DNA from: Tenggerimyces flavus
GTDB taxonomy: Bacteria; Actinomycetota; Actinomycetes; Propionibacteriales; Actinopolymorphaceae
Length of the DNA stretch: 64,000 nt
Reading direction: 5' to 3'
NCBI RefSeq assembly: GCF_016907715.1
Contig: NZ_JAFBCM010000001.1
Location: forward strand, 310,001-374,000
Shown here piece by piece: positions 1 to 64,000 of this stretch. Below the pieces are notes generated by a model, which saw only the letters and a list, made by a program, of their open reading frames with translations, made no database searches and was not told the DNA's origin. Position 1 is the stretch's first letter, and every line of letters begins with the position of its first letter. The translations under genes and the position numbers were made by a program.

Positions 1-374
1 AGCGGCGGGAACGGGATGCCGAGGCCGCGCGACTCCCGCTCGTTCCAGCCGGCGCCGAGCCCGAGCCAGGTCCGCCCGCCGGACAGCACGTCGAGCGTGG
101 ACATCATCTTGAGCAGCACGCCGGGATGCCGGTGGTGAACGGCGGTGACCATCGCCCCCAACCGGACGCGTCGCGTGCAGCCGGCCAGGAACGACAGCGT
201 CGTGTAGGCCTCGGGGATGGGGACGTCGAGAGACCCACGAATGTTGAAGAAATGGTCGCCCACCCAGATCGAGTCGAAGCCGGCCTCGTCCGCGAACCGC
301 GCGATCCGACGCGTCTCCGCGCCGATGCCGTCAGGGGTGGAGTTGTAGTCGCCAAGGCAGATACTCAGTCGCAT
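1..374 (-). CDS. LLM-class (luciferase-like) F420-dependent oxidoreductase, 3' end outside the window
   Basis: About 124 N-terminal residues are visible, starting from an ATG at 374 and running off the left edge in frame. The visible part has the luciferase-like TIM-barrel signature: a first strand reading MRLSICLG, then FDSIWVGDH, a strand with VRLGAMVTA, and the LDVLSGGR segment followed by a GLGAGWNERE loop. Family members reduce or oxidise small substrates with coenzyme F420 or FMN; the substrate cannot be told from this part. It follows the upstream methyltransferase by 54 bp on the same strand, so it may be the last gene of the operon that starts near 4825, but it could have its own promoter. 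Confidence 0.85.
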   Translation of the reverse strand, partial: MRLSICLGDYNSTPDGIGAETRRIARFADEAGFDSIWVGDHFFNIRGSLDVPIPEAYTTLSFLAGCTRRVRLGAMVTAVHHRHPGVLLKMMSTLDVLSGGRTWLGLGAGWNERESRGLGIPFPP

Positions 375-428
375 GCCTCGAACGATGCGCTACCGGCGAA
401 AAGCTAACCAGGCATCGACGATCCCTGG

Positions 429-1019
429 CTAACGGGTGTAGACGCCTTGCAGCACGGGCTTGCCGCTGAGACCCACCAGCTCGTCCAGCGAGAGCTCGCG
501 CAGCCCGTTCTCGCCGAACGCCGCGAGATCGGCTCGGCTCACCGGCCACGGCCGGTTCTCCACCGGCACCGCGTCGTCGCGGTGCAGGCAGTAGACGTAC
601 AGCTCGCCGCCCTCGGCCACCGTCGACGCGATCGCGCCGATGGCGTTCGGCCGCTGCTCCAACGCGATGGACTGGATCGTGTTGATCTCCACCACCAGGT
701 CGAACCGTTGCTTCCACTCGTCGGGCAGCGCGAACAGGTCCGCTACCTGGTAGCCGACGGTCGACGAGGTAAACCGCTTGTGACACCACGAGATCGCGGT
801 CGGCGCGTAGTCGAACGCCGTCACCGCGTAGCCTCGCCGGGCCAGCTCTTCCGCGTCGTCGCCGAGACCGCACGCGATCACCAGGGCCGGCCGACCAGCC
901 CGTGCCGGCGCGTGCGCGTCGAGCCACTCGACGAGCCGCGGGTGCGACGTCAACCCCGCCCACGGCACCTGCGAGAGGTCGTCGCCCACCGACGCGTACA
1001 GCTGCTCGAAGTCGTTCAC
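429..1019 (-). CDS. class I SAM-dependent methyltransferase, 196 aa
   Basis: A Rossmann-type methyltransferase. The SAM-binding strand reads [15 protein letters not shown], where most relatives have a GxGxG loop, followed by [11 protein letters not shown] (motif II acidic residue), QVADLF and [12 protein letters not shown] (motif IV region). The substrate is unknown. The GTG start at 1019 is chosen because it forms a GTGA overlap with the stop codon of the upstream dehydratase gene and because residues upstream of it are not conserved-looking. The overlap implies translational coupling, so the product probably acts in the same pathway as the enolase-superfamily enzyme or on a small molecule linked to it. 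Confidence 0.8.
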
Positions 1020-2248
1020 AGCGGCGTTCCTTCGATCGCGGGATCCGCCCAGTCGGTGTTCGGCAGCAGCGGATACCAGCCTGGGCGGCCAGGATCCCGA
1101 TCGTACGGGTAGCCGCCGAGCTCCCGGTACAGCTCCGCGTACTCCGCGACCTTCGCCCGATCCAGCTTGACCCCGAGCCCGGGCTCGGACGGGATCGCGA
1201 TCGACCCGTCGACGTACGGCAGCTTGCCGCCTTCGATCACGTCGTCGCGCAGCTGGTGGTAGTGCGCATCGGCGGCGAACGCGAGGTTGGGCAGCACCGC
1301 GCCGAGATGCAGCATGGTCGCGAGCTGTACGCCGAGCTCGCCGGAGGAGTGCACCGCGATCCCGAGCTGGAACGTCTCGCAGACGCCAGCCGCCTTGATA
1401 CACGGGCGAATCCCGCCCCAGAACGTGGTGTCGAGCAGGATCACGTCGACGGCGGGATCGCGGACGTTCGTCGCGAGCTGCTCGAAGTTGATCACGACGG
1501 TGTTGGTCGCGAGCGGCAGGTTGGTCTTCTCGCGGACGCGGCGCATCCCGTTCAGGCCCCAGGTCGGGTCCTCGAGATAGTCGTTGTTCAGCGGCTCGAT
1601 CGCCTTCGCGAAGCGGATCGCCTCCTCGACGCTCTGCGCGCCGTTCGGGTCGTAGCGCAGCCCGTCGCCGGGGAACGCCTCGCCGAGCGCGCGGTAGCAG
1701 TCGAGCTCGTAGCCGGGCGAGAACACGCCGGCCTTGAGCTTGTGCGTGCGGAACCCGTACCGTGCCCTGAGGTCCGTCGCCTGGGCGACGAGCTGGTCCG
1801 GTGTGCGGATCTCGCCCGCGCCGTTCTCGTCGGGATAGCGGAAGAACAGGTACGAGGCGAACGGCACGCGATCGCGCACCTTGCCGCCGAGCAGCACGTA
1901 CGCCGGCACGCCGAGGTCCTGGCCGACGAGGTCGAGGCAGGCGAACTCGATCGCGGCGAGCAGCTGGGTGCGGTTGTTGTACAGGCTTGCGGTCGGGTTG
2001 GCGAGCATGAACCGCAGCGCCTCGGTGTTCGCCGGGTCGTGGTCGAGCAGGTACGACTTGAGCGCGCGGATGCCCGCCTCGGCGCTCTCCCCGCCGCCGC
2101 CCATCTCGCCGAGGCCGATGAGCCCGTTGTCCGCCTCGACCTCGACGAGCGTCCGGACGAAGCGTCCCCAGTGCGCGCCGTTGCTGTGCCGCAGCGGCGC
2201 CTCGAGCGGAACGGTGACGGTCGTGGCGCGAATGTCCTTGATACGCAT
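1016..2248 (-). CDS. glucarate dehydratase-like enolase superfamily enzyme, 410 aa
   Basis: Member of the mandelate racemase/muconate lactonising branch of the enolase superfamily, closest in motif pattern to glucarate dehydratases, which remove water from hexarates to give keto-deoxy sugar acids. Visible active-site elements are the KxK pair (K170, K172), the metal-ligand series D200/N202 (YDPNGA), E226 (LEDP) and N249 (ATNT), and the D273 (LLDTTFWGG) / H300 (VHSSGE) dyad. Length is close to the 400-450 usual for the family. It sits between an SDR (6 bp upstream) and the coupled methyltransferase in a regulator-containing operon, which fits sugar-acid catabolism. The exact substrate cannot be assigned from motifs alone; related enzymes also act on other acid sugars. 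Confidence 0.85.
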
Positions 2249-2253
2249 GCGAT

Positions 2254-3018
2254 TCAGCTCTCCGGGAGGGCGACGCCGATGGTCGACATCAGGCCGCCGT
2301 CGACCTTGACGTCGGCGCCGGTGACGAACGAGGCGCGGTCACTGAGCAGGAACGTGATGACGTCGGCGACCTCGTCCGGTTGCGCGACGCGGCCGATCGG
2401 ATGCGAACGGCCCCACTCGGCGACGACCTGATCTGTGGTCTTGTCGCCCTTGAACATCTCCGCCGACGAGCGCAGCATCGGGGTGTCAACCGAGCCTGGA
2501 CAGACGACGTTGACGCGAATGCCCTCGGGTGCGTGGTCGACCGACATCGCCTTGACCAGCGCGAGCAACGCGCCCTTGCTGGCTGAGTAGGCGGCGACGC
2601 GGGGCTGCGCTGCGTACGCCTGCACCGACGCGATGACGACGACCGAGCCCTTGCCGTTCTCGCGCATCAGCGGGATGAGGTGGTGGCAGGCCATGAACGC
2701 TCCACGTACGTTGACGTTCATGACCTCGTCGTAGATCTCCGGCGTCGTGTCGACGACCGTGCCGTAGCGCTGGATGCCGGCGGCGCAGACGAGGCCGTCG
2801 AGCCGGCCGTACGTCCCGCGGACGTGTTCGGCCAACCGGGCAAGGGCTTCGTCATCGCGTACGTCGGCGACGAACGGCTCGACGTTGCCGGCCGCACTGG
2901 CCGAGAGCGCCCGCTCGTCCCGGTCGACAGCGACAACCCGGCAGCCTTCGGCCGCCAGCTGCGCGACGGTGGCCGCACCCATGCCGGCGCCACCGCCGGT
3001 CACGACGATGACCCTCAT
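2254..3018 (-). CDS. SDR family NAD(P)-dependent oxidoreductase, 254 aa
   Basis: Classical short-chain dehydrogenase. The cofactor loop TGGGAGMG is at residues 7-14, the CAAG segment near 78, the structural NVN near 101, and the catalytic Ser131, Tyr144 and Lys148 (YSASK) are all present. The acidic residue D32 at the end of the second strand suggests NAD(H) rather than NADP(H) preference. A C-terminal GGL motif near the end is typical. It likely oxidises a sugar or sugar acid that feeds the downstream dehydratase. The ATG at 3018 overlaps the GntR stop as ATGA, which implies coupled translation. Confidence 0.9.
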
Positions 3019-3713
3019 TCCACCTCTCCACTGGTGCGTACTCGATCGGCGACGTCCTGCAGATGCTCGCGAGCCAGCCGGCGTGCGTTCTCGACGTCAC
3101 CGTTGACGACCGCGTCCACGAGCTGTTGGTGCTCGAGGAAGTCGCGGTGCTTGTCACCGTAGATCGCGAGGATCTGGCGCTGCTCCATCGAGTGGACGAG
3201 CAGCAGCGACTCGACGACCTCGGTGAGAACGGGGTTGCCGGCAGCCGCGGCGAGGTTGCGGTGCAACTCGAGGTTGACGAGCCAGAGTCCCTCGTCGTCG
3301 GTTGCGATGCACCGCTCAGCCTCGGCGATTCCCGCACGCAGCTTGGCGATTCCAGCCTCCTCGCGAACCTCGGCGGCTTTGGCGACGATGTGCGGCTCGA
3401 TCTGAAGCCTTGCTTCGAGCAGGTCGGTGAGCTGCCGCCAGGACACGGTGCCGGGCATCGGGTTGGGGAGCACGAGCCGGCTGATGTTCGGGCCGACGTA
3501 GATACCTGAACCGTGCCGCAGCTCGATCATCCCGTTCGCCTCGAGCCGCCGCAGCGCCTCGCGCAGCGTCGGCACCGCGACGCCGAACCGGACGGCGAGC
3601 GCTCGTACGGTCTCCAGCTGGTCGCCCGCGTTCAGGCGGCGGTGCTGGATGTACTCGACGAGCCCGGCGGAGAGCTCGTGCGCGAGCTTCCGCCGGTGGA
3701 CCTCCGTACTCAT
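3015..3713 (-). CDS. GntR family (FCD-type) transcriptional regulator, 232 aa
   Basis: N-terminal winged helix (about residues 10-75) with the characteristic LAVRFGVAVPTLREALRRLEANGMIELRHG run, followed by an all-helical FCD ligand-binding domain in which the expected metal or ligand histidines are visible (ELHRNL, HRDFLEHQ, REHL). FCD regulators usually repress carboxylate or sugar-acid catabolic operons and release DNA on binding the substrate. The start at 3713 forms ATGA with the stop of the secreted protein upstream, so the regulator is embedded in the operon it probably controls. A good operator candidate lies at 4849-4859. Confidence 0.9.
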   Translation of the reverse strand: MSTEVHRRKLAHELSAGLVEYIQHRRLNAGDQLETVRALAVRFGVAVPTLREALRRLEANGMIELRHGSGIYVGPNISRLVLPNPMPGTVSWRQLTDLLEARLQIEPHIVAKAAEVREEAGIAKLRAGIAEAERCIATDDEGLWLVNLELHRNLAAAAGNPVLTEVVESLLLVHSMEQRQILAIYGDKHRDFLEHQQLVDAVVNGDVENARRLAREHLQDVADRVRTSGEVE

Positions 3714-4825
3714 CGCGTCGACGTCAACGTGACCTTGACGAAGCGTGGACGGTAGATCGTCACGTCGCGGTAGAGGTCGGCGTTCGGGTCGAGACTGTTG
3801 ACGTTGTAGGTGATGAGCAGCTCGTTGCCGTTGCGGAAGTCGGGGTGCTCGTGCGCGTTGTACGTGATGATGTTGGGATTTCCGTACGAGCCGGCCGCCC
3901 CGGTCTCGGGCGTCTGGTAGAGCGTGGCCTTGCGGACGAACGGTCCCGTCGGCGAGCACGACGTGTAGGCGACGATGTTGCGGCTGAAGATCTCGTTCGT
4001 GTCCTGCGTGACGAGCAGGTAGCCGTCCTTGAAGCGGGACACGCTGTACTCGTTCGCGACGCCCTGCATGATGCGCGCGGAGTCCTGCTCGCTGCTGGAC
4101 CAGCCCGTGCCGGTCCAGTACTGCCACGGCTTGGCGAGGTCGGTTCCGGTGATGCGGGCGAGGTGCATGTGCTTGGCGGCACCGAGGTCCTCGACACCGT
4201 AGATGTAGGTGTGGGCGCCGACGCGTTCGAGCCAGGAAGCCCACTGGATGTTGGCGCTCGACGGGAGCTTGCTGATGCTCTTGCGTTCGAGCGTAGTGGC
4301 GTCGAAGCGGACGAGCTTGTTCTCGCGCCAGGCGAAGTCGAACGAGCCCGGGCCGGTCTTGCCGTACTCGAGGAAGATCACGTCGAGCGTCTTGCCGTGG
4401 TTGAGGCCGGCGCCGAGCCAGTTCCAGGTGTTGGGCTCGTCGGGCTCGACGAGGCTTCGCGGCTCCTTCGGCACCGTGGTGAGCTTGCCGTTGCGTTCGA
4501 CGACGAAGGAGTTGTTGAGGAACGGCACGTCGGTCGGCCGGCTGCCGTCGGCGTTGACCGGACCCCAGAAAGTGTCGGAGAACAGCCACGCGGTGCGACC
4601 ATGGCTGAGCGGGACGGAGTAGGTCGAGTCGCCGCCCGTCCACCCCACCCCGGTGTTGCCGTACGCGGTGAACCGCTGCGTCCTCGCCTGGTCGATCTGC
4701 GCGCTGGCCGTCCAGTTACGGCTGACCACGTCACACTCCTTGGGGGGCTTCGCCTCCGCCACCGGCGCGCTGAAGAGCGCTCCCGTCAGTCCCACGATCC
4801 CGACCAACCCGATCCACCGCCGCAT
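3710..4825 (-). CDS. secreted beta-propeller protein (DUF4185/DUF5005-like), 371 aa
   Basis: Begins with a Sec signal peptide (MRRWIGLVGIVGL, Ala-rich stretch ending near AEAK). The mature part has repeated aromatic blade motifs such as GWTGGDSTYSVPL, TAWLFSDTFWG, NTWNWLGAG and IYGVEDLG, a pattern I associate with the DUF4185/DUF5005 five-bladed propeller families that resemble glycosidases. No catalytic residues can be named. The ATG at 4825 is chosen over an in-frame ATG at 4879 because a GAGGAGGT ribosome-binding site precedes it and the signal peptide starts there. As first gene of the catabolic operon, it may bind or cleave an external polysaccharide whose sugar acids are then used. Confidence 0.7.
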   Translation of the reverse strand: MRRWIGLVGIVGLTGALFSAPVAEAKPPKECDVVSRNWTASAQIDQARTQRFTAYGNTGVGWTGGDSTYSVPLSHGRTAWLFSDTFWGPVNADGSRPTDVPFLNNSFVVERNGKLTTVPKEPRSLVEPDEPNTWNWLGAGLNHGKTLDVIFLEYGKTGPGSFDFAWRENKLVRFDATTLERKSISKLPSSANIQWASWLERVGAHTYIYGVEDLGAAKHMHLARITGTDLAKPWQYWTGTGWSSSEQDSARIMQGVANEYSVSRFKDGYLLVTQDTNEIFSRNIVAYTSCSPTGPFVRKATLYQTPETGAAGSYGNPNIITYNAHEHPDFRNGNELLITYNVNSLDPNADLYRDVTIYRPRFVKVTLTSTR

Positions 4826-4848
4826 ACCGACCTCCTCGATTGACCAAG

Positions 4849-4859
4849 TGATTAGATCA
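4849..4859. promoter_or_regulatory. candidate GntR operator TGAT-TAG-ATCA
   Basis: A perfect inverted repeat TGAT-N3-ATCA sits 23 bp upstream of the first gene of the operon that encodes a GntR/FCD regulator, inside a longer TTGA...TCAA dyad spanning 4840-4860. FCD regulators usually bind short dyads of this form. Assignment is by position and symmetry only. Confidence 0.45.
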
Positions 4860-4895
4860 ATCCAGGACGCTGGGGTCAAGGTCGTCCCGATGGAC

Positions 4896-4904
4896 TAGAA
4901 TTCT
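4896..4904 (+). promoter_or_regulatory. leaderless-type -10 (TAGAAT) overlapping palindrome AGAATTCT
   Basis: TAGAAT at 4896-4901 ends 7 bp before the antitoxin ATG at 4909, the spacing typical of actinobacterial leaderless transcripts. The perfect palindrome AGAATTCT (4897-4904) overlaps it and could be the autoregulatory site of the Phd-type antitoxin. Confidence 0.4.
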
Positions 4905-4908
4905 GACT

Positions 4909-5196
4909 ATGAAAACGCTGCCGCTCTCCGAGGCGAAGGCACACCTGTCCGAAATCGCCGACGAGGTGATTCGGACGCACGAGCGGGTCACGGTGACGAG
5001 AAACGGGAGAGAAGCATTCGTGATCCTCTCCGTGGAGGATCTCGAGTCCATCGAGGCCACCTTGGAACTGCTCGCCGATCCCGACGCCCAGGCCAGAGTG
5101 GCTCAGGCAGAGGCCGAGATCGCCGCCGGCGAGACGTTCGGCATCGATGAGGTGGAGGCCGCCTTCCGCCAACGTCGTTCACGAGACAGTGGCTGA
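4909..5196 (+). CDS. type II antitoxin, Phd/YefM family, 95 aa
   Basis: Starts with the typical Phd/YefM N-terminus (MKTLPLSEAKAHLSEIADEV), followed by VTVTRNGREAFVILSVEDLESIEATLELL, the DNA-binding and dimerisation fold of this family. The C-terminal third, rich in Ala/Glu, would be the disordered segment that wraps the toxin. The gene overlaps the following RelE/ParE-like toxin gene by 8 bp. It is expected to neutralise the toxin and repress its own promoter. Confidence 0.9.
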   Translation: MKTLPLSEAKAHLSEIADEVIRTHERVTVTRNGREAFVILSVEDLESIEATLELLADPDAQARVAQAEAEIAAGETFGIDEVEAAFRQRRSRDSG

Positions 5197-5464
5197 AGAC
5201 GTCTGGGGCATAGTCGTCACGGGAAGCGCTCACCGCCAGCTCGCCGAACGACTCCCTGTGAGCGTCGCGGCAGCTTGCATCGAGTTCATCAAGGGTCCGC
5301 TCACCACGAATCCGCATCGCGTCGGGGCCCCGTTGCGGGCTCCGTTCGAGGGCCAATGGCGAGCTCGCCGCGGAACCTATCGGATCCGCTACCGCCTCGA
5401 CGAGGAGAAGCGGCTGGTCTTTGTCCTCGACGTAGAGCATCGGCGCGACGCGTATTGGCGTTAG
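5189..5464 (+). CDS. type II toxin, RelE/ParE family, 91 aa
   Basis: Compact RelE/ParE-fold protein: an N-terminal VTGSAHRQLAERLP helix, then RVGAPLRAPFEGQWRARRGTYRIRYRLDEEKRLVFVLDVEHRRDAY. The block GxWRARRGxYRIRY and the C-terminal VEHRRDAY match RelE-type mRNA interferases, with basic residues in the ribosome/mRNA-binding strand and a terminal Tyr. The GTG at 5189 is preferred over an upstream in-frame ATG because the upstream codons lie in the antitoxin gene and add no conserved sequence. RelE-like (mRNA cleavage) is more likely than ParE-like (gyrase), but this is not proved. Confidence 0.88.
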   Translation: MAEDVWGIVVTGSAHRQLAERLPVSVAAACIEFIKGPLTTNPHRVGAPLRAPFEGQWRARRGTYRIRYRLDEEKRLVFVLDVEHRRDAYWR

Positions 5465-5497
5465 CGGTGGTGGCCAGGGTCGGTAAGGATGGGCGGC

Positions 5498-6289
5498 ATG
5501 GGAGCGAGACCAGCGCATCTGTCCACCGAGGTGGCCGAGGGATTCCAGGACGAGCAGGTCGTGGCCGTCTACCACCAGCGGCCGCCGTATCCGGCCGAGG
5601 CGATCGAGCTGCTGCTCGAGCTGGCCGCCGGCGGTCCCGTACTCGACCTCGGCTGCGGGCCGGGTGACCTCGCGCGACGGATCGCGCCGCACGTCGAACG
5701 GGTCGATGCCGTCGACTTCTCCGAGGCGATGGTCGTACGCGGCAAGCAGCTGCCCGGCGGCGACCGCGCCAACCTGCACTGGCAGGTCGGCCCGGCCGAG
5801 GAGGCCGAGCTGCACCCGCCGTACGCGCTCGCGACCGCCGGCGAGAGCCTGCACTGGATGGACTGGGACGTCGTCCTCCCCCGCCTGGGGACGACGCTCG
5901 CCATCGTCGACCGCGACTGGGGCGGCTCACCCGTCACCGTCGAGGCGCTGCTCCCGCTCTGGCGGCAGTACTCGTCGGTCAAGAACTTCGCGCGGTACGA
6001 CCTCATCGAGGAGCTCACCAAGCGCGGCCTGTTCACGCTCGAGGGCGAGCGGAAGTGCGCGCCCGAGCCGTGGCGGCCAACGGTCGAGGAGTACCTCGAC
6101 GCCCGCCACTCGCAGCGCGGGTTCTCCCGAACGCACATGGGCGACGAAGCCGCCGCCGCGTTCGACCAGGCCGTCACTGCGGCGCTGGAGAAGCTGATCG
6201 CCAGCGGTGACCTCGCCACCACTGGCGACCGGCTCGAGCTCGAAGCGGGAGCCAAGGTCAGCTGGGGCTCACCGTCCGCAGCGCGCTAG
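5498..6289 (+). CDS. class I SAM-dependent methyltransferase (methyltransferase-11 type), 263 aa
   Basis: Contains the SAM-binding motif VLDLGCGPGDLARRIA near residue 50, followed by VDAVDFSEAMV and HWQVGPAEEAEL. The family methylates diverse small molecules; the middle segment GESLHWMDWDVVLPRLG matches the SAM-methyltransferase subgroup often annotated near UbiE/trans-aconitate types. Two ATGs lie 9 bp apart; 5498 has the better-spaced AAGG ribosome-binding site, while 5489 would add three residues. No pathway context is evident. Confidence 0.8.
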   Translation: MGARPAHLSTEVAEGFQDEQVVAVYHQRPPYPAEAIELLLELAAGGPVLDLGCGPGDLARRIAPHVERVDAVDFSEAMVVRGKQLPGGDRANLHWQVGPAEEAELHPPYALATAGESLHWMDWDVVLPRLGTTLAIVDRDWGGSPVTVEALLPLWRQYSSVKNFARYDLIEELTKRGLFTLEGERKCAPEPWRPTVEEYLDARHSQRGFSRTHMGDEAAAAFDQAVTAALEKLIASGDLATTGDRLELEAGAKVSWGSPSAAR

Positions 6290-6353
6290 CCAACGCCGGC
6301 CACGACCTGGGCTTCGGGCAGATGTCCTCTCCGCTGCCTTGGATTTCGTCGGC

Positions 6354-7112
6354 ATGAGCGATCGTTCCGGACTGGTGGCGGCGGCCCTCGCCGACCCGCG
6401 GCTCGCCGGCCCGCTGGACCAGGGCGACTGGTACCTGGTCGGGTCGAGGACCTTCGGCGCCGGGGACGAGCTGAGCGACTGGGACACGGTGCTGCTGACG
6501 GCTCGTGATGGCGTCGACGTCCCGTCCGAGGACGTGCTCGACGAGATCTTCGCGATCCGCCGGCCCGTGGTGGATCGCAAGCCCGACCTGGACCTCCACG
6601 TGGCATGGCGGCGAGTCGGCGCGGTCGACCTGACGGCGCTCGGCCCCGCGGACCGCACCGAACGCGAGGCCGCACTCACGGAGTGGGCGTTCGAGCTCGC
6701 GCACGCGATCCCGCTGCGGGTGACGAACGGGGTGGGCGAGGTCTACCGAGCGCAGGTGGCAGAACGGTTCGAACGCGACCGCCCGGAGCTGACGGCGACG
6801 GCGTACCGCGCCTTCCGGACGAGTCGCAACGCGGCGGTAGCCTGCCTGCCGCGCGACGACCCCGCAGCGCAGGCGTTGACGGCGGCCGCGTGCGCCGGGT
6901 ACGCGGCGAGGTTCTGGCTGCTCGCCAACGGGCATGCGCATCCGTACGACAAGTGGCTGCTGCACGCGCTCCGCCGACATCCGGACGCGGCCCTCGTCGT
7001 CGCGGCGATCACGGCCGCCCTCGACGGCGGCTCCAGCCCGGCGCAACGCTTCGACGCCCTGTGGGAGCTCTGGCGCCTCGTCGACCTCGTGGCCCCGGAT
7101 CTGAGGACGTGA
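6354..7112 (+). CDS. nucleotidyltransferase-fold protein, 252 aa
   Basis: The N-terminal part has the minimal nucleotidyltransferase signature: LVGSRTFGAGDELSDWDTVLL, that is GS followed by SDWD, and a later LDLHVAW strand that could supply the third carboxylate. The C-terminal half is helical (TAYRAFRTSRNA, LLANGHAHPYDKWLLHAL), reminiscent of DUF4037 and aminoglycoside-adenylyltransferase-like proteins. Activity may be transfer of a nucleotide to a small molecule or protein, but no resistance gene is recognised. The ATG at 6354 is chosen because upstream codons overlap the methyltransferase gene and are not conserved-looking. Confidence 0.65.
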   Translation: MSDRSGLVAAALADPRLAGPLDQGDWYLVGSRTFGAGDELSDWDTVLLTARDGVDVPSEDVLDEIFAIRRPVVDRKPDLDLHVAWRRVGAVDLTALGPADRTEREAALTEWAFELAHAIPLRVTNGVGEVYRAQVAERFERDRPELTATAYRAFRTSRNAAVACLPRDDPAAQALTAAACAGYAARFWLLANGHAHPYDKWLLHALRRHPDAALVVAAITAALDGGSSPAQRFDALWELWRLVDLVAPDLRT

Positions 7113-7177
7113 ATAGGGCATCGGCCCGATTCGGCCGGCCCTTCTTACGGCGACGCTGACAAGGTCCGCAACCGCGG

Positions 7178-7339
7178 GTGGCGGTGGGGCGGCCGGAGGG
7201 GCACGTCACCGTACGGCTCTCGTCGGTGCTCGACCTGTCCCTGACGCGGCCGGCGGACGTGCCGGTGCGGATCGAGCTGTCCCGCGGCGCGCGCGAGGTG
7301 TGCCCCGGCGTGGACGAGTTCACCGTCGCGCCTGGCTAG
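7178..7339 (+). pseudogene. short gene remnant, 53 codons
   Basis: An open stretch from a GTG reads VAVGRPEGHVTVRLSSVLDL and ends at TAG 7337-7339. Its hydrophobic/charged alternation and host-like codon use look like the C-terminal beta-strands of a former protein, but no family is recognised. An in-frame stop lies just upstream at 7157. It could also be a real 53-residue protein. Confidence 0.3.
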
Positions 7340-7349
7340 CCTGGGGGTT

Positions 7350-7637
7350 GTGACGCAGAGGCAGCCCCGGTTGGAGATCGAGTACTGCACCCAGTGCCGG
7401 TGGTTGCTGCGTGCGGGGTGGACGGCGCAGGAGCTGCTGACCACGTTCGTCACCGAGCTCGGCGAGGTCGCGCTGATCCCCGGCGTCGGCGGCGTGTTCG
7501 ACGTACGCCTGGACGGCGAGCTGCTCTGGTCGCGGAAGGACCAGGGCGGGTTCCCGGAGCTGGCGGCACTGAAGCAGCTCGTCCGCGACCGCATCGCCCC
7601 CGACCGTTCCCTCGGCCACTCCGACAAGAAGGACTAG
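7350..7637 (+). CDS. SelT/SelW/SelH family thioredoxin-fold protein, 95 aa
   Basis: The N-terminus reads RLEIEYCTQCRWLLRAGW: the CxxC motif directly after the first strand is the signature of the SelW-like (Rdx) family, here with Cys in place of selenocysteine. The later GVFDVRLDGELLWSRK and GGFPE segments match the family core. Such proteins are small redox partners of unknown specificity. The GTG start at 7350 gives the usual family length of about 90-95. The stop codon shares a CTAG with the stop of the convergent LLM gene. Confidence 0.88.
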   Translation: MTQRQPRLEIEYCTQCRWLLRAGWTAQELLTTFVTELGEVALIPGVGGVFDVRLDGELLWSRKDQGGFPELAALKQLVRDRIAPDRSLGHSDKKD

Positions 7638-8428
7638 CGCGGCGGGCCGTCGAGGATCCGGCGTTCGGTCTCGACCATGCCCTTGTCGTCTCCGTCCGGG
7701 CCGTCGATCAGCCAGGTCGCGCCGGCGCGTTCCAGCTCGGCGGGAGTCGAGACGCCGGTGTGCAGCGTGACGATCTCGAAGCCCTCCGGCGGCGCCATCT
7801 TCTCCACCACCTCGGCGAGCCCGGCCGCGGTGAGACCGGCCTCGTTGGTCTTGAAGTCCAACGGGAAGTAGCCGTCCCAGCGCAACGCGCGCTCCATCGG
7901 GCGCTTGTACGGCAACGTGCCCGCCACCCAGATCGGCGGCCGCGGCCGCTGCACCGAGCCGGGCGCGAGCCGCGCGTGGATCGAGTAGTGCTCGCCGTCG
8001 TGGTCGACCTGCTCGCCCCGGAAGAACGTGTCGAGCACCGGGAGCGCCTCGTCCAGCATCGAAGCGTGCACCCGCGGCTGGTCGGACTCGCCGAAAGCCG
8101 CGTACTCCAGGTCGACCGGCACCCCGAGCCCCACGCCGAGCACGGCCCGACCGCCGGACAGGTGGTCGAGCGTCGTGACCTCCTTGGCCAGCTTCCACGG
8201 CCGCCGCCGCGCGACCGGCGTCACCAGCGTGCCGAGGCGTACGCGGGACGTCCGCGCGGCCACCGCGCCGAGCAGCACCCACGGGTCGTGGACGTCGGGA
8301 GCGGACGGGTCGAGCCGCAGGTGGTCCCAGAGGAAGAAGCCGTCCCAGCCGGACTCCTCGGTCGCGATCGCCAGCTCGATCAGTCGCGTCGCCGACCCGA
8401 TCATCGGGAGGTTCACGCCATATCTCAT
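7634..8428 (-). CDS. LLM-class F420-dependent oxidoreductase, 264 aa
   Basis: Luciferase-like TIM barrel: MRYGVNLPMIGS first strand, ESGWDGFFLWDHL, VRLGTLVTPVARRRPWKLAKE, LDHLSGGRAVLGVGLG and the C-terminal RPRPPIWVAGTLPYKRPMERAL strand. These are the cofactor-pocket segments of F420/FMN-dependent LLM enzymes. Substrate unknown. The ATG at 8428 overlaps the stop codon of the large LuxR regulator gene as ATGA, so the two are co-translated. Confidence 0.88.
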   Translation of the reverse strand: MRYGVNLPMIGSATRLIELAIATEESGWDGFFLWDHLRLDPSAPDVHDPWVLLGAVAARTSRVRLGTLVTPVARRRPWKLAKEVTTLDHLSGGRAVLGVGLGVPVDLEYAAFGESDQPRVHASMLDEALPVLDTFFRGEQVDHDGEHYSIHARLAPGSVQRPRPPIWVAGTLPYKRPMERALRWDGYFPLDFKTNEAGLTAAGLAEVVEKMAPPEGFEIVTLHTGVSTPAELERAGATWLIDGPDGDDKGMVETERRILDGPPR

Positions 8429-11085
8429 GCCTCAGGCTTACCGTGCCCCACCGACAACAACGTCTCGAGGTCCTTCCGCGTCTGCCCGCCGAGCTTCCGC
8501 AGCGCGCTCGCGACGTGGCTCTCGACGGTCCGCGGCGACACGTACAGCCGCGCGGCGATCTCGGCGTTGGTCTGCCCCGACGCCGCGAGCTGCGCGACCT
8601 CCCGTTCGCGCGGCGACAGCGCCGAGCCGTACGACCGGCGCCCACCACGCCACGGGTACGGGACCGGCACGCCCGTCCGCCGCATCTCCCGCAGCACCCG
8701 CGCCAGCGACGCGACCGCGCCGACCGCGTCGTACGCCTGCGCGCCCTCAAGCAGCCCGAGTCGCTCGGAGATCCGCGCCGCCTCGTACGGCAGGCGCAGC
8801 CGTACGAACTCCTCCCGCGCCTCCTCCAGCCGACCCTCGCAGGACGCCAGGTGCGCCCGGGCCGCAGGCGCCGCCACCCCCGCCAGGCCGACCGCGAACT
8901 CCACCACCGCCGCCGAGGCCGCAGGCGACGAGGCCTCGACCAGGCACGACACCGTCTCGCCCGCCCAGACCCAGTTCCCCTTGGCCCTAAGGACGTTCAG
9001 CCCCTCCGACGCCTGCGCAGCCGCCTCGACGGACCGTCCCGACGCGAGCAACAGCCGCGCCAGAGCGGAACGCGCCGGAACGAGCGGCCACAGCGCACCG
9101 ACCCGTTCCGCCGTCCCGACGACCGCGCGCAGCCGGCGTTCCGCCTCGTCCGGATCGCCCGCGACCGCGAGCACCGCGCCGAGCAGGTACTCCGTCTCCA
9201 GGCTCGCCGCCGAGAACTCGCTCGTCGACAACGCGCGCACCCGTTCCAGCAAGCCCACGAAGCGTCCCGCCGCCAGATCGACCGACGCCGACACCAGATC
9301 GAGCAGCGTGTTCACCCGGAAGTGCTCCGCCCGCGCGGCGACCACGCGGCACTCCGCCAGCATCCGGTCGGCCAGCGCGATGTCACCGACGTGCACCGCG
9401 GCCTGTGCCCAGTTCAGGCAGGCCCGGGCGTGTTCGCGCGGCTCGTCCGCCACCGCCGGCGTCGCCAACAAAGCAGTCATCGCCGAAGCAGCGGACGGGT
9501 CCGCGACCTCGATCAGCAACGACACCCGCGCCACGCCGACCGCCGCGACCACGAACGGCTCGCCGCTCAGCTCCGCCGCCACCACCGCCTCCAAGCACCG
9601 AGCGCGGTGCTCGGCGATCGAACGTCCCGTCACGAGGTCCGGCACCGCCAGGATCGCGAGCGCCAACGCCAACTGGTCGGGCCGGTCGGCGAGATCCACG
9701 GTCGCGCGAGCGATCTCCTCGTACCCACGCAGAGCCTCGCCCTGCTGCCGCAACAACCGCCCGAGCAGGAACCTCAGCTCCCCATCGGCGCTCGGCTCCA
9801 GCTCGACCGACGCCAGCACCCGGTCCAGTACGGGTGCCGCCTCCGACTGCGCGAGCCCCTGGACCGCCGCCCGCGCCAGCCACGCCGCGAGCCGCACCCG
9901 GTCCGACGCCGCCAGCCCGGGCACCTCGACCGCCCGGACGAGATACCGCGCGGCCGCCGCGTCGTCGCCCTGTGACTGCGCGAGCTCCGCCGCGGCCTCG
10001 GCGTACTTCACGAACGACAGCAGCCGTCCCGCCTGCTCGTAGTGGTGCGCGATCTGCGCGACCGGCAACGGCACCACGCCCTGCAGCACCTCGGCCACCC
10101 GTTGGTGCAGCCACCGCCGCGTCGGCGCGGGAACGGACTGGTAGACGACCTGCCGCGCGAGCTCGTGCCGGAAGCCCGTCCCCTCGTGCAGCAGCCCCGC
10201 CGCATGGCAACGGCTCAGCGACCGGACCACGGTCGCCACGTCGAGCCCCATCACCGCCGCGAGGATCTGCTCGTCCGGAACGAGACCGAGCACCGCCGAC
10301 GCGCCGAGCACCTCCCGCGGCTGCTCCTCCAACGCCGCGAGCCGCGGCAGCACCGCGTCGCGCAACCCCGTCGGCACCGACCCTGACCCAGCCGCGACGA
10401 CCTCCTCGACGACGAACGGGATCCCCGCGGTCAGCGCGTGCAGCGACCGCGCGTACGGCTCCGGCACCTCCGCGGTCTCCAGCAGGATCGCGGCCAGCTC
10501 GCGGACGGCGTCCAACGGCAGCGGCGACAGCGCGATCCGCGAAGGCCGGGACCGGGCGAACGCCTCCCACGCCGGCGTCTCCCGCGCAGTGAGCACGACC
10601 GCCAGCTCCGGCGGCATCCGTGCGGCCAGGTAGCCGAGGAACTCCGCGGTGCTCGCGTCCGCCCACTGCACGTCCTCGACCACGAGCACCGCCGGCCCCA
10701 GCTCGCCGAGCAACGTCGCCGCGGCGCGCAGCAGGCGATGCCGTTCGGCCCGATGGTCGTCCAACGCCGGCGGCGCCGAAGGCAGCCGCGCGGCGAGCTC
10801 AGGCAGCACCGGCGCGAGCGCGCCGACGACCGGGTTCAGCCGCTGCGGCAGCGCCACGTCCTTCAGCGCCTCGAGCACCGGCGCGAGCGGGAACGGCTCG
10901 GCCACCGGCTCGCACGAGCCGCGCAGCAGCTGCGGAACGCGACCGGCCAGCTCGCGCACGAGCCGGCTCTTGCCGATTCCGGCCTCGCCCTCGACGACCA
11001 CGAACGCGGGCGGCGCCGAGACCGCTTCGAGCAGCTCAGCCAGCTCGGCGTCGCGCCCGACCAGCCGTTCCGACACTCGCGCCAA
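8425..11085 (-). CDS. large LuxR-family regulator with AAA/STAND ATPase domain (LAL type), 886 aa
   Basis: N-terminal ATPase module with Walker A GEAGIGKS at residues 33-40 and a Walker B-like VLVVEDVQWAD near 122-134. A long helical, TPR-like middle region rich in Leu/Ala follows. The C-terminus is a LuxR-type helix-turn-helix (SPREREVAQLAASGQTNAEI, then SPRTVESHVASALRKLGG). Length and order match the LAL/MalT-like regulators of actinobacteria, which act as ATP- and ligand-dependent activators. It is transcribed divergently from the S8 protease gene; a perfect dyad lies in the shared intergenic region, so the protease/kelch pair is the natural target candidate. Confidence 0.92.
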   Translation of the reverse strand: MARVSERLVGRDAELAELLEAVSAPPAFVVVEGEAGIGKSRLVRELAGRVPQLLRGSCEPVAEPFPLAPVLEALKDVALPQRLNPVVGALAPVLPELAARLPSAPPALDDHRAERHRLLRAAATLLGELGPAVLVVEDVQWADASTAEFLGYLAARMPPELAVVLTARETPAWEAFARSRPSRIALSPLPLDAVRELAAILLETAEVPEPYARSLHALTAGIPFVVEEVVAAGSGSVPTGLRDAVLPRLAALEEQPREVLGASAVLGLVPDEQILAAVMGLDVATVVRSLSRCHAAGLLHEGTGFRHELARQVVYQSVPAPTRRWLHQRVAEVLQGVVPLPVAQIAHHYEQAGRLLSFVKYAEAAAELAQSQGDDAAAARYLVRAVEVPGLAASDRVRLAAWLARAAVQGLAQSEAAPVLDRVLASVELEPSADGELRFLLGRLLRQQGEALRGYEEIARATVDLADRPDQLALALAILAVPDLVTGRSIAEHRARCLEAVVAAELSGEPFVVAAVGVARVSLLIEVADPSAASAMTALLATPAVADEPREHARACLNWAQAAVHVGDIALADRMLAECRVVAARAEHFRVNTLLDLVSASVDLAAGRFVGLLERVRALSTSEFSAASLETEYLLGAVLAVAGDPDEAERRLRAVVGTAERVGALWPLVPARSALARLLLASGRSVEAAAQASEGLNVLRAKGNWVWAGETVSCLVEASSPAASAAVVEFAVGLAGVAAPAARAHLASCEGRLEEAREEFVRLRLPYEAARISERLGLLEGAQAYDAVGAVASLARVLREMRRTGVPVPYPWRGGRRSYGSALSPREREVAQLAASGQTNAEIAARLYVSPRTVESHVASALRKLGGQTRKDLETLLSVGHGKPEA

Positions 11086-11115
11086 ACGGTCCTCCTGGCT
11101 GGTCCGTGGCCATTA

Positions 11116-11134
11116 ATCCGTAGTGACTACGGAT
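11116..11134. promoter_or_regulatory. inverted repeat ATCCGTAG-TGA-CTACGGAT between divergent genes
   Basis: Perfect 8-bp arms around a 3-bp spacer, placed 30 bp before the LuxR start and about 80 bp before the protease start. Position and symmetry suggest a transcription factor operator; which protein binds it is unknown. Confidence 0.45.
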
Positions 11135-11214
11135 CACACTAGGCCGCGATCGGTGGTCGAGTGAGACCCCTCGGGGGAGATCGCGATCCGGTCCGATCCG
11201 GCAGAGGGGTGCAC

Positions 11215-14200
11215 ATGCTGGTACGCGCGTTGGTGGCCGTCGTGCTCGGAGCGGGGCTGCTGATGGCTCCGCACGCCCAGGCCGAGCCGGCACCTGCCGT
11301 CCGGAAGATCGACGCCAGCCTGCAACGCGGCCTCGCCGCCGCTGGCAGCGCGGACTTCCTGGTCTCGTTCGGCGCCCGGTCGAACGTGTCGCCGAGCGGC
11401 AGCTGGGCCGAACGCGGCCGCCAGGTGTACGACGCGCTCGAGCGCACCGCGGAGAAGAGCCAGCGCGACGTTCGCAAGGAGCTCGACAAGGCCGGCGTGA
11501 AGTACCGCGCGTTCTCCGTCGCGAACGTCGTCTACGTCTTCGGCGGCACGACCGCGCTCGCCGACAAGATCTCGGCGAACGCCGCGGTGACCAGGCTCGA
11601 CCCGGCCCGGACGTACAAGCTGCCGGAACCCGCCAAGAGCAAGGCCAAGGCGGCCGCCGTCGACGGCGTCGAGTGGGGCGTCGCGAGCATCCGCGCCGAC
11701 CAGGTCTGGTCGCAGTTCGGCACCCGCGGCGAGGGCATCGTGGTCGCGAACGTCGACTCCGGCGCGCAGTTCGACCACCCCGAGCTGGCGGCCTCGTACC
11801 GCGGCAGGCAGGCCGACGGCAGCGTGCGGCACGACTACAACTGGTACGACCCGGCCGGCATCTGCCCAGCGGGCCTCGGCCCTTGTGACAACGCCGGCCA
11901 CGGCACCCACACGATGGGCACGATGGTCGGCGCGAACGGCATCGGTGTCGCGCCCGGCGTGAAGTGGATCGCCGCGAAGGGCTGCGAGGGCGAGGGCTGC
12001 TCGAGCTTCGCGCTGCTGTCGTCGGCCCAGTGGCTGCTCGCCCCGACCGACGCGCAGGGCCAGAACCCGCGCCCGGACCTGCGCCCGAACGTCGTCAACA
12101 ACTCCTGGGGCGGGGACAACGGCCCGGTCGAGGACCCCTGGTACGACGAGGCGATCGCGAACTGGATCGACGCCGGCATCTTCCCCGCGTTCGCCAACGG
12201 CAACGCCGGCCCGGGCTGCGACACCGCCGGCACCCCGGGCGACAGCCTGCTCGCGTACGCGGTCGGCGCGTACGCCGCCGACGGCTCGATCGGCTCGTTC
12301 TCCTCGCGCGGCCCCGGCGCCGACGACACCCCGAAGCCGAACCTCGCCGCCCCGGGCGTCGCGATCCGCTCCAGCCTTCCTGGCAACGGGTACGGGACCT
12401 GGGACGGCACCTCGATGGCCACGCCGCACCTCGCCGCCACCGTCGCGCTGATGTGGTCCGTTGCACCCGCGCTCACCGGCGACATCGAGGCGACCGAGGC
12501 GCTACTGGACGAGACCGCGATCGACGTGGACGACACCAGCTGCGGCGGCACCGCGGCGGACAACAACGTCTTCGGCGAGGGCCGGCTGGACGCGTTCCGC
12601 GCCGTCGAGGCGTCGCCGCGCGGGCCTACCGGCACGCTGCGCGGCACGGTCCGCACCGAGTCCGGCGACCCGATCGCGAACGCCACCGTCACGCTCACCG
12701 GGGTCGCGAACCGGCGCCTCCAGACCGCGCCCGACGGCACGTTCGGCGCGCTGCTCTCGACCGGCACGTACACCGCCACGGTCACCGCGTTCGGGTACGC
12801 CCCGCGGTCCGCCGAGGTCACCGTCACCGAGGGCGGCGAGACCGTCCGCGACTTCGCACTGCCGGTCCTCCCCCGCGTCACGGTCAGCGGCACGGTCAAG
12901 GAGGGGTCCGCGCACGGGTGGCCGCTGTACGCGACGATCACGGCGGACGACGTACCGGACGGCACGTTCTACACCGACCCGAAGACCGGGCGCTACAGCT
13001 TCGAGGTGCCGGCGAATGCCTCGTACACGTTGAGGATTCGCTCTCTCTATCCCGGTCTCGGCGAGCAGGTCGTCCCGGTCGCCGTCGGCGCCGCCGATGT
13101 CTCGCGCGACTTCGGGCTCACCTCGGACCCGTACGACTGCACCGCACCGGGCTACCGCGAGGCGGCGCCGCGGATCGCGTACTCAGAGACGTTCGACGAG
13201 CCGACCACGCCGGCCGGCTGGACGGTCACCGACCCGCTGGGCAACGGCCAGGTGTGGAGGTTCGACGACGACCGCGGCTTCGGGAACAGGACCGGCGGCG
13301 AGGGTCTGTACGGCTGGGTCTTCTCCGCCGACTACGGGCCGGACGCCGAGCAGGACACGGCGCTCGTCTCGCCACCGGTCGACCTGTCGGGGACGACGAC
13401 TCCGGCGCTGTGGTTCAACACCGACTACAGCGACGGGCCGAGCTCGGTCGCGGACGTGGACGTGTCCGTCGACGGCGGCACGACGTGGACGAACGTGTGG
13501 CGCGCGACGCAGCCGAGCGTGCCCGAGTCGCGGGAGCTCGTGCCGCTGCCACAGGCGGTCGGGAAGACGGACGTCCGCGTCCGCTTCCACTACACCGCCT
13601 CGTTCGACGGCTGGTGGATGGTCGACAACGTCGACCTCGGCGAGCAGGTCTGCGAGACCGTTCCGGGCGGTCTGGTGCTCGGGCACGTCCGCGACGCCAA
13701 CACCGACCAGCCGCTGGTCGGCGCGACTGTACGGCACGACGGCGGCTCGGTGACGACGGTCGCGACGCCGACGGATCCCCAGCTGGACGACGGTTTCTAC
13801 TGGACGTTCGTCCCGAACGGGTCGCGTGCGTTCACCGCCTCGCAGCCGCGCTACCAAGCCGCGACACGGACGGTCCAGGTCGCGCCGGACGCCGCGAACG
13901 TGGCCGACTTCGAGCCGACCGCCGGCGTGATCGAGGCCAGCGTGACGTCGCTCTCCGGGCGCACGACACTCGGCGGGCAGACGACAGCGAAGGTCACGAT
14001 CCGCAACGAGGGAACGGCATCCACACGGGTCGACCTCGGCGAACGGTCGGGCCCCGTGACGGTCCAGGCCGCGTCGGCGCCGATCCCGGTGCGCCGCGTG
14101 GCGGGCACGTTCTCGACGGGGGCGAAACCGTCCGGCGGTGTCGTGCCGAAGGTCGCCCCGGCCGACACCGCCGGCGGGCCATGGTCCTCGCTCGCCGACT

Positions 14201-15525
14201 ATCCAATCGCGATCATGGACAACGCGATGGTGACTCACGAGGGCGAGCTGTACTCGTTCGGCGGCCGGACGGCGCAGGGCGCGACCAACCTCGCGTACCG
14301 CTACAACCGGGAATCGTCAACCTGGAAGGCGATCGCGCCGATTCCGCGGGCCCGGCAGAAGCCGTCGATCGGCGTGCTCAGCGGCAAGGTCTACGTCGCC
14401 GGCGGCTGGTCGGCGACCGGCGACGCTAGGGCTGACATGGACGTCTACGACCCGGTCGCCAACACGTGGGCAGCCGGGCCGAGCATGCCCGGCCGGACGA
14501 CGGCGGCGGGCACGGCGGTGGTCGGCGACCAGCTGTTCGTCATCGGCGGCTGCATCTCCGAGTGCAGCGAGCGGCAGGTCTACCGGTACGACGCGTCCGA
14601 CCGCGCGTGGACCCGGCTCGCCGACTACCCGCGCGACGTCGCGTGGCAGGCCTGCGGCGGCATCGCCGGCGTCGTCTACTGCGCGGGTGGCACGTCCGAG
14701 AGCGGCACGTCGGCACGCACGTTCCGCTACGACGCGGCGGCGAACATCTGGACGCGGCTCGCCGACCTGCCGACCGACGTGTGGGGCATGGGCTCGACGG
14801 TGTCCGCCGGTTCGCTGCTCCTGTCCGGCGGCGTCGTCGACGACGCCGTGACGAACGAGGGCTTCGCGTACGACCCGGTGTCCGACTCGTGGTCGGCGCT
14901 GGCGAACTCCCGGCACAGCTACTACCGCGGCGGCTCTGCATGCGGTTTCGCCAAGGTGGGTGGGTCTCCTGGCAACTTCGTGGGCTCGCCGTTCGGTGAG
15001 GTGCTGACCGGGTTCGCCGACTGCGGCCTGGCCGATCCGGTGCGCTGGCTGCGGTCCTCGCCTTCGTCGGTGACGATCGCGCCGGGTGCGTCGGTCGACG
15101 TCACGGTGACGTTCGACGGCACCGGGGTCGACCAGCCGGGCACGTACGTCGCGGCGCTCGAGGCACGCGACACCACGCCGTACACGCCGCCGTCGGTGGC
15201 CGTCTCGCTGCGGGTGGACGCCCCGGCATCGTGGGGCAAGCTCGCCGGCACCGTGTACGGGAAGGACTGCGCGGGCGTCAAGGCGCCCTTGCCTGGCGCG
15301 TCGGTCCGGCACGACGGGCCGCTGGCGGACCGTACTTTGCGCACCGACGCGGCCGGTACGTACGCCGTGTGGCAGGACCGCGCGAACAGCCCGGCCACGC
15401 TGGTCGTCACCAAGGACGGCTGGTTCCCGGCGACCGGTTCGGTGCAGCTCCGGGCCGGGCAGACGACCACGAAGGACTTCACGTTGAACAGAACCGGCTG
15501 CCCGACTGGAGGAAACGCCCGATGA
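11215..15525 (+). CDS. secreted S8 subtilisin-like protease with carboxypeptidase-regulatory-like and kelch domains, 1436 aa
   Basis: Signal peptide from the ATG at 11215 (VRALVAVVLGAGLLMAP, cleavage near AQA-E). A propeptide precedes the S8 domain, whose triad is visible: Asp181 (NVDSGAQ), His229 (GHGTHTMG) and Ser400 (GTSMATPH). Then come a carboxypeptidase-regulatory-like beta-sandwich (about 470-550), a jelly-roll-like segment (ETFDEP...WTVTDPLGNG, about 655-810), a second regulatory-like domain, kelch repeats with paired aromatic/Gly motifs (VYVAGGWSATG, LFVIGGC, VYCAGGTSESG, about 985-1260) and a last regulatory-like domain. It is an exported endopeptidase with probable carbohydrate- or protein-binding tails. 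The start is preferred over GTG 11161 because of the signal peptide. It overlaps the next gene as ATGA. Confidence 0.9.
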   Translation: MLVRALVAVVLGAGLLMAPHAQAEPAPAVRKIDASLQRGLAAAGSADFLVSFGARSNVSPSGSWAERGRQVYDALERTAEKSQRDVRKELDKAGVKYRAFSVANVVYVFGGTTALADKISANAAVTRLDPARTYKLPEPAKSKAKAAAVDGVEWGVASIRADQVWSQFGTRGEGIVVANVDSGAQFDHPELAASYRGRQADGSVRHDYNWYDPAGICPAGLGPCDNAGHGTHTMGTMVGANGIGVAPGVKWIAAKGCEGEGCSSFALLSSAQWLLAPTDAQGQNPRPDLRPNVVNNSWGGDNGPVEDPWYDEAIANWIDAGIFPAFANGNAGPGCDTAGTPGDSLLAYAVGAYAADGSIGSFSSRGPGADDTPKPNLAAPGVAIRSSLPGNGYGTWDGTSMATPHLAATVALMWSVAPALTGDIEATEALLDETAIDVDDTSCGGTAADNNVFGEGRLDAFRAVEASPRGPTGTLRGTVRTESGDPIANATVTLTGVANRRLQTAPDGTFGALLSTGTYTATVTAFGYAPRSAEVTVTEGGETVRDFALPVLPRVTVSGTVKEGSAHGWPLYATITADDVPDGTFYTDPKTGRYSFEVPANASYTLRIRSLYPGLGEQVVPVAVGAADVSRDFGLTSDPYDCTAPGYREAAPRIAYSETFDEPTTPAGWTVTDPLGNGQVWRFDDDRGFGNRTGGEGLYGWVFSADYGPDAEQDTALVSPPVDLSGTTTPALWFNTDYSDGPSSVADVDVSVDGGTTWTNVWRATQPSVPESRELVPLPQAVGKTDVRVRFHYTASFDGWWMVDNVDLGEQVCETVPGGLVLGHVRDANTDQPLVGATVRHDGGSVTTVATPTDPQLDDGFYWTFVPNGSRAFTASQPRYQAATRTVQVAPDAANVADFEPTAGVIEASVTSLSGRTTLGGQTTAKVTIRNEGTASTRVDLGERSGPVTVQAASAPIPVRRVAGTFSTGAKPSGGVVPKVAPADTAGGPWSSLADYPIAIMDNAMVTHEGELYSFGGRTAQGATNLAYRYNRESSTWKAIAPIPRARQKPSIGVLSGKVYVAGGWSATGDARADMDVYDPVANTWAAGPSMPGRTTAAGTAVVGDQLFVIGGCISECSERQVYRYDASDRAWTRLADYPRDVAWQACGGIAGVVYCAGGTSESGTSARTFRYDAAANIWTRLADLPTDVWGMGSTVSAGSLLLSGGVVDDAVTNEGFAYDPVSDSWSALANSRHSYYRGGSACGFAKVGGSPGNFVGSPFGEVLTGFADCGLADPVRWLRSSPSSVTIAPGASVDVTVTFDGTGVDQPGTYVAALEARDTTPYTPPSVAVSLRVDAPASWGKLAGTVYGKDCAGVKAPLPGASVRHDGPLADRTLRTDAAGTYAVWQDRANSPATLVVTKDGWFPATGSVQLRAGQTTTKDFTLNRTGCPTGGNAR

Positions 15526-18260
15526 TCCGCGCAGCCTTGCTCGCCGGCCTGCTCGCGCCGCTCGCCATCGCGATGCCCGTCGCGGCGGCCTCGACCGTGA
15601 CGCTCAGCGGCGTCGTTCGCGACGGCTCCGGACAGGACTGGCCGCTGCGGAGCTCGGTGTCCGTGACCGGCGGCTCGTCAACGCACAGCTCGCCGTTCAA
15701 CGGCAAGTACAACGTTGAGGTGCAGCCGAACAAGACGTACACGGTGACCGTTCAGCCTTCTGCCGTTGGGTATCCGGCGTTGACGCGGGAGGTGTCGGTG
15801 GGGCGGCGCGACCTCACGGTCGACTTCGCGGTGCCGGTGGACGCCGACTCGTGCCAGGCACCTGGCTACCACCACACCTCGCAGGGTGCGGTGGCCTCGT
15901 TCGACTCCGGACCCGACGGCTGGACGATCACGGACCCGCTGGGGACCGAGCAGGTGTGGCGGTTCGACGACCCGGGTGAGCACGGCAACCTGACCGGTGG
16001 GTTGGGCGGTTTCGCCATCCTGGACAGCGAGTTCTACGGTTTCGACAAGGCGCAGGACTCGTCGCTGATGTCACCGGTCGTCGACCTGCGCGGCGTTTCC
16101 GCACCGACGATCGGCTTCCGCAGCGACCTCTACCTGTTCGACTACACCGAGCCGTCGGGGATCGCCGACGTCGACCTGTCGTTGGACGGCGGGGCGACGT
16201 GGTCGAACGTGTGGCGCGCGGACGTCATCCGGCGCGGGCCGGAGCAGGTGACCGTGCCGATCCCACAGGCCGCGGGCGAACGGTTCGTACGCGCTCGGTT
16301 CCGCTACCACGAGACCGAGAACACCGCGGGCGTGTGGTGGCAGGTCGATAGCGCGTGGGTCGGCAACCGGTCCTGCGATCCGGCTCCGGGTGGGCTGGTC
16401 GTGGGGTACGTACGGGACCGCAACACCGGCACCGGCCTGGTGGGCGCGACGGTCCGCGGGCCGTCCGGCTCGTCCGTGTCGTCCGTGGAGGGCGGTCTCT
16501 ACTCGCTGTTCAGCCCGGTGACGGGATCGCGGGAGGTCGTGGCGAGCTCGGCGGAGTACCTGTCGCACGTGCGCCGGGTGACCGTCGGGGTCGCGCCGGT
16601 CCGGTCGGACTTCTCGTTGGCAGCCGGGCAGGTGAAGACCTCGTCGACGTCCGTCGAGGCGGAGGTGGAGCTCGGCGAGAAGGACACGGCGACGGTGACG
16701 TTGCGGAACCGCGGCTCGGCCGATGCCTCGGTGACGTTGGCGGAACGGCCTGGCTCGTTCGAGCTCGCTTCCGCGCGGGTGGCTTCCGAGGGCGCGCCGT
16801 TGCGCCGGGAGAAGGGCTCGTTCAGCCCGTTCGCCGCGGGTGCCGCGACCCGTACCGCGTCCGCCGGGCAACCGGCCGCGGTGAGCGCGGCCGACGGCTG
16901 GGGCGGCGTCGCGGACTACCCGATCGCGATCAGCGACAACGCGGCGGCGACGTACCAGGGCAAGGTGTACTCGGTCGGCGGGCAGGAGCACCTGCGGTAC
17001 GGGATCAGCGAGGCGTTCGTCTTCGACCCCGCCGCGGGCGGCTGGTCGGAGCTGCCGGCACTGCCGCGCGGCCGGCAGGCGGCGACCGCGGCGTTCCTGG
17101 ACGGGAAGCTGCACGTCGTCGGCGGCTGGAGCGAGAGCGACTGGGGTTACGACGCGCACGTGGTGCCTGAGATGGACATCTACGACCCGGCGACCGGCAC
17201 CTGGTCGAGCGGGCCGCGGATCCCCGCGGCGACGGCGGCCGCCGGTCGCGCCGTCCTGGACGACCGCCTCTACGTGGTCGGCGGCTGCCAGGGACCGGAG
17301 CAGTGCGACGCGACCGCGGTGTACCGGTACGACCCCGCTGACCTGGTGTGGGAGCGGCTGGCCGACTATCCCGACGAGGTGTCGTGGCTCTCGTGCGGCG
17401 CGATCGAGGAGCAGCTCTACTGCGCTGGCGGGACGCGGAACTGGCAGCGGCCGGTCTCGTCCCAGGCGACCTACTCGTACAACCCGCGGACGGACACCTG
17501 GACGCGCCGGGCCGACCTGCCCATCGACCTGTGGGCCAGCGCCTCGTCGGTCTCCGACGGTCGGCTGGAGCTGATCGGCGGCGTGACGGACGGGACCCAG
17601 CTGGTCACGAACGAGGGCTTCGCGTACTCGCCGCTGTCGGACTCGTGGACGGCGTTGCCGCGTTCGACGTACGCGACCTACCGGGGCGCGGCGGCCTGCG
17701 GGATCTACAAGGTGGGCGGCGGAACGTCGCACACCTTGGGGTCGCCGTTCGTCGAGGTGCTCGCCGGGCACTCCGACTGCGGCGCCGACCGCGACACGTC
17801 CTGGCTGTCCGCGACACCGGGCTCTGTGGAGCTAGCGCCCGGGGACCGGTCGACGGTACGGATGCGCTTCGACTCCTCGGTGGTGTCGCAGCCGGGGACG
17901 TACACCTCGACGCTGCTGGTGCGGGAGGACTCGCCGTACCCGACGGGCACGATCGCGCTGACCCTCTCGGTCTCGCCGCCGCGTAGGTGGGGGCTTCTGC
18001 GGGGAACGGTGACCGGGGTGTCCTGCGAGGGTGTCGCCCGCGTGTTGGCGGGCGCGACGGTGTGGCTGGACGGGCGACTGGACGACTTCACGCTGCCGAC
18101 GGACGCTTCGGGGTCGTACGCGCGGTGGCTCGACAGCCGCAACGGGCCGGCCACGATGATCACCGGCCTGGACGGCTGGGTGCCGGACGTACGGTCGGTC
18201 AGCCTGCGGGCGGGGCGGACGACGGTGGCTGACGTGGTGCTCCAACAGGACGGTTGCTAG
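15522..18260 (+). CDS. secreted kelch-repeat protein, protease-less paralogue of the upstream S8 protein, 912 aa
   Basis: Signal peptide (RAALLAGLLAPLAIAMPVAA) followed by the same module order as the C-terminal two thirds of the preceding gene: a regulatory-like domain, the GWTITDPLGTEQVWRFDD jelly-roll segment, another regulatory-like domain, kelch blades (VYSVGGQE, LHVVGGWSE, LYVVGGCQ, LYCAGGTRN) and a C-terminal domain ending GWVPDVRSVSLRAGRTTVAD. It has no subtilisin domain. GGAGGAAA lies at ribosome-binding distance and the start overlaps the upstream stop, so translation is coupled. Tandem duplication with loss of the protease is the simplest history. The last 87 bp of the gene recur at 20425-20511. 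Confidence 0.85.
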   Translation: MIRAALLAGLLAPLAIAMPVAAASTVTLSGVVRDGSGQDWPLRSSVSVTGGSSTHSSPFNGKYNVEVQPNKTYTVTVQPSAVGYPALTREVSVGRRDLTVDFAVPVDADSCQAPGYHHTSQGAVASFDSGPDGWTITDPLGTEQVWRFDDPGEHGNLTGGLGGFAILDSEFYGFDKAQDSSLMSPVVDLRGVSAPTIGFRSDLYLFDYTEPSGIADVDLSLDGGATWSNVWRADVIRRGPEQVTVPIPQAAGERFVRARFRYHETENTAGVWWQVDSAWVGNRSCDPAPGGLVVGYVRDRNTGTGLVGATVRGPSGSSVSSVEGGLYSLFSPVTGSREVVASSAEYLSHVRRVTVGVAPVRSDFSLAAGQVKTSSTSVEAEVELGEKDTATVTLRNRGSADASVTLAERPGSFELASARVASEGAPLRREKGSFSPFAAGAATRTASAGQPAAVSAADGWGGVADYPIAISDNAAATYQGKVYSVGGQEHLRYGISEAFVFDPAAGGWSELPALPRGRQAATAAFLDGKLHVVGGWSESDWGYDAHVVPEMDIYDPATGTWSSGPRIPAATAAAGRAVLDDRLYVVGGCQGPEQCDATAVYRYDPADLVWERLADYPDEVSWLSCGAIEEQLYCAGGTRNWQRPVSSQATYSYNPRTDTWTRRADLPIDLWASASSVSDGRLELIGGVTDGTQLVTNEGFAYSPLSDSWTALPRSTYATYRGAAACGIYKVGGGTSHTLGSPFVEVLAGHSDCGADRDTSWLSATPGSVELAPGDRSTVRMRFDSSVVSQPGTYTSTLLVREDSPYPTGTIALTLSVSPPRRWGLLRGTVTGVSCEGVARVLAGATVWLDGRLDDFTLPTDASGSYARWLDSRNGPATMITGLDGWVPDVRSVSLRAGRTTVADVVLQQDGC

Positions 18261-18291
18261 CCCGGTCGACGAGCAGGCGATGGCGGGCTTC
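18174..18291 (+). repeat. left copy of a 118-bp direct repeat (kelch gene 3' end plus flank)
   Basis: Identical at 115 of 118 positions to 20425-20542, by my alignment. It contains the last 28 codons and stop of the kelch gene plus 31 bp beyond. The two copies bracket the AbiE-like cassette. Confidence 0.9.
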
Positions 18292-18356
18292 GCCGACGCA
18301 GTGGCACGGGTCTGATCCTGGTCACGTCCCATGGTCCTGACGTCAGACCGTGCGCG

Positions 18357-18413
18357 CCGTTCGGGAAAAATTGCTATTCCGCCGTCAGCGGAGTTAAGCT
18401 TTTTCCCGAACGG
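18357..18413. promoter_or_regulatory. 14-bp perfect inverted repeat in the promoter of the AbiE-like cassette
   Basis: Arms CCGTTCGGGAAAAA (18357-18370) and its complement (18400-18413) flank 29 bp. The spacer holds a -35-like TTGCTA (18371) and a -10-like TAAGCT (18395), 18 bp apart, plus an inner TCCGC/GCGGA dyad. The right arm ends 11 bp before the GTG start. AbiEi antitoxins are known to repress their own operon by binding inverted repeats in the promoter, which this fits. Confidence 0.6.
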
Positions 18414-18424
18414 AGGCGAATGTA

Positions 18425-19513
18425 GTGAACGACACCGCAGCGCCGCAGTCAGAGGCCGAAGTGTTGGCGCGCGGTCTGGCCATCCTGACCGAGCGGCTAC
18501 CACCGGGCTGGACCACTCGCCCCACGCCCGTACCGGCCAGTCGGGACAGTGGCGTAGACAGCATCGTAGAACTGGCTTCCCCGGACGGGACGACGACGTG
18601 GCTTCTCATCGAAGCCAAACGCGTCGTGGACTCACGTGACGTCGCCTCCATCAGTGAACTGCTCCACAACTACCTCAGCGATATCCCTGACCAGCTCCGC
18701 ATACGAGTCGTGATTGCACGCTACTTGTCACCACCCGTACGCGAGCGCCTTGCCGACCATGGCCTGTCATATATAGACGCCACCGGCAACATACGGCTGA
18801 CGGCCTCCAAACCCGGCCTGTTTCTCTCAGATCATGGAGCCGACCGGGATCCTTGGCGTGGTCCTGGTCGCCCACGGGGCACCTTGAAGGGAACGCCAGC
18901 ACATAAGATCGTTCGCGCGTTGTTGGATTTCGACCGACAATGGTCGATGCGCCATCTCATCGAGACCGCCGAAGTATCAACTGGCGCGGCATACCGTGTA
19001 GTCGATTTCTTGGCCGATGAGGATCTGATCCAGAAGGACGAAGCGAGGATCGTCGCATCGGACTGGCGGCGACTACTGCGGCGATGGAGCCGAGACTACG
19101 AGTTTGTCGGCAGCAATCGGACCACCCGCTGGATTGCTGCCAGGGGTATTGACCGGCTCCTAAGACGCGCGGTGGAAAGCCCCACAGAGTATGCCGTCAC
19201 AGGAACCACCGCAGCCGCTGAATGGGCCCCCTACGCCCCGGCCCGGGCAGCGATGATCTATACCAGCGAGGCGACGATGGCCGCCGACTTATGGGACCTG
19301 CGCCCCGCCGACGCCGGAGCGAACGTGATTCTCGCCGAGCCGGAGAGCAACGCCGTCTTCGCCAGAAGCCGCCCGTCGGCATCCGGCGGCTACCAGATTG
19401 CGGCACCCACGCAGGTCGCCGTCGATCTAATGACAGGCCCCGGCCGAAATCCGTCTGAAGCAGAGGAACTCGTTGAATGGATGGTGCGCAATGAACGCGC
19501 ATGGCGGGAGTAG
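18425..19513 (+). CDS. AbiEi-like type IV antitoxin / winged-helix regulator with PD-(D/E)xK-like N-terminus, 362 aa
   Basis: The N-terminal third has a restriction-fold-like pattern: Asp45 (GVDSIVEL) and Glu63-x-Lys65 (LLIEAKRV). Then comes RLADHGLSYIDATGNIRL, a signature of a family usually annotated as AbiEi-like, a winged helix (KIVRALLDFD, MRHLIETAEVSTGAAYRVVDFL, near 155-210), and a C-terminal domain with TEYAVTGTTAAAEWAPYAPA like other AbiEi antitoxins. It should repress the operon and neutralise the nucleotidyltransferase product of the next gene, which it overlaps by 23 bp. GC content is visibly lower than in neighbours, suggesting transfer. Whether the PD-(D/E)xK-like part cuts DNA is unknown. 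Confidence 0.75.
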   Translation: MNDTAAPQSEAEVLARGLAILTERLPPGWTTRPTPVPASRDSGVDSIVELASPDGTTTWLLIEAKRVVDSRDVASISELLHNYLSDIPDQLRIRVVIARYLSPPVRERLADHGLSYIDATGNIRLTASKPGLFLSDHGADRDPWRGPGRPRGTLKGTPAHKIVRALLDFDRQWSMRHLIETAEVSTGAAYRVVDFLADEDLIQKDEARIVASDWRRLLRRWSRDYEFVGSNRTTRWIAARGIDRLLRRAVESPTEYAVTGTTAAAEWAPYAPARAAMIYTSEATMAADLWDLRPADAGANVILAEPESNAVFARSRPSASGGYQIAAPTQVAVDLMTGPGRNPSEAEELVEWMVRNERAWRE

Positions 19514-20330
19514 CGAAGATCTTCTGGTGGCGTCGCGCACCGCGATGCTTGACGCTCTCGCCGCCCTCGATGCTCAGCGAGACGCCGTGATCGTCATTGG
19601 TGCTCAGGCGATCTACCTGCGCACGTCAGCCGCTCCGGTAGCCCTGGCAGAGGCGACAAAGGACAGCGATCTAGCGTTGGACCCACGCTCGCTAAACGAC
19701 GCCCCTCTTATAGAGGAAGCGATGACCCAGGCTGGATTCTATCTGAATCCCATCAGCAATCAGCCAGGCGCATGGTTGAGCCCGAAAGGCGTACCCGTCG
19801 ACCTCATGGTCCCAGAAACGCTCGCAGGCAAGGCCGGCAAACAGGCTCGCGGAGCACGGATTCCGCCCCACAGCAAGACAGTCGCCAGGCGGGCGAGGGG
19901 CCTCGAAGCCGCTCTCGTAGACAATTCGTCGATGGAGGTGTTCTCACTGGACACGTCCGACAATCGTTCCTACACGGCAGCGGTCGCCGGACCTGGCGCA
20001 CTTCTCGTCGCGAAGCTGTACAAGATCGCGGAACGCGTCGATTTCCCAACGCGACTGGTCGACAAGGATGCGCACGATATCTATCGCATACTCGTCGACA
20101 TTGAGACAGAAGCGTTGGCCGAAGCCTTCAGACGTTTGAACGCCGACCCAATCAGCAGTCAGGAGACGGGAGAGGCCCTGCAGTTTCTGGACATTCTGTT
20201 CGCCAAAGGACCATCCGCACTCGGGTCGGCGATGGCCGGGCGGGCCGAGACCGGAATCGGCGAACCGGTCACCGTGGCATTGCAGGTATCCGTCTTGGCC
20301 GCGGATCTAGTAGCCGCTACTCGATCCTGA
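19491..20330 (+). CDS. AbiEii-like nucleotidyltransferase toxin, 279 aa
   Basis: Nucleotidyltransferase fold: VIVIGAQAIYLR (residues 33-44) stands for the GG/GA turn, followed by the acidic pair Asp58/Asp60 (KDSDLAL). PVDLMVPE around residue 105 would supply the third carboxylate strand. GALLVAKLYKIAERVD and KDAHDIYRIL match the helical part of AbiEii/AbiGii toxins, which modify tRNA or other targets with nucleotides and stop growth after phage infection. The ATG at 19491 is inside the antitoxin gene and is the last plausible start before the conserved part; 19473 is an alternative. Together with the preceding gene it forms a self-contained cassette. Confidence 0.75.
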   Translation: MNAHGGSSEDLLVASRTAMLDALAALDAQRDAVIVIGAQAIYLRTSAAPVALAEATKDSDLALDPRSLNDAPLIEEAMTQAGFYLNPISNQPGAWLSPKGVPVDLMVPETLAGKAGKQARGARIPPHSKTVARRARGLEAALVDNSSMEVFSLDTSDNRSYTAAVAGPGALLVAKLYKIAERVDFPTRLVDKDAHDIYRILVDIETEALAEAFRRLNADPISSQETGEALQFLDILFAKGPSALGSAMAGRAETGIGEPVTVALQVSVLAADLVAATRS

Positions 20331-20424
20331 TGGCACCTACCCTCCGTGAGGACTCGCTACATACACGGACCTGGTTGCAATGACACCAAGATTGTTCCGC
20401 AGTGCAATTGGTGCCCGCGCCGAA

Positions 20425-20542
20425 GGCTGGGTGCCGGACGTGCGGTCGATCAGCCTGCGGGCGGGGCGGACGACGGTGGCTGACGTGGTGCTCCAGCAGG
20501 ACGGTTGCTAGCCCGGTCGACGAGCAGGCGATGGCGGGCTTC
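20425..20542 (+). repeat. right copy of the 118-bp direct repeat
   Basis: Duplicates 18174-18291 with three differences. In the kelch reading frame two are silent (GTA/GTG, CAA/CAG) and one changes Val to Ile, as expected for allelic divergence. This copy still lies in the 3' end of the small minus-strand gene 20450-20689. Confidence 0.9.
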
Positions 20543-20689
20543 CTCGCGGGCCTCGACCTTCGCCAGCCACTCGCGGAGCGGCCTGGTGTCACCCTCGGCC
20601 ACTGCCGCGTTACGCGCCGCGATGAACTCCTCCCGTTCCTGCTGCTGCGCCGCCGACAGGCGTCCATAGCGTCCGGGCTGTTGGGTCAT
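20450..20689 (-). CDS. small hypothetical charged protein, 79 aa
   Basis: Reads MTQQPGRYGRLSAAQQQERE at the start, then a mostly helical, Ala/Glu/Arg-rich body (AEGDTRPLREWLAKVEAREE) and a Pro-rich tail. No family is recognised. Its last 31 codons are antisense to the duplicated kelch 3' end, so before the insertion it presumably overlapped the kelch gene tail to tail, and the right repeat preserves its frame. The ATG at 20689 is the first start with a helical, coding-looking sequence. Confidence 0.5.
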   Translation of the reverse strand: MTQQPGRYGRLSAAQQQEREEFIAARNAAVAEGDTRPLREWLAKVEAREEARHRLLVDRASNRPAGAPRQPPSSAPPAG

Positions 20690-20744
20690 CGCGCACACCT
20701 CCTGCGACCTGTGACACAGAGGCGGCAGGAATATCACGCGGGTT

Positions 20745-20768
20745 TCGGTGTGGCCTAGGCCACACCGA
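20745..20768. terminator. 24-bp perfect palindrome
   Basis: TCGGTGTGGCCT followed directly by its complement. It lies between the 81-bp repeats and the 79-aa gene and could form a strong cruciform or hairpin; there is no T-run, so the terminator label is tentative. Confidence 0.4.
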
Positions 20769-20778
20769 CGCGAAGGGG

Positions 20779-21036
20779 ACACAGCGACCCCTTGCCGAGG
20801 CACGCATCGCCCCGACACCGAGGCGGGTCAGCCGGCCGGCAACCCCAGACACGAAGAGAACACAGCGACCCCTTGCCGAGACACGCACCACCCCGACACC
20901 AAGGCGGGTCAGCCGGCCGGCAACCCCAGACACGAAGAGAACACAGCGACCCCTTGCCGAGGCACGCATCGCCCCGACACCGAGGCGGGTCAGCCGGCCG
21001 GCAACCCCAGACGCGAAGGGACCCCTTGCCGAGGCA
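20779..21036. repeat. 81-bp tandem repeat, three units plus a partial fourth
   Basis: Units begin at 20779, 20860 and 20941; a partial fourth copy covers 21020-21036. Each contains CCCCTTGCCGAG and the palindrome GCCGGCCGGC. Units 1 and 3 agree where unit 2 differs. No reading frame across the array looks coding: differences cause changes in every frame. There are no unique spacers, so it is not CRISPR. Confidence 0.85.
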
Positions 21037-21051
21037 GGGGGCAAGGGGTCC
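21019..21051. terminator. 12-bp perfect stem at the end of the tandem repeats
   Basis: GGACCCCTTGCC pairs with 21040-21051 across a 9-bp loop. It lies downstream of the small minus-strand gene 21087-21251 and may end its transcript; no T-tract follows. Confidence 0.4.
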
Positions 21052-21086
21052 GGCTCGTGTGTTGAGTCCTAGTGGTTACTTCCCGG

Positions 21087-21251
21087 TCACGCCAGCTGAG
21101 GTTCGCGGTGCGAGATGGGCGTTCGGCCACCGACCGAGTTCGTGACCCGCCGCCAGCCGAGGATACGGCGGGCGAGGTTCGCTGACTTGGCCGCCTGGAC
21201 GCGGTCGTTGATGCGGGTGCGGGCCAGGTCCTGCGTGAGCTGCGAGTACAT
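21087..21251 (-). CDS. small hypothetical basic protein, 54 aa
   Basis: Begins MYSQLTQDLARTRINDRVQA and continues with a helical, Arg-rich region ending in HREPQLA. AAGGGGA lies upstream of the ATG at 21251, the basis for choosing this start over one at 21290. Short single-helix proteins of this look occur in many actinobacteria; I know no function. Codon use is host-like. Confidence 0.5.
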   Translation of the reverse strand: MYSQLTQDLARTRINDRVQAAKSANLARRILGWRRVTNSVGGRTPISHREPQLA

Positions 21252-21380
21252 CGTGGTCCCCTTCGGAGGTCTTCTGCCCTTTGCTGACATCTAGAAGATT
21301 GCTCGTAAGGGGTGGGTCGGCGGATCGGGCAGCTGCCTAAGGTTTCGCCCCTACCCTCGGGACCGCCGTAAGGAGCCGCC

Positions 21381-21704
21381 TTAGTTGCCGTACTGCTTCG
21401 TCTCCGGCCGCTCCAGCAGCAGCGCGTGGGCGACCGCGTCCGCCACCGGGCGGTGGCGGACGCCGCGGGGTACGACGAACAGATCGCCACGGGCGAGAAC
21501 GACCGGCTCAGCGCCCTCCAGCTCGATGCGGAACGTGCCGTCCCAGCACAGGAACAGCTCGTCCTCGTCGTGCTCGTGCCAGGGGAACTCGCCCTCCAGC
21601 CGCGCGACGCGGACGACCGCGTCGTTAGCGACCGCGAGATCGCGCGGCTGCCACGGCCCGGCCAGGGCGTCGATGGCCGCGGGGATGGAGACAGGAGTGC
21701 TCAT
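21381..21704 (-). CDS. cupin-domain protein, 107 aa
   Basis: Single small cupin barrel. Metal-binding motif 1 is seen as FPWHEHDEDELFLCWDG (two His and a Glu), and motif 2 as LARGDLFVVPRGVRHRPVA (PRGVxH). Such single-domain cupins are sugar-binding, isomerase or metal-storage proteins; no partner genes point to a reaction. Its own promoter probably lies in 21705-21799. Confidence 0.88.
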   Translation of the reverse strand: MSTPVSIPAAIDALAGPWQPRDLAVANDAVVRVARLEGEFPWHEHDEDELFLCWDGTFRIELEGAEPVVLARGDLFVVPRGVRHRPVADAVAHALLLERPETKQYGN

Positions 21705-21799
21705 ACGGCCGATCGTAGGGATGTCGCGGGCCGGCGGACATGGCCACTTGACCGCATACTGGCCTGCTCGGCCGGCCCAGCCGGGGCTCAGGCCTGCCC

Positions 21800-21875
21800 G
21801 TGATCATGAACGTGATCATGAAGGCAAACCCGGCGTATATGACCAGTTCGGCTTCATGATCACGTTCATGATCAC
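21800..21875. repeat. 24-bp perfect inverted repeat built from GTGATCATGAA iterons
   Basis: Left arm 21800-21823 and right arm 21852-21875 are exact complements around a 28-bp loop. Each arm holds two direct copies of GTGATCATGAA(C/G), so the structure has four related palindromic cores. It ends in the stop codon of the aldo/keto reductase gene and can form a very stable RNA hairpin. It may be a terminator or a dispersed intergenic element; compare 58498-58529. Confidence 0.85.
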
Positions 21876-22855
21876 TAGGCCGCGTCGAGCCGGGCCCGCT
21901 GGTCGGCGGTCAGCTCGAGGTCGACCGCCTCGATGCTCTCGTTCAGCTGTTCCACCGACGACGCTCCCACCAGCGGGATCACCGGGATCGAGCCGCCGAT
22001 CAGCCAGGAGAGCACGACCTGGTTCGCGGTCGCGCCCGTCTCCGCGGCCACCTCGGCCAGCGCGGCCAGCCGGGGCGCGGTGCCGCCGTGGTCGTAGCGC
22101 GCCTCCCAGGGCTTGTCCTCACGCACGTACCGGCCCGACAGCAACGGCGAGTACGCCACCAGCGCCAGCTCGGGCTGCGCCCGGACGTAGGAGAGCAGTT
22201 CCCCGCTCGCCGGCCCCTGATCGCCGTCCGGCGACAGCTCGGACAGGTCCGTACGAGCCCGCAGGTAGCTGTGGCTGTACTGCAGCACCTCGTACCCCGG
22301 CACCCCCGCCGACGCCGCCAGCGCCCGAGCCCGCTCGACCCGCCAGATCCAGTGGTTGCTCACGCCGAGCAGACCCACCAGACCCTCGCTGACGAGGTCG
22401 GCGAAGCCCGACACCGTCTCCGACAGCTCCACCGTGGGGTCCTCGATGTGCGCATAGAGCACGTCCAGCCGGTCGACACCCAGCGTCTCCAGGCTCCGCG
22501 ACGCCGACTCGCGGATGATCTTCGCCGACAGCCCCTCGGGGTTGTCGACGTAGGACGTCCCCGGCGCCAGCGGCCGAGCGCCGAGCTTGGTCGCGATCAC
22601 GATCTCCGACCCGATGCCGCGGCTGCGCCGCCACCGGCCGAGCAGACCTTCGCTCTCGCCGCCCTGCGTGCCGTTCTCCCAGAACGCGTAGTTGTCGGAG
22701 GTGTCGATGAACGTGCCGCCCGCCTCGACGTACCGGTCGAGGATCGCGAACGAGGTCGCTTCGTCGGTCTTCGTGCCCATCAGCATCGCGCCGAGGCTGA
22801 GCACGCTCACCTCGCGGCGCGTGGCCGGATCAGTGCCAATCGTCCTGTACTTCAT
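21875..22855 (-). CDS. aldo/keto reductase, 326 aa
   Basis: TIM-barrel NADPH-dependent reductase. The catalytic tetrad is visible: Asp51 and Tyr56 (DTSDNYAF), Lys90 (IATKLG) and His136 (LYAHIED). The C-terminal NQVVLSWLIGGSIPVIPLVGASSVEQL segment is the cofactor-binding end. It reduces carbonyls of small molecules; substrate unknown. Family-typical length. The gene stands alone, with its 3' end in the inverted repeat at 21852-21875. Confidence 0.92.
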   Translation of the reverse strand: MKYRTIGTDPATRREVSVLSLGAMLMGTKTDEATSFAILDRYVEAGGTFIDTSDNYAFWENGTQGGESEGLLGRWRRSRGIGSEIVIATKLGARPLAPGTSYVDNPEGLSAKIIRESASRSLETLGVDRLDVLYAHIEDPTVELSETVSGFADLVSEGLVGLLGVSNHWIWRVERARALAASAGVPGYEVLQYSHSYLRARTDLSELSPDGDQGPASGELLSYVRAQPELALVAYSPLLSGRYVREDKPWEARYDHGGTAPRLAALAEVAAETGATANQVVLSWLIGGSIPVIPLVGASSVEQLNESIEAVDLELTADQRARLDAA

Positions 22856-22925
22856 GTCGCCCAGCCTAGGAACGCCCGCCGCGAACGAGCCGGGCCAATC
22901 GCGGGCGACGCGCCCGAACCAATCC

Positions 22926-23384
22926 CTAACTCGTCAGCCAGGAACCGTCACGGAAGATCGTTCGGTCGGCCTCCTCCTCGGCCGTCCGCCACACGAGGAC
23001 ACGCTGAGGCTGAATCACGAACCACAGTTGAGGATCCGCCTCCTCCCGCGGATCCCACGACAGCTTGCGTACGAACGCCGCCGCCACTTCGTCCGCAAGC
23101 GAGCGCCGCGCCTCCGCGAAACCGTCGACGATCACCACATCCAGCGGATCCCCGAGCGCGAGCCGTACGTACCCCGTCGTCTCCAGGTTCCGCGCGGTCA
23201 ACGTCGACGCCCCGGCGCTCAGCACCACAACGGAGTCGTGCCAGAGGAACGGCACGGGCAGCAGCTGCGGCGTACCGCCGTGCTGGCTGCCGGTCGCGAG
23301 CCACAGCGTGGTGTCCGCATTCAGCCGAGATTCGGTGTCCACGCGTCGCTGCGCGCGGCTACGAGCCGTCACAGATCCGACCAT
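22926..23384 (-). CDS. pyridoxamine 5'-phosphate oxidase-like (PPOX class) protein, 152 aa
   Basis: Split-barrel flavin/F420-binding fold: LNADTTLWLATGSQHGGTPQLLPVPFLWHDSVVVLSAG, then TARNLETTGYVRLALGD and the DVVIVDGFAE strand. Actinobacterial members often bind F420. The start ATG at 23384 lies only 11 bp from the start of the divergent isomerase gene; an upstream ATG at 23396 would overlap that start. It may reduce or protect a small molecule; no partner is evident. Confidence 0.75.
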   Translation of the reverse strand: MVGSVTARSRAQRRVDTESRLNADTTLWLATGSQHGGTPQLLPVPFLWHDSVVVLSAGASTLTARNLETTGYVRLALGDPLDVVIVDGFAEARRSLADEVAAAFVRKLSWDPREEADPQLWFVIQPQRVLVWRTAEEEADRTIFRDGSWLTS

Positions 23385-23394
23385 ACTGAGGCGC

Positions 23395-24204
23395 ATGCTG
23401 CTCTCGTTCACCACACTCGGTTGTCCAGGTTGGGATCTCGACACGGTGATCACCCGCGCGGCGGAGTACGGCTTCGACGCCGTCGACTTCCGCGGGCTCG
23501 GCGAGGAGATGGAGGTCTGGCGGCTGCCGGCGTTCTCCACCGACGCCGCCACCACCGTGCAGCGCGTCACCGACGCCGGCCTCGCGGTGTCGTGCTTCTC
23601 CAGCTCGGTGCAGGTCGCGAACCCCGACCGCGCCCAGGCCAACCGCGACGAGGTCGCCGCGTACGGGCAGGTGTGCGAGACGTTCGGCACCAAACACATC
23701 CGCGTGTTCGGCGGCAAGATCGGCGACGAGGACCGGCAGGTCGCGATCGAACGTACGGCTGCCCACCTCGCTGAACTCGCGGCGATCGCGGACCGGCACG
23801 GCGTAAGGCTGCTGATCGAGACGCACGACGACTGGACGGCCTGCGCGCACGTCGCCTCGGTGCTGGAGGCCGCCGGCGACGTCGCGGCCGGCGTCCTGTG
23901 GGACGTCCACCACCCGTGGCGCACCCTCGACGAGCAGCCCGAGGACACGCTCGCGACGCTCGGCAAGTGGATCGAGAACTCGCACTGGAAGGACTCGTCC
24001 GGCACCAAGGAAGGGTTCAACTACGTCGCGATGGGCGAAGGCGACCTCCCGCTGCCGAAGATCGCGAGCCTCCTGCAGGAGTCCGGGTACGCCGGCTATC
24101 ACACGTTCGAGTGGGAGAAGCGCTGGCACGCCGAGCTCGCCGAGCCGGAGGTCGCGTTCCCGCAGTACGTCGAGTACATGCGGGGACTCACCAGCTCGAG
24201 TTGA
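23395..24204 (+). CDS. sugar phosphate isomerase/epimerase family protein (TIM barrel), 269 aa
   Basis: Xylose-isomerase-like TIM barrel: FTTLGCPGWDLDTVI first strand, YGFDAVDFRG, KHIRVFGGKIGD, VRLLIETHDDW (metal-binding Glu), GVLWDVHHPWRT (Asp/His), ENSHWKDSS and YHTFEWEKRWH. Metal-dependent isomerisation or epimerisation of a sugar or inositol derivative is likely. A CATACT -10-like hexamer ends 7 bp before the ATG, which suggests a leaderless transcript. It overlaps the convergent propeller gene by 17 bp. Confidence 0.88.
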   Translation: MLLSFTTLGCPGWDLDTVITRAAEYGFDAVDFRGLGEEMEVWRLPAFSTDAATTVQRVTDAGLAVSCFSSSVQVANPDRAQANRDEVAAYGQVCETFGTKHIRVFGGKIGDEDRQVAIERTAAHLAELAAIADRHGVRLLIETHDDWTACAHVASVLEAAGDVAAGVLWDVHHPWRTLDEQPEDTLATLGKWIENSHWKDSSGTKEGFNYVAMGEGDLPLPKIASLLQESGYAGYHTFEWEKRWHAELAEPEVAFPQYVEYMRGLTSSS

Positions 24205-25609
24205 CGAATCCCATGCCCAGGTAGACCTGGTCCCAGGTGTTGCCGTCGTTGTCGTCGGCGTACGTCACGTTCACCTCGCCCCATGCCGAGACCGCGATCG
24301 CCATGCCGTCCTGCTTGCCGGCGGGCACCGACATCAGCGCGTGCGAGGCCAGCCGCCCGGTGGTCGTGCCGTCGGGGTTGAAGCCACGGGCCCACGTGTC
24401 CAGGTCGGTGGCCTGAACGGTCCACGCCACCACGGTGTTCGCCTGGTCGTCGATCCCGATCCCCGGGACCTTCGCGCCGGTAGCGACGGACACGTCGCCG
24501 TGCCGCGGTGCGGCCGCCGGAGTGAACGAACGCGTCCAGGCCGCCCCACCGGACTCCCACGCGACCGCGAAGGCACCGTTGAAGTTCGCGGCGATCGACG
24601 GCCGCGCGTGCTGTCCACCACTGGTGGTGTTGGCGATCCGCCTCGTGAGGTTGACCGCGCCGTTGGACTTCGCGAGCCCGACGAGGCCGATGTTGTAAGC
24701 AGCGTTGGCGTCTGAGTCCTCTTCCCACACGACGCGCGCGTCACCCGACGCCGACACCGCGATATCCGGGCGGCGATGGCTGCCGGTGGTCTGGCTCGCG
24801 GTGACCTCGTACGCCTTGGTGGTGAGGTTGGTGTAACCGGCGGCCTTGACCGTCGACGGCGCCGTTCCCTGGGTGTCCTCCCAGGCCACGGTGAACGCGA
24901 CGGCGGCCGGCGTCGCCGGCGTACCGTCGGGGTCGACCGCGACTTTCGGCCACAGCTGTTGGCCATCGGCGCTCGCGTTCGCCCTGCCCGACGCCCTGAT
25001 GGCACCCGCGGGCGACACCACGCGGTAGGGGATGTTGTAGAAGCCGTTGCCGTCCGGGTCATCCGCCCAGACGACGACCGCGTTGCCCTGGTCGTCGAGG
25101 CCGACGTCGGGCGCGAGGTGCTTCCACTGCACGCCGGACGTGCCGCCCGCGGACAGCTTGAGCTCGTACGCCGCCGTCCCGTTCCTGAACAGGCGAAGGT
25201 AGATCTCGCTGTGGTTGTTGTTCTCCGCGTCGGTCGCGTCGCGGTCGTCCTCCCACACGACCGCGACGTCGCCGTTCCGGTTCGTCGCGACGGCGGCGAC
25301 GTCCTGGTCGCCGGTCGAGTTGGAGTTGGCGGTCACCCACGTCGGCGCGGCCAGCGCCGGCGCCGCCATCAGCCCGCCCACCGCCAACGCGGTGAGTGCC
25401 AACGTCACCACAACCCTGCGCCCATGGCGACCGCTCGCACGTGTCGGCCGCAGGCGGCCTCCACGGCATCGGGCCGCGGTGCTCGGCGGCCCCTGGTGGC
25501 CCTGCGGCGACCAGACGGCGGCCTTCGGCCGAAAGGATCGTCCTCGGACCCCGGAAGCCGGCGCCGCCGTGCGTGGTGATTTCTCGTGCACTCCACCGTC
25601 AGCTCTCAT
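24188..25609 (-). CDS. secreted WD/propeller-like repeat protein, 473 aa
   Basis: After an N-terminal hydrophobic segment (VVVTLALTALAVGGLMAAPALA) the protein has at least six repeats of about 55-60 residues with the core G(D/N)(A/V)xVVWxxD (for example NGDVAVVWEDDRD, QGNAVVVWADD, SGDARVVWEED), which should fold as a beta-propeller. No catalytic motif is seen. The ATG at 25609 has an AGGGGG ribosome-binding site but puts about 65 unusual basic residues before the signal peptide; a GTG near the hydrophobic segment is a real alternative. It follows phoD by 12 bp and is probably co-transcribed with it. Confidence 0.65.
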   Translation of the reverse strand: MRADGGVHEKSPRTAAPASGVRGRSFRPKAAVWSPQGHQGPPSTAARCRGGRLRPTRASGRHGRRVVVTLALTALAVGGLMAAPALAAPTWVTANSNSTGDQDVAAVATNRNGDVAVVWEDDRDATDAENNNHSEIYLRLFRNGTAAYELKLSAGGTSGVQWKHLAPDVGLDDQGNAVVVWADDPDGNGFYNIPYRVVSPAGAIRASGRANASADGQQLWPKVAVDPDGTPATPAAVAFTVAWEDTQGTAPSTVKAAGYTNLTTKAYEVTASQTTGSHRRPDIAVSASGDARVVWEEDSDANAAYNIGLVGLAKSNGAVNLTRRIANTTSGGQHARPSIAANFNGAFAVAWESGGAAWTRSFTPAAAPRHGDVSVATGAKVPGIGIDDQANTVVAWTVQATDLDTWARGFNPDGTTTGRLASHALMSVPAGKQDGMAIAVSAWGEVNVTYADDNDGNTWDQVYLGMGFVNSSW

Positions 25610-25621
25610 CTTCGGCCCCCT

Positions 25622-27145
25622 CTAGATGTCTTGCAGACCGGGAACGCCATCCTGGATGGCGAACGAACGCAACGTGCTCGCCGGAGCGCCGTGCTCGGTG
25701 ACCGACGTGAGGGTACGGAAGTCGGCGCGCATTTGGCTCTGCGTGATCGTCGTCCGCACGTAGCCGCGGCGGTCCACGTAGAACCTCAGGTGCGGGTTGG
25801 TGCCCTGGTCCGGGACGGTCGTCGAGCCCGATCCGTTGGCCCCGGACGTGATCGACGTCGTGACCAGCTCGGTGCCGATCGTCGCCGAGTTCGAGTTCGC
25901 GTAGTCGGCCTTGAGGTTGTTCGCCCAGGACCGGTGCACATCGCCGGTGAGCACGACGGGGTTGCGCGTACCGCGTTGCACCCAGCCGTTCTGGATCCGC
26001 GACCGCGACGCGCGGTAGCCGTCCCAGGAGTCCATGCTCGCGCCGGTGGCGTTGAACCTGCGGGCGAAGAACACCTGCTGGCCCATCACGTCCCAGGTCG
26101 ACGCGTGCTGGTTGAGGCCGTCGAGCAGCCAGGTCTCCTGCGCGTTGCCGGGGAGGCTCCGGTTCGCGAGGTCGGCGTCGGAGCAGACCTTCCAGCCGTC
26201 GCCGCAGGCCTGGTCGTTGCGGTACTGGCGGGTGTCGAGCATGTGGAACGTCGCGAGCTTGCCCCACTGGACCCGCCGGAAAAGCGGGATCGCGGCGCCG
26301 CCGGGAGCTTGGGCCGGGCGGAGCGGCATGTTCTCGTAGTACGCGCGGTAGGCCGCCGTACGACGTGCCGTCCACTGCGCGGCGGTGAGCGCGGGGTTGT
26401 TGTTCTCGCGAATGTTGCCGGCGTGGTTGTTCTCGACCTCGTGGTCGTCGTTGACGACGAGCCAGGGCGCGATCGCGTGTGCTGCTTGGAGATCGGGGTC
26501 GGTGCGGTACTGCGCGTACCTGCGCCGGTAGTCCTGGATCGAGACGATCTCAGCACCGGCGTGGGCGCGGGTGCGGCCGGTGACCGTTCCGTACTCGTAG
26601 ATGTAGTCGCCGAGGTGGAGGATCACATCGGGGTTGTCCTCGGCCATCCGGCGGTACGCGGTGAAGTATCCCTCCTCGTAGTGTGAGCAGGAGGCGAAGG
26701 CCATGACGATGTCGCGGCCGAACGTTCCGGTGGCGGGCGTCGTCCGCGTCCTGCCGACCGGCGAGATGTGGCCGTTCGCGCGGAACCGGTAGTAGTAGTT
26801 GGCGTCAGCGTTCAGCCCGCCCGCGACGACGTGCACCGAGTGCGCGTCGGCGTACTTCGCGGCGACAGAACCCTGGGCGACGATGGTCGCGAACGTGTCG
26901 CTGGTCGAGACCTGCCACTCCACGGTGACATCGCTGTTCGGCATGCCCCCTTGGCCGTCCGCGTTGAGCGGAGCCGTGGCGAGTCTCGTCCACAGGACCA
27001 CGGAGTCGGCCGCGGGCTCGCCCGAGGCGATGCCTAACTTGAACGGGTACGGGACCACCGCCGCCGTACTCGGCGTCTGCGCGACAACCCCCGCGGCGAC
27101 CGCGATGCCGCCGAGCACGAAGTACCTGCGACTGACCTTGCTCAT
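25622..27145 (-). CDS. phoD: alkaline phosphatase D family protein (PhoD-like), Tat-exported, 507 aa
   Basis: A twin-arginine signal is present (VSRRYFVLGGIAVAAG). Metallophosphatase motifs: WEVSTSDTF Ig-like N-domain, FASCSHYEEG, LGDYIYEYG, VNDDHEVENN, FHMLDTRQYR and TGDVHRSWAN. PhoD enzymes are Ca2+/Fe3+-dependent exported phosphodi/monoesterases that scavenge phosphate. The ATG at 27145 is chosen over 27154 because GGAGGG lies 8 bp upstream. The propeller gene follows within 12 bp. Confidence 0.92.
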   Translation of the reverse strand: MSKVSRRYFVLGGIAVAAGVVAQTPSTAAVVPYPFKLGIASGEPAADSVVLWTRLATAPLNADGQGGMPNSDVTVEWQVSTSDTFATIVAQGSVAAKYADAHSVHVVAGGLNADANYYYRFRANGHISPVGRTRTTPATGTFGRDIVMAFASCSHYEEGYFTAYRRMAEDNPDVILHLGDYIYEYGTVTGRTRAHAGAEIVSIQDYRRRYAQYRTDPDLQAAHAIAPWLVVNDDHEVENNHAGNIRENNNPALTAAQWTARRTAAYRAYYENMPLRPAQAPGGAAIPLFRRVQWGKLATFHMLDTRQYRNDQACGDGWKVCSDADLANRSLPGNAQETWLLDGLNQHASTWDVMGQQVFFARRFNATGASMDSWDGYRASRSRIQNGWVQRGTRNPVVLTGDVHRSWANNLKADYANSNSATIGTELVTTSITSGANGSGSTTVPDQGTNPHLRFYVDRRGYVRTTITQSQMRADFRTLTSVTEHGAPASTLRSFAIQDGVPGLQDI

Positions 27146-27218
27146 AGCACTCACCCTCCGCCGGACAGACAGATGAGACGATCACGAGCAGACCCACGCT
27201 GAAACTTATCTTCGAGAC

Positions 27219-27247
27219 ATCGAACTATGACCGTAAACGAATGTCAA
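27219..27247 (-). promoter_or_regulatory. possible phoD promoter (TTGACA-N17-TTCGAT)
   Basis: On the minus strand TTGACA (27242-27247) is followed 17 bp later by TTCGAT (27219-27224), about 75 bp before phoD. The -10 is poor. The rest of 27146-27385 holds no gene. I did not find a convincing PHO box. Confidence 0.3.
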
Positions 27248-27385
27248 CGGGTCATCCCATCTCCAACGTTGACCCTCGCGAAATCGCTACCTGATCATGC
27301 CTCGCTGGTTATCGTGGAAGGCATATCAAGGGGCACGTCGGCCGCAGAGGGTCTTCCGACCGGCGTGCCCACAACTTTGCGCAGG

Positions 27386-27598
27386 TCACAGCTCGCCGCG
27401 GCGCCAGGCCTCGAGCTCGCCGGCCAGGGCGACGGCATCGGGTCGACGGGGTTGGTCACCCCAGTGCCACACGCAGTCCGCGCACAGCGGCACCTCGTCG
27501 ACCACCCGGAGCTCCGCGCCAACCGCGTTCGTCCACACCCCCGGCAGCCGCAAGAAGCCGAGGAGAACCCCGGACCGGCACCACGAGCACCCGGTCAT
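27386..27598 (-). CDS. small Cys-rich (zinc-ribbon-like) protein, 70 aa
   Basis: Contains two CxxC pairs, TGCSWCRSG near the N-terminus and PLCADCVWHWGD near residue 41, spaced like a zinc ribbon. The rest is charged, ending in ELEAWRRGEL. The ATG overlaps the dnaE stop as ATGA, so it is translated with the polymerase. No family is recognised; a role with the polymerase is possible but unproved. Confidence 0.6.
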   Translation of the reverse strand: MTGCSWCRSGVLLGFLRLPGVWTNAVGAELRVVDEVPLCADCVWHWGDQPRRPDAVALAGELEAWRRGEL

Positions 27599-30500
27599 GA
27601 CGGCCCGATCGCGTTGGCGCCGAGCAGCGCCTTGACGTCGCTGTAGAACGCCGGGTCCGGCGCGACCTGGTACGGGCGCAGGTTCAGCAGCACCGATCCC
27701 GACCCGGCCCGGAGCAGCCGCAGATGAACGGGTGCCGCACCGGGATAGCTCGCCAGGATCTGCTTGAACTCCACGACGAACCGCTCGGTCACCTGCGTCG
27801 ACTGCACCGAGATCACCACCGGCGCCACCACCGCGGCACCCGCGACGTCGAGCACAGCGATGTCCTCGCCGTACAGGCTCAGCGTCTCGTCGCGTACGTT
27901 CACCCGCCCGCGCACCGACACCACCCGGTCCTGCGCCAGCACCTCGTTGAACAGCGCGTACGTACTCGGGAAGACCAGGCACTCCACCGACGCGTCCAGG
28001 TCCTCCACCGTCACGATCGCCCACGGATCGCCGCGCTTCGTGACCCTGCGTTCGAGCGAAGACACGATCCCGCTGATCCGCACCACCCCGTCCTGCCGGC
28101 CCGACGCCAGCAGGTCGACGATCGACGTGTCCCGGTGAGCGCTCAACACCGCCTCGGCGCCGTCCAGAGGATGACTCGACACGTACAGCCCGAGCATCTC
28201 CCGTTCGAACGCGAGCAACGTCGCGCCGTCCCACTCAGCATCGGGAACGGCGATCGCGAAGCCCTCCTCGTCAGCACCGACCGCGCCGAACAGCGAGTCC
28301 TGCCCGTACGCCTCGTGCCGCTTGACGCCGATCACGGCATCGACCGCCTGCTCGTGCACGGCGACGATCCCCTTGCGGGCATGGCCCAAGCTGTCGAACG
28401 CGCCCGCCTTCGCCAGCGACTCGATCACCCGCTTGTTGCACACCACGACCGGCACCTTCCCCAGGAAGTCGTCGAACGAGACGAACGCAGCGGACGAGCG
28501 CGCGGCGACGATCGCGTCCACCACCCCGGCGCCGACGTTGCGGACCGCGCCCAGCCCGAACCGGATGTCCGCACCCACCGCGGCGAAGTCGAGCAAGCTG
28601 GCATTGACATCCGGCGGCAGCACCTTGATCCCGAGCCGCCGGCAGTCGGCCAGATAGACGGCCATCTTGTCCTTGTCGTCCCCCACAGAAGTCAACAGGG
28701 CAGCCAGATACTCACTCGGATGGTTCGCCTTGAGGTACGCGGTCCAGTACGACACGAGCCCGTAACCCGCGGTGTGCGACTTGTTGAACCCGTACCCGCT
28801 GAACGGGACGAGCACGTCCCAGACCGCCTTGATCGCCGGCTCGGAGAACCCGCGGTCGCGCATCCCGGTGGAGAAACGGTCCCACTCCGCGTCCAGCACG
28901 TCCTTCTTCTTCTTGCCCATCGCCCGCCGCAGCATGTCCGCGGCACCGAGCGAGTAGCCCGCGAGCTGCTGCGCGATCGCCATCACCTGTTCCTGGAACA
29001 CCACCAGGTGATAGGTGTCCCCGAGGATCGGCTCGAGCGCCGACTCGAGCTCGGGATGGATCGGCGTCACGGCCTGCTTGCCGGTCTTGCGCAGCGCGTA
29101 GTTCGTGTGCGCGTTCATCTCCATCGGGCCGGGGCGATAGAGCGCGTTCACCGCCGCGATGTCGGTGAACGTCGTCGGCTGCATCAGCTTGAGCAGCACC
29201 CGCATGCCGCCGCCGTCGAGCTGGAACACGCCGAGCGTGTCGCCGCGCGCGAGCAGGTCGTACGTCGTGGGATCGTCCAGCGGCACAGAGAGGATGTCGA
29301 TCTCGATGCCCTTGTTGGCTTGGATGTTCGCGATCGCATCGCCGATCACGGTGAGGTTGCGGAGGCCGAGGAAGTCCATCTTCAGCAGGCCCATGTCCTC
29401 GGCCTGGGTGAACGGGAAGCCGGTGACGATCGGCCCGTCGGCCTTCGGCTTCACCAACGGGATCACGTCGAGCAACGGCTCGCTGGACAGGATCACACCG
29501 GCGGCGTGGATGCCGGTCCCGCGGGTGAGGCCCTCGAGACCCGCCGCGGTGTCGAGCACCTGCTTGACCTCGGTGTCCTGCGCGTAGAGCTGCCGCAGCT
29601 CCGTCGCCTCACCGTGCCGTTCGTGCGAAGACTCGTGGATCGCGGCGAGCGGAATCTCCTTGCCACCCACGGCAGCCGGGAACGCCTTGGTGATGCGATC
29701 TCCCAACGCGTACGGCAGTCCCAGCACCCGGCACGCGTCCTTCACCGCCGCCTTCGCCTTGATCGTACTGAACGTGACGATCTGGCAGACCCGGCCGTCG
29801 CCGTACTTGCGCGTGACGTACTCGATCATCTCGTCGCGCCGCCGGTCGTCGAAGTCCAGATCGACGTCCGGCATGGAGATCCGCTCAGGATTGAGGAATC
29901 TCTCGAAGATCAGCTTGTGCTCGATCGGGTCGAGCTGGGTGATGCCGGTGCAGTACGCGACGATCGACCCCGTCGCCGAGCCGCGACCCGGCCCGAGCCC
30001 GATACCGCGCGAGCGGGCGTACGCGCAGATGTCCGCCACCACGAGGAAGTAGCCCGGGAAGCCCATCGTGTCGATCACGGACAGCTCGTAGTCGATCCGG
30101 TCGAGCACCTCCTGCGACGGCGGCTCGCCGTAGCGCTCACGGGCGCCGTTCAGGGCTTCCTTGCGTAGCCAGCTGGACTCCGTTTCGCCTTCTGGTACGG
30201 GGAATCGAGGCGTCAGATCGCGATGGGCGAAGACCTCGCCGTAGTCTCCCACGCGTTCCGCGATCAGCAGCGTGTTGTCGCAGGCACCGGCGACCTCGCC
30301 GTCCCACAGCGCGCGCATCTCCGCGGCGGGCTTGAGGTAGTACCCGCTGCCGCTGAAGCGGAACCGGTCCGCGTCGGCGAGCCGCTTGCCCGTACCGATG
30401 CACAGCAGCGCATCGTGCGCGGCAGCCTGGTCCTCGGTCACGTAGTGCGAGTCGTTCGTCGCCAACGGCGGCAGCCCGAGCTCATCGCCGAGCCTCAGCA

Positions 30501-31143
30501 GGTCGGCGCGGACGCGGCGCTCGATCGGCAGTCCGTGGTCCATCAGCTCGAGGAAGTAGTTCTCGCGACCGAACAGGTCGCGGTAGCGCGCGGCAGCCTC
30601 GCGCGCCTGCGCGTACTGGCCGAGCCGCAGTCTCGTCTGTACCTCACCCGACGGGCAACCCGTCGTGGCGACGATTCCCTTGCTGTACTGGGAAAGCAGC
30701 TCGTCATCCATCCGCGGGTACTTCTGGACGTGCCCCTCCAACCAGGCCCGCGACTGCAGCCGGAACAGGTTGCGCAGCCCCGTGGCGTCGACCGCCCACA
30801 TCGTCAGGTGCGTGTAGAGACCGCGCCCGGAGACGTCGCCGCCCTCGCCGGTCGCGTCGTTGGAACGACGCAGCGCGACGTTCTCGCTGTAGTAGACGGG
30901 CTGCTTGTCGTACCGCGAACGCGGGGCGACGTACGCCTCGATGCCGATGATCGGCTTGACCTCGGCCTTGCGCGCCGACTGGTAGAACTCGTACGCCCCG
31001 TGCACGTTGCCGTGGTCGCTCATCGCGATTGCAGGCATCTCCAGCCGCGACACCTCGTCAACGAGGCGCCCGACCTTCGCGGCGCCGTCGAGCATGCTGT
31101 ACTCGGTGTGCACGTGGAGATGCACGAACGAACGCTCCGGCAT
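27595..31143 (-). CDS. dnaE: DNA polymerase III alpha subunit (DnaE family), 1182 aa
   Basis: Full-length C-family polymerase. The N-terminal PHP domain starts FVHLHVHTEYSMLDG (residues 6-20). The polymerase palm shows GLGPGRGSATGSIVAYCTGI and PDVDLDFD (about 424-431, catalytic Asp pair). Then come KMDFLGLRNLT, the fingers region (YRPGPMEMN, SGYGFNKSHTAGYGL), a helix-hairpin-helix part and a C-terminal OB domain (VRISGIVSSLERRVTKRGDPWAIVTVED). The length matches replicative DnaE1. The usual ileS/lspA/rluD neighbours of actinobacterial dnaE1 are absent, so this could be the main copy in a rearranged place or a second copy. The ATG at 31143 is favoured by AGAGG 6 bp upstream; 31149 is too close to it. 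Confidence 0.93.
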   Translation of the reverse strand: MPERSFVHLHVHTEYSMLDGAAKVGRLVDEVSRLEMPAIAMSDHGNVHGAYEFYQSARKAEVKPIIGIEAYVAPRSRYDKQPVYYSENVALRRSNDATGEGGDVSGRGLYTHLTMWAVDATGLRNLFRLQSRAWLEGHVQKYPRMDDELLSQYSKGIVATTGCPSGEVQTRLRLGQYAQAREAAARYRDLFGRENYFLELMDHGLPIERRVRADLLRLGDELGLPPLATNDSHYVTEDQAAAHDALLCIGTGKRLADADRFRFSGSGYYLKPAAEMRALWDGEVAGACDNTLLIAERVGDYGEVFAHRDLTPRFPVPEGETESSWLRKEALNGARERYGEPPSQEVLDRIDYELSVIDTMGFPGYFLVVADICAYARSRGIGLGPGRGSATGSIVAYCTGITQLDPIEHKLIFERFLNPERISMPDVDLDFDDRRRDEMIEYVTRKYGDGRVCQIVTFSTIKAKAAVKDACRVLGLPYALGDRITKAFPAAVGGKEIPLAAIHESSHERHGEATELRQLYAQDTEVKQVLDTAAGLEGLTRGTGIHAAGVILSSEPLLDVIPLVKPKADGPIVTGFPFTQAEDMGLLKMDFLGLRNLTVIGDAIANIQANKGIEIDILSVPLDDPTTYDLLARGDTLGVFQLDGGGMRVLLKLMQPTTFTDIAAVNALYRPGPMEMNAHTNYALRKTGKQAVTPIHPELESALEPILGDTYHLVVFQEQVMAIAQQLAGYSLGAADMLRRAMGKKKKDVLDAEWDRFSTGMRDRGFSEPAIKAVWDVLVPFSGYGFNKSHTAGYGLVSYWTAYLKANHPSEYLAALLTSVGDDKDKMAVYLADCRRLGIKVLPPDVNASLLDFAAVGADIRFGLGAVRNVGAGVVDAIVAARSSAAFVSFDDFLGKVPVVVCNKRVIESLAKAGAFDSLGHARKGIVAVHEQAVDAVIGVKRHEAYGQDSLFGAVGADEEGFAIAVPDAEWDGATLLAFEREMLGLYVSSHPLDGAEAVLSAHRDTSIVDLLASGRQDGVVRISGIVSSLERRVTKRGDPWAIVTVEDLDASVECLVFPSTYALFNEVLAQDRVVSVRGRVNVRDETLSLYGEDIAVLDVAGAAVVAPVVISVQSTQVTERFVVEFKQILASYPGAAPVHLRLLRAGSGSVLLNLRPYQVAPDPAFYSDVKALLGANAIGPS

Positions 31144-31205
31144 GCACATCCTCTGGTTGTAAGCTCGCCGATCGACTGACGCATTCGATCCGAGAGCGGG
31201 CGGGG

Positions 31206-32177
31206 ATGTCCAACAATCGACACGCGGGCTCGGCACAACCTGACGTTGTGGATCTGGACTTCGCCGCGGTGCGTGCGTTCGTGACGATCACCGAGGAACG
31301 CACGTTCAGCGAGGCCGCCGCACGGCTCGGCATCAGCCAGCAGGCGATCTCCAAGCGGATCGCGAAGCTCGAGTCCGACCTCGGCGTGCGGCTGTTCTTC
31401 CGTACGCGGTCCGGCGCGGAGCTGACCGAGGACGGCCGGACGTTCCTGCACCACGCGCGGTCGTTGGTCGGCATCGCCGACCAGGCGCTCGCGCTGCTGC
31501 GCGGGCGGCGCCGGTCGTTGCGGATCGACGTGCTCGACACCAGGGTGGTGGCGACCGAGCTGGTCCGCGCGTTCCACGACGGCGCCGAGGACGTCGACAT
31601 CGAGATCACCACGTCGAACGGCCTGCGCTCCGCGCGCGGCGCGCTCGCCCGCGGCTCGATCGACGCCGCGTTCGCCCGCGTGATGGGAACGCTGGACGAG
31701 GAGCTCCGGCACCTCCCGGCGTACCTCGAGCCGATCTACGTCCTGGTCGACCGGTCGCATCCGTTGGCGCGGCTGCGCGAGGTGCCGATGTCGCGGCTGG
31801 CCGCGTCGACGATCTGGATGCCCGGGAACGTGGCGGGCAGCGAGTGGGAGGAGTTCTACCGGCTGCTCGGAGTCGAGTTCGACCTCGAGATCGACACGTC
31901 CGGGCCGGACTTCGGCTGGGAGCACTACGTCGAGCAGGTCAGCTCTCGGCGGCGGATCAGCCTGGTGGGCGACGGGACCCGGCTGCCCGCGCATCCCCGT
32001 ACGGTCCAGGTCCCGATCGTCCGCCCGACCCCGGTCTACCCGTGCTCGCTGCTCTACCACCGGCAGAACTACCACCCGGCGCTGACGCAGCTGATCGACC
32101 ACGTGACCAGGACGTTCCGCCCGTTCGACCCATCCCACCAATGGCTCCCGGAGCCGGACCTGCTCGCGTACACGTAG
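31206..32177 (+). CDS. LysR family transcriptional regulator, 323 aa
   Basis: N-terminal winged helix (DFAAVRAFVTITEERTFSEA, then LGISQQAISKRIAKLESDLGVRLFFR) and a periplasmic-binding-protein-like effector domain with IDVLDTRVVATELVRAFH and PIYVLVDRSHPLA. It is transcribed away from dnaE; LysR proteins usually control a divergent gene, but regulating dnaE would be unusual. The real target may be elsewhere. The start is uncertain: ATG 31206 has only a poor ribosome-binding site. Confidence 0.9.
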   Translation: MSNNRHAGSAQPDVVDLDFAAVRAFVTITEERTFSEAAARLGISQQAISKRIAKLESDLGVRLFFRTRSGAELTEDGRTFLHHARSLVGIADQALALLRGRRRSLRIDVLDTRVVATELVRAFHDGAEDVDIEITTSNGLRSARGALARGSIDAAFARVMGTLDEELRHLPAYLEPIYVLVDRSHPLARLREVPMSRLAASTIWMPGNVAGSEWEEFYRLLGVEFDLEIDTSGPDFGWEHYVEQVSSRRRISLVGDGTRLPAHPRTVQVPIVRPTPVYPCSLLYHRQNYHPALTQLIDHVTRTFRPFDPSHQWLPEPDLLAYT

Positions 32178-32214
32178 GGGCTGATACAAGCCGCACCGCC
32201 TCGATACGCCCGCA

Positions 32215-32252
32215 TCGGACAGGTGCTCCGCACCGAGTGAGCACCTGTCCGA
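32215..32252. terminator. bidirectional terminator hairpin, 14-bp stem
   Basis: TCGGACAGGTGCTC pairs perfectly with 32239-32252 across a 10-bp loop. It lies between the convergent LysR gene (ends 32177) and rox (ends 32268). There is no T-run, as is common in actinobacteria. Confidence 0.8.
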
Positions 32253-32267
32253 CGTCGGGCTCGTGCG

Positions 32268-33800
<1,533 letters not shown>

Positions 33801-33851
33801 CTATAACGTTAATAGCGGCAAGGAGTGCAACAGCTCCTTGTCTTTGTCGTT

Positions 33852-34538
33852 TCAGGCGTGGTGGAGGCCGATTCCATCGAGCACCCACGTCAATCCGAGC
33901 TCGAACTGTCGCGCCGGCGGAGTCTCGTCGCCGTCCTGGATCCGGCGCGCAAGTGACGGGTACGCGCCGGACTCGATGAGCTGGTTGACGTACGGCGCGA
34001 CGCTTGCCTGCCACTGTTCCTCGGTCAGGCCGGTACGCCGGCGCGCCTGCAGCTCGGCGAGTTCGGCGGCGACAGAGCCGAAGACGTAGGACCGAACGGT
34101 CGCGATCGCGTTCGAGGCTCGCGTCACGTCGGAGGTCAACGTAAGCGCCACCTCCAGCGCGGCGTCTGCGTGGCGCAAGGACTCGGGTCCCAACGGAGGG
34201 CGGCCGGTGAGCTCGCTGGACAGCCAGGGGTGGCGCAGCCAGAGGTCGCGGAGCCTATGCGCGATCGCCGTCAGGTCCACCCGCCAGTCACCGGTACGTG
34301 TGGGCGGCGGTGACTCGCCCTGGACCGCGTCGATCATCAGGTCCACCAGCTCGTCGCGGTTCGTCACGTACCGGTAGAGCGAGGCCGTCCCCGACTGCAG
34401 CTCCGCCGCGACCCGCCGCATGGTGACCGCGGCACCGCCCTCGGCGTCCGCGATCGCCACCGCGCGCGCGACGATCTGGTCCACGCTCGGCGCGCTCCGC
34501 CGCGGGCTCGGCCGTTCCCGCATCCACACCTCGGACAT
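33852..34538 (-). CDS. TetR/AcrR family transcriptional regulator, 228 aa
   Basis: N-terminal helix-turn-helix (VDQIVARAVAIADAEGGAAV, then MRRVAAELQSGTASLYRYVTNRDELVDLMID, residues about 15-70) followed by a helical ligand domain of the type found next to drug-modifying oxygenases. It is divergent from a FAD monooxygenase and separated from it by 52 bp that hold two overlapping dyads, so it most likely represses that gene and itself. Rox lies downstream on the same strand but has its own control region. An alternative start is at 34523. Confidence 0.9.
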   Translation of the reverse strand: MSEVWMRERPSPRRSAPSVDQIVARAVAIADAEGGAAVTMRRVAAELQSGTASLYRYVTNRDELVDLMIDAVQGESPPPTRTGDWRVDLTAIAHRLRDLWLRHPWLSSELTGRPPLGPESLRHADAALEVALTLTSDVTRASNAIATVRSYVFGSVAAELAELQARRRTGLTEEQWQASVAPYVNQLIESGAYPSLARRIQDGDETPPARQFELGLTWVLDGIGLHHA

Positions 34539-34565
34539 CCGCCCACCTTCCTCGTTGCGAACAGC

Positions 34566-34590
34566 GTACCCATATGGCTACGGTGTAGCC
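34566..34590. promoter_or_regulatory. overlapping dyads and leaderless promoter between tetR and the FAD monooxygenase
   Basis: GTACCCATATGGCTAC (34566-34581, one mismatched pair) overlaps the perfect GGCTAC-GGT-GTAGCC (34576-34590). TACGGT (34579-34584) is 6 bp from the ATG at 34591, with TTGCGA 18 bp upstream as -35. A repressor bound here would block the promoter directly. Confidence 0.55.
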
Positions 34591-36111
34591 ATGACGGACA
34601 CGACGTATCCAGAGGTGCTCGTTGTCGGCGGCGGCTCGGTCGGCCTGAGCGCCGCTCTGTTCCTCGCCCACCACGGCGTCTCGACGCTCGTGGTCGAGCG
34701 GCGCGACAGCGTCTCGGTCCATCCGCGCGCGACTGGCATCGGCCCGCGCACGCTGGAGTTCTTCCGCGAGGTCGGCAGCTTCGACGCGCTCGCCGCCCAG
34801 GCCGTCGACATGGGAGGCCGCAACCTCGGCAAGGTGTACGGGACGACTCTCATGGAGACGGACCTGACCGCGACGAGCCACGCCGCGACGCCGCCGATCA
34901 CCGCGAAGTTCGACGACATCTCGCCGTGCAAGCTGCCGGGAACGCTCGCGCAGAACCGCCTCGACGCCGTGCTGCTCGCCGAGGCGACTCGGCGCGGAGC
35001 TCGCGTCTCGTACGGGAGCACGGTGACTGGCGTCGCGCAGGACGCCGAGGGGGTCACGGCGACGCTGGACTCCGGCGAGACCGTCCGCGCGCGCTACCTG
35101 ATCGCCGCCGACGGTGTCCGCAGCTTCGTCCGCGAGCAGCTCGGCATCGGGATCACTGGGCCTGGCCCGCTTGGCGCGCCGATGACCAGCACGCTGTTCC
35201 GCGCCGACCTCACCCCGTACACGAAGGGCGCCTGGTTCGCGACCATCAACCTCGACAACGGGATGCTGGTCATGGTCGACGGTTCACGGGACTGGATCTT
35301 CCACACGCGGGATGTCGACCTCACTCCGGAGCAGGCCGCCGCGCAGATCCGCGCCGCCGTCGGCGACGACGCTCTCGAGCTGGAGGTGCGCAGCATCCTG
35401 CCGTGGCGGCCGTGCGGCCAGCTCGCGGACAGGTTCGCCGTCGGGCGCGCGTTCCTGGCCGGCGACGCGGCCCGCGCGGTCCCGCCGCTCGGCGGGTTCG
35501 GGCTCAACACCGGCATCGCCGACGCGCACAACCTGGCTTGGAAGATCGCGTTGGTCCTCCGCGGCGCCGCCGGTCCGCAGCTGCTCGACACGTACGAATC
35601 CGAACGCCGCCCCGTCGCCGCATGGACGCTCGACCAAGCGCTCCTGCGAGGCGTACATCCCAAACTGCATTGGATGTCCGGCCCCGAAGGCGACCGCGCG
35701 CGGGCTGCGGTGGGCATGGCGCACGGCGTGGTCGTCCACGTGGGCTACCGCTACGACTCGGCCGCGATCGTCGACTCGAAGGAACGCCCGTCCGACCACG
35801 ACATCAGAGCAAACCTCGACGGCTCCCCCGGCTCCCGCCTACCGCACCTCTGGGTCGCGGACGGGGTGTCCACCCTCGACCTGATCCAGTCGCGCTTCAC
35901 CGTCCTGGCTGGCCCGAACGGAGACGCCTGGCTCCGCGCCGCCGACGACCTCGGCCTGAACGCCCACCAGGTACCAGGCCTCGTACCCGACAACGAAGCG
36001 CTGCTCGTCAGGCCGGACGCCTTCATCGCCTGGCGCGGCAACGATGTCGAAGACCTCGAGACAGCACTGGATCAGGTGCTCACTCGGTCCGCGGCAGCAC
36101 CAGCGGCCTGA
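34591..36111 (+). CDS. FAD-dependent monooxygenase (PheA/TfdB type), 506 aa
   Basis: Class A flavoprotein hydroxylase with Rossmann loop LVVGGGSVGLSAALFLAHHG, DG motif YLIAADGVRSFVREQLG and GD motif AFLAGDAARAVPPLGGFGLN, plus a C-terminal thioredoxin-like domain (LIQSRFTVLAGPNGDAW). It hydroxylates an aromatic or polyketide substrate, unknown here. It is probably repressed by the divergent TetR protein. It is a distant homologue of the neighbouring rox product rather than a duplicate. Confidence 0.88.
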   Translation: MTDTTYPEVLVVGGGSVGLSAALFLAHHGVSTLVVERRDSVSVHPRATGIGPRTLEFFREVGSFDALAAQAVDMGGRNLGKVYGTTLMETDLTATSHAATPPITAKFDDISPCKLPGTLAQNRLDAVLLAEATRRGARVSYGSTVTGVAQDAEGVTATLDSGETVRARYLIAADGVRSFVREQLGIGITGPGPLGAPMTSTLFRADLTPYTKGAWFATINLDNGMLVMVDGSRDWIFHTRDVDLTPEQAAAQIRAAVGDDALELEVRSILPWRPCGQLADRFAVGRAFLAGDAARAVPPLGGFGLNTGIADAHNLAWKIALVLRGAAGPQLLDTYESERRPVAAWTLDQALLRGVHPKLHWMSGPEGDRARAAVGMAHGVVVHVGYRYDSAAIVDSKERPSDHDIRANLDGSPGSRLPHLWVADGVSTLDLIQSRFTVLAGPNGDAWLRAADDLGLNAHQVPGLVPDNEALLVRPDAFIAWRGNDVEDLETALDQVLTRSAAAPAA

Positions 36112-36535
36112 GTCAGGTGTACAGGGCGCGGCCCTCGATCAATTCCAGGTCGAAGTCGGCCGCCGCTCGGTCGCGACGTACCCGCTCCCGTTCGCACCCT
36201 GGACAGCATGCAAGTCGCCAACCCGGGGATTGGGTGGGCCGCCAGGGGATCGAACCCTGAACCCGCGGAGTCCAGGACGGTCGTCATGGTCGTTTGGCGA
36301 TGGATCGGGCTTCCTCAAGCCCAGTTGAGAGAAACATGCTTGGTCGCCTCGATCCTCTCTGGTTCTTTCAGTGCCGTCCGCAACCGTCTCCTGGGCTAAG
36401 TCGGGGAGTTGATCATGGTCGACGCAGGAGGAGAAGACGAACGGCTTCGCTGGGGCTGTACCTTGCTGCTGGATTCCCCCGGCTCGCCTGCGTCTTCCAC
36501 GAGCGAAGGCCCCACGACTGCGGCACGCTGGATCC
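36112..36535. other. gene-free stretch carrying the left attachment site
   Basis: About 420 bp between the monooxygenase and the first element gene. The only recognisable item is the 3' half of a tRNA-Lys at 36233-36269. No coding sequence or clear promoter is seen; base composition drops after 36270. Confidence 0.6.
36233..36269 (-). repeat. distal attachment site: 37-bp copy of the tRNA-Lys 3' end
   Basis: Identical to 41368-41404. It holds tRNA nucleotides 39-73 plus CC on the minus strand. The tRNA 5' half is missing, so this is an att scar, not a gene. Confidence 0.9.
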
Positions 36536-37111
36536 ATGATGGTCCTTTACGTTCTTGCCGGGCTGTTTGAGTTTGTGGGTCTCGTGCTGGCCCTACACGG
36601 TTTCAAGCGAACATGGGCGGAGTTTGTTGAGGGCGAGCCACTGAGCGCAGCCTTTGTCCGGTCGTCCTGGTCGGCAGTTGGGCGGCTTGCTGGGGTCGTC
36701 AACCGATGGGGACGGCGCATGTTGCGCATGAAGCCAAGGCCCATCGTTGGACAAGTCGCCGCTTCACTCGAGACGAGCTGGGCCATGCATGCTACCGGTA
36801 GGGTGAAATTCGGCCCTCTACCATCGATTGCGATGGATCCGTACAAGTTTGCCGCAGAAGTCCGAAATCGGCTTCAGCGCGTTCACGATATAGCGCAGGA
36901 TGTTCGTGAGGCGGTCGTTGCGGAGCGAACGGCCCGTACTGAATCGGTGTCAGAGTTGGATCGTCGTATGACGGAGCGGATCGCCGAGGTGGCGGGAAAG
37001 TCGGAATCCATTGCTGTAGGCGGCTTGGTTGAGCAGATCTACGGATGGCTCTTCATCGTTCTCGGGGTCGCGCTGGGCACGATCGGCAACATCGTTCAAG
37101 CAGTCGAGTGA
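36536..37111 (+). CDS. two-TM coiled-coil membrane protein, 191 aa
   Basis: N-terminal TM helix (MVLYVLAGLFEFVGLVLAL), a cytoplasmic-looking middle with a predicted coiled coil (EVRNRLQRVHDIAQDVREAV to RRMTERIAEVAGKSESIA, about 105-160) and a C-terminal TM helix (GWLFIVLGVALGTIGNIV). I recall similar small proteins scattered in actinobacterial genomes without function. It is the first gene of the tRNA-Lys element on the plus strand. It may be an accessory membrane sensor or effector for the large gene that follows, but 484 bp separate them. Confidence 0.65.
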   Translation: MMVLYVLAGLFEFVGLVLALHGFKRTWAEFVEGEPLSAAFVRSSWSAVGRLAGVVNRWGRRMLRMKPRPIVGQVAASLETSWAMHATGRVKFGPLPSIAMDPYKFAAEVRNRLQRVHDIAQDVREAVVAERTARTESVSELDRRMTERIAEVAGKSESIAVGGLVEQIYGWLFIVLGVALGTIGNIVQAVE

Positions 37112-37595
37112 TGATCACGAGGTACCGCGGCTTTGGTCGGTGTCCTGGCTGGGGTCGGGAGAGTGGGGGCCGTAGCTTGTCCGGGCTCGGCGGGCGGCGT
37201 GCCGCCTGCCCGTACCACCCGCCGTGGCCTCCGCTCTTCGGGCCCCGGACCCAGCGAGGTGGGTAAAGCCGCGGGAGCGGCCTCAGCCGTTGACAGCTAC
37301 GCGTCAAGACGGGATCGACGCTGTGAGGGTCGTCAGATTCTGGCGGCCCTCGTGGCGCGCCTAGCCGCGTCGGCCGACCGGGCGCCCTTAGGCGCGGAGG
37401 GAAGGCCGGCGCCCTTTGGGCGGGCGCGGCGGCCCCGTAGGGCCGCCCTTGAAGACGTAGGGAAACTCATCACCGGCCTCGTCCGGCTAGCGATTCAGAA
37501 AATCCGTGCCGCCTCTTGAGCTGTTCGCGGGATACTTGCAACTGGAGTCTCTGCAAGTGCGCCGAACTCCTTTGGTGTAGTGGAGGAAGGATTCC
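37112..37595. other. 484-bp gene-free GC-rich block with several dyads
   Basis: Contains TTGAC-N8-GTCAA (37290-37307), a GCGGCCC/GGGCCGC stem-loop (about 37428-37446) and runs of GGCGCCC-like words. No protein looks encoded. It is more GC-rich than the genes on either side and may hold promoter, transfer-origin or RNA functions for the element. Confidence 0.4.
37534..37558. promoter_or_regulatory. dyad ACTTGCA-N11-TGCAAGT upstream of the 658-aa gene
   Basis: Perfect 7-bp arms, 38 bp before the TTG start of the large element gene. Likely an operator or RNA hairpin in its leader; no regulator is encoded nearby in an obvious way. Confidence 0.4.
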
Positions 37596-39572
37596 TTGGG
37601 ACGGCAGAGCAGAAGCAAGGCCGAACGCCGCAACGGTCTGCGGCCACCGACGGCCAAGGAGGCGCTGCGTGCGGCTCAGCGGGCAGAGCGGCGGGGCCGA
37701 AATTATGGCAATGATCTGTCAGACTACGAGAGGCTGGCCAGCCTTGGTCCCGAGTACCTAAAGGAAGCCCTCATAGCCCGGCACAACCGGCGGATGCTGA
37801 ACATCCAGGACATGCCTGATGACCTGCGCTCCGTTGGGTTGCAATCTCTTGCGCCGGTGCCGTTCCTGGATCGACTTCTTGTCAATCACGGCGCAAGCAA
37901 GGACAGGCCGCCAGCATCATATGCCGGTCCATGGATCGATCACCTAGCTTGGGGCGTGGATAGCGCGGTGGCGGCGATTCGCCTTGCATTAGCGGGTCAA
38001 CTGGCAGGCGCAACAATGGTTGCACGGCTTCAGTTGGAGCGCTGGACGAATCATCGCGCATTCAATGCGAAGATCGCCCATAGGTCCGGGGAATCTAGCT
38101 TTGACTACTTCGCAAGGGTCTGGAGTCTTGACACTCAGGCGCAGACGTCTCACACCACTGATCTTGAGGCTGATCCTTCTGGAGACATCTTTGGAGGGCA
38201 TGCCATAACTGATGCGTTGACCCGATCCGTGGGGGAACCCGACGATCCTCATCGCCACGTTCGGTTGAGTGACGGCGAAGAGATCTGCGCGGCACTGACG
38301 CTGGGTCTGCTTGATGATCTGTTACATGGGTTCGACGGCGTGGATGCTGTGGAATGGGACTCACGAGAAAGGTGCGACCCTGGTAAGGTTCCGGCGAATG
38401 CATACGTGGCAATAGGCGCGATCGCAAGTGCTGTAACATTGAGCCTTCGGCAGATTCGAGAGGCTCTCAGCCTTCTCGCGATCGAACGACAGGATATGAA
38501 AGCTGTCATGATATTGCGACAGTTTCCGGACCATTTCTCGAAGGCTGACAGCGATAGTGGTACTGAAGTGGCCGGACGTGCGCCGATACCCAAGCAGGCG
38601 AAGTCACCCCCGATCCCGTTCCCTGTCCAACTTTCAACTCCCGACCTAGCGTCATTGCTGCCGTTGCATCCAATGCATGGACTTCGCACCAATCCGTTGG
38701 GGGCTACTGAGCGCGCGGCGGAGTTGTTCGACCAGGTGTTAGATGGACAGAAGCCCTTCGGTCGCTATTTTAGAGACGACGAGCTTCTTAGATTCGCTTT
38801 TGCTTGGCACCGTCGTGCATCTGCCCGCTCTGCGCTGCTGGCGTTTGATCAAGAGCGTGAACATTTGGGAGACGACTTCAATCTAGACTCTCTGGGCGGA
38901 AGGGAGATGTGGTACGTACTTGTCAGTGAAGCGGCTGGTGTAGCTGCGGGGTGGTTGTCCGGTCCAGAAGCTGATGCTGGTGCGCTAATCGCGAGCGGCT
39001 TACGGTCAGCCTATTGGCTTTGGCTTGAAGATGACGACAGGGCGATGGCAGTCCTCCGATGCGTCTTGGAACAATGTGCTCGGATGAGGGCGTGGCGTAC
39101 CAAGCCAGAGAAGGCGGCACAATTGGAGGAATCAACGCGAACGACGCCTCGCGATTGGCTTGGCGCGGCTAGCTGGCGAAGATTGGAGCCACTCAACCGA
39201 GCCCTTGGAGAACTAGCTCATAGCAGAATCACGTCAAGCTGGCATGGTGCTAGAGAGTTGCTCGCCACATTCCAGAGGGACGGTGATAGCGAAGAGTCGT
39301 TCTTTACCGCAAGGGGACATTGTCTCGACGTAGTAACGAAACTTGCTTGCCAGGAGGTTCTCGCCACATCAAGACAGGTCTCCAACGCCGTTGGCGACGA
39401 GTTCGACGCGTTGTTTCAATCGATTGGAATTGCCGGTGCAGAGGTTGACGTCGAGCGAGGTGCACTTTTCGACCATATTTGGAGCAAGAGAAGCATTCCC
39501 CTTGGCCCGCCCACCTTTGGTGGGCCAGCGGTGGAATGGTTCCGAGCAAATCGCGCCGGTGCAGGCTCGTGA
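37596..39572 (+). CDS. uncharacterised 658-aa protein of the tRNA-Lys element
   Basis: I do not recognise the family. The N-terminus is very basic (GRQSRSKAERRNGLRPPTAK) and the rest looks almost all alpha-helical with many Trp/His/Arg residues. Features worth noting are RLQLERWTNHRAFNAKIAHR near 145-165, HRHVRLSDGEEICAALTLGL near 220-240, RYFRDDELLRFAFAWHRRAS near 390-410 and WLEDDDRAMAVLRCVLEQC near 475-495. A HEPN-like RNase cannot be excluded but no RxxxxH is convincing. The TTG start is supported by the strong GGAGGAAGG ribosome-binding site 5 bp upstream. Lower GC than host genes indicates transfer. As the largest cargo gene it probably carries the island's main function. Confidence 0.75.
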   Translation: MGRQSRSKAERRNGLRPPTAKEALRAAQRAERRGRNYGNDLSDYERLASLGPEYLKEALIARHNRRMLNIQDMPDDLRSVGLQSLAPVPFLDRLLVNHGASKDRPPASYAGPWIDHLAWGVDSAVAAIRLALAGQLAGATMVARLQLERWTNHRAFNAKIAHRSGESSFDYFARVWSLDTQAQTSHTTDLEADPSGDIFGGHAITDALTRSVGEPDDPHRHVRLSDGEEICAALTLGLLDDLLHGFDGVDAVEWDSRERCDPGKVPANAYVAIGAIASAVTLSLRQIREALSLLAIERQDMKAVMILRQFPDHFSKADSDSGTEVAGRAPIPKQAKSPPIPFPVQLSTPDLASLLPLHPMHGLRTNPLGATERAAELFDQVLDGQKPFGRYFRDDELLRFAFAWHRRASARSALLAFDQEREHLGDDFNLDSLGGREMWYVLVSEAAGVAAGWLSGPEADAGALIASGLRSAYWLWLEDDDRAMAVLRCVLEQCARMRAWRTKPEKAAQLEESTRTTPRDWLGAASWRRLEPLNRALGELAHSRITSSWHGARELLATFQRDGDSEESFFTARGHCLDVVTKLACQEVLATSRQVSNAVGDEFDALFQSIGIAGAEVDVERGALFDHIWSKRSIPLGPPTFGGPAVEWFRANRAGAGS

Positions 39573-39749
39573 CAATTCATGGTTTCGTCGGAGGGGATGG
39601 CTGGAAGTCGCCTGACAGTTACGTGTCAACTTACGGAGCCCATCCAGGAGTCGCGCGTCCATGCCCTAGCCCTGAAGAAGCAGCAATTCAAATGCGTCGA
39701 GTACGCAACGGGGGATGATTTTCCGGGAGGTCCGCATAGACTGTCTCGA

Positions 39750-40451
39750 CTATCGCTGCAGCCAAGACCTTGTCGCCTTGTCCCCACCATCGGTTAAGCG
39801 CCGGAAAGGCCGTGACGATTCGGTCAGCAATTTCGTGTCCTTGCATTTGAAGTACTCCGGATGGCAGGCGATGCTTATGCCACCTGAATAGAGCATCTGG
39901 CAGGACGTGTCATCGCTGAAGTTGAGCCTTTGACTTACGTATGCGACTACCAAGGGCATTTGCTCTGGCTCGTTGTTTCGGTAGGTGGTTTGATCGGATA
40001 GGTCGATTTCACTTGTCGATGCGATCCCCTCTCTGAGAAGAAGGAGTCCAACGGCCAGCGGATCGTAGACAATGTTCTCCACAGCGTACCTCTCGGGGAG
40101 CCGCGTTACGCCGGCAGGAGGAGCTGCGTCGTTGTTATCTCGGTCAATGAGGCCTTGTACCTTATAAGGACCACTCTGGCGAAGGCAGTTGACAAGTTCG
40201 AGTACTGCGGCATTTCCGCCGCGGCCTTTGGCTGTTGGGATGAACTCTAGGATTAGGTCCTGCCGCGAAACCTTCGGCTTGATCAATCGGAATAGTTCTT
40301 GGTAGCAGGCTTGATCAATTTCCGCCTCCACGAAGACTTGCCGGCGGTTTTCAACTCGTACCGTGAGCGTCTCGACGCCTTTAGTACCCGGTACCAGTTG
40401 GATCGGCACGTCCTCCCCGCGGTTGGCGAGTTGGAGGTAAAGGGAGTTCAC
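39750..40451 (-). CDS. TOPRIM/DUF4435-like protein, 233 aa
   Basis: The core reads RRQVFVEAEIDQACYQELFR (glutamate-containing first TOPRIM-like strand), later YKVQGLIDRDNN (DxD-like strand) and RYAVENIVYDPL, the pattern of DUF4435/OLD-related proteins, which occur with ATPases or alone in defence loci. Catalysis on nucleic acid is therefore possible but not shown. The GTG at 40451 is a provisional start: the reading frame continues upstream, but that part is antisense to the integrase. It is convergent with the 658-aa gene and head-to-head with the integrase. Confidence 0.55.
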   Translation of the reverse strand: MNSLYLQLANRGEDVPIQLVPGTKGVETLTVRVENRRQVFVEAEIDQACYQELFRLIKPKVSRQDLILEFIPTAKGRGGNAAVLELVNCLRQSGPYKVQGLIDRDNNDAAPPAGVTRLPERYAVENIVYDPLAVGLLLLREGIASTSEIDLSDQTTYRNNEPEQMPLVVAYVSQRLNFSDDTSCQMLYSGGISIACHPEYFKCKDTKLLTESSRPFRRLTDGGDKATRSWLQR

Positions 40452-40494
40452 CACCGGACGAGCCGATCGGCTGATCAAGGCTGTTCGTGCGGCT

Positions 40495-41313
40495 GTGCGC
40501 GCCAAGGCGGGTAAGGGATCGGGTGCGAAGCTTCGGCGGGGTTGTGAGGCGAGTCGCGGAGCCAGCGCGGCTAAGACCTTGCGAACGGTCCTCACCGGCA
40601 TACCCGGCCTCGCAGTTCGTCACGGGGCACTGGCGACCAACCCGCTTCGTGAGATAGCGCGCATCGAAGGTTCCCGGAACGGCGGCCGATCGTTGGTGGT
40701 GGATGAGGCGCGAACCCTGCGTCAGAAGATCCGGACGCACGAGAAGGCTGTCAGATGGGACCTGGCCGACTTCGCCGACATGATGCTCGGTACAGGTTGT
40801 CGGATCGGCGAAACCGCCGCCATCCACCTCGACGCGATCGACTTCAACGAAGGTGTTGTCGCGGTGCGTGGGACAGTGATCCGGGTCAAGGGAGTCGGAC
40901 TGATCGTCAAGAAGCCCAAGAGCGACGCTGGTGAGCGCATCGTGGAGCTCGCGGGCTGGACCGTTGACATGATCAGGCGTCGCATGCCGGAGGACGCGTC
41001 ACCGGATGCTCTGGTGTTTCCCGCGCAATTGGGTGGCCTGCGTGACCCGTCCAACACAAGCGCGGACCTCCGGCAGGTCTTCGACGACCTCGGGTACGAG
41101 TGGCTCACCTCACACGTGTTCCGACGCACGGTCGCGACGCTGATGGATGAGGCAGGCTTGTCAGCTCGGGCCGTCGCTGACCAGCTCGGACACGCGAAGG
41201 TATCGATGACGCAGGACCACTACTTCGCGCGAAAGATCGCCCGTACCGGGGCCGCCAAGGTGCTCGGTCAGCTCGCTGATGAGTCGGACGGAGAAGGCCA
41301 ATCCGGGGGGTAA
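40495..41313 (+). CDS. tyrosine recombinase/integrase, N-terminally truncated or frameshifted, 272 aa visible
   Basis: The catalytic domain is intact: Arg103 (GTGCRIGE), Lys140, His207-x-x-Arg210 (SHVFRRT), His233 (QLGHAK) and Tyr243 (DHYFARK). The core-binding domain is only partly present in this frame (ASAAKTLRTVLTGIPGLA); the frame is closed by a TAA at 40438. Upstream, another frame reads YQLDRHVLPAVGELEVKGV, which looks like the missing N-domain end, so a frameshift is likely. Related integrases have about 380 residues. It lies 50 bp from the tRNA-Lys att site, its probable target. Confidence 0.75.
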   Translation: MRAKAGKGSGAKLRRGCEASRGASAAKTLRTVLTGIPGLAVRHGALATNPLREIARIEGSRNGGRSLVVDEARTLRQKIRTHEKAVRWDLADFADMMLGTGCRIGETAAIHLDAIDFNEGVVAVRGTVIRVKGVGLIVKKPKSDAGERIVELAGWTVDMIRRRMPEDASPDALVFPAQLGGLRDPSNTSADLRQVFDDLGYEWLTSHVFRRTVATLMDEAGLSARAVADQLGHAKVSMTQDHYFARKIARTGAAKVLGQLADESDGEGQSGG

Positions 41314-41367
41314 ACGGGGGATGGCCCGGTCGACTCGAAGGTCTGCGAAGCGCTGACCTGGGGGTTT

Positions 41368-41404
41368 GGTGGGCCGCCAGGGGATCGAACCCTGAACCCG
41401 CGGA
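41368..41404 (-). repeat. proximal attachment site within tRNA-Lys
   Basis: 37 bp shared exactly with 36233-36269; covers the anticodon-stem 3' strand, T arm and acceptor 3' strand of the tRNA and the first two bases of CCA. Confidence 0.9.
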
Positions 41405-41442
41405 TTAAAAGTCCGCTGCTCTGCCAGTTGAGCTAACGGCCC
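41370..41442 (-). tRNA. tRNA-Lys (anticodon UUU)
   Basis: Cloverleaf with acceptor GGGCCGT/GCGGCCC, D arm GCTC..GAGC, anticodon loop CTTTTAA (anticodon 41407-41409), T loop TTCGATC and discriminator A; genome-encoded CCA follows (41367-41369). Compared with the second copy at 45079 it has A31-U39 instead of G31-C39. Confidence 0.95.
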
Positions 41443-41490
41443 GTAGCGGTATGAGGGTACCCGGCCGGCGGTCTGGAGGCTGAGCGGTCC

Positions 41491-41934
41491 TCAGTCTGGC
41501 TCCGTGAGCTCCGCCACCGGAAGGTTGTGGAGGGCCTCGAGCGCGCGGAGGAAGACGCGGCGGTCGGCGGGGGGGAGGACGGCGAGGAGAAGGTCCTCTT
41601 TCGCCTGGATCGCCGCCTGCGCAGCATCGCGCACCTCGCGGCCGGCGGGCGTCAGGGACAGGTAGCGGGCGCGGCGGTCGGCTGGGTCGGTGGTGCGTTC
41701 GATCAGGCCCCGCTCCTGCAGTTCGTCCAGCACCGGGATGATCCGCGTCTTGTCCGCCCCGATCGCCGTGGCCAGGGCGGCCTGCGTACGTACCGGCGAC
41801 ACCTCCAGCCCCAGCAGCACCCCGTACCCCCACATCGACAGCCCATGGGCGCGCAGGATCGGCAGCTCCACCTCCTGGACCAGAGCACGGCCCAGCGGGT
41901 AGAGCATCGCGGCGAGATCGGGGCGTGGTGCCAT
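41491..41934 (-). CDS. MarR family transcriptional regulator, 147 aa
   Basis: Winged helix of MarR type: LPILRAHGLSMWGYGVLLGL, TQAALATAIGADKTRIIPVLDELQERGLIERTTDPADRRARYLSLT (recognition helix and wing with the DPADRR motif). It is divergent from the TIGR03086 gene; a TAAGCnCA dyad lies between them. It probably represses both genes in the absence of a small aromatic or stress ligand. The ATG at 41934 starts at the usual distance from the helix; GTG 41973 is an alternative. Confidence 0.88.
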   Translation of the reverse strand: MAPRPDLAAMLYPLGRALVQEVELPILRAHGLSMWGYGVLLGLEVSPVRTQAALATAIGADKTRIIPVLDELQERGLIERTTDPADRRARYLSLTPAGREVRDAAQAAIQAKEDLLLAVLPPADRRVFLRALEALHNLPVAELTEPD

Positions 41935-41964
41935 CGCCAAAGAACGATACGCGTGGACAGATCC

Positions 41965-41989
41965 TAAGCGCACGCATACGATGTGCTTA
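41965..41989. promoter_or_regulatory. MarR operator candidate TAAGCnCA-N9-TGnGCTTA
   Basis: A 25-bp dyad with matching TAAGC.CA arms placed at the start of the divergent gene. Symmetry and location fit a MarR-type site; binding is inferred. Confidence 0.45.
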
Positions 41990-42600
41990 TGCTTACTATC
42001 GTGCAGCTAGACGAACGCGTGGTCCGAGTCTCGATCGACATCGCTAAGCACCTCACCAGCGCCGATCTCGACCGCCCGAGTACGTGCGCGGGCTGGACCG
42101 TTGGCGACCTCCTCGCCCACATGACCGCCCAGCACAACGGGTTCGCCGCCGCCGCGAACGGCATCGGCCTCGAACTCCAGCACTGGCAGGTCGCGCCAGC
42201 CACCCCCGAGGCGTACGTCCGATCCGCCGAGCGCGTCCTCCAGGCGTTCGCCGCCGACGGAGTCACAGAGCGCTCGTTCCATCTTCCCGAGTTCACGACC
42301 TCGCGCGGCTTCCCCGGCGCCCAGGCCATCGGCTTCCACTTCATCGACTACGCCATCCACAGCTGGGACCTCGCGCGCTCGCTCGGCCACTCGTACGACC
42401 CGGCGGACGACATCGTCGAGCCCGCGTACGAGATCACCGCGGCCATCCCCGACGGACCCGAACGCCTCCAGCCCAACTCCCCGTTCCGCCCCGCGCTCGA
42501 AGACGCCGGCGACGGCAACAAGTGGCACGCCGTCCTGCGCATGCTCGGCCGCGACCCGAACTGGCGACCCGACGCAAATCCACTGGGTTCGTCCGCCTAG
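41989..42600 (+). CDS. TIGR03086-type metal-binding protein (mycothiol-dependent maleylpyruvate isomerase-like), 203 aa
   Basis: DinB/MDMPI four-helix fold: DLDRPSTCAGWTVGDLLAHMTAQHNGF with the first metal His, and IGFHFIDYAIHSWDLARSLG with the other two His, giving the HxxxDxxxH-like site. Actinobacterial members use mycothiol or act on unknown substrates. Its regulation by the divergent MarR is likely. ATG 41989 is preferred to GTG 41983. Confidence 0.8.
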   Translation: MLTIVQLDERVVRVSIDIAKHLTSADLDRPSTCAGWTVGDLLAHMTAQHNGFAAAANGIGLELQHWQVAPATPEAYVRSAERVLQAFAADGVTERSFHLPEFTTSRGFPGAQAIGFHFIDYAIHSWDLARSLGHSYDPADDIVEPAYEITAAIPDGPERLQPNSPFRPALEDAGDGNKWHAVLRMLGRDPNWRPDANPLGSSA

Positions 42601-42620
42601 CCGGTCGTAAGATCGCGAGG

Positions 42621-45071
42621 GTGACTGGCCCAGACGAAGGTTATGAAGCCGTCAACCTCCTCCCCCACTGCAATGCCGGCGTGAAAGACCTGCCCGGCGA
42701 CGAGAACGATCCGCCGCTCGGGCGCGCGACACTCCGCGGCCTCCCGTTCCTCATCGGCTCCGAGGACCAGGACAGCGAGCGCTGTTTCCTCGTTCCGGAG
42801 CAATCCGTCTCGATCGACGTCGGCAAGCAGGCGAGGCACGTGATCGTCGCGCACCGCCTGCTCGCCCCGACCCAGCCGCACGCCCACGGCGTGGGTACGC
42901 AGGTCGGCGAGTACGTCTTCCACCTCGCCGACGGCAGCCAGCACTCGGCGCCGATCCGTGAGCGGTTCGAGATCCAGATCGTCCAGCCGGAGTGGGGGCG
43001 TCTCCCGTTCCGCGCCGTCAGCGACGCGTTCGACCGCAAGGCGGACAGGTTCGAGGGCCGCTGGGAGGAGTCCGGCGGCCGGCTCGCCGAGCACTCCATC
43101 GGTTGGCCGCAGGCTTTCTTCTTGTGGTGTTGGGAGAACCCGACTCCGGACGTGGCGATCGAGCGCATCGAGATCGTCCCGACCGAGCATCGGATCCTCG
43201 TCGGCGGCATCACGCTCGGGTACGGCGAGGAGTACCCGTTCGTCCGCACGCCGGCGCGTCCCGTTCGGCTGACCGTCACGGACGACGGCGCCGCCGAGAA
43301 CGAGGGCGTGCTCGACCTCAGCGTCGACCGCGGCGTCGCGACGTACCCGCAGCCGATCTCCTCAGGCGACGTGCGCCCAGGCTGGGGCACGCCGAACCCG
43401 ACCGCGGCGAGTCCCTCGTACGCCAGCGTCTCCGCACTGCCCTCGGCCACGCTCAAGGTCAGCCACGACGACACCTCGCTCGGCGAAGTCCGCTGGGGCG
43501 ACGTCGAGCGCGATGGCCAAGCCAGCAACGACAAGGTGCGCGTCGAGCTCGTCGACCCAGGGCGCAACTGGGTGCATGTCACCGTCGTCGACGACGCCAC
43601 GGGCAAGCCCGTGCCGTGTCGCGTGCACTTCCGCTCACCCGAGGGGATCCCCTACCAGCCCCACGGTCATCACCAGCACGTCAACCAGAACCTCGGCAGC
43701 TGGCACTACGACGTCGGCGGTGACGTGCGTCTGGGCGAGACGACGTACGCCTACATCGACGGCACCTGCCAGGGCTGGCTCCCTCGCGGTGACGTCCAGC
43801 TGGATATCGCTCGCGGGTTCGAGTACGAGCCGGTGCGGCAAACGGTCCGTGTCGAACCCGGTCAACGCGAGCTTACGGTAAGGCTTCGACGTCACGTGGA
43901 TCTTGCTTCCACAGGGTGGTTTTCTGGGGATAGCCATGTGCACTTCTTGTCCACAGCCGGTGCGCAACTCGAGCAGCTCGGCGAGGATCTGCGCGTTGTG
44001 AACCTGCTGCAGGCGCAGTGGGGCGCGCTGTTCACCAACACCGAGGACTTCCGCGGGCGTCCGGCTGTGATCGACGACGCGCCGGGCTACTTCACGTACG
44101 TCGGGCAGGAGAACCGGCAGCACGTTCTCGGCCACCTCGTGATGTGGGGGATGAAGCGGCCGGTGATGCCGTGGTCGAGTGACGGGCCGGACGAGGCGGA
44201 CCTCGGTGGCGCGCTGGACACGACCTTGTCGGACTGGGCGGATCGCGTGCACGCGGAGGGCGGAACGGTCGTCGCCGCGCACTTCCCCGCGCCGAACGGC
44301 GAGCCGGCCACATTGATCGCGACCGGTCGTGCTGACGCCGTCGAGATGCTGGCGCAGTCTGGGGACTCGATCGCGGAGTACTACCGATATCTCAACAGTG
44401 GTTACCGATTGCCGCTGGTTGGGGGTACGGACAAGATGTCGAACGGCGTGCCCGTGGGGTTGTATCGGACGTACGCGCGGCTCGATCAGGACGAGGAGCT
44501 GACGTACGAGGGCTGGTGTCGCGCGGTGCGGCAGGGGCGCACGTTCCTGTCGGGCGGGCCTTTGCTGTCGTTCTCCGTCTACGGTCGGCAGGCGGGCGAC
44601 ACTCTCGAGCTGTCGGGACCGGGGACGGTTCCCGTGTCCGCGAAGGCCGACAGCGTCTTCCCGCTCCGTTCGCTGGAGCTCGTCCGCAACGGCGAGGTCA
44701 TCGCCGCGGCGACGGGTGACGGCGTGCGGGAGCTGTCGTTGGAGGAGGAAGTGCGGATCGACGGCCATGCCTGGTTGGCGGTCCGTGCGTTCGGCGTCGA
44801 CGCCCACCTGGACGAGTGGGCGCGGCCAGTCTTCGCCCACACCTCGCCGGTGTACGTCGCCTGCGCCGGGCCGTGGGGGATGGCCGACCCGGAAGGCCTG
44901 CGCTACATCCGCACCCTGGTGGAGGGAGGGCGCGACTACGTCCGCCACACCGCGGTGCACCGCAACGACGCCCTGACCACCCACCACCACGGCGAAGCGA
45001 ACCACCTCTCGTGGCTGGAACGCCCGTTCAAGGAAGCGCTGGAGGCGTTGGACCGACGCAACAACGGATAG
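42621..45071 (+). CDS. CehA/McbA family metallohydrolase, 816 aa
   Basis: The C-terminal half has a PHP-like metal-binding domain: STGWFSGDSHVHFLS (GDxHxH), VVAAHFPAPNGE, and LVGGTDKMSNG. Members hydrolyse carbamates such as carbaryl in a few cases; most substrates are unknown. The N-terminal half carries beta-sandwich modules (VHVTVVDDATGKPVPCRVHF, then WLPRGDVQLDIARGFEYEPV). No signal peptide is evident at the GTG start at 42621, chosen by the first coding-looking residues after the upstream stop. It ends 7 bp before a tRNA-Lys. Confidence 0.82.
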   Translation: MTGPDEGYEAVNLLPHCNAGVKDLPGDENDPPLGRATLRGLPFLIGSEDQDSERCFLVPEQSVSIDVGKQARHVIVAHRLLAPTQPHAHGVGTQVGEYVFHLADGSQHSAPIRERFEIQIVQPEWGRLPFRAVSDAFDRKADRFEGRWEESGGRLAEHSIGWPQAFFLWCWENPTPDVAIERIEIVPTEHRILVGGITLGYGEEYPFVRTPARPVRLTVTDDGAAENEGVLDLSVDRGVATYPQPISSGDVRPGWGTPNPTAASPSYASVSALPSATLKVSHDDTSLGEVRWGDVERDGQASNDKVRVELVDPGRNWVHVTVVDDATGKPVPCRVHFRSPEGIPYQPHGHHQHVNQNLGSWHYDVGGDVRLGETTYAYIDGTCQGWLPRGDVQLDIARGFEYEPVRQTVRVEPGQRELTVRLRRHVDLASTGWFSGDSHVHFLSTAGAQLEQLGEDLRVVNLLQAQWGALFTNTEDFRGRPAVIDDAPGYFTYVGQENRQHVLGHLVMWGMKRPVMPWSSDGPDEADLGGALDTTLSDWADRVHAEGGTVVAAHFPAPNGEPATLIATGRADAVEMLAQSGDSIAEYYRYLNSGYRLPLVGGTDKMSNGVPVGLYRTYARLDQDEELTYEGWCRAVRQGRTFLSGGPLLSFSVYGRQAGDTLELSGPGTVPVSAKADSVFPLRSLELVRNGEVIAAATGDGVRELSLEEEVRIDGHAWLAVRAFGVDAHLDEWARPVFAHTSPVYVACAGPWGMADPEGLRYIRTLVEGGRDYVRHTAVHRNDALTTHHHGEANHLSWLERPFKEALEALDRRNNG

Positions 45072-45078
45072 AGAGGCC

Positions 45079-45151
45079 GGGCCGTTAGCTCAACTGGCAG
45101 AGCAGCGGGCTTTTAACCCGCGGGTTCAGGGTTCGATCCCCTGGCGGCCCA
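45079..45151 (+). tRNA. tRNA-Lys (anticodon UUU), second copy
   Basis: Same cloverleaf as the copy at 41370-41442 except G31-C39 in place of A31-U39, a compensated pair. Anticodon at 45112-45114. The next bases are CCC, so CCA is not fully encoded. Confidence 0.95.
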
Positions 45152-45355
45152 CCCACAAACAAGCAGGTCAGAAACAGCTTCGCCTACAGCCCCTCGCGTC
45201 CCTTCGGTTCGACTCAGATCACGCCGGACTCCGGAAACTCCATTCGGAGACGTTCCTCAGCCTCACGCAACTCGCTCGACAGCGAGCCGGCTCTCAATCC
45301 GAGGTTCGGCGCTGGCTGCGACGTCAGAATTGCCCTCCATGCGGGGCAGAGCCAC

Positions 45356-45650
45356 TAACAGAACCATTTGACCTGCGGGTCACTCGGAATGAAGGGCCGT
45401 TCGGACGGGAGGTCCGTCGACGATGAGGATCGTACGGGGCTCCCGCGTTCCACAGGTCGAGGAAGTCGGCGCCGGCGAAGTCCGGGAACCGTGTGTCGTC
45501 GCTGTAGTCTTTCTTGAAGTCGGCGACGCCGAGCTGGCTCCGCTCTGGCGGGCGAGCTGGGCCAGCAGGGCCATGGTGAATTGGGTCTTTCCCATCCCTG
45601 AGGCACCCAGATCTCGGCGTGGCCATTCTGCAGGATGCCCTGGCCGAGGC
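45356..45650 (-). pseudogene. relic of a HerA/FtsK-like P-loop ATPase
   Basis: On the minus strand, in different frames, read GILQNGHAEIWV, then SGMGKTQFTMALLAQLARQ (Walker A SGMGKT), then LGVADFKKDYSDDTRFPDF and LWNAGAPYDP. Joined, these look like the N-terminal ATPase part of a DNA translocase/HerA-type protein; at least two frameshifts separate them and the rest of the gene is missing. Such ATPases occur in mobile elements and defence systems. Confidence 0.5.
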
Positions 45651-45729
45651 CCGGTTCGGCTGGGACCCGGCGATGCCGGTCAAAGACACCCTCACCAGTA
45701 CACCGACGTCAACCAACAAGCAGCAGAGT

Positions 45730-46187
45730 TCCAAATCGCCGAACTACTCGGCATACCCCTTCCAAGAGCCGGCGCCGTCGGAGTAGGAGTACGGCTCGGC
45801 GCCAAGGGCGCCCAAGCAGGCGCTCGAGCTGCCGCAAAGGCCGCAGGCTCAGCATTTAGGCTGACCTCATTAGGCAACTCTCTCTATGAGACCCCGACAG
45901 GATTGATCCATGGCCCGGGCTCCAAGCATGGACATCGACTAACACATGTTCTTCAGCATGGCTTTCCGGACACAACTAAGAAGAAGCACAGTGTATTCTC
46001 AACTGGCAGCGGAGCACTCAAGACAGTAGATGAGGCGTGGATGGTGCGCGGTGCGCCGGATCTAAGCGATCCCGGAAAATATGTGGTACCCACGGGTAGG
46101 GAAGTCGGCACGGCCGGCGAAACCAGCGTGACGATCATTGTGCAACCCGGCACACCCCGGATTATCACGGCCTACCCCTCGCCATGA
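45730..46187 (+). pseudogene. orphan C-terminal toxin domain of a polymorphic toxin
   Basis: An Ala/Gly-rich linker (GVGVRLGAKGAQAGARAAAK) typical of the pretoxin region is followed by a compact domain with HGPGSKHGHRLTHVLQH, KKKHSVFSTG, KTVDEAW, KYVVPTGREVGTAGETSVTI and a final IITAYPSP. Paired His residues and the terminal TAYP strand resemble small RNase toxins of the BECR/CdiA-CT type; this is inference from pattern. No start codon, secretion domain or repeats precede it, so it is the broken-off 3' end of a large gene. It overlaps the next gene as ATGA. Confidence 0.6.
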
Positions 46188-46402
46188 GCATTTTCGTCGA
46201 GTGCCCACGATGTGGCCAGGGGGCGGTTTCCTTATACCTCGTGAGGGCGACGGGCGAGGTCATCAGGGTGTGCGATGAGTGCGAGGCTGTATGGGATGCT
46301 GACGTCGAGCCAACCGTGCCAGGCTTCACCACGTTCGAGGAGTACATGGCAATGCGTGGGCGGCCACCGGCTTGGTCAGAGCTCGAGCCACAGGATCCAT
46401 GA
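46184..46402 (+). CDS. small zinc-ribbon protein, putative immunity protein, 72 aa
   Basis: Two CxxC pairs, VECPRCGQ and RVCDECEAVW, form a zinc ribbon; the rest is acidic (DADVEPTVPGFTTFEEYMAM). The ATGA overlap with a toxin C-terminal domain is the classical position of an immunity gene, and an intact immunity gene is often retained when the toxin decays. The zinc ribbon could also be a simple nucleic-acid-binding protein. No family name is given. Confidence 0.6.
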   Translation: MSIFVECPRCGQGAVSLYLVRATGEVIRVCDECEAVWDADVEPTVPGFTTFEEYMAMRGRPPAWSELEPQDP

Positions 46403-46530
46403 GCGCTAAGTAGCGGGTGTTCGGTCGACCCTGTTACCTACGTCGACCCGTGGCCACCCTCGTTCGAAGCTACGGTCGGGCAGGACACTTGTACCAGCCT
46501 GGCCGCCCGCCCGGCGGTCAGCCGAAGCAG

Positions 46531-47135
46531 TCAGCCGAGGCTGCCGACCTTGATCAGAGTCAACGAGGCGGTGAAGGCCATGGAATCAGTGCCCGTTTGG
46601 CGGCAGTCAACGAGGACGGTCAACGGCGACGCGGACTGGACTGCTCCGGTGAGTGCCAACGAGGAAGGACCAGAGAACACGCCGGTGTCACACCAGTTCC
46701 CGAGAACCTCCGCGGCCGTGTTGATCATCGTCTCGTTTGCCTTGAGATCGCACGACACGGTGGGCACCTCGTTGCTGTCACTCCCAAAAGCCCGCTACCA
46801 CAACGGCCGCATTGAGCACGTATGCGCCGGCACGGCCCGACGCACCACGACGCCCGATCCGTTGGTGCTTACAATATCCAAGCGCCCAGAGCCGGCGAAA
46901 CCTTGTCTTGGGCCGGGTGGCCCAGTAAGCGCGGCCGGTCCGGTCGATCCCGGGGCGCCGCCTCGACCGTCTTGGCCAGGTTCTCGGGGATGCCAAGTGG
47001 CCCTTGCTCGCCTTTGGCGCCGGGCAGGCTGAGGTTGAAAGACTCCTCCAACTCGGAGTAGCCGTCGATGGACCGGAGCCCGTACCTGACGCGGACAACG
47101 TCGAGTAGGTTGCGCGCCACCGTTCCACGGGCCAT
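46531..47135 (-). pseudogene. frameshifted collagen-like protein gene
   Basis: From an ATG at 47135 with a GAGGAG ribosome-binding site it reads MARGTVARNLLDVVRVRYGL, then enters Gly-X-Y repeats (GAKGEQGPLGIP). The repeats go on in another frame (EPGQDGRGGAPGSTGPAALT), and a further shift near a TTTTGGG run leads to a beta-rich C-terminus (TVSCDLKANETMINTAAEVL) that ends at 46531. One-base losses or gains at short G/T runs explain the shifts. Intact relatives are small secreted or surface-linked collagen-like proteins. Confidence 0.6.
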
Positions 47136-47162
47136 GCGGTCACGCTCCTCACACGCGGGTGG

Positions 47163-47840
47163 TTACGAGGTCATCACTGCGAGAGCGGCGCGGAGGCGGG
47201 GGAGGTAGTCCGCGGGGTGGTCGTTGAGCTGGAGGTCGGGGATGTCGAGGAGGTATCGGCATCGATCTGGGGGTACTCGGGACGCGAAGGCTTGCGGATC
47301 GCGGAGGAGGTCGTCGAGGAGGCTCCAGCCCACGCTGAACAGGTCGATGACCTTCAGGTTGCCGTCCGTCGACAGCAGCACGTGACGCTCGCCGAGGTCG
47401 ATGCCGGTCCACCAGGGCACGGTCCGCCGTCCACGTTCGTCGATGGCGTCGACCTCGCGACGGAGTGCGCGCAAATCGGGGTCGGACCGCGCCGGGCGCT
47501 CCCAATCCCCGAGGAACGTCTCCACCGAGTTCCTAGCGGGCACGGCCAGGTGCTCGAGCACGGCCAGATGCCCGCCACCCTCGAGCCGGGTAGCAAGCTC
47601 CAGCGAGGGAACGTGGCGATTGCCAGCGCACCGTCGGCAGAGTTCGACGAAGTACCCGTACACGGGCTCGAACGGGCTCACCCGCGCTACCAACTGGCCG
47701 CTCGGCGACCGGTACGCATAGGCCCAATCGCCTTGGCCACACATCTTCCAGCCCAAACCCTCGACCCGGTCACGCGCGATGCGAGGACTGAGCTCCGTCC
47801 ACCGCAGTGAGAGCAACGGGGCGAGGTCGGCGTTGTGCAC
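47163..47840 (-). CDS. kinase/phosphotransferase-fold protein, 225 aa
   Basis: The segment WTGIDLGERHVLLSTDGNLKVIDLFSVGW resembles the catalytic-loop and DFG-like end (IDLF) of the aminoglycoside-phosphotransferase/protein-kinase fold, and GQLVARVSPFEP could hold the ATP-binding Lys region reduced. It is shorter than typical kinases and lacks a clear glycine-rich loop, so activity is doubtful. It borders the decayed region and may be the first intact backbone gene after it. Confidence 0.5.
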   Translation of the reverse strand: MHNADLAPLLSLRWTELSPRIARDRVEGLGWKMCGQGDWAYAYRSPSGQLVARVSPFEPVYGYFVELCRRCAGNRHVPSLELATRLEGGGHLAVLEHLAVPARNSVETFLGDWERPARSDPDLRALRREVDAIDERGRRTVPWWTGIDLGERHVLLSTDGNLKVIDLFSVGWSLLDDLLRDPQAFASRVPPDRCRYLLDIPDLQLNDHPADYLPRLRAALAVMTS

Positions 47841-48163
47841 CTCCAGAACTCTAGGCAGGTGTCCGGCGATGGCCAGGTGTCCGATGGGGGCAGATCGCTT
47901 TCAATGCTGGCAGATTCCGGAGTGGCGTGGGCTTCTCACCTGGGCGTTTCCGAGCGCATCCCTCGCAGAGCATGACCAGCCAGCCATCCCGGGCAGAGTC
48001 GTCATCCAACGGGCAGTAGCAGGCGATAAGCGCAAAGGGCAGGCAACACAGGGCATTGCGGGCGGGAGGGGTTGCGGCGGGTTGTCACGCGCTGGTAGCA
48101 CTGCGTTGTCGTTGGGCCAGGGGCAGAAGTGATCATGACGGACAACGCGGAGGGAACACTTCG
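47841..48163. other. gene-free stretch before the globin operon
   Basis: About 320 bp without a convincing gene. It has a short direct repeat CAGGTGTCCG near 47855-47885 and must contain the promoter of the globin operon; no -35/-10 pair stands out. GGAGGG upstream of 48164 is the ribosome-binding site. Confidence 0.5.
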
Positions 48164-48562
48164 ATGGCGAAGCACGCCTCGACCGATCAGATCAGCCTGC
48201 CGACCGATTATGAGCGCATTGGTGGCGCCCCGGCCGTGAGTGCGGTGGTCGATCAGTTTTACCAACGCCTGTTGGACGATCCCACTCTCACCGGCTTCTT
48301 CACCCACACCGACCTCCCACGACTCAAGCGCCACCAGGTCCTGCTGATCTCGCAGGTCCTCGGCGGCCCGGCCGAGTACTCCGGCCGAGAGCTCGGGCAT
48401 GCCCACGAAGGACTCAAGATCACGAACGAGGACTTCAAGCGCGTCGTCCACCACCTCGTCGACACCCTCAGACACAACCACGTCGAGGAGGAGATCATTG
48501 GCAGGGTGGGCGAGGCGCTGGCGGCCACCGAGAAGGACGTCGTCGACGCCAACGCGAGCTAG
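48164..48562 (+). CDS. glbN: truncated haemoglobin, group I (TrHbN-like), 132 aa
   Basis: Two-on-two globin: YERIGGAPAVSAVVDQFYQRLLDDPTLTGFF carries the Tyr(B10) and Phe(CD1) positions, QVLLISQVLGGPAEYSG the E helix and ELGHAHEGLKI the proximal His(F8). Group I members in actinobacteria oxidise NO to nitrate with O2. The ATG at 48164 has GGAGGG 9 bp upstream. The flavohaemoprotein gene follows 10 bp downstream, so reduction by that protein and joint NO detoxification are likely. Confidence 0.9.
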   Translation: MAKHASTDQISLPTDYERIGGAPAVSAVVDQFYQRLLDDPTLTGFFTHTDLPRLKRHQVLLISQVLGGPAEYSGRELGHAHEGLKITNEDFKRVVHHLVDTLRHNHVEEEIIGRVGEALAATEKDVVDANAS

Positions 48563-48571
48563 CCAAACAGC

Positions 48572-49756
48572 ATGGACACTCAAGCACTCAAGAAGAGCTG
48601 GGATGTGGTCGCCGCGAATGGCGACGAGGTGCCGTTGTTCTTCTACTCGCACCTGTTCCTCAGCCAGCCCGACCTCCGCGAGATGTTCCCCATCTCGATG
48701 TCCGCCCAGCGCGACAAACTCGTCGGTGCGCTCGGGAGGATCGTCAGCAACGTCGATCAGCTCGCCGACGTCGTCCCGTTCATCCAGCAGCTCGGCAAGG
48801 ACCATCGAAGGTTCGAGGTCGTTGCCGACCACTACTCGGCCGTCGGCGGATCCCTGCTCGCCACCCTCCAGCACTTCCTCGGCAGCGACTGGACCGCGGA
48901 GCTCGCCGCGACCTGGGCCGAGGCGTACGGGCTGGTGGCCAAGGTCATGGTCCAGGCCGCCGAGGAGTCCGCCGACAAGGATCCTGCCTGGTGGACGGCA
49001 CACGTCACCTCGGTCGACCGCCGCACGATGGACGTCACCGTCCTGAGGATCAAGCCTGACCAGAAGATCGACTACCAACCCGGCCAGTCGATGGCCATGG
49101 AGTTCTCCCAACGCCCGAGGCTGTGGCGCTACTTCAGCCCCGCGAACGCTCCCCGCGCCGACGGGTCGTTCGATCTGCAGGTCCAGCTGATCGACGGCGG
49201 CCAGGTCAGCAGCTCGGTCGTACGACAGGCCAAGCCAGGCGACCAGGTACGCATCGGCGCCCCCGTCGGCGACCAGCTCGTCATGCCCGACGGCAGCCGC
49301 GACCTCGTCATGGTCGCAGGCGGTACGGGCCTCGCCCCGATGCGCGCCGTCCTCGAGCAGGTCGACCGCCGCTGGCATACCGAACGCCAAGCACCACGCA
49401 TCCACCTGTTTCACGGCGCCCGCATGCCGTGGAACCTCTACGAGCGCCCGCTCCTCACCCAGCTCGCCAGGCAGCAGCCCTGGTTCGACTACACCGAGGT
49501 CGTCTCCGACGACAAGTCCTACCCCGGCGTCCGCGGCCTGGTCGGCACGACGGCCGCCGAGAGCGGCGTGTGGCGCGGTCGCGTGGTGCTGGTCTGCGGC
49601 TCGCCCGCGATGGTGAGCCACACGGTGTCCGAGCTCACCGACGCCGGCGCGCCGCACGACGACATCAGGTTCGAACGGTTCGACGCCGGCGAGCGCCTCC
49701 GTACGGACGGCAACGAATTGGTCCACCAAGGATTCGGGGCAGGAGACGACCAGTGA
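48572..49756 (+). CDS. flavohaemoprotein (globin-FAD-NAD reductase), 394 aa
   Basis: N-terminal globin domain (about 1-135) with the proximal His in QLGKDHRRFEVVADHY, then a ferredoxin-reductase-like FAD domain (LWRYFSPAN, the RxYS equivalent) and an NAD domain (MVAGGTGLAPMRAVLEQ; VVLVCGSPAMV). It matches the Hmp-type nitric oxide dioxygenase order; length is near 400. It is co-transcribed with the truncated haemoglobin and overlaps the DivIVA-domain gene as GTGA. Confidence 0.9.
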   Translation: MDTQALKKSWDVVAANGDEVPLFFYSHLFLSQPDLREMFPISMSAQRDKLVGALGRIVSNVDQLADVVPFIQQLGKDHRRFEVVADHYSAVGGSLLATLQHFLGSDWTAELAATWAEAYGLVAKVMVQAAEESADKDPAWWTAHVTSVDRRTMDVTVLRIKPDQKIDYQPGQSMAMEFSQRPRLWRYFSPANAPRADGSFDLQVQLIDGGQVSSSVVRQAKPGDQVRIGAPVGDQLVMPDGSRDLVMVAGGTGLAPMRAVLEQVDRRWHTERQAPRIHLFHGARMPWNLYERPLLTQLARQQPWFDYTEVVSDDKSYPGVRGLVGTTAAESGVWRGRVVLVCGSPAMVSHTVSELTDAGAPHDDIRFERFDAGERLRTDGNELVHQGFGAGDDQ

Positions 49757-50370
49757 CAGAGCTCGCCCGCAAGCCGCATCCCGCCCAACGGCATTCGCCG
49801 CGCGCGGTCAGGGACGCCGACTTCCCGCGTCGTCTGCGGGGACTCGACGAGAACGAGGTCCGCGCGTTCCTCGAGACCGTCGCCGGGCAGATCGAGGCCG
49901 CGAACGACGAACGGGCCAAGCTGCGCGCCGAGATCGAACGGCTCAAGCGCACCGCCACCCCCGCCAAGCAAGCCAAAGGCAGCCCACCGCCCGAGATCAA
50001 CGCCCACGCCGTGGCCCTGTTCAGTCAGGCCCAGCAGGTCGCGGACCGCCTGGTCGCCGAGGCCGTCCAACACGCCCGCGACCTGATGGCCAACGCCCGC
50101 GCCCAGCAGCGGGAGATCCTCGAACGTGCCCACCAAGCCGCGTCGAACGCCACCGGCGACGACCAGAACCCCGCCGCCGCCACGCACGAGATCGAGTACG
50201 TCCGAACGTTCGCCCGCGTCGCCCAGGTCCAGCTCCGCTCCGTCCTCGACGCCCTCACCGAGGAGGTCGACAAGCTCGGCCAGATCCCCCACCTCGAGGA
50301 GCCGACCGGCAAGGTGCTGCCCTGGGACCTCCACACCCGTCAGGAGCAGCAAGTCTCCCGTCCCCGTTGA
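49753..50370 (+). CDS. DivIVA-domain coiled-coil protein, 205 aa
   Basis: The N-terminus has the DivIVA lipid-binding signature (SPRAVRDADFPRRLRGLDEN, EVRAFLETVAGQIEAANDER) followed by long coiled coils (LFSQAQQVADRLVAEAVQHA, REILERAHQAA). DivIVA proteins mark curved membranes and poles and recruit partners. Being translated by GTGA overlap with a flavohaemoprotein is unusual and suggests it places or scaffolds the NO-detoxifying proteins near the membrane. It is shorter than the essential Wag31/DivIVA of actinobacteria, so it is an accessory member. Confidence 0.85.
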   Translation: MTELARKPHPAQRHSPRAVRDADFPRRLRGLDENEVRAFLETVAGQIEAANDERAKLRAEIERLKRTATPAKQAKGSPPPEINAHAVALFSQAQQVADRLVAEAVQHARDLMANARAQQREILERAHQAASNATGDDQNPAAATHEIEYVRTFARVAQVQLRSVLDALTEEVDKLGQIPHLEEPTGKVLPWDLHTRQEQQVSRPR

Positions 50371-50489
50371 GAATCCGCCGAACGTCCGCTGCCGGTCGTG
50401 GCCGTTGGCGGAAGCTCGCTGGCGCGCCCGCCCACCCGGGGTGATCGTGAAAGGAGTAGGCACCAGCGAGAAGGTGGGGCGTCCGCATC

Positions 50490-51266
50490 ATGTTGAATCC
50501 TGAGGTTGCGCCGGGTCCGTTCACCGACCTGGACAAGTTCGTCTTCGAGTCGTGGGGTTATCTGCTGATCCCGAGCGTCCTGACCGCGGACGAGGCGGCG
50601 GAGTGCTACGAGGCCTCCCGCCGGCTGCACGCCGACCGGGACCGCGCGTTCGGCCAGATCGGCCGCGGGTACGAGACCGAGCCGTGCCTGGAGAAACTCA
50701 TCGACCACCCGGCCGTCCTGCCCAAGGTGCGCGGCCTGTTCGGCGACCGCTTCATCCTGCAGGCCAGCTGGAACACCATGCAGCCCGCCCACGGCGGCGT
50801 CGGCGGCTGGCACCAGGACGGGTCGAGCGCGTACGACTTCAAGCAGCTCAGCTACCCCGTCCCGCTCATCCAGCTGCGCGCCTCGTTCCTACTGACCGAC
50901 CAGACCAACCCGGGCACGGGAAACATGGAGCTGATCCCCGGCAGCCACCGCAGCCAGGTCCCGCTGCCGGCCGAGATCCGGTCCGAACGTGGTGACGTTC
51001 CCATAGGTCACGTGATCTGCGCGCCGATCGGCTCGGTCCTGCTGTTCCACAACGGCGTCTGGCACCGGACGTACCGCCACGACGGCGACCAGGACCGCTA
51101 CACCGCGCACTACGTCTACAGCCCGCCGTGGGTACGGGCGGCCGACCGCTTCGACAACAACGACGAGTTCCTCGACAACACCACGCCGATGCGCCACGCA
51201 CTGATGGGTGCCTTCGAGCGGCCGGACGCCCCGTACGGCGCCAGCTACGAGCCGCTCCCCTTCTAG
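50490..51266 (+). CDS. phytanoyl-CoA dioxygenase (PhyH) family protein, 258 aa
   Basis: Fe(II)/2-oxoglutarate oxygenase fold. The facial triad is seen as WHQDGSS (HxD) and FHNGVWHRTYRHDGD with the distal His followed by an Arg that binds 2-oxoglutarate. PGTGNMELIPGSHRS is the typical family strand. It hydroxylates an unknown small molecule; bacterial PhyH proteins rarely act on phytanoyl-CoA. It is a single gene with a strong terminator behind it. Confidence 0.9.
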   Translation: MLNPEVAPGPFTDLDKFVFESWGYLLIPSVLTADEAAECYEASRRLHADRDRAFGQIGRGYETEPCLEKLIDHPAVLPKVRGLFGDRFILQASWNTMQPAHGGVGGWHQDGSSAYDFKQLSYPVPLIQLRASFLLTDQTNPGTGNMELIPGSHRSQVPLPAEIRSERGDVPIGHVICAPIGSVLLFHNGVWHRTYRHDGDQDRYTAHYVYSPPWVRAADRFDNNDEFLDNTTPMRHALMGAFERPDAPYGASYEPLPF

Positions 51267-51287
51267 CCGACGTCCCACCGACAGCGC

Positions 51288-51322
51288 CGGGGCTGTCGCG
51301 GCAGACGCCAGCGACAGCCCCG
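51288..51322. terminator. bidirectional terminator, 12-bp perfect stem
   Basis: CGGGGCTGTCGC pairs with 51311-51322 across an 11-bp loop, between the convergent PhyH and YciI genes. Confidence 0.8.
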
Positions 51323-51332
51323 ACTCCAGTAG

Positions 51333-51680
51333 TCACTCCGCCGGGGGCTCGAAGAGCTGGCGGACCTCGACGCCGCCGCCGGGCTCCTTGGTCACCGGGT
51401 TGGCCGCCGCGACGCGGACGGCGGTCTCCAGGTCGGCCGCCTCGATGACGTAGTAGCCCGCGACGACCTCCTTGGCCTCGAGGAACGGGCCGTCGGTGAT
51501 GGTCGTGCCGCGAACGGCCTTGGCCTCCGTGCTCGGCTGGAACGCGAACCCCACCGTCGGGGTGCCGCCCAGCTCCTCCATCACGGTGCCGTACTGCTCC
51601 AGGCCAGCCGCGTACTCGTCCGAGATCGTCATCGGGTCGGCCGGCGCAGCCTGGTAGACGAAGATTCCGTACTGAGGCAT
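51333..51680 (-). CDS. YciI family (DGPF) protein, 115 aa
   Basis: Small dimeric ferredoxin-like fold: QYGIFVYQAAPADP first strand, VRGTTITDGPFLEAKEVVAGYYVIEAADLETAV (DGPF box), EVRQLFEPP end. Family members are often found near ECF sigma factors as possible sensors or enzymes; no sigma gene is near here. Function unknown. Confidence 0.9.
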   Translation of the reverse strand: MPQYGIFVYQAAPADPMTISDEYAAGLEQYGTVMEELGGTPTVGFAFQPSTEAKAVRGTTITDGPFLEAKEVVAGYYVIEAADLETAVRVAAANPVTKEPGGGVEVRQLFEPPAE

Positions 51681-51816
51681 GTCGTGCTCCTTGGTGTGTG
51701 GTGATCGACCTTCTTACCGTCCCGACGAACGGGTCCAAGGCGAAATCGACACGCCACTGAAGCAGATCTACGCGACGACGATCTTGTCCAGCTCGGGCGC
51801 CCGGCAGGTAAGGGGT

Positions 51817-52365
51817 CTAGCTCGGTGCGTACGCGGCGTAGGTGAGCCCGTTGGCGAACGACTTCGCGGCCAGCCGGCGCAGTCTCGGCACCTCGTACCC
51901 GTCCGGGAACAGCCGGCGCCCGCGTCCCTGCACGACCGGGTAGACGAACAGCCGGTACTCGTCGACCAGCCCCGCCTCGATCAGCCCATGGCACAACGTG
52001 ATGCTGCCGGTGACCACGATGTCCTTGCCCTCGGCCTCCTTCAGCGCCCGGATCCGCTCGAGCGGGTCGCCGCGGAGAACCTCCGTGCCGGCCCACTCCG
52101 GGTCGTCCATCGTCGACGAGACGACGTACTTCCGCACCCGGTTGAGGTAGTCGGTGACGCCGGTCTGGTCGTCGGTCTGCTGCGGCCAGTAGCCGCGCAT
52201 GTCCTCGAACGTCTGCCGGCCGAGCACCAGCGCGTCGGCGTTGACGTCCTGGCTGTGCACCTCCGCCGTGAGCTCAGCGTCCTGGTCGGCCGGGTCGAAC
52301 CAGTCGCCGAGCATCTCGATCGAGCCGTCCAGCGTGATGTTCTGGGTGATCGCGAGCGTGCGCAT
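51817..52365 (-). CDS. dihydrofolate reductase-like (RibD C-terminal domain) protein, 182 aa
   Basis: The reductase fold of RibD/DHFR: LAITQNITLDGSIEM first strand, ALVLGRQTFEDMRGYWP, YVVSSTM, KDIVVTGSITLCHGLIEAGLVDEYRLFVYPVVQGRGRRLFPDG. Stand-alone members use NADPH on unknown substrates. ATG 52365 follows GAGGAGAG, which decides the start. It is divergent from the DUF4097-like gene. Confidence 0.9.
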   Translation of the reverse strand: MRTLAITQNITLDGSIEMLGDWFDPADQDAELTAEVHSQDVNADALVLGRQTFEDMRGYWPQQTDDQTGVTDYLNRVRKYVVSSTMDDPEWAGTEVLRGDPLERIRALKEAEGKDIVVTGSITLCHGLIEAGLVDEYRLFVYPVVQGRGRRLFPDGYEVPRLRRLAAKSFANGLTYAAYAPS

Positions 52366-52451
52366 GAGCTCTCCTCGGGTTGGCGTCCTTTCCAGGTACG
52401 ACGTGGATCGCACGGAAACCTCATCAAACCCGGTCCACGCGAACGACGGGA

Positions 52452-52481
52452 TTGACAATCTGGAAACCGCTGCTTTACTAA
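52452..52481 (+). promoter_or_regulatory. strong vegetative promoter TTGACA-N18-TACTAA, likely leaderless
   Basis: TTGACA at 52452-52457 and TACTAA at 52476-52481; the ATG follows 5 bp later at 52487, so transcription would start at or next to the start codon. Confidence 0.6.
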
Positions 52482-52486
52482 CTGAC

Positions 52487-53149
52487 ATGAACGACACCCA
52501 GACGCGTAGCATTCTGGAGCAGCTCGCCCAGGGCGAGCTCACCGCGGCCGAGGCCGAGGAACGCCTCCGCGCCCTCGACGGGCATCAGGTCGAGGAGGAA
52601 GAGGAGGAGCACGACGAGCCGACCGTGGTCCTGCGCGAGTCAAGCGGCCTGCGCAAGGTGCGCGCGCACGTTCACGGCTCGAGCATGCTCGAGATCGTCG
52701 GCGTGGACGACATCGAGGAGATCCACGCCTACGGGCCGAGCGAGCTCACCACGCGCAACGCGGGGGACGTGATCGAGGTCAACTGCCAGCTCGGCGACGA
52801 GGCGGTCCTGATGATCCCGTCGGACGTCGAGCTCACGACGGACCTCCACGGAGGCGAGGCGGCGATCCGCAACCTCCGCGGCACCCTCCAGGCCGAGGTC
52901 AACGCCGGTTCGTTCCGATGCGAGGCGGCACTGACCCACGGCGCGTCCACGATCAAGGCGAACGTCGGTGAGCTGGACCTCGTTCTCGACCCGACGTCCG
53001 ACGTCCACATCACCGTCCGGTCGATCGCCCAGCTCGACGTCTCGCCCCGGCTGCGGAAGGTCGGGCGCGGCGAGTGGGAGTTCGGCAACGGCTCGTCCAC
53101 ACTCGAGATCACCGGCCACACGGGTTCGATCTCCATCTCGGTCGCCTGA
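52487..53149 (+). CDS. adhesin-like beta-helix (DUF4097-like) protein, 220 aa
   Basis: An N-terminal SHOCT-like helical pair (SILEQLAQGELTAAEAEERL) with a Glu-run, then short repeated beta-strands typical of DUF4097/bactofilin-like parallel beta structures (VRAHVHGSSMLEIVGV, IHAYGPSELTTRNAGDVIEV, LEITGHTGSISISVA). Such proteins pair with DUF2089 regulators in several phyla. No signal peptide. It shares TGATG with the next gene, so the two are coupled. Confidence 0.7.
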   Translation: MNDTQTRSILEQLAQGELTAAEAEERLRALDGHQVEEEEEEHDEPTVVLRESSGLRKVRAHVHGSSMLEIVGVDDIEEIHAYGPSELTTRNAGDVIEVNCQLGDEAVLMIPSDVELTTDLHGGEAAIRNLRGTLQAEVNAGSFRCEAALTHGASTIKANVGELDLVLDPTSDVHITVRSIAQLDVSPRLRKVGRGEWEFGNGSSTLEITGHTGSISISVA

Positions 53150-53538
53150 TGCCCAAGCGGCACAATCCGCCCAGCACGTGCCCCACCTGTCAAGGCCAGC
53201 TTGCTGTCTCGGGTTTGCACTGCGACGACTGCGGAACCGAGGTACGCGGACACTTCCGGCATTGCGACTTCTGCGCGCTCGACGACGCGCAGCGCGACCT
53301 GCTTCGCGTGTTCCTCACCGCTCGCGGCAACACCAAGGAGCTCGAGCGCCACCTCGGCGTCAGCTATCCGACCGCACGAGCACGCCTTGACGATCTCCTT
53401 GCGGTGTTGGGGATTCCCGTACGTCCGGTCGAACGTACGGAGCCGCGCACCGATCGCCGCAAGCTCCTCGACGCTGTCGCGAGCGGCAAGGTCGACGTCG
53501 AGTCCGCGATGCACGAGCTCAGCCAGCGCCGGACGTAG
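53149..53538 (+). CDS. DUF2089 family zinc-ribbon/HTH protein, 129 aa
   Basis: Two zinc-ribbon knuckles (TCPTCQG, HCDDCG; HCDFCALDD) followed by a helix-turn-helix in the DUF2089 pattern: LLRVFLTARGNTKELERHLGVSYPTARARLDDLLAVLG. This family is thought to act as transcription factor; its partner here is the overlapping DUF4097-like gene. A C-terminal helical tail (VDVESAMHELSQR) is similar to the SHOCT-like start of that partner, which may reflect mutual binding. Confidence 0.85.
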   Translation: MPKRHNPPSTCPTCQGQLAVSGLHCDDCGTEVRGHFRHCDFCALDDAQRDLLRVFLTARGNTKELERHLGVSYPTARARLDDLLAVLGIPVRPVERTEPRTDRRKLLDAVASGKVDVESAMHELSQRRT

Positions 53539-53618
53539 GTCGACAATCCGGACGTCGGACCAGCCGTTCCCAGAGCCTTCCCAGAATCCCCCTAGAGCCG
53601 GCCGCCACCATCCGGGGC

Positions 53619-54863
53619 ATGAGAAGCACGATCCTGGCCGCCAGCGCGGCCGCCGTCCTGTCGGTCGGACTCGTCGCCCCCGTGGCGTCGGCCGAACGGC
53701 CCGCCGATCCGGCGGTAGTGACGACGTGGAACCAGGTCGCGGCAGACACGATCGCCAAGGCAGGGGTGCCCGTTCAGGCCTCCGCTCTGTACTTCGGCTT
53801 TGTCTCGCTCGCGACATACGACGCGGTGGTGACGATCGAGGGCGGCTACGAGCCGTACCTCCGCCAACCACGCGCGCACCGCAAGGCTTCGTCGCAGATC
53901 GCGGCCGCGACGGCCGCGTACAAGACGTTGCGCCACTACTTCCCCGCCTCCGCCGCCGACCTCGACCTGGCGTACGACTCGTCGCTCGCGACGGTCCCGA
54001 ACGGCGTCGGCAAGACCGAAGGCGTCAAGGTCGGCGAACGTGCCGCGCAGGCACTGATCGACGAGCGCGCCCACGACGGACGCGACGCGCCGATCACGCT
54101 GAACGTCACGCCGAAGCCCGGCGTGTGGCGGCCGACGCCGCCCGCGCTCGCGCCGATGTCCACGCCCTGGTTGGGATTCGTCGATCCGCTGACGCTGAGG
54201 TCGCCGAAGCAGATCAAGGTCCGCGGCGTGTACTCCATCAAGAGCAGGGCGTACGCGAAGGATGTCGAAGAGGTCCGCGCGTGGGGCGAGAAGGACGAGT
54301 CCGTACGTTCTGCGCACCAGACGGAGACCGCGCTGTTCTGGAGCGTGAGCCCGGTGCAGCAGTACCAGGCCGCGCTGCGCGACCGGCTGAAGCGGCACCC
54401 GTTCGACATCGCCCGCAGCGCTCGGGCGTTCGCGATGCTGAGCTCGGCCAATGCGGACGCGCTGATCGCGTGTTGGCGGACCAAGTACGACGACCCGTTC
54501 TGGCGGCCGGTCACCGCCATCCGCGAGGCGGTCGATCCCGCCAAGCGCGACCTGGACTGGGAGCCGTTGATCGCGACGCCGCCGTACCCGGAGTACGCCA
54601 GCGGGCACGCGTGCGTGAGCGGCTCGGCGAGCGAGGTGTTCGCGCGGCTGTTCGGCAAGCGGTCGCTCGACCTGAACATCTCCTCGACCGGGCCCGGCAC
54701 GACCATCACCCGGCACTACGACAGCGCGCGGGCACTGGACAAGGAGACGATGAACGCGCGTGTCTGGCTCGGCATCCACTTCCGCTGGGCGATGGACGAC
54801 GGCAACAAGCTCGGGCACCAGATCGCCTCGTGGGCGATGAAGCGCGAGTTCCAGCGGGACTAG
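53619..54863 (+). CDS. secreted vanadium-dependent haloperoxidase-like (PAP2 superfamily) protein, 414 aa
   Basis: Signal peptide (RSTILAASAAAVLSVGLVAP, cleavage near ASA-E). The PAP2/VHPO site is seen as KYDDPFWRPVTAIRE (K-x6-RP), PPYPEYASGHACVSGS (SGH) and NARVWLGIHFRWAMDDG (R-x5-H). The fold binds vanadate and oxidises halides, or works as phosphatase; which one is not clear from these motifs. The stop shares CTAG with the convergent XRE gene. Confidence 0.88.
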   Translation: MRSTILAASAAAVLSVGLVAPVASAERPADPAVVTTWNQVAADTIAKAGVPVQASALYFGFVSLATYDAVVTIEGGYEPYLRQPRAHRKASSQIAAATAAYKTLRHYFPASAADLDLAYDSSLATVPNGVGKTEGVKVGERAAQALIDERAHDGRDAPITLNVTPKPGVWRPTPPALAPMSTPWLGFVDPLTLRSPKQIKVRGVYSIKSRAYAKDVEEVRAWGEKDESVRSAHQTETALFWSVSPVQQYQAALRDRLKRHPFDIARSARAFAMLSSANADALIACWRTKYDDPFWRPVTAIREAVDPAKRDLDWEPLIATPPYPEYASGHACVSGSASEVFARLFGKRSLDLNISSTGPGTTITRHYDSARALDKETMNARVWLGIHFRWAMDDGNKLGHQIASWAMKREFQRD

Positions 54864-55447
54864 CTCTCCCGCTGACGGGAGCGGGGCGTGGCGCGAACGT
54901 GGATGCGCTCGCCCTGCCTCCCGAACAGGCTGAGGACCTCGACGGGTTCGTTGCCCGCCGAGCCCAACCAATGAGGCAGTCGAGTATCGAACTCGGCTGC
55001 CTCGCCTGGTCCCATGACGATGTCGTGCTCGGCGAGGACGAGCCGCAGCTTGCCGGAGAGCACGTAGACCCACTCATACCCCTCGTGAACGCGGAGCTCC
55101 GGCTCGGTCTGGTCCGCGGGGATCAGCGCCTTGTAGGCCTGCAGGCCGCCGGGCTGTTGGGTGAGCGGGGCGTACGTCCGGCCGTGCGCCTTGAACGGCT
55201 TGACCCGGATCCGCGGATCGCCGGTCGCCGGAGCCTCGACGAGCTCGTCGAGCGGGACCTTGTGGGCCTGCGCGATCGGGAGCAGCAGCTCGAGGCTCGG
55301 CTTGCGCTGGCCGGCCTCGAGCCTGGACAGCGTGCTCTTGGAGATCCCGGTGCGCTCGGCGAGCGCGGCCAGCGTGACGTTCCGCTGGGTACGGATCCGC
55401 TTCAGTCTCGGTCCGACCTGGGCCAGTGCGTTCGCGATCGCGTTCAT
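54860..55447 (-). CDS. XRE-family regulator with C-terminal cupin, 195 aa
   Basis: HTH: RIRTQRNVTLAALAERTGIS followed by KSTLSRLEAGQRKPSLELLLPIA; then a cupin domain with ELRVHEGYEWVYVLSGKLRLVL and MGPGEAAEFDTRLPHWLG. Such HTH-cupin proteins sense small molecules and control a nearby operon. The divergent gene is a thioredoxin-reductase-like enzyme; a dyad lies between them. Confidence 0.92.
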   Translation of the reverse strand: MNAIANALAQVGPRLKRIRTQRNVTLAALAERTGISKSTLSRLEAGQRKPSLELLLPIAQAHKVPLDELVEAPATGDPRIRVKPFKAHGRTYAPLTQQPGGLQAYKALIPADQTEPELRVHEGYEWVYVLSGKLRLVLAEHDIVMGPGEAAEFDTRLPHWLGSAGNEPVEVLSLFGRQGERIHVRATPRSRQRES

Positions 55448-55477
55448 GCCACCAATTCCACGCGCTCATCCCAGAAA

Positions 55478-55495
55478 TGGCAACTTCAGTTGTCA
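55478..55495. promoter_or_regulatory. dyad TGgCAACT-TC-AGTTGtCA between XRE-cupin and reductase genes
   Basis: An 18-bp near-perfect inverted repeat (one mismatched pair) 31 bp from the XRE start and 46 bp from the divergent gene; likely the regulator's operator. Confidence 0.5.
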
Positions 55496-55540
55496 CTTTG
55501 GCCGCGGATGCCGGAAGCTTCGGGGCAGGAGGTGATCGTC

Positions 55541-56455
55541 GTGGTGTACGACGTGGTGATAGTCGGAGGTGGCGCTGCCGGGCTGAGTGCGGCGCTCGTT
55601 CTGGGGCGGGCGCGGCGCTCGGTCGCGGTGGTGGACGCGGGTTCGCCGCGGAACGCGCCGGCGGACCAGCTGCACGGATTCCTGTCGCGGGACGGGATGT
55701 CGCCGTTGGAGCTGCTGTCGGTGGGCCGCGCCGAGGTCGCTGGGTACGGCGTCGAGCTGTTCGAGGACCGGGTGGTGGGCGTGGACTTCGGGTTCTACGT
55801 TCGCCTCGCCGGCGGGGCGACGCTGAAGGCGCGGCGGGTGCTGTTCGCGACCGGCCTGCGGGACGAGCTGCCCGAGCTGCCGGGCGTCAGGGAGCGATGG
55901 GGACGCGACGTCCACGTGTGCCCGTACTGCCATGGCTGGGAGGTGCGGGACCAGCCGATCGGCGTGATCGGGACGTCGGCGCTGTCGGTCCACCATGCGC
56001 TGCTGATCCGTGGGTGGTCGGACGACGTGCTCTACTTCCCGCAGTCGTTCGAGCCATCGGAGACGGAGGCCACGCAGCTGGCGGCGGTCGGCGTGCGTCT
56101 CGTCGCCGGGACCGTGGCCGGCGTGCAGGTCGAGAACGACCGGGTGACCGGGGTGCGCCTCGAGTCGGGCGAGGTCGTGGCGCGGTCCGCCGTGTTCCTG
56201 CGGCCGCCGTTCGCGTCGCCCGCGGATCCACTCCTGCGCGCGCTGGGGTGCGAGTTCGACGAGACCGGCTTCGTCCGTACGGATCCCTCGGGTCGCACGA
56301 CCGCCTGGGGCGTCTGGGCGGCCGGCAACGTCGCCGACCAACGCGCGGCCGTCGTCACCTCGGCCGGCGACGGCTTCGCCGCGGCGGTGGCGATCAACAC
56401 CGATCTGCTGGAGGAGGACATCGAACGCGCGGTGCTCGCGCTCACTCCGGCGTAG
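55541..56455 (+). CDS. thioredoxin reductase-like NAD(P)/FAD oxidoreductase, 304 aa
   Basis: FAD loop VVIVGGGAAGLSAALVLGRA, the redox pair CPYC (VHVCPYCHGWE), the second nucleotide loop region GVIGTSALSVHHALL and the C-terminal GVWAAGNVADQ FAD motif. The order fits the TrxR-like flavoproteins that reduce small disulfides or act on natural products. AGGAGG 8 bp upstream supports the GTG at 55541; GTG 55544 and ATG 55508 are alternatives. Probably controlled by the divergent XRE-cupin protein. Confidence 0.88.
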   Translation: MVYDVVIVGGGAAGLSAALVLGRARRSVAVVDAGSPRNAPADQLHGFLSRDGMSPLELLSVGRAEVAGYGVELFEDRVVGVDFGFYVRLAGGATLKARRVLFATGLRDELPELPGVRERWGRDVHVCPYCHGWEVRDQPIGVIGTSALSVHHALLIRGWSDDVLYFPQSFEPSETEATQLAAVGVRLVAGTVAGVQVENDRVTGVRLESGEVVARSAVFLRPPFASPADPLLRALGCEFDETGFVRTDPSGRTTAWGVWAAGNVADQRAAVVTSAGDGFAAAVAINTDLLEEDIERAVLALTPA

Positions 56456-56457
56456 GA

Positions 56458-56931
56458 CTACTTTCCGAACTGGAGGCTGACGAAGCCGGCGATGCCGAGG
56501 ATGGCGGCGAACCGGCCGAAGCGGCCGATGAACCCGGTGACGAGGAACAGCGGGAGCGGCACGCGCATCTGGCCGGCCAACACGGACAGGATCGCGAACG
56601 GGGGAAAGCCGAACAGCGCCGACGCGAGCAGCACGAAGCTCGCCAGTACGCGATTTCCACCTAGCCGGCCCTGCCACTTCTCGAACGAAGCCTTCCAGCG
56701 CGGCGACTCGAGCTTCTTCTTGATGAACGGCCAGTTCAACGAGCTGCGTCCGAGCAGGAAGTACGCGATCTTGCCGACCATCTGGCCGGCGGCCGCGGTG
56801 AGGGCGACGAAGATCAGCTGCCATTGGCCGCCGTGCACCAGCGCGCCGACGCCCGCCACGTACGCCTCGGCGTTGACCACGGGGATCAACGCCGAGGCGA
56901 TGCAGTAGAGGAACGTCGACAGGAACAGCAT
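56458..56931 (-). CDS. YqaA/DedA-like (SNARE-associated) membrane protein, 157 aa
   Basis: Polytopic: LFLSTFLYCIASALIPVVNAEAYVAG, LIFVALTAAAGQMVGKIAYFLLG, VLASFVLLASALFGFPPFAILSVLAG, LPLFLVTGFIGRFGRFAAIL. The conserved GxxxGxxxxYxxG-like and FGxPPF-like turns belong to the DedA/VTT group, which contains lipid scramblase-like transporters. Its start directly follows the stop of the CDP-alcohol transferase gene, so they act together, probably in lipid metabolism. Confidence 0.8.
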   Translation of the reverse strand: MLFLSTFLYCIASALIPVVNAEAYVAGVGALVHGGQWQLIFVALTAAAGQMVGKIAYFLLGRSSLNWPFIKKKLESPRWKASFEKWQGRLGGNRVLASFVLLASALFGFPPFAILSVLAGQMRVPLPLFLVTGFIGRFGRFAAILGIAGFVSLQFGK

Positions 56932-57585
56932 CTACGCCACCGCGGCCCGCGCCGACGACGCGCACCCGTTGGGCATCGGGATGCCGAGTTTGCTCAACCG
57001 CCACAGGGACCACAGCTTCAGCCCGAGGATGCCCAGCGCCACAATCGTGCACAGCAAGGCCGAACGGGTGAACACCATCAGCAGCGCGACCGCCGAGGAG
57101 TTCAGCGCCTTGCCGAGCTTCGACCAGTTCCACCGCCAGATCGTTCGGTCCACCAGGCCGAAGTAGTCCGGGCTCACGATCGGCCAGGACAGGAACGCCA
57201 GCGACAGGAACATGTCGATGACCATGAACTCGAACAGGAACACCCCTACCGGCAACACCATCGACGGATCCAGCCAGGCGAAGCCGAGATAGAACGTCGC
57301 CGCGCAGAAACGGTCGCACACGATGTCGAACGTCGCACCCGCGCGCGTCTCCGTGTCCGTCAGCCGCGCCAGCGCCCCATCCGCCATGTCGCCGACCCAG
57401 TAGATGCCGAGCCCGATGAGCAGGAACGTCAACGACGACGTGACAGCGCCGTACAGCCCGAAGCCGACCGAGCCGACCGTCCGGACCATCGTGACGACGG
57501 TCGCGCCGGTCAGCAGCTGGCGGTGGGACGGACGCAGGCAGCCACGATGCCCGCACGCGGCGTACTGCACGGCTTTGCGCATCAT
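56932..57585 (-). CDS. CDP-alcohol phosphatidyltransferase family protein, 217 aa
   Basis: Complete catalytic motif D66-x2-D69-G70-x2-A73-R74-x8-G83-x3-D87-x3-D91 within a membrane protein of about six TM helices. It condenses a CDP-alcohol (usually CDP-diacylglycerol) with an alcohol acceptor to make a phospholipid; acceptor unknown. An extra Cys/His-rich N-terminus (CGHRGCLRPSH) precedes the first helix and may bind metal. GGGGAG precedes the ATG pair at 57585. Confidence 0.88.
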   Translation of the reverse strand: MMRKAVQYAACGHRGCLRPSHRQLLTGATVVTMVRTVGSVGFGLYGAVTSSLTFLLIGLGIYWVGDMADGALARLTDTETRAGATFDIVCDRFCAATFYLGFAWLDPSMVLPVGVFLFEFMVIDMFLSLAFLSWPIVSPDYFGLVDRTIWRWNWSKLGKALNSSAVALLMVFTRSALLCTIVALGILGLKLWSLWRLSKLGIPMPNGCASSARAAVA

Positions 57586-57647
57586 GGCTCCCCTCGGCTG
57601 CCCAGCGAAAGTGGGTATTCCAAGAGAGCATAGTTACCCGGCTCGTC

Positions 57648-57670
57648 GACCGCCGTACACCACGGCGGTC
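57648..57670. terminator. hairpin GACCGCCGT-N5-ACGGCGGTC
   Basis: A 9-bp perfect stem that touches the stop codon of the GNAT gene and precedes the CDP-alcohol transferase gene on the same strand. Confidence 0.6.
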
Positions 57671-58403
57671 AGGACGGCGCGCCGGACCACCAGGACGACA
57701 TCGTGAGCGTCTCGAACCCGAGCGACTCGTACAGCGGTCTTGCCGCGGTCGCGGCGGTCAGCGTCGCCGGCCGGTCGTCGTGATGCTCGAGGACGACATG
57801 CATGAGGGCGCGGCCGATGCCGAGCGAACGGTGCTCGGGCAGCGTCGTGACCCAGTAGATCCCGGCCGAACCGCCCGCTTCGACGGTCATGGTGATGCCG
57901 ACGGGTACGTCTTCGCGGGTGGCGACGAAGTAGTTGATCTCGTCCCGTTCGAACAGGGCGCGCGGGAAGGCTTCGCCTTGCCCGTAAGGCTGGAACGTCT
58001 CCAATGGGAACGCGTCGACGGCGATCCGCTCGATCGTCGGGAGGTCCTTTGGGTCATCCGTCAAGGCGATCTTGACGACCGGCGTGGGAAGCTCCGGCAA
58101 TGGACTCGGCTGCCTGATCATCACTGCCAACTGGCGCTTGACGAGGCCGAGGCCGCTGAGATCGACCGCGCCGTACGCGTCCTCGAACGTCACCCCGCCA
58201 GCCGACGGCCTGGTCGCCTGCGCCTTCAGCTCGTCGACGTCGGCGGCAGAAGGCGAGGGCGACAGCACCATCACCCGCCGCCCGCGCCGACCGCCTTCGA
58301 CGACGAGGTAGCTGTCCGTACGCACGTGCTCCTGCTCGCGCGACTCGGCGAGCGCGGTCCACAACGCCGCGGCGTTCGCGACCGCCCGCTCGAGATCACC
58401 CAT
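57669..58403 (-). CDS. GNAT family N-acetyltransferase, 244 aa
   Basis: C-terminal GNAT fold: INYFVATREDVPVGITMTVEAGG, IYWVTTLPEHRSLGIGRALMHVVLEHH (acetyl-CoA loop R-S-L-G-I-G-R), LTAATAARPLYESLGFETLT. The N-terminal 100 residues form a second, degenerate GNAT-like or unrelated domain. Substrate unknown. Confidence 0.9.
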   Translation of the reverse strand: MGDLERAVANAAALWTALAESREQEHVRTDSYLVVEGGRRGRRVMVLSPSPSAADVDELKAQATRPSAGGVTFEDAYGAVDLSGLGLVKRQLAVMIRQPSPLPELPTPVVKIALTDDPKDLPTIERIAVDAFPLETFQPYGQGEAFPRALFERDEINYFVATREDVPVGITMTVEAGGSAGIYWVTTLPEHRSLGIGRALMHVVLEHHDDRPATLTAATAARPLYESLGFETLTMSSWWSGAPS

Positions 58404-58497
58404 CGGCCTGTCCCCTCCCGCTCCGAAAGACGCGGGTCAGCCTAGAGCAGGCCGCCCTAGTGCTCCTTGGACGGCTCTCGAGCGACTCCCCAGTGAC

Positions 58498-58529
58498 GGC
58501 CAATGATCATGTTTACATGATCATTGGCC
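58498..58529. repeat. 32-bp palindrome with 15-bp perfect arms (GGCCAATGATCATGT)
   Basis: Arms are separated by TT. The core ATGATCATG recurs in the inverted repeat at 21800-21875. It lies in the 220-bp gene-free space 58404-58625, downstream of the sialidase-like gene, and probably forms a terminator-like hairpin or belongs to a dispersed palindromic family. Confidence 0.8.
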
Positions 58530-58625
58530 ACTTTACGTGGGATACACTCCGCGTAGAGCACCCACTCGCCAGGTAAGGCGGCATCGGTGCCCATCCGCCA
58601 GCACCACCGACGTACGCCACAGGTC

Positions 58626-60875
58626 CTAGTCGAGCGGCGTGATCGAGACGTCGTCGTACGCGTGCTCCATGTTGCCGACATCGGCCGGCACCAGACCGGT
58701 CTCCGCCTTGAACCCGGTGAACTTCTGCACGTCGGCGAGCCTGGTGGTCGTCGTGCCCATCGGCGTCCCGTTCAGCGAGACCGTGGTCTCGCCCTTCGTA
58801 CTCTGGATCTCGACGTTCATCCAGAGCTTGTTGGCGATGGCCGGGCCGACCGCGCCGAACTGGGTCCAGGTCGTGCCGTTCCAGACGCGCACCATCATGC
58901 GGTTGTTCGCCCAGTCCGCGCCGAAGTGCAGCCGGTACGCGGGCACCTCCTGGCCCTCGGCGTTCGTGCCGAGGATGTCCCAGATCGCGCCGGCGCCGTA
59001 CCCGTAGCCCTCGAAACCGAACGCGATCCGCTGCGTGTCCGCCGGGGCGTTCGACGGGAACGTCGCCTGCGCCTTCGCCGTCTCGTCGGCGTCCACGAGC
59101 ACCATGTGCGTGGCGGAGTTGTCGACGCCCGGCAGGATCGTGTCGGCGACGAACGCATAGCGGGTGTCCTTCAGCGTCCGCGGCACACCGTTGATCGCGT
59201 CGTTCTCGAACGTCAACAGGTCCTTGACGTAGATCTCCAACTCCGTGACCGCTGTCAACGGGGCGTTGCCGGGGAGGATCCGTACGTAGCGCGCCTTGAC
59301 CGGCTCGAGCTCGTGGTACCGCATGGCGTAGTCGACGCGCGGACCGGTGTTGACGAGCACGCGGCTCCACGTACGGCCGTTCTCCGACACCTGGACGCGG
59401 GCGCCGTTCTTCTCGCCCCTGGCCATCATCAGGCCGATCTTGTCGAGCGTGTACGTGTGGTCCAGCTCGACCGTCAGCCCTTGCCCGCTGACGAGTCTGG
59501 CCGCCGAGCGATACTCCGAGCTGCCGTCGACCGCACCCTGGATCCGCTGCTCGGCGAAGCGCGGGTCGGCCGCGACGACGCCACCGGTGAGCTTGACCGT
59601 TCCGGCCTTCACCTTCGTCGTCAAGTCCAGCTTGCCGACGCCGGCGCCGAGCGCTTCGACCTTCCTGGTCCAGATCTTGTTGTCGTGCCCGTACTCACGA
59701 CACATCCAGATGTTGTGGCAGGTGTCGCCGAACGCGAGGGACGAACCGTTGTGCAGCGAAACGAGATCCATGTTGCCGCTGCTGCCCATCCAGCGCCGCG
59801 TCGGCTCCTCACCGGGGTGCCGGGAGTAGAGATTCTCGCCCTTGTCCCAGGTGCGGCCGGTCCCGTCGAGGGCGACCACGACGTTGTTGTCGGGACGGCC
59901 ATAACTCATGAGGAGTTGGCCGTTCGGCTGCAGGACGAACTTCGGCATGATGCCGTTGTTCGGCATGCCGGCGGGCGGGACGTACGGCTTCGGCGCCTCC
60001 CAGGTGAGCCCGTTGTCGTCGGAGAACGACTGGGTCATGGGCATCGCCGGCGGGCGCGCCACCGGCTCGGAGCCGCGCATCATCGCGACCAGCCGGCCGT
60101 CGGAGGTGCGGCCCAGGCCGAGCTCGTTCGTACTGAATGACGAACCAGCGTTGACGGCTGAACGTTGCCGGAACGTCTGGCCGCCGTCGGTCGACTCGAA
60201 GACGAGGCTGTACTCCTTGGCGACGCCGTTGATCGTGCCGTTGCCGTAGCCACCGAGCAGGATCGTGCCGTCCTCGAGCTCGATCAGGTCGCGGTGCACG
60301 CGGTACCAGTTCAGCCGCCACTTGTTCTCGATGAGCGGCGCGGTCCAGGTCGTCCAGGACTTCGCGACATCGGTGGACTTCGCCATCGGGATGCCGATCC
60401 GGTTCGGCGCCGGCGCGGTGGTGGGGACGAAGCTGGCGCCGAGCACGTCGCCGTTGTGCAGCCGCGTGGTGGCGACCATCGTGAACGTGCTGGGCAGCGC
60501 GTCGTACGGGACGAAGACCTGGCCGTTCTCCTCGGCGACCGCCCTGGTGTTGCGGAGCGGCGCGGTCGGGCTGTCCTCGTTGCGTCCCCAGCTGGCGACG
60601 ACCTTCTTGACCGTTCTGCCCTGAATGACCTGGTCGATCGAGAACGCCATCGGAGCGGCGCCGAGCTCGCCCGGCCCTGGTGCCCACGGGTACCACATGG
60701 CCCCGCCGGACAGGGTCGACGCATCGCCGGCCGCACCGTCCGCGAGCGGCGGTGGTTCGGCTTTCGCCTGTCGTGGTTGGGAATTCGTGATCGACGTGCC
60801 GACCAGAATGCCGACAACCAACATGCTGACCATTCCGCTCGCGCTGACAGCCCAGCGCTTCCACCCGGTGCGCAT
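58626..60875 (-). CDS. secreted/anchored sialidase-like (BNR) protein with discoidin-type domain, 749 aa
   Basis: A single N-terminal hydrophobic segment (WAVSASGMVSMLVVGILVG) acts as signal or anchor. The propeller part has Asp-box motifs (STDGGQTFRQR, SDDNGLTWEAP, STDVAKSWTTW) as in exo-alpha-sialidases. A F5/8-type-C-like region follows (TLDKIGLMMARGEKNGARVQ, ARYVRILPGNAPLTAVTELE), then a laminin-G/LamG-like C-terminus (WMNVEIQSTKGETTVSLNG). It likely cleaves or binds glycans outside the cell. ATG 60875 is preferred to GTG 60911. Confidence 0.8.
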   Translation of the reverse strand: MRTGWKRWAVSASGMVSMLVVGILVGTSITNSQPRQAKAEPPPLADGAAGDASTLSGGAMWYPWAPGPGELGAAPMAFSIDQVIQGRTVKKVVASWGRNEDSPTAPLRNTRAVAEENGQVFVPYDALPSTFTMVATTRLHNGDVLGASFVPTTAPAPNRIGIPMAKSTDVAKSWTTWTAPLIENKWRLNWYRVHRDLIELEDGTILLGGYGNGTINGVAKEYSLVFESTDGGQTFRQRSAVNAGSSFSTNELGLGRTSDGRLVAMMRGSEPVARPPAMPMTQSFSDDNGLTWEAPKPYVPPAGMPNNGIMPKFVLQPNGQLLMSYGRPDNNVVVALDGTGRTWDKGENLYSRHPGEEPTRRWMGSSGNMDLVSLHNGSSLAFGDTCHNIWMCREYGHDNKIWTRKVEALGAGVGKLDLTTKVKAGTVKLTGGVVAADPRFAEQRIQGAVDGSSEYRSAARLVSGQGLTVELDHTYTLDKIGLMMARGEKNGARVQVSENGRTWSRVLVNTGPRVDYAMRYHELEPVKARYVRILPGNAPLTAVTELEIYVKDLLTFENDAINGVPRTLKDTRYAFVADTILPGVDNSATHMVLVDADETAKAQATFPSNAPADTQRIAFGFEGYGYGAGAIWDILGTNAEGQEVPAYRLHFGADWANNRMMVRVWNGTTWTQFGAVGPAIANKLWMNVEIQSTKGETTVSLNGTPMGTTTTRLADVQKFTGFKAETGLVPADVGNMEHAYDDVSITPLD

Positions 60876-60974
60876 GGCTCGGAATGTAGTCGATATGGAA
60901 CGCCGTGCCACGATTGAGGCCTAGGCCGAATGCGGCCAACGGCCTTACACTCCCGAGCAAGGGGGGTGGTAGGT

Positions 60975-61598
60975 ATGACAGTTCTGGATTCACCGCCGGT
61001 CCAAGAGGTGCCCACCCAGGGTCGCTGGTGGATGATCCCGGTGGCCCTGGTGCTGCTGGCCGGCCTGACCTGGGTGGCGTTCACGTCGCTGTATTCGCCG
61101 ATCCAGCCCAACGGCTTCGGTGGCGGTCGCGGCGGAGCGCAGCTCGTCGGCCAACCTTGGAATGGCGAGGGGTTCGCTCTGACCGGACCGGTGAACGGGA
61201 CCAGCGAGGTGCTGATCGGGCTCGACAACGACGGTCCACTGACCATTCGCCTGCTGGGCGACGACTTCGAGGACGACCTCCCGCCGCGGCGGGAACTGAG
61301 CTGGGCTCCGGACATGAGTCCGCGCGACAACCTCATGGGCGGCTACCCGGACGAGGTGCGCCCGTTCCCGGTCACGCTCGCACCGGGCGAGCAGATCACC
61401 CTGGTGATCAAGGTAACCAAGGAGGGATGCGTCTACTCCGATGGCGGAGCGGGCGGAGCCGTCATCGTGCAAGTCCCGCTGCGCTGGTCGGTGCTCGGCC
61501 GGGAACGCACGCACACGCTCGACGCGGAGAAGCCGGACACCGGGATGCGGCCGATCAAGGTCTGCCCGATGGCCGACGAGGTGAACCAGGTCCAGTAG
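60975..61598 (+). CDS. membrane-anchored hypothetical protein A, 207 aa
   Basis: One TM helix near the N-terminus (MIPVALVLLAGLTWVAFTSLYSPI) followed by an extracytoplasmic beta-rich domain with a pair of Cys (KEGCVYSDGG; IKVCPMADE). The motif YSPI after the TM helix, a VTLAPGEQITLVIKV strand and PLRWSVLG are shared with the next gene. Function unknown. Confidence 0.7.
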   Translation: MTVLDSPPVQEVPTQGRWWMIPVALVLLAGLTWVAFTSLYSPIQPNGFGGGRGGAQLVGQPWNGEGFALTGPVNGTSEVLIGLDNDGPLTIRLLGDDFEDDLPPRRELSWAPDMSPRDNLMGGYPDEVRPFPVTLAPGEQITLVIKVTKEGCVYSDGGAGGAVIVQVPLRWSVLGRERTHTLDAEKPDTGMRPIKVCPMADEVNQVQ

Positions 61599-61660
61599 GA
61601 ACCGATCGGGCCGTGCTCTCCGTCTGAGAGGGCGGTGCACCTCACCCAAAGGGGGATGGG

Positions 61661-62290
61661 ATGGTCGCTGTCATGACACCGCCGGCCGCGCCGGCGAAGA
61701 AGTCACTGGATGCGCGCACCGCGGTCTGGGTCGCCCTCTCGCTGGCCCTGCTGGTCGGGGTCCCGTGGGTGACGTTCTCCTTGCTGTACTCGCCGATCCG
61801 TTCCGGCAACATGAGCGCACCAGGCGAGAACGTCGCCTGGCTCACCGATGGGCTCCACCAGACCAACGTGATCGTGACCGGCAAGGAGGGCACGATCGGT
61901 GTCATGGGGTTCGCGCTGGAGAACGCGGGCCCGGTGCCGATCCGCATCGACGGACCGGTCGTCGAAGGCCTCGAGCACGGCACCCGTCCCCTTCGCGGCG
62001 CGACGTGGAGCCCGTACATCAACGCCGACGGGCAACCCGTCGACCCGGGCCGGGACCGGCTGCCGTTCCCCAAGACCTTGCGGTCCGGCGAGCAGATCAC
62101 GGTGTGGGTCGAGATCCGGAAGTACGAGTGCAACGGCAGCACGCAATGGCTCGACCGCATCCCGCTGCGCTGGAACGTCCTCGGTCTCCCGCGTCAGAGC
62201 GACTGGATGCTCGACGACCCGCAGGACGATATGACCGCGCCGATGGTCTTCTGCTACCCGGACAGCGCCCTGAAGTACGTCGCCCGCTAG
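61661..62290 (+). CDS. membrane-anchored hypothetical protein B, paralogue of A, 209 aa
   Basis: Same plan as the preceding gene: TM helix (AVWVALSLALLVGVPWVTFSLLYSPI), then RSGEQITVWVEIRKYECNGS and IPLRWNVLG, with Cys at matching places (KYECNG; MVFCYPDS). The two are about 60 bp apart on one strand and are tandem duplicates by sequence pattern. The stop shares CTAG with the convergent exonuclease gene. GGGGGATGG provides the ribosome-binding site. Confidence 0.7.
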   Translation: MVAVMTPPAAPAKKSLDARTAVWVALSLALLVGVPWVTFSLLYSPIRSGNMSAPGENVAWLTDGLHQTNVIVTGKEGTIGVMGFALENAGPVPIRIDGPVVEGLEHGTRPLRGATWSPYINADGQPVDPGRDRLPFPKTLRSGEQITVWVEIRKYECNGSTQWLDRIPLRWNVLGLPRQSDWMLDDPQDDMTAPMVFCYPDSALKYVAR

Positions 62291-63150
62291 GCCTGCGGGA
62301 GCTTGTGCGCGCCGCGCTTCGGGGCGCGTGCTGACGGGGGCGGGACCATCGGGCCGATGTCGCCGTCCGGCGCCTCGTCCAGGTCGACGATCACCGGCGC
62401 GTGGTCGCTCGGCCCGGTGCCCTTGCGCGCGTGCCGGTCCACCCAGGCCGCCGCGACGCGCGCGGCCACCGGCGCCGTGGCGAGCATGAGGTCGATGCGC
62501 ATGCCCAGGTCCTTGTGGAACATGCCCGCCCGGTAGTCCCAGTACGTGAACACCCGCTCCGACGGCCACCGATCGCGCACCACGTCATGCAGGGAGAACG
62601 ACGACTGCAACGCTGCCAGCGCAGCACGCTCCGGCGGCGTCACGTGGGTCTGGGTGGCGTACGCCTCAGGGTCGAACACGTCGGCGTCGGTCGGTGCGAT
62701 GTTCATGTCCCCACACACCATCGCGTCCGAAGGCCCGGACGAGACGACGGCCTGCAGAGCGGCGAGCCAGGCGAGCTTGTAGTGGTAGTGATCGGAGTCC
62801 GGCACCCGCCCGTTCGGTACGTACACCGACGTCACCCGTACGCCACCACACGTCCCCGACACCGCCCGCGCCTCGACGTGCGGAAAGCCCGGCGCACCGG
62901 CGAGTGACACGGCGGGATCCGAGAGCCCGACCCGAGACAGCAGGGCGACGCCGTTCCACTGCGCCTCCCCCGCCACCGCGATCTCGTACCCGCGCGACGA
63001 CAGCTCCGAGCCGAGCAGGTCGAGGAACGCCTCGTCAGTCAGCTTCGTCTCCTGCAGGCACACGACGTCCGGCTTGCGCTGATCCAGCCAGGGCAGCAGC
63101 CGTGGCACGCGTTGCTTCACCGAGTTCACGTTCCAGGTCGCGATCCGCAC
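62287..63150 (-). CDS. xth: exodeoxyribonuclease III (Xth family), 287 aa
   Basis: AP endonuclease fold: RIATWNVNSVKQR (Asn), VVCLQETKLTDE (metal-binding Glu), VTSVYVPNGR, AMVCGDMNIAPTDADV (DxN), GMRIDLMLAT and the final GPSDHAPVIVDL (DH). It acts in base-excision repair of abasic and 3'-blocked ends. The GTG at 63150 gives the canonical MRIATWN-like start and length. Confidence 0.95.
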   Translation of the reverse strand: MRIATWNVNSVKQRVPRLLPWLDQRKPDVVCLQETKLTDEAFLDLLGSELSSRGYEIAVAGEAQWNGVALLSRVGLSDPAVSLAGAPGFPHVEARAVSGTCGGVRVTSVYVPNGRVPDSDHYHYKLAWLAALQAVVSSGPSDAMVCGDMNIAPTDADVFDPEAYATQTHVTPPERAALAALQSSFSLHDVVRDRWPSERVFTYWDYRAGMFHKDLGMRIDLMLATAPVAARVAAAWVDRHARKGTGPSDHAPVIVDLDEAPDGDIGPMVPPPSARAPKRGAHKLPQA

Positions 63151-63217
63151 CCGTCCACCGTAGTCGCGCGCGCAAAGTGCGCAGCCCGTGAGCGGTTTGT
63201 TTGCCAGACTGGACGCC

Positions 63218-64000
63218 ATGCGCGCCGACCGCCTCGTCGCCACCCTCCTGCTCATGCAGTCGCGGGGTCGCGTCACCGCGGCCGAGATCGCCACGGAGCT
63301 CGAGGTCTCGGTCGCGACCGCCCGGCGCGACCTCGAGGCGCTGTCCACCGCCGGCATCCCCGTCTACCCGCAGCCCGGACGCAACGGCGGCTGGGAGCTG
63401 GTTGGCGGCGCGCGTACGGACCTGTCCGGGCTCACCGCGAACGAGGCGCAGGCGCTGTTCCTCCTCGCCGGCCCCGCCGCGGCGATCACACCCGAGGTCA
63501 AGTCGGCCCTGCGCAAGCTGGTCAGAGCGCTGCCCGACACGTTCCGCGCCGACGCCGAGGCGGCCGCCAGCGCGGTCGTCATCGACCCCGCCCGCTGGGG
63601 CGAGCACACCCGCGAGCGCCCCGAGCTCGTCCAGCGCCTGCAGACCGCGGTGGTCCGCCGCCGCAAGGTCCGGCTCGCATATGGACGTAGCGAGCAGGAA
63701 CGCCTGGTCGAGCCGTGGGGACTCGTCGACAAGGACGAGCACTGGTACCTCATCGCCGGCACCGACGACGGCCAGCGCACGTTCCGCGTCGACCGGATCA
63801 GCGAGGCCGAGGTCACCGACGAGTCGTTCGAACGGCCCGCGGACTTCGACGTCGCCGAAGCGTGGGAGGGGGTCGTCGACTGGGTGGAGCGGCAGCGGTC
63901 GCAGACCACGGCGACCGTCCGTACGCAGGCTTGGTGCGCGCGGATCCTCGCGGACCAGTTCGGCCGCCAGTATGAGCTGGCCGAAACGCTCGAAGACGGC
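63218..64000 (+). CDS. HTH/WYL-domain transcriptional regulator (YafY type), 3' end outside the window
   Basis: N-terminal HTH_11 (VATLLLMQSRGRVTAAEIAT, then EVSVATARRDLEALSTAGIPVYPQPGRNGGWEL) followed by the WYL region: VRLAYGRSEQERLVEPWGLVDKDEHWYLIAGTDDGQRTFRVDRI. It runs to the window edge without a stop after 261 codons; relatives have about 320. WYL regulators sense nucleic acid or small ligands in stress, DNA-repair or defence contexts. It is divergent from xth by 68 bp. Confidence 0.92.
   Translation, partial: MRADRLVATLLLMQSRGRVTAAEIATELEVSVATARRDLEALSTAGIPVYPQPGRNGGWELVGGARTDLSGLTANEAQALFLLAGPAAAITPEVKSALRKLVRALPDTFRADAEAAASAVVIDPARWGEHTRERPELVQRLQTAVVRRRKVRLAYGRSEQERLVEPWGLVDKDEHWYLIAGTDDGQRTFRVDRISEAEVTDESFERPADFDVAEAWEGVVDWVERQRSQTTATVRTQAWCARILADQFGRQYELAETLEDG

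Follow-up and report, generated by a model that had tools for sequence, protein, structure and literature searches.

Behind the 3′ end of a kelch-repeat protein gene of Tenggerimyces flavus, an AbiE-like toxin-antitoxin (TA) pair was found between two long direct repeats of that gene end, in a cassette of 2133 bp. The reading that we favour, with a probability of about 0.58, is that integrase-less TA cassettes recombine through a gene 3′ end that they carry, with an enzyme provided in trans, and that the kelch cassette is one member of this group. One end of each of these very small mobile cassettes, the one used for recombination, would be a copy of a host protein gene's 3′ end. A circular form of the cassette would recombine with the 3′ end of the resident gene, which would take the cassette's version of the end and stay functional, and the native end would be pushed to the far side, generating long direct repeats. 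At the kelch locus, the AbiE-like pair would thereby have been placed behind the gene with kelch and its 79-aa neighbour unbroken, by a recombinase, probably site-specific, acting in trans from elsewhere. For kelch, we infer a process like the one described below at msrA, an intermediate in circular form, and a recombinase encoded elsewhere than in the cassette.

The window, i.e. the whole stretch of 64,000 nucleotides analysed, corresponds to positions 310001-374000 of the single 8.5-Mb chromosome. In window coordinates, the locus is organised as follows.

15522-18260, plus strand: gene for a kelch-repeat/CarboxypepD_reg secreted protein of 912 aa (ORF; Pfam Kelch_1, 5e-30), whose 3′ end would be the docking site
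18174-18291, plus strand: left repeat copy, joined to kelch, attL-like (115/118 identical to 20425-20542)
18292-20424, plus strand: inserted cassette, 2133 bp (from composition and repeat boundaries)
20425-20542, plus strand: right repeat copy, attR-like, running on into the native downstream gene (repeat match)
20450-20689, minus strand: convergent gene of 79 aa, with its 3′ end inside the right copy (ORF)

The two 118 bp copies start 2251 bp apart and align with an E value of 2e-55 in a self-blast. They take in the stop codon of kelch with the 28 sense codons before it and the 31 bp after it, and the right copy also spans the 3′ end of the 79-aa gene, so that both genes are intact. This confirmed what a first-pass annotation of this DNA had described, a cassette between 118 bp direct repeats holding the last 28 kelch codons and their flank. 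The same annotation had asked whether the repeat could be a common multi-copy sequence unrelated to insertion. This was ruled out, as exactly two copies are present in the whole chromosome, the next best match scoring 36 bits; no diverged third copy was detected within the 100 kb around the locus (300-400 kb of the genome). With a single-contig assembly and two copies that are not identical, an artefact of assembly is improbable. Searches of plasmids and phages gave no source for the repeat, the one plasmid match of 34 bp being due to chance. GC content is about 0.62 in the cassette, versus about 0.72 in the flanks. Among the one genome of the genus and the eight of the family, kelch has paralogues 42-45% identical and no relative close enough to reveal an empty site; part of the 79-aa protein has weak homologues in three other genomes.

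The copies differ at 18191 (GTA/GTG, silent), 18198 (GTC/ATC, Val/Ile) and 18245 (CAA/CAG, silent). The first-pass annotation had regarded these as allelic coding changes, and had proposed that one copy arrived with the cassette. The differences are real, but the argument drawn from them is weak: the left copy has rare codons at the two silent sites (GTA is used for 4 of 90 Val codons, CAA for 2 of 24 Gln codons), the right copy has the one Val-to-Ile change, and the left-copy change able to alter the 79-aa protein sits where this protein is not made. Drift after duplication, each copy being constrained by the gene that it completes, would fit too, and the three differences leave the origin of the copies undecided. 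As with integrative elements that insert at gene 3′ ends, the direct repeats at kelch restore the end of the gene; by analogy with msrA, the right copy is probably the displaced native kelch end.

The cargo consists of two genes only, preceded by a predicted operator.

18357-18413, strand not applicable: predicted operator, 14 bp inverted repeat CCGTTCGGGAAAAA / TTTTTCCCGAACGG (arms 18357-18370 and 18400-18413), around a possible promoter
18425-19513, plus strand: AbiEi-like antitoxin, 362 aa (Pfam AbiEi_2, alignment, structure model, Foldseek)
19491-20330, plus strand: AbiEii-like nucleotidyltransferase toxin, 279 aa (Pfam NTP_transf_8, alignment, structure model, Foldseek)

The pair has the AbiE-type layout: it is bicistronic, with the antitoxin first, overlapping genes (the most likely toxin start, ATG 19491, lies before the antitoxin stop) and an inverted-repeat operator. 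The closest homologue, at locus L081, has an upstream inverted repeat with the same arm spacing (43), which is as expected of a self-regulated operon. Like AbiE and MenAT systems, the cassette combines an overlapping two-gene order, an AbiEi-like repressor, a nucleotidyltransferase-like toxin and such an operator. Unlike them, both proteins score just below the Pfam cut-offs (20.1 bits for AbiEi_2, cut-off 21; 22.8 bits for NTP_transf_8, cut-off 26.3), and the antitoxin, for which no NCBIfam match was found, has an extra N-terminal domain of nuclease fold. This PD-(D/E)xK-like domain, followed by a winged helix and an AbiEi_2-like C-terminus, has the EndoMS nuclease as its closest predicted fold (Foldseek). 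In the toxin, the motifs GAQA and TKDSD are conserved in the alignment (invariant G.QA and T.D.D). Structure models were confident (pLDDT 88 for the antitoxin, 93 for the toxin); no PDB chain was matched by sequence to the toxin, and the best fold match of its model was weak, to the nucleotidyltransferase ANT(2′′)-Ia (Foldseek, E 0.06). Homologues of both proteins form a clear family across the order. Members of the family are carried by Streptomyces and Rhodococcus plasmids, with up to 46% identity, and none were found in phages. Neither an integrase nor an integrase remnant was found inside the 2.1 kb cassette, in agreement with the first-pass annotation. Att-like ends combined with an absence of recombination and transfer genes make it a candidate cis-mobilizable element (CIME).

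Flanking repeats were surveyed at 27 AbiE loci from an order-wide search and 12 from a class-wide search; comparison of the flanks with each other by tblastx was too noisy in this GC-rich DNA. Repeats were found at about 4 of the 39 loci: the kelch locus of the window, L087, L211 and L213. At L087, the AbiE pair and a large helicase gene occupy a 4.8-kb interval between 55 bp copies of a tRNA-Thr end. The L211 cassette (genome G519), whose toxin is 67% identical to that of the window, lies behind msrA, with a 73 bp copy of the msrA tail on its far side; this repeat pair shares an exact 25 bp stretch. At L213 (genome G735), the cassette follows a cytochrome P450 gene, of which at least 261 bp of the 3′ end are repeated. 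Repeats seen at L104 were ruled out as cassette flanks, and belong to IS-laden rearrangements. The flanking gene-end repeat is no fixed part of the AbiE family, yet it recurs at different protein genes. The figure of about 4 in 39 counts against cassettes that carry a gene end, as does the fact that no clear common core was found between the kelch and msrA repeats.

At the msrA locus, the gene end could be followed in relatives. Among 55 congeners of G519, 50 msrA genes were found, 30 of them readable at the tail. A CPVGLTSGEA-like tail was present in about 25 congeners, almost all of those readable. The msrA of G519, unlike these, ends with CPVGIVSADE, and the displaced fragment on the far side of its cassette has a CPVGLTSGEA-like tail, with a nonsense change. 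The body of the G519 gene is nearest to that of G776 (0.93 identity) and ordinary versus G759 (0.84), whereas its last 48 bases are nearest to G759 (0.92; all others at most 0.75), and so are the 60 bases after the stop (0.75; all others at most 0.33). Behind its matching tail, G759 carries other cargo, which was not recognised as a TA pair. Since the relationships of tail and body disagree, the gene end came with the cassette. The AbiE unit with its msrA tail also occurs in G770, where 92% identity extends along 1577 bp from the exact tail boundary. There it adjoins a LacI-type gene, far from the msrA of G770, so that the gene end is part of the mobile unit. We conclude that end replacement, displacement of the native tail and presence at a second location are established for the sister AbiE cassette at msrA. 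The first-pass annotation had proposed that the kelch cassette uses the 3′ end of a protein gene as its point of entry and provides a replacement end; this is supported directly at msrA, and would extend to kelch by analogy.

A search with a tail profile detected a second copy of the msrA tail 0.8-1.4 kb behind msrA at 9 of the 30 loci. A recognisable TA pair was present in 8 of these 9 intervals, of the types Phd/YefM-like plus ParE (the Phd match being below cut-off), Gp49 (HigB-like) plus a helix-turn-helix protein, PIN toxin plus a small partner lacking a Pfam match, and HTH_17 protein plus PIN_3. The ninth interval, L242, has a Gp49-like toxin whose partner is not evident. In G519, msrA is followed by the AbiE cassette, then by a Phd/ParE-type cassette, then by a third, partial tail, an order which indicates that AbiE entered next to msrA, ahead of an older cassette. 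Copies of the tail core, oriented like msrA, were found downstream of it as far as 21 kb away, and further tail copies exist in about 21 of the 50 msrA-bearing genomes (tail profile and core search). The comparison thus identifies the msrA locus as a hotspot with different cargos. The term hotspot, which the first-pass annotation had suggested for kelch, is borne out at msrA; kelch is a candidate hotspot.

In six genomes, no PF00589 tyrosine integrase was found in the msrA intervals (about 66 kb together), and each of the same genomes has 15-38 such integrases elsewhere. Across unrelated cargos, the displaced msrA tails begin at one fixed point, and they have in common an arm of about 16 bases that lies beyond the gene homology (60% identity, versus 29% for shuffled sequences). 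A fixed point and a conserved arm would fit site-specific recombination better than random homologous exchange, without being a proof of it.

Three other origins were weighed for the kelch cassette. It may descend from a conventional integrative element of AICE or prophage type, which used a tyrosine integrase of its own to insert at the 3′ end of kelch, then lost everything except the loss-resistant TA pair. This we consider unlikely, and it is kept alive by other elements of the same genome. A tRNA-Lys element with an integrase is present inside the window, and a 2.0-Mb scan of the chromosome revealed an AICE with a 120 bp tRNA-end repeat as well as a 3.2-kb insert at the 3′ end of an APH gene (239789-243245), bracketed by a 128 bp repeat. 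The APH insert holds genes for a Fic protein and a hydrolase, along with a truncated integrase end that shares 67% identity with the integrase of the AICE; it fits the decay of a conventional element, and counts against cassettes that carry a gene end. However, the 2.1 kb of the kelch cassette bear no such integrase trace, and the independent AbiE cassettes behind msrA and behind the P450 gene are just as minimal, as are the cassettes with other TA pairs, which would be hard to obtain by repeated decay.

More doubtful still is an exchange by RecA, either a single crossing-over of a circle or a one-sided recombination with a relative's kelch end and cassette, with no site-specific enzyme involved. 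Repeats of 73 to more than 261 bp offer enough homology for this, and the exact 25 bp stretch common to the msrA pair is compatible with it, but the fixed starting point of the displaced msrA tails, the arm conserved outside the gene homology, and the AbiE unit found with an msrA tail at a place without msrA do not agree with it. As to a one-off illegitimate insertion, in which a staggered break or template switching duplicated the 118 bp target and the copies then diverged, it could accommodate both the three differences, as drift under separate constraint, and the lack of flanking repeats in most AbiE relatives, but is very improbable given that at msrA the end arrived with the cassette, with no target duplication, and that gene 3′ ends recur as sites (kelch, msrA, P450, APH).

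Cassettes carrying a gene end, our preferred reading, have partial counterparts among known systems. Integron gene cassettes are serial, small, often composed of TA pairs, and have one recombination site each. The msrA series resembles them in being made of small serial TA cassettes, and differs in that the proposed recombination site consists of host coding sequence. Integration of e14 and phage 21 at icd is a known case of a protein gene targeted at its 3′ end, which e14 supplies. PAISt at bacA is another integrative element at such a site (PMC4057263). The kelch cassette shares the type of target with all of these, and unlike them has no integrase and a minimal TA cargo. Small modules that lack an integrase, some of them with TA pairs, are bounded in Acinetobacter by pdif/dif sites for an enzyme acting in trans (PMC6449649); here, the proposed site is a gene 3′ end rather than a short Xer site, and is chromosomal.

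In the open-access literature, the closest arrangement described is the ssrA series of Dehalococcoides, with its cis-mobilizable members (PMC3146451). These islands follow one another in tandem, with copies of the target 3′ end at their limits, and many have no integration module; the target is an RNA gene, the repeat is 20 bp long, and about half of the islands carry serine recombinases (PMC3146451). The msrA locus is similar in its tandem intervals, its gene 3′-end copies and a conserved motif just outside the repeat. Unlike the ssrA islands, the targets here are protein genes, repeats range from 73 to more than 261 bp, and intervals of 0.8-2.2 kb contain little but a TA pair, with no tyrosine integrase in the six intervals searched. 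Protein-gene targets and an almost exclusive TA cargo are thus what distinguishes the present cassettes from the ssrA series.

In a review, the mechanism of movement and integration of chromosomal TA systems is described as unelucidated (PMC7167474), and the msrA series makes this question testable. For one group, it offers a testable answer with defined ends, an exchange point and several TA families as cargo, and the change brought to the C-terminus of the host protein is measurable. Carried gene ends would explain how TA pairs come to lie close behind genes to which they are unrelated and leave these genes intact, and docking by such ends may be one way in which TA genes enter chromosomes. 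More tentatively, and with the odds rather against it, Actinobacteria could possess a general, integron-like route, by which a recombinase acting in trans, and so far unrecognised in such a role, swaps and stacks integrase-less TA cassettes behind the protein genes whose 3′ ends they carry as recombination sites, overwriting the gene C-terminus. To search for more cases, the signature is a TA pair followed by a displaced gene end.

The repeats of 118, 120 and 128 bp from the 2.0-Mb scan of this chromosome had raised the idea of a uniform target duplication of about 120 bp. It was set aside, the 120 bp case being the tRNA-end AICE, and the likeness of the lengths is probably a coincidence. Finally, GGCTGGGT is common to the kelch and APH boundaries, a post hoc observation which is unproven as a motif.

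Alignment and a Foldseek search with the structure model revealed that the AbiEi-like antitoxin of the cassette has a PD-(D/E)xK-like domain (window 18425-18860), in which an E-x-K motif is present. This domain is not known to belong to classical AbiEi. The abiEi homologue found at locus L096 carries a perfect internal tandem duplication of 879 bp (7329-9081), which could be an assembly effect. Tandem repeats of 81 bp, three in number, are also present in the window upstream of the 79-aa gene (20767-21021).

At L087, 55-bp tRNA-Thr repeats enclose an AbiE pair and a large helicase gene, possibly of TOTE type, and no integrase was seen in this interval (6866-11756). At L213, a Fic-like protein (3-1055), perhaps a second cassette, lies immediately past the displaced P450 end.

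The T. flavus chromosome itself (G000) carries further elements:

G000 224581-236322, AICE at a tRNA end (loci L121/L122)
G000 239789-243245, Fic/hydrolase insert with an integrase remnant (loci L121/L122)
window 40495-41313, tyrosine-integrase ORF, within the tRNA-Lys element

The Fic/hydrolase insert lies 3.5 kb beyond the AICE, with 128 bp of an APH gene end on both sides; TGGGCGGAGGATGGGGGA is found at its boundary and also in the AICE repeat. The tRNA-Lys element (5.1 kb, window 36221-41442) has a low GC content (0.60) and is flanked by 49-bp copies of the tRNA-Lys end.
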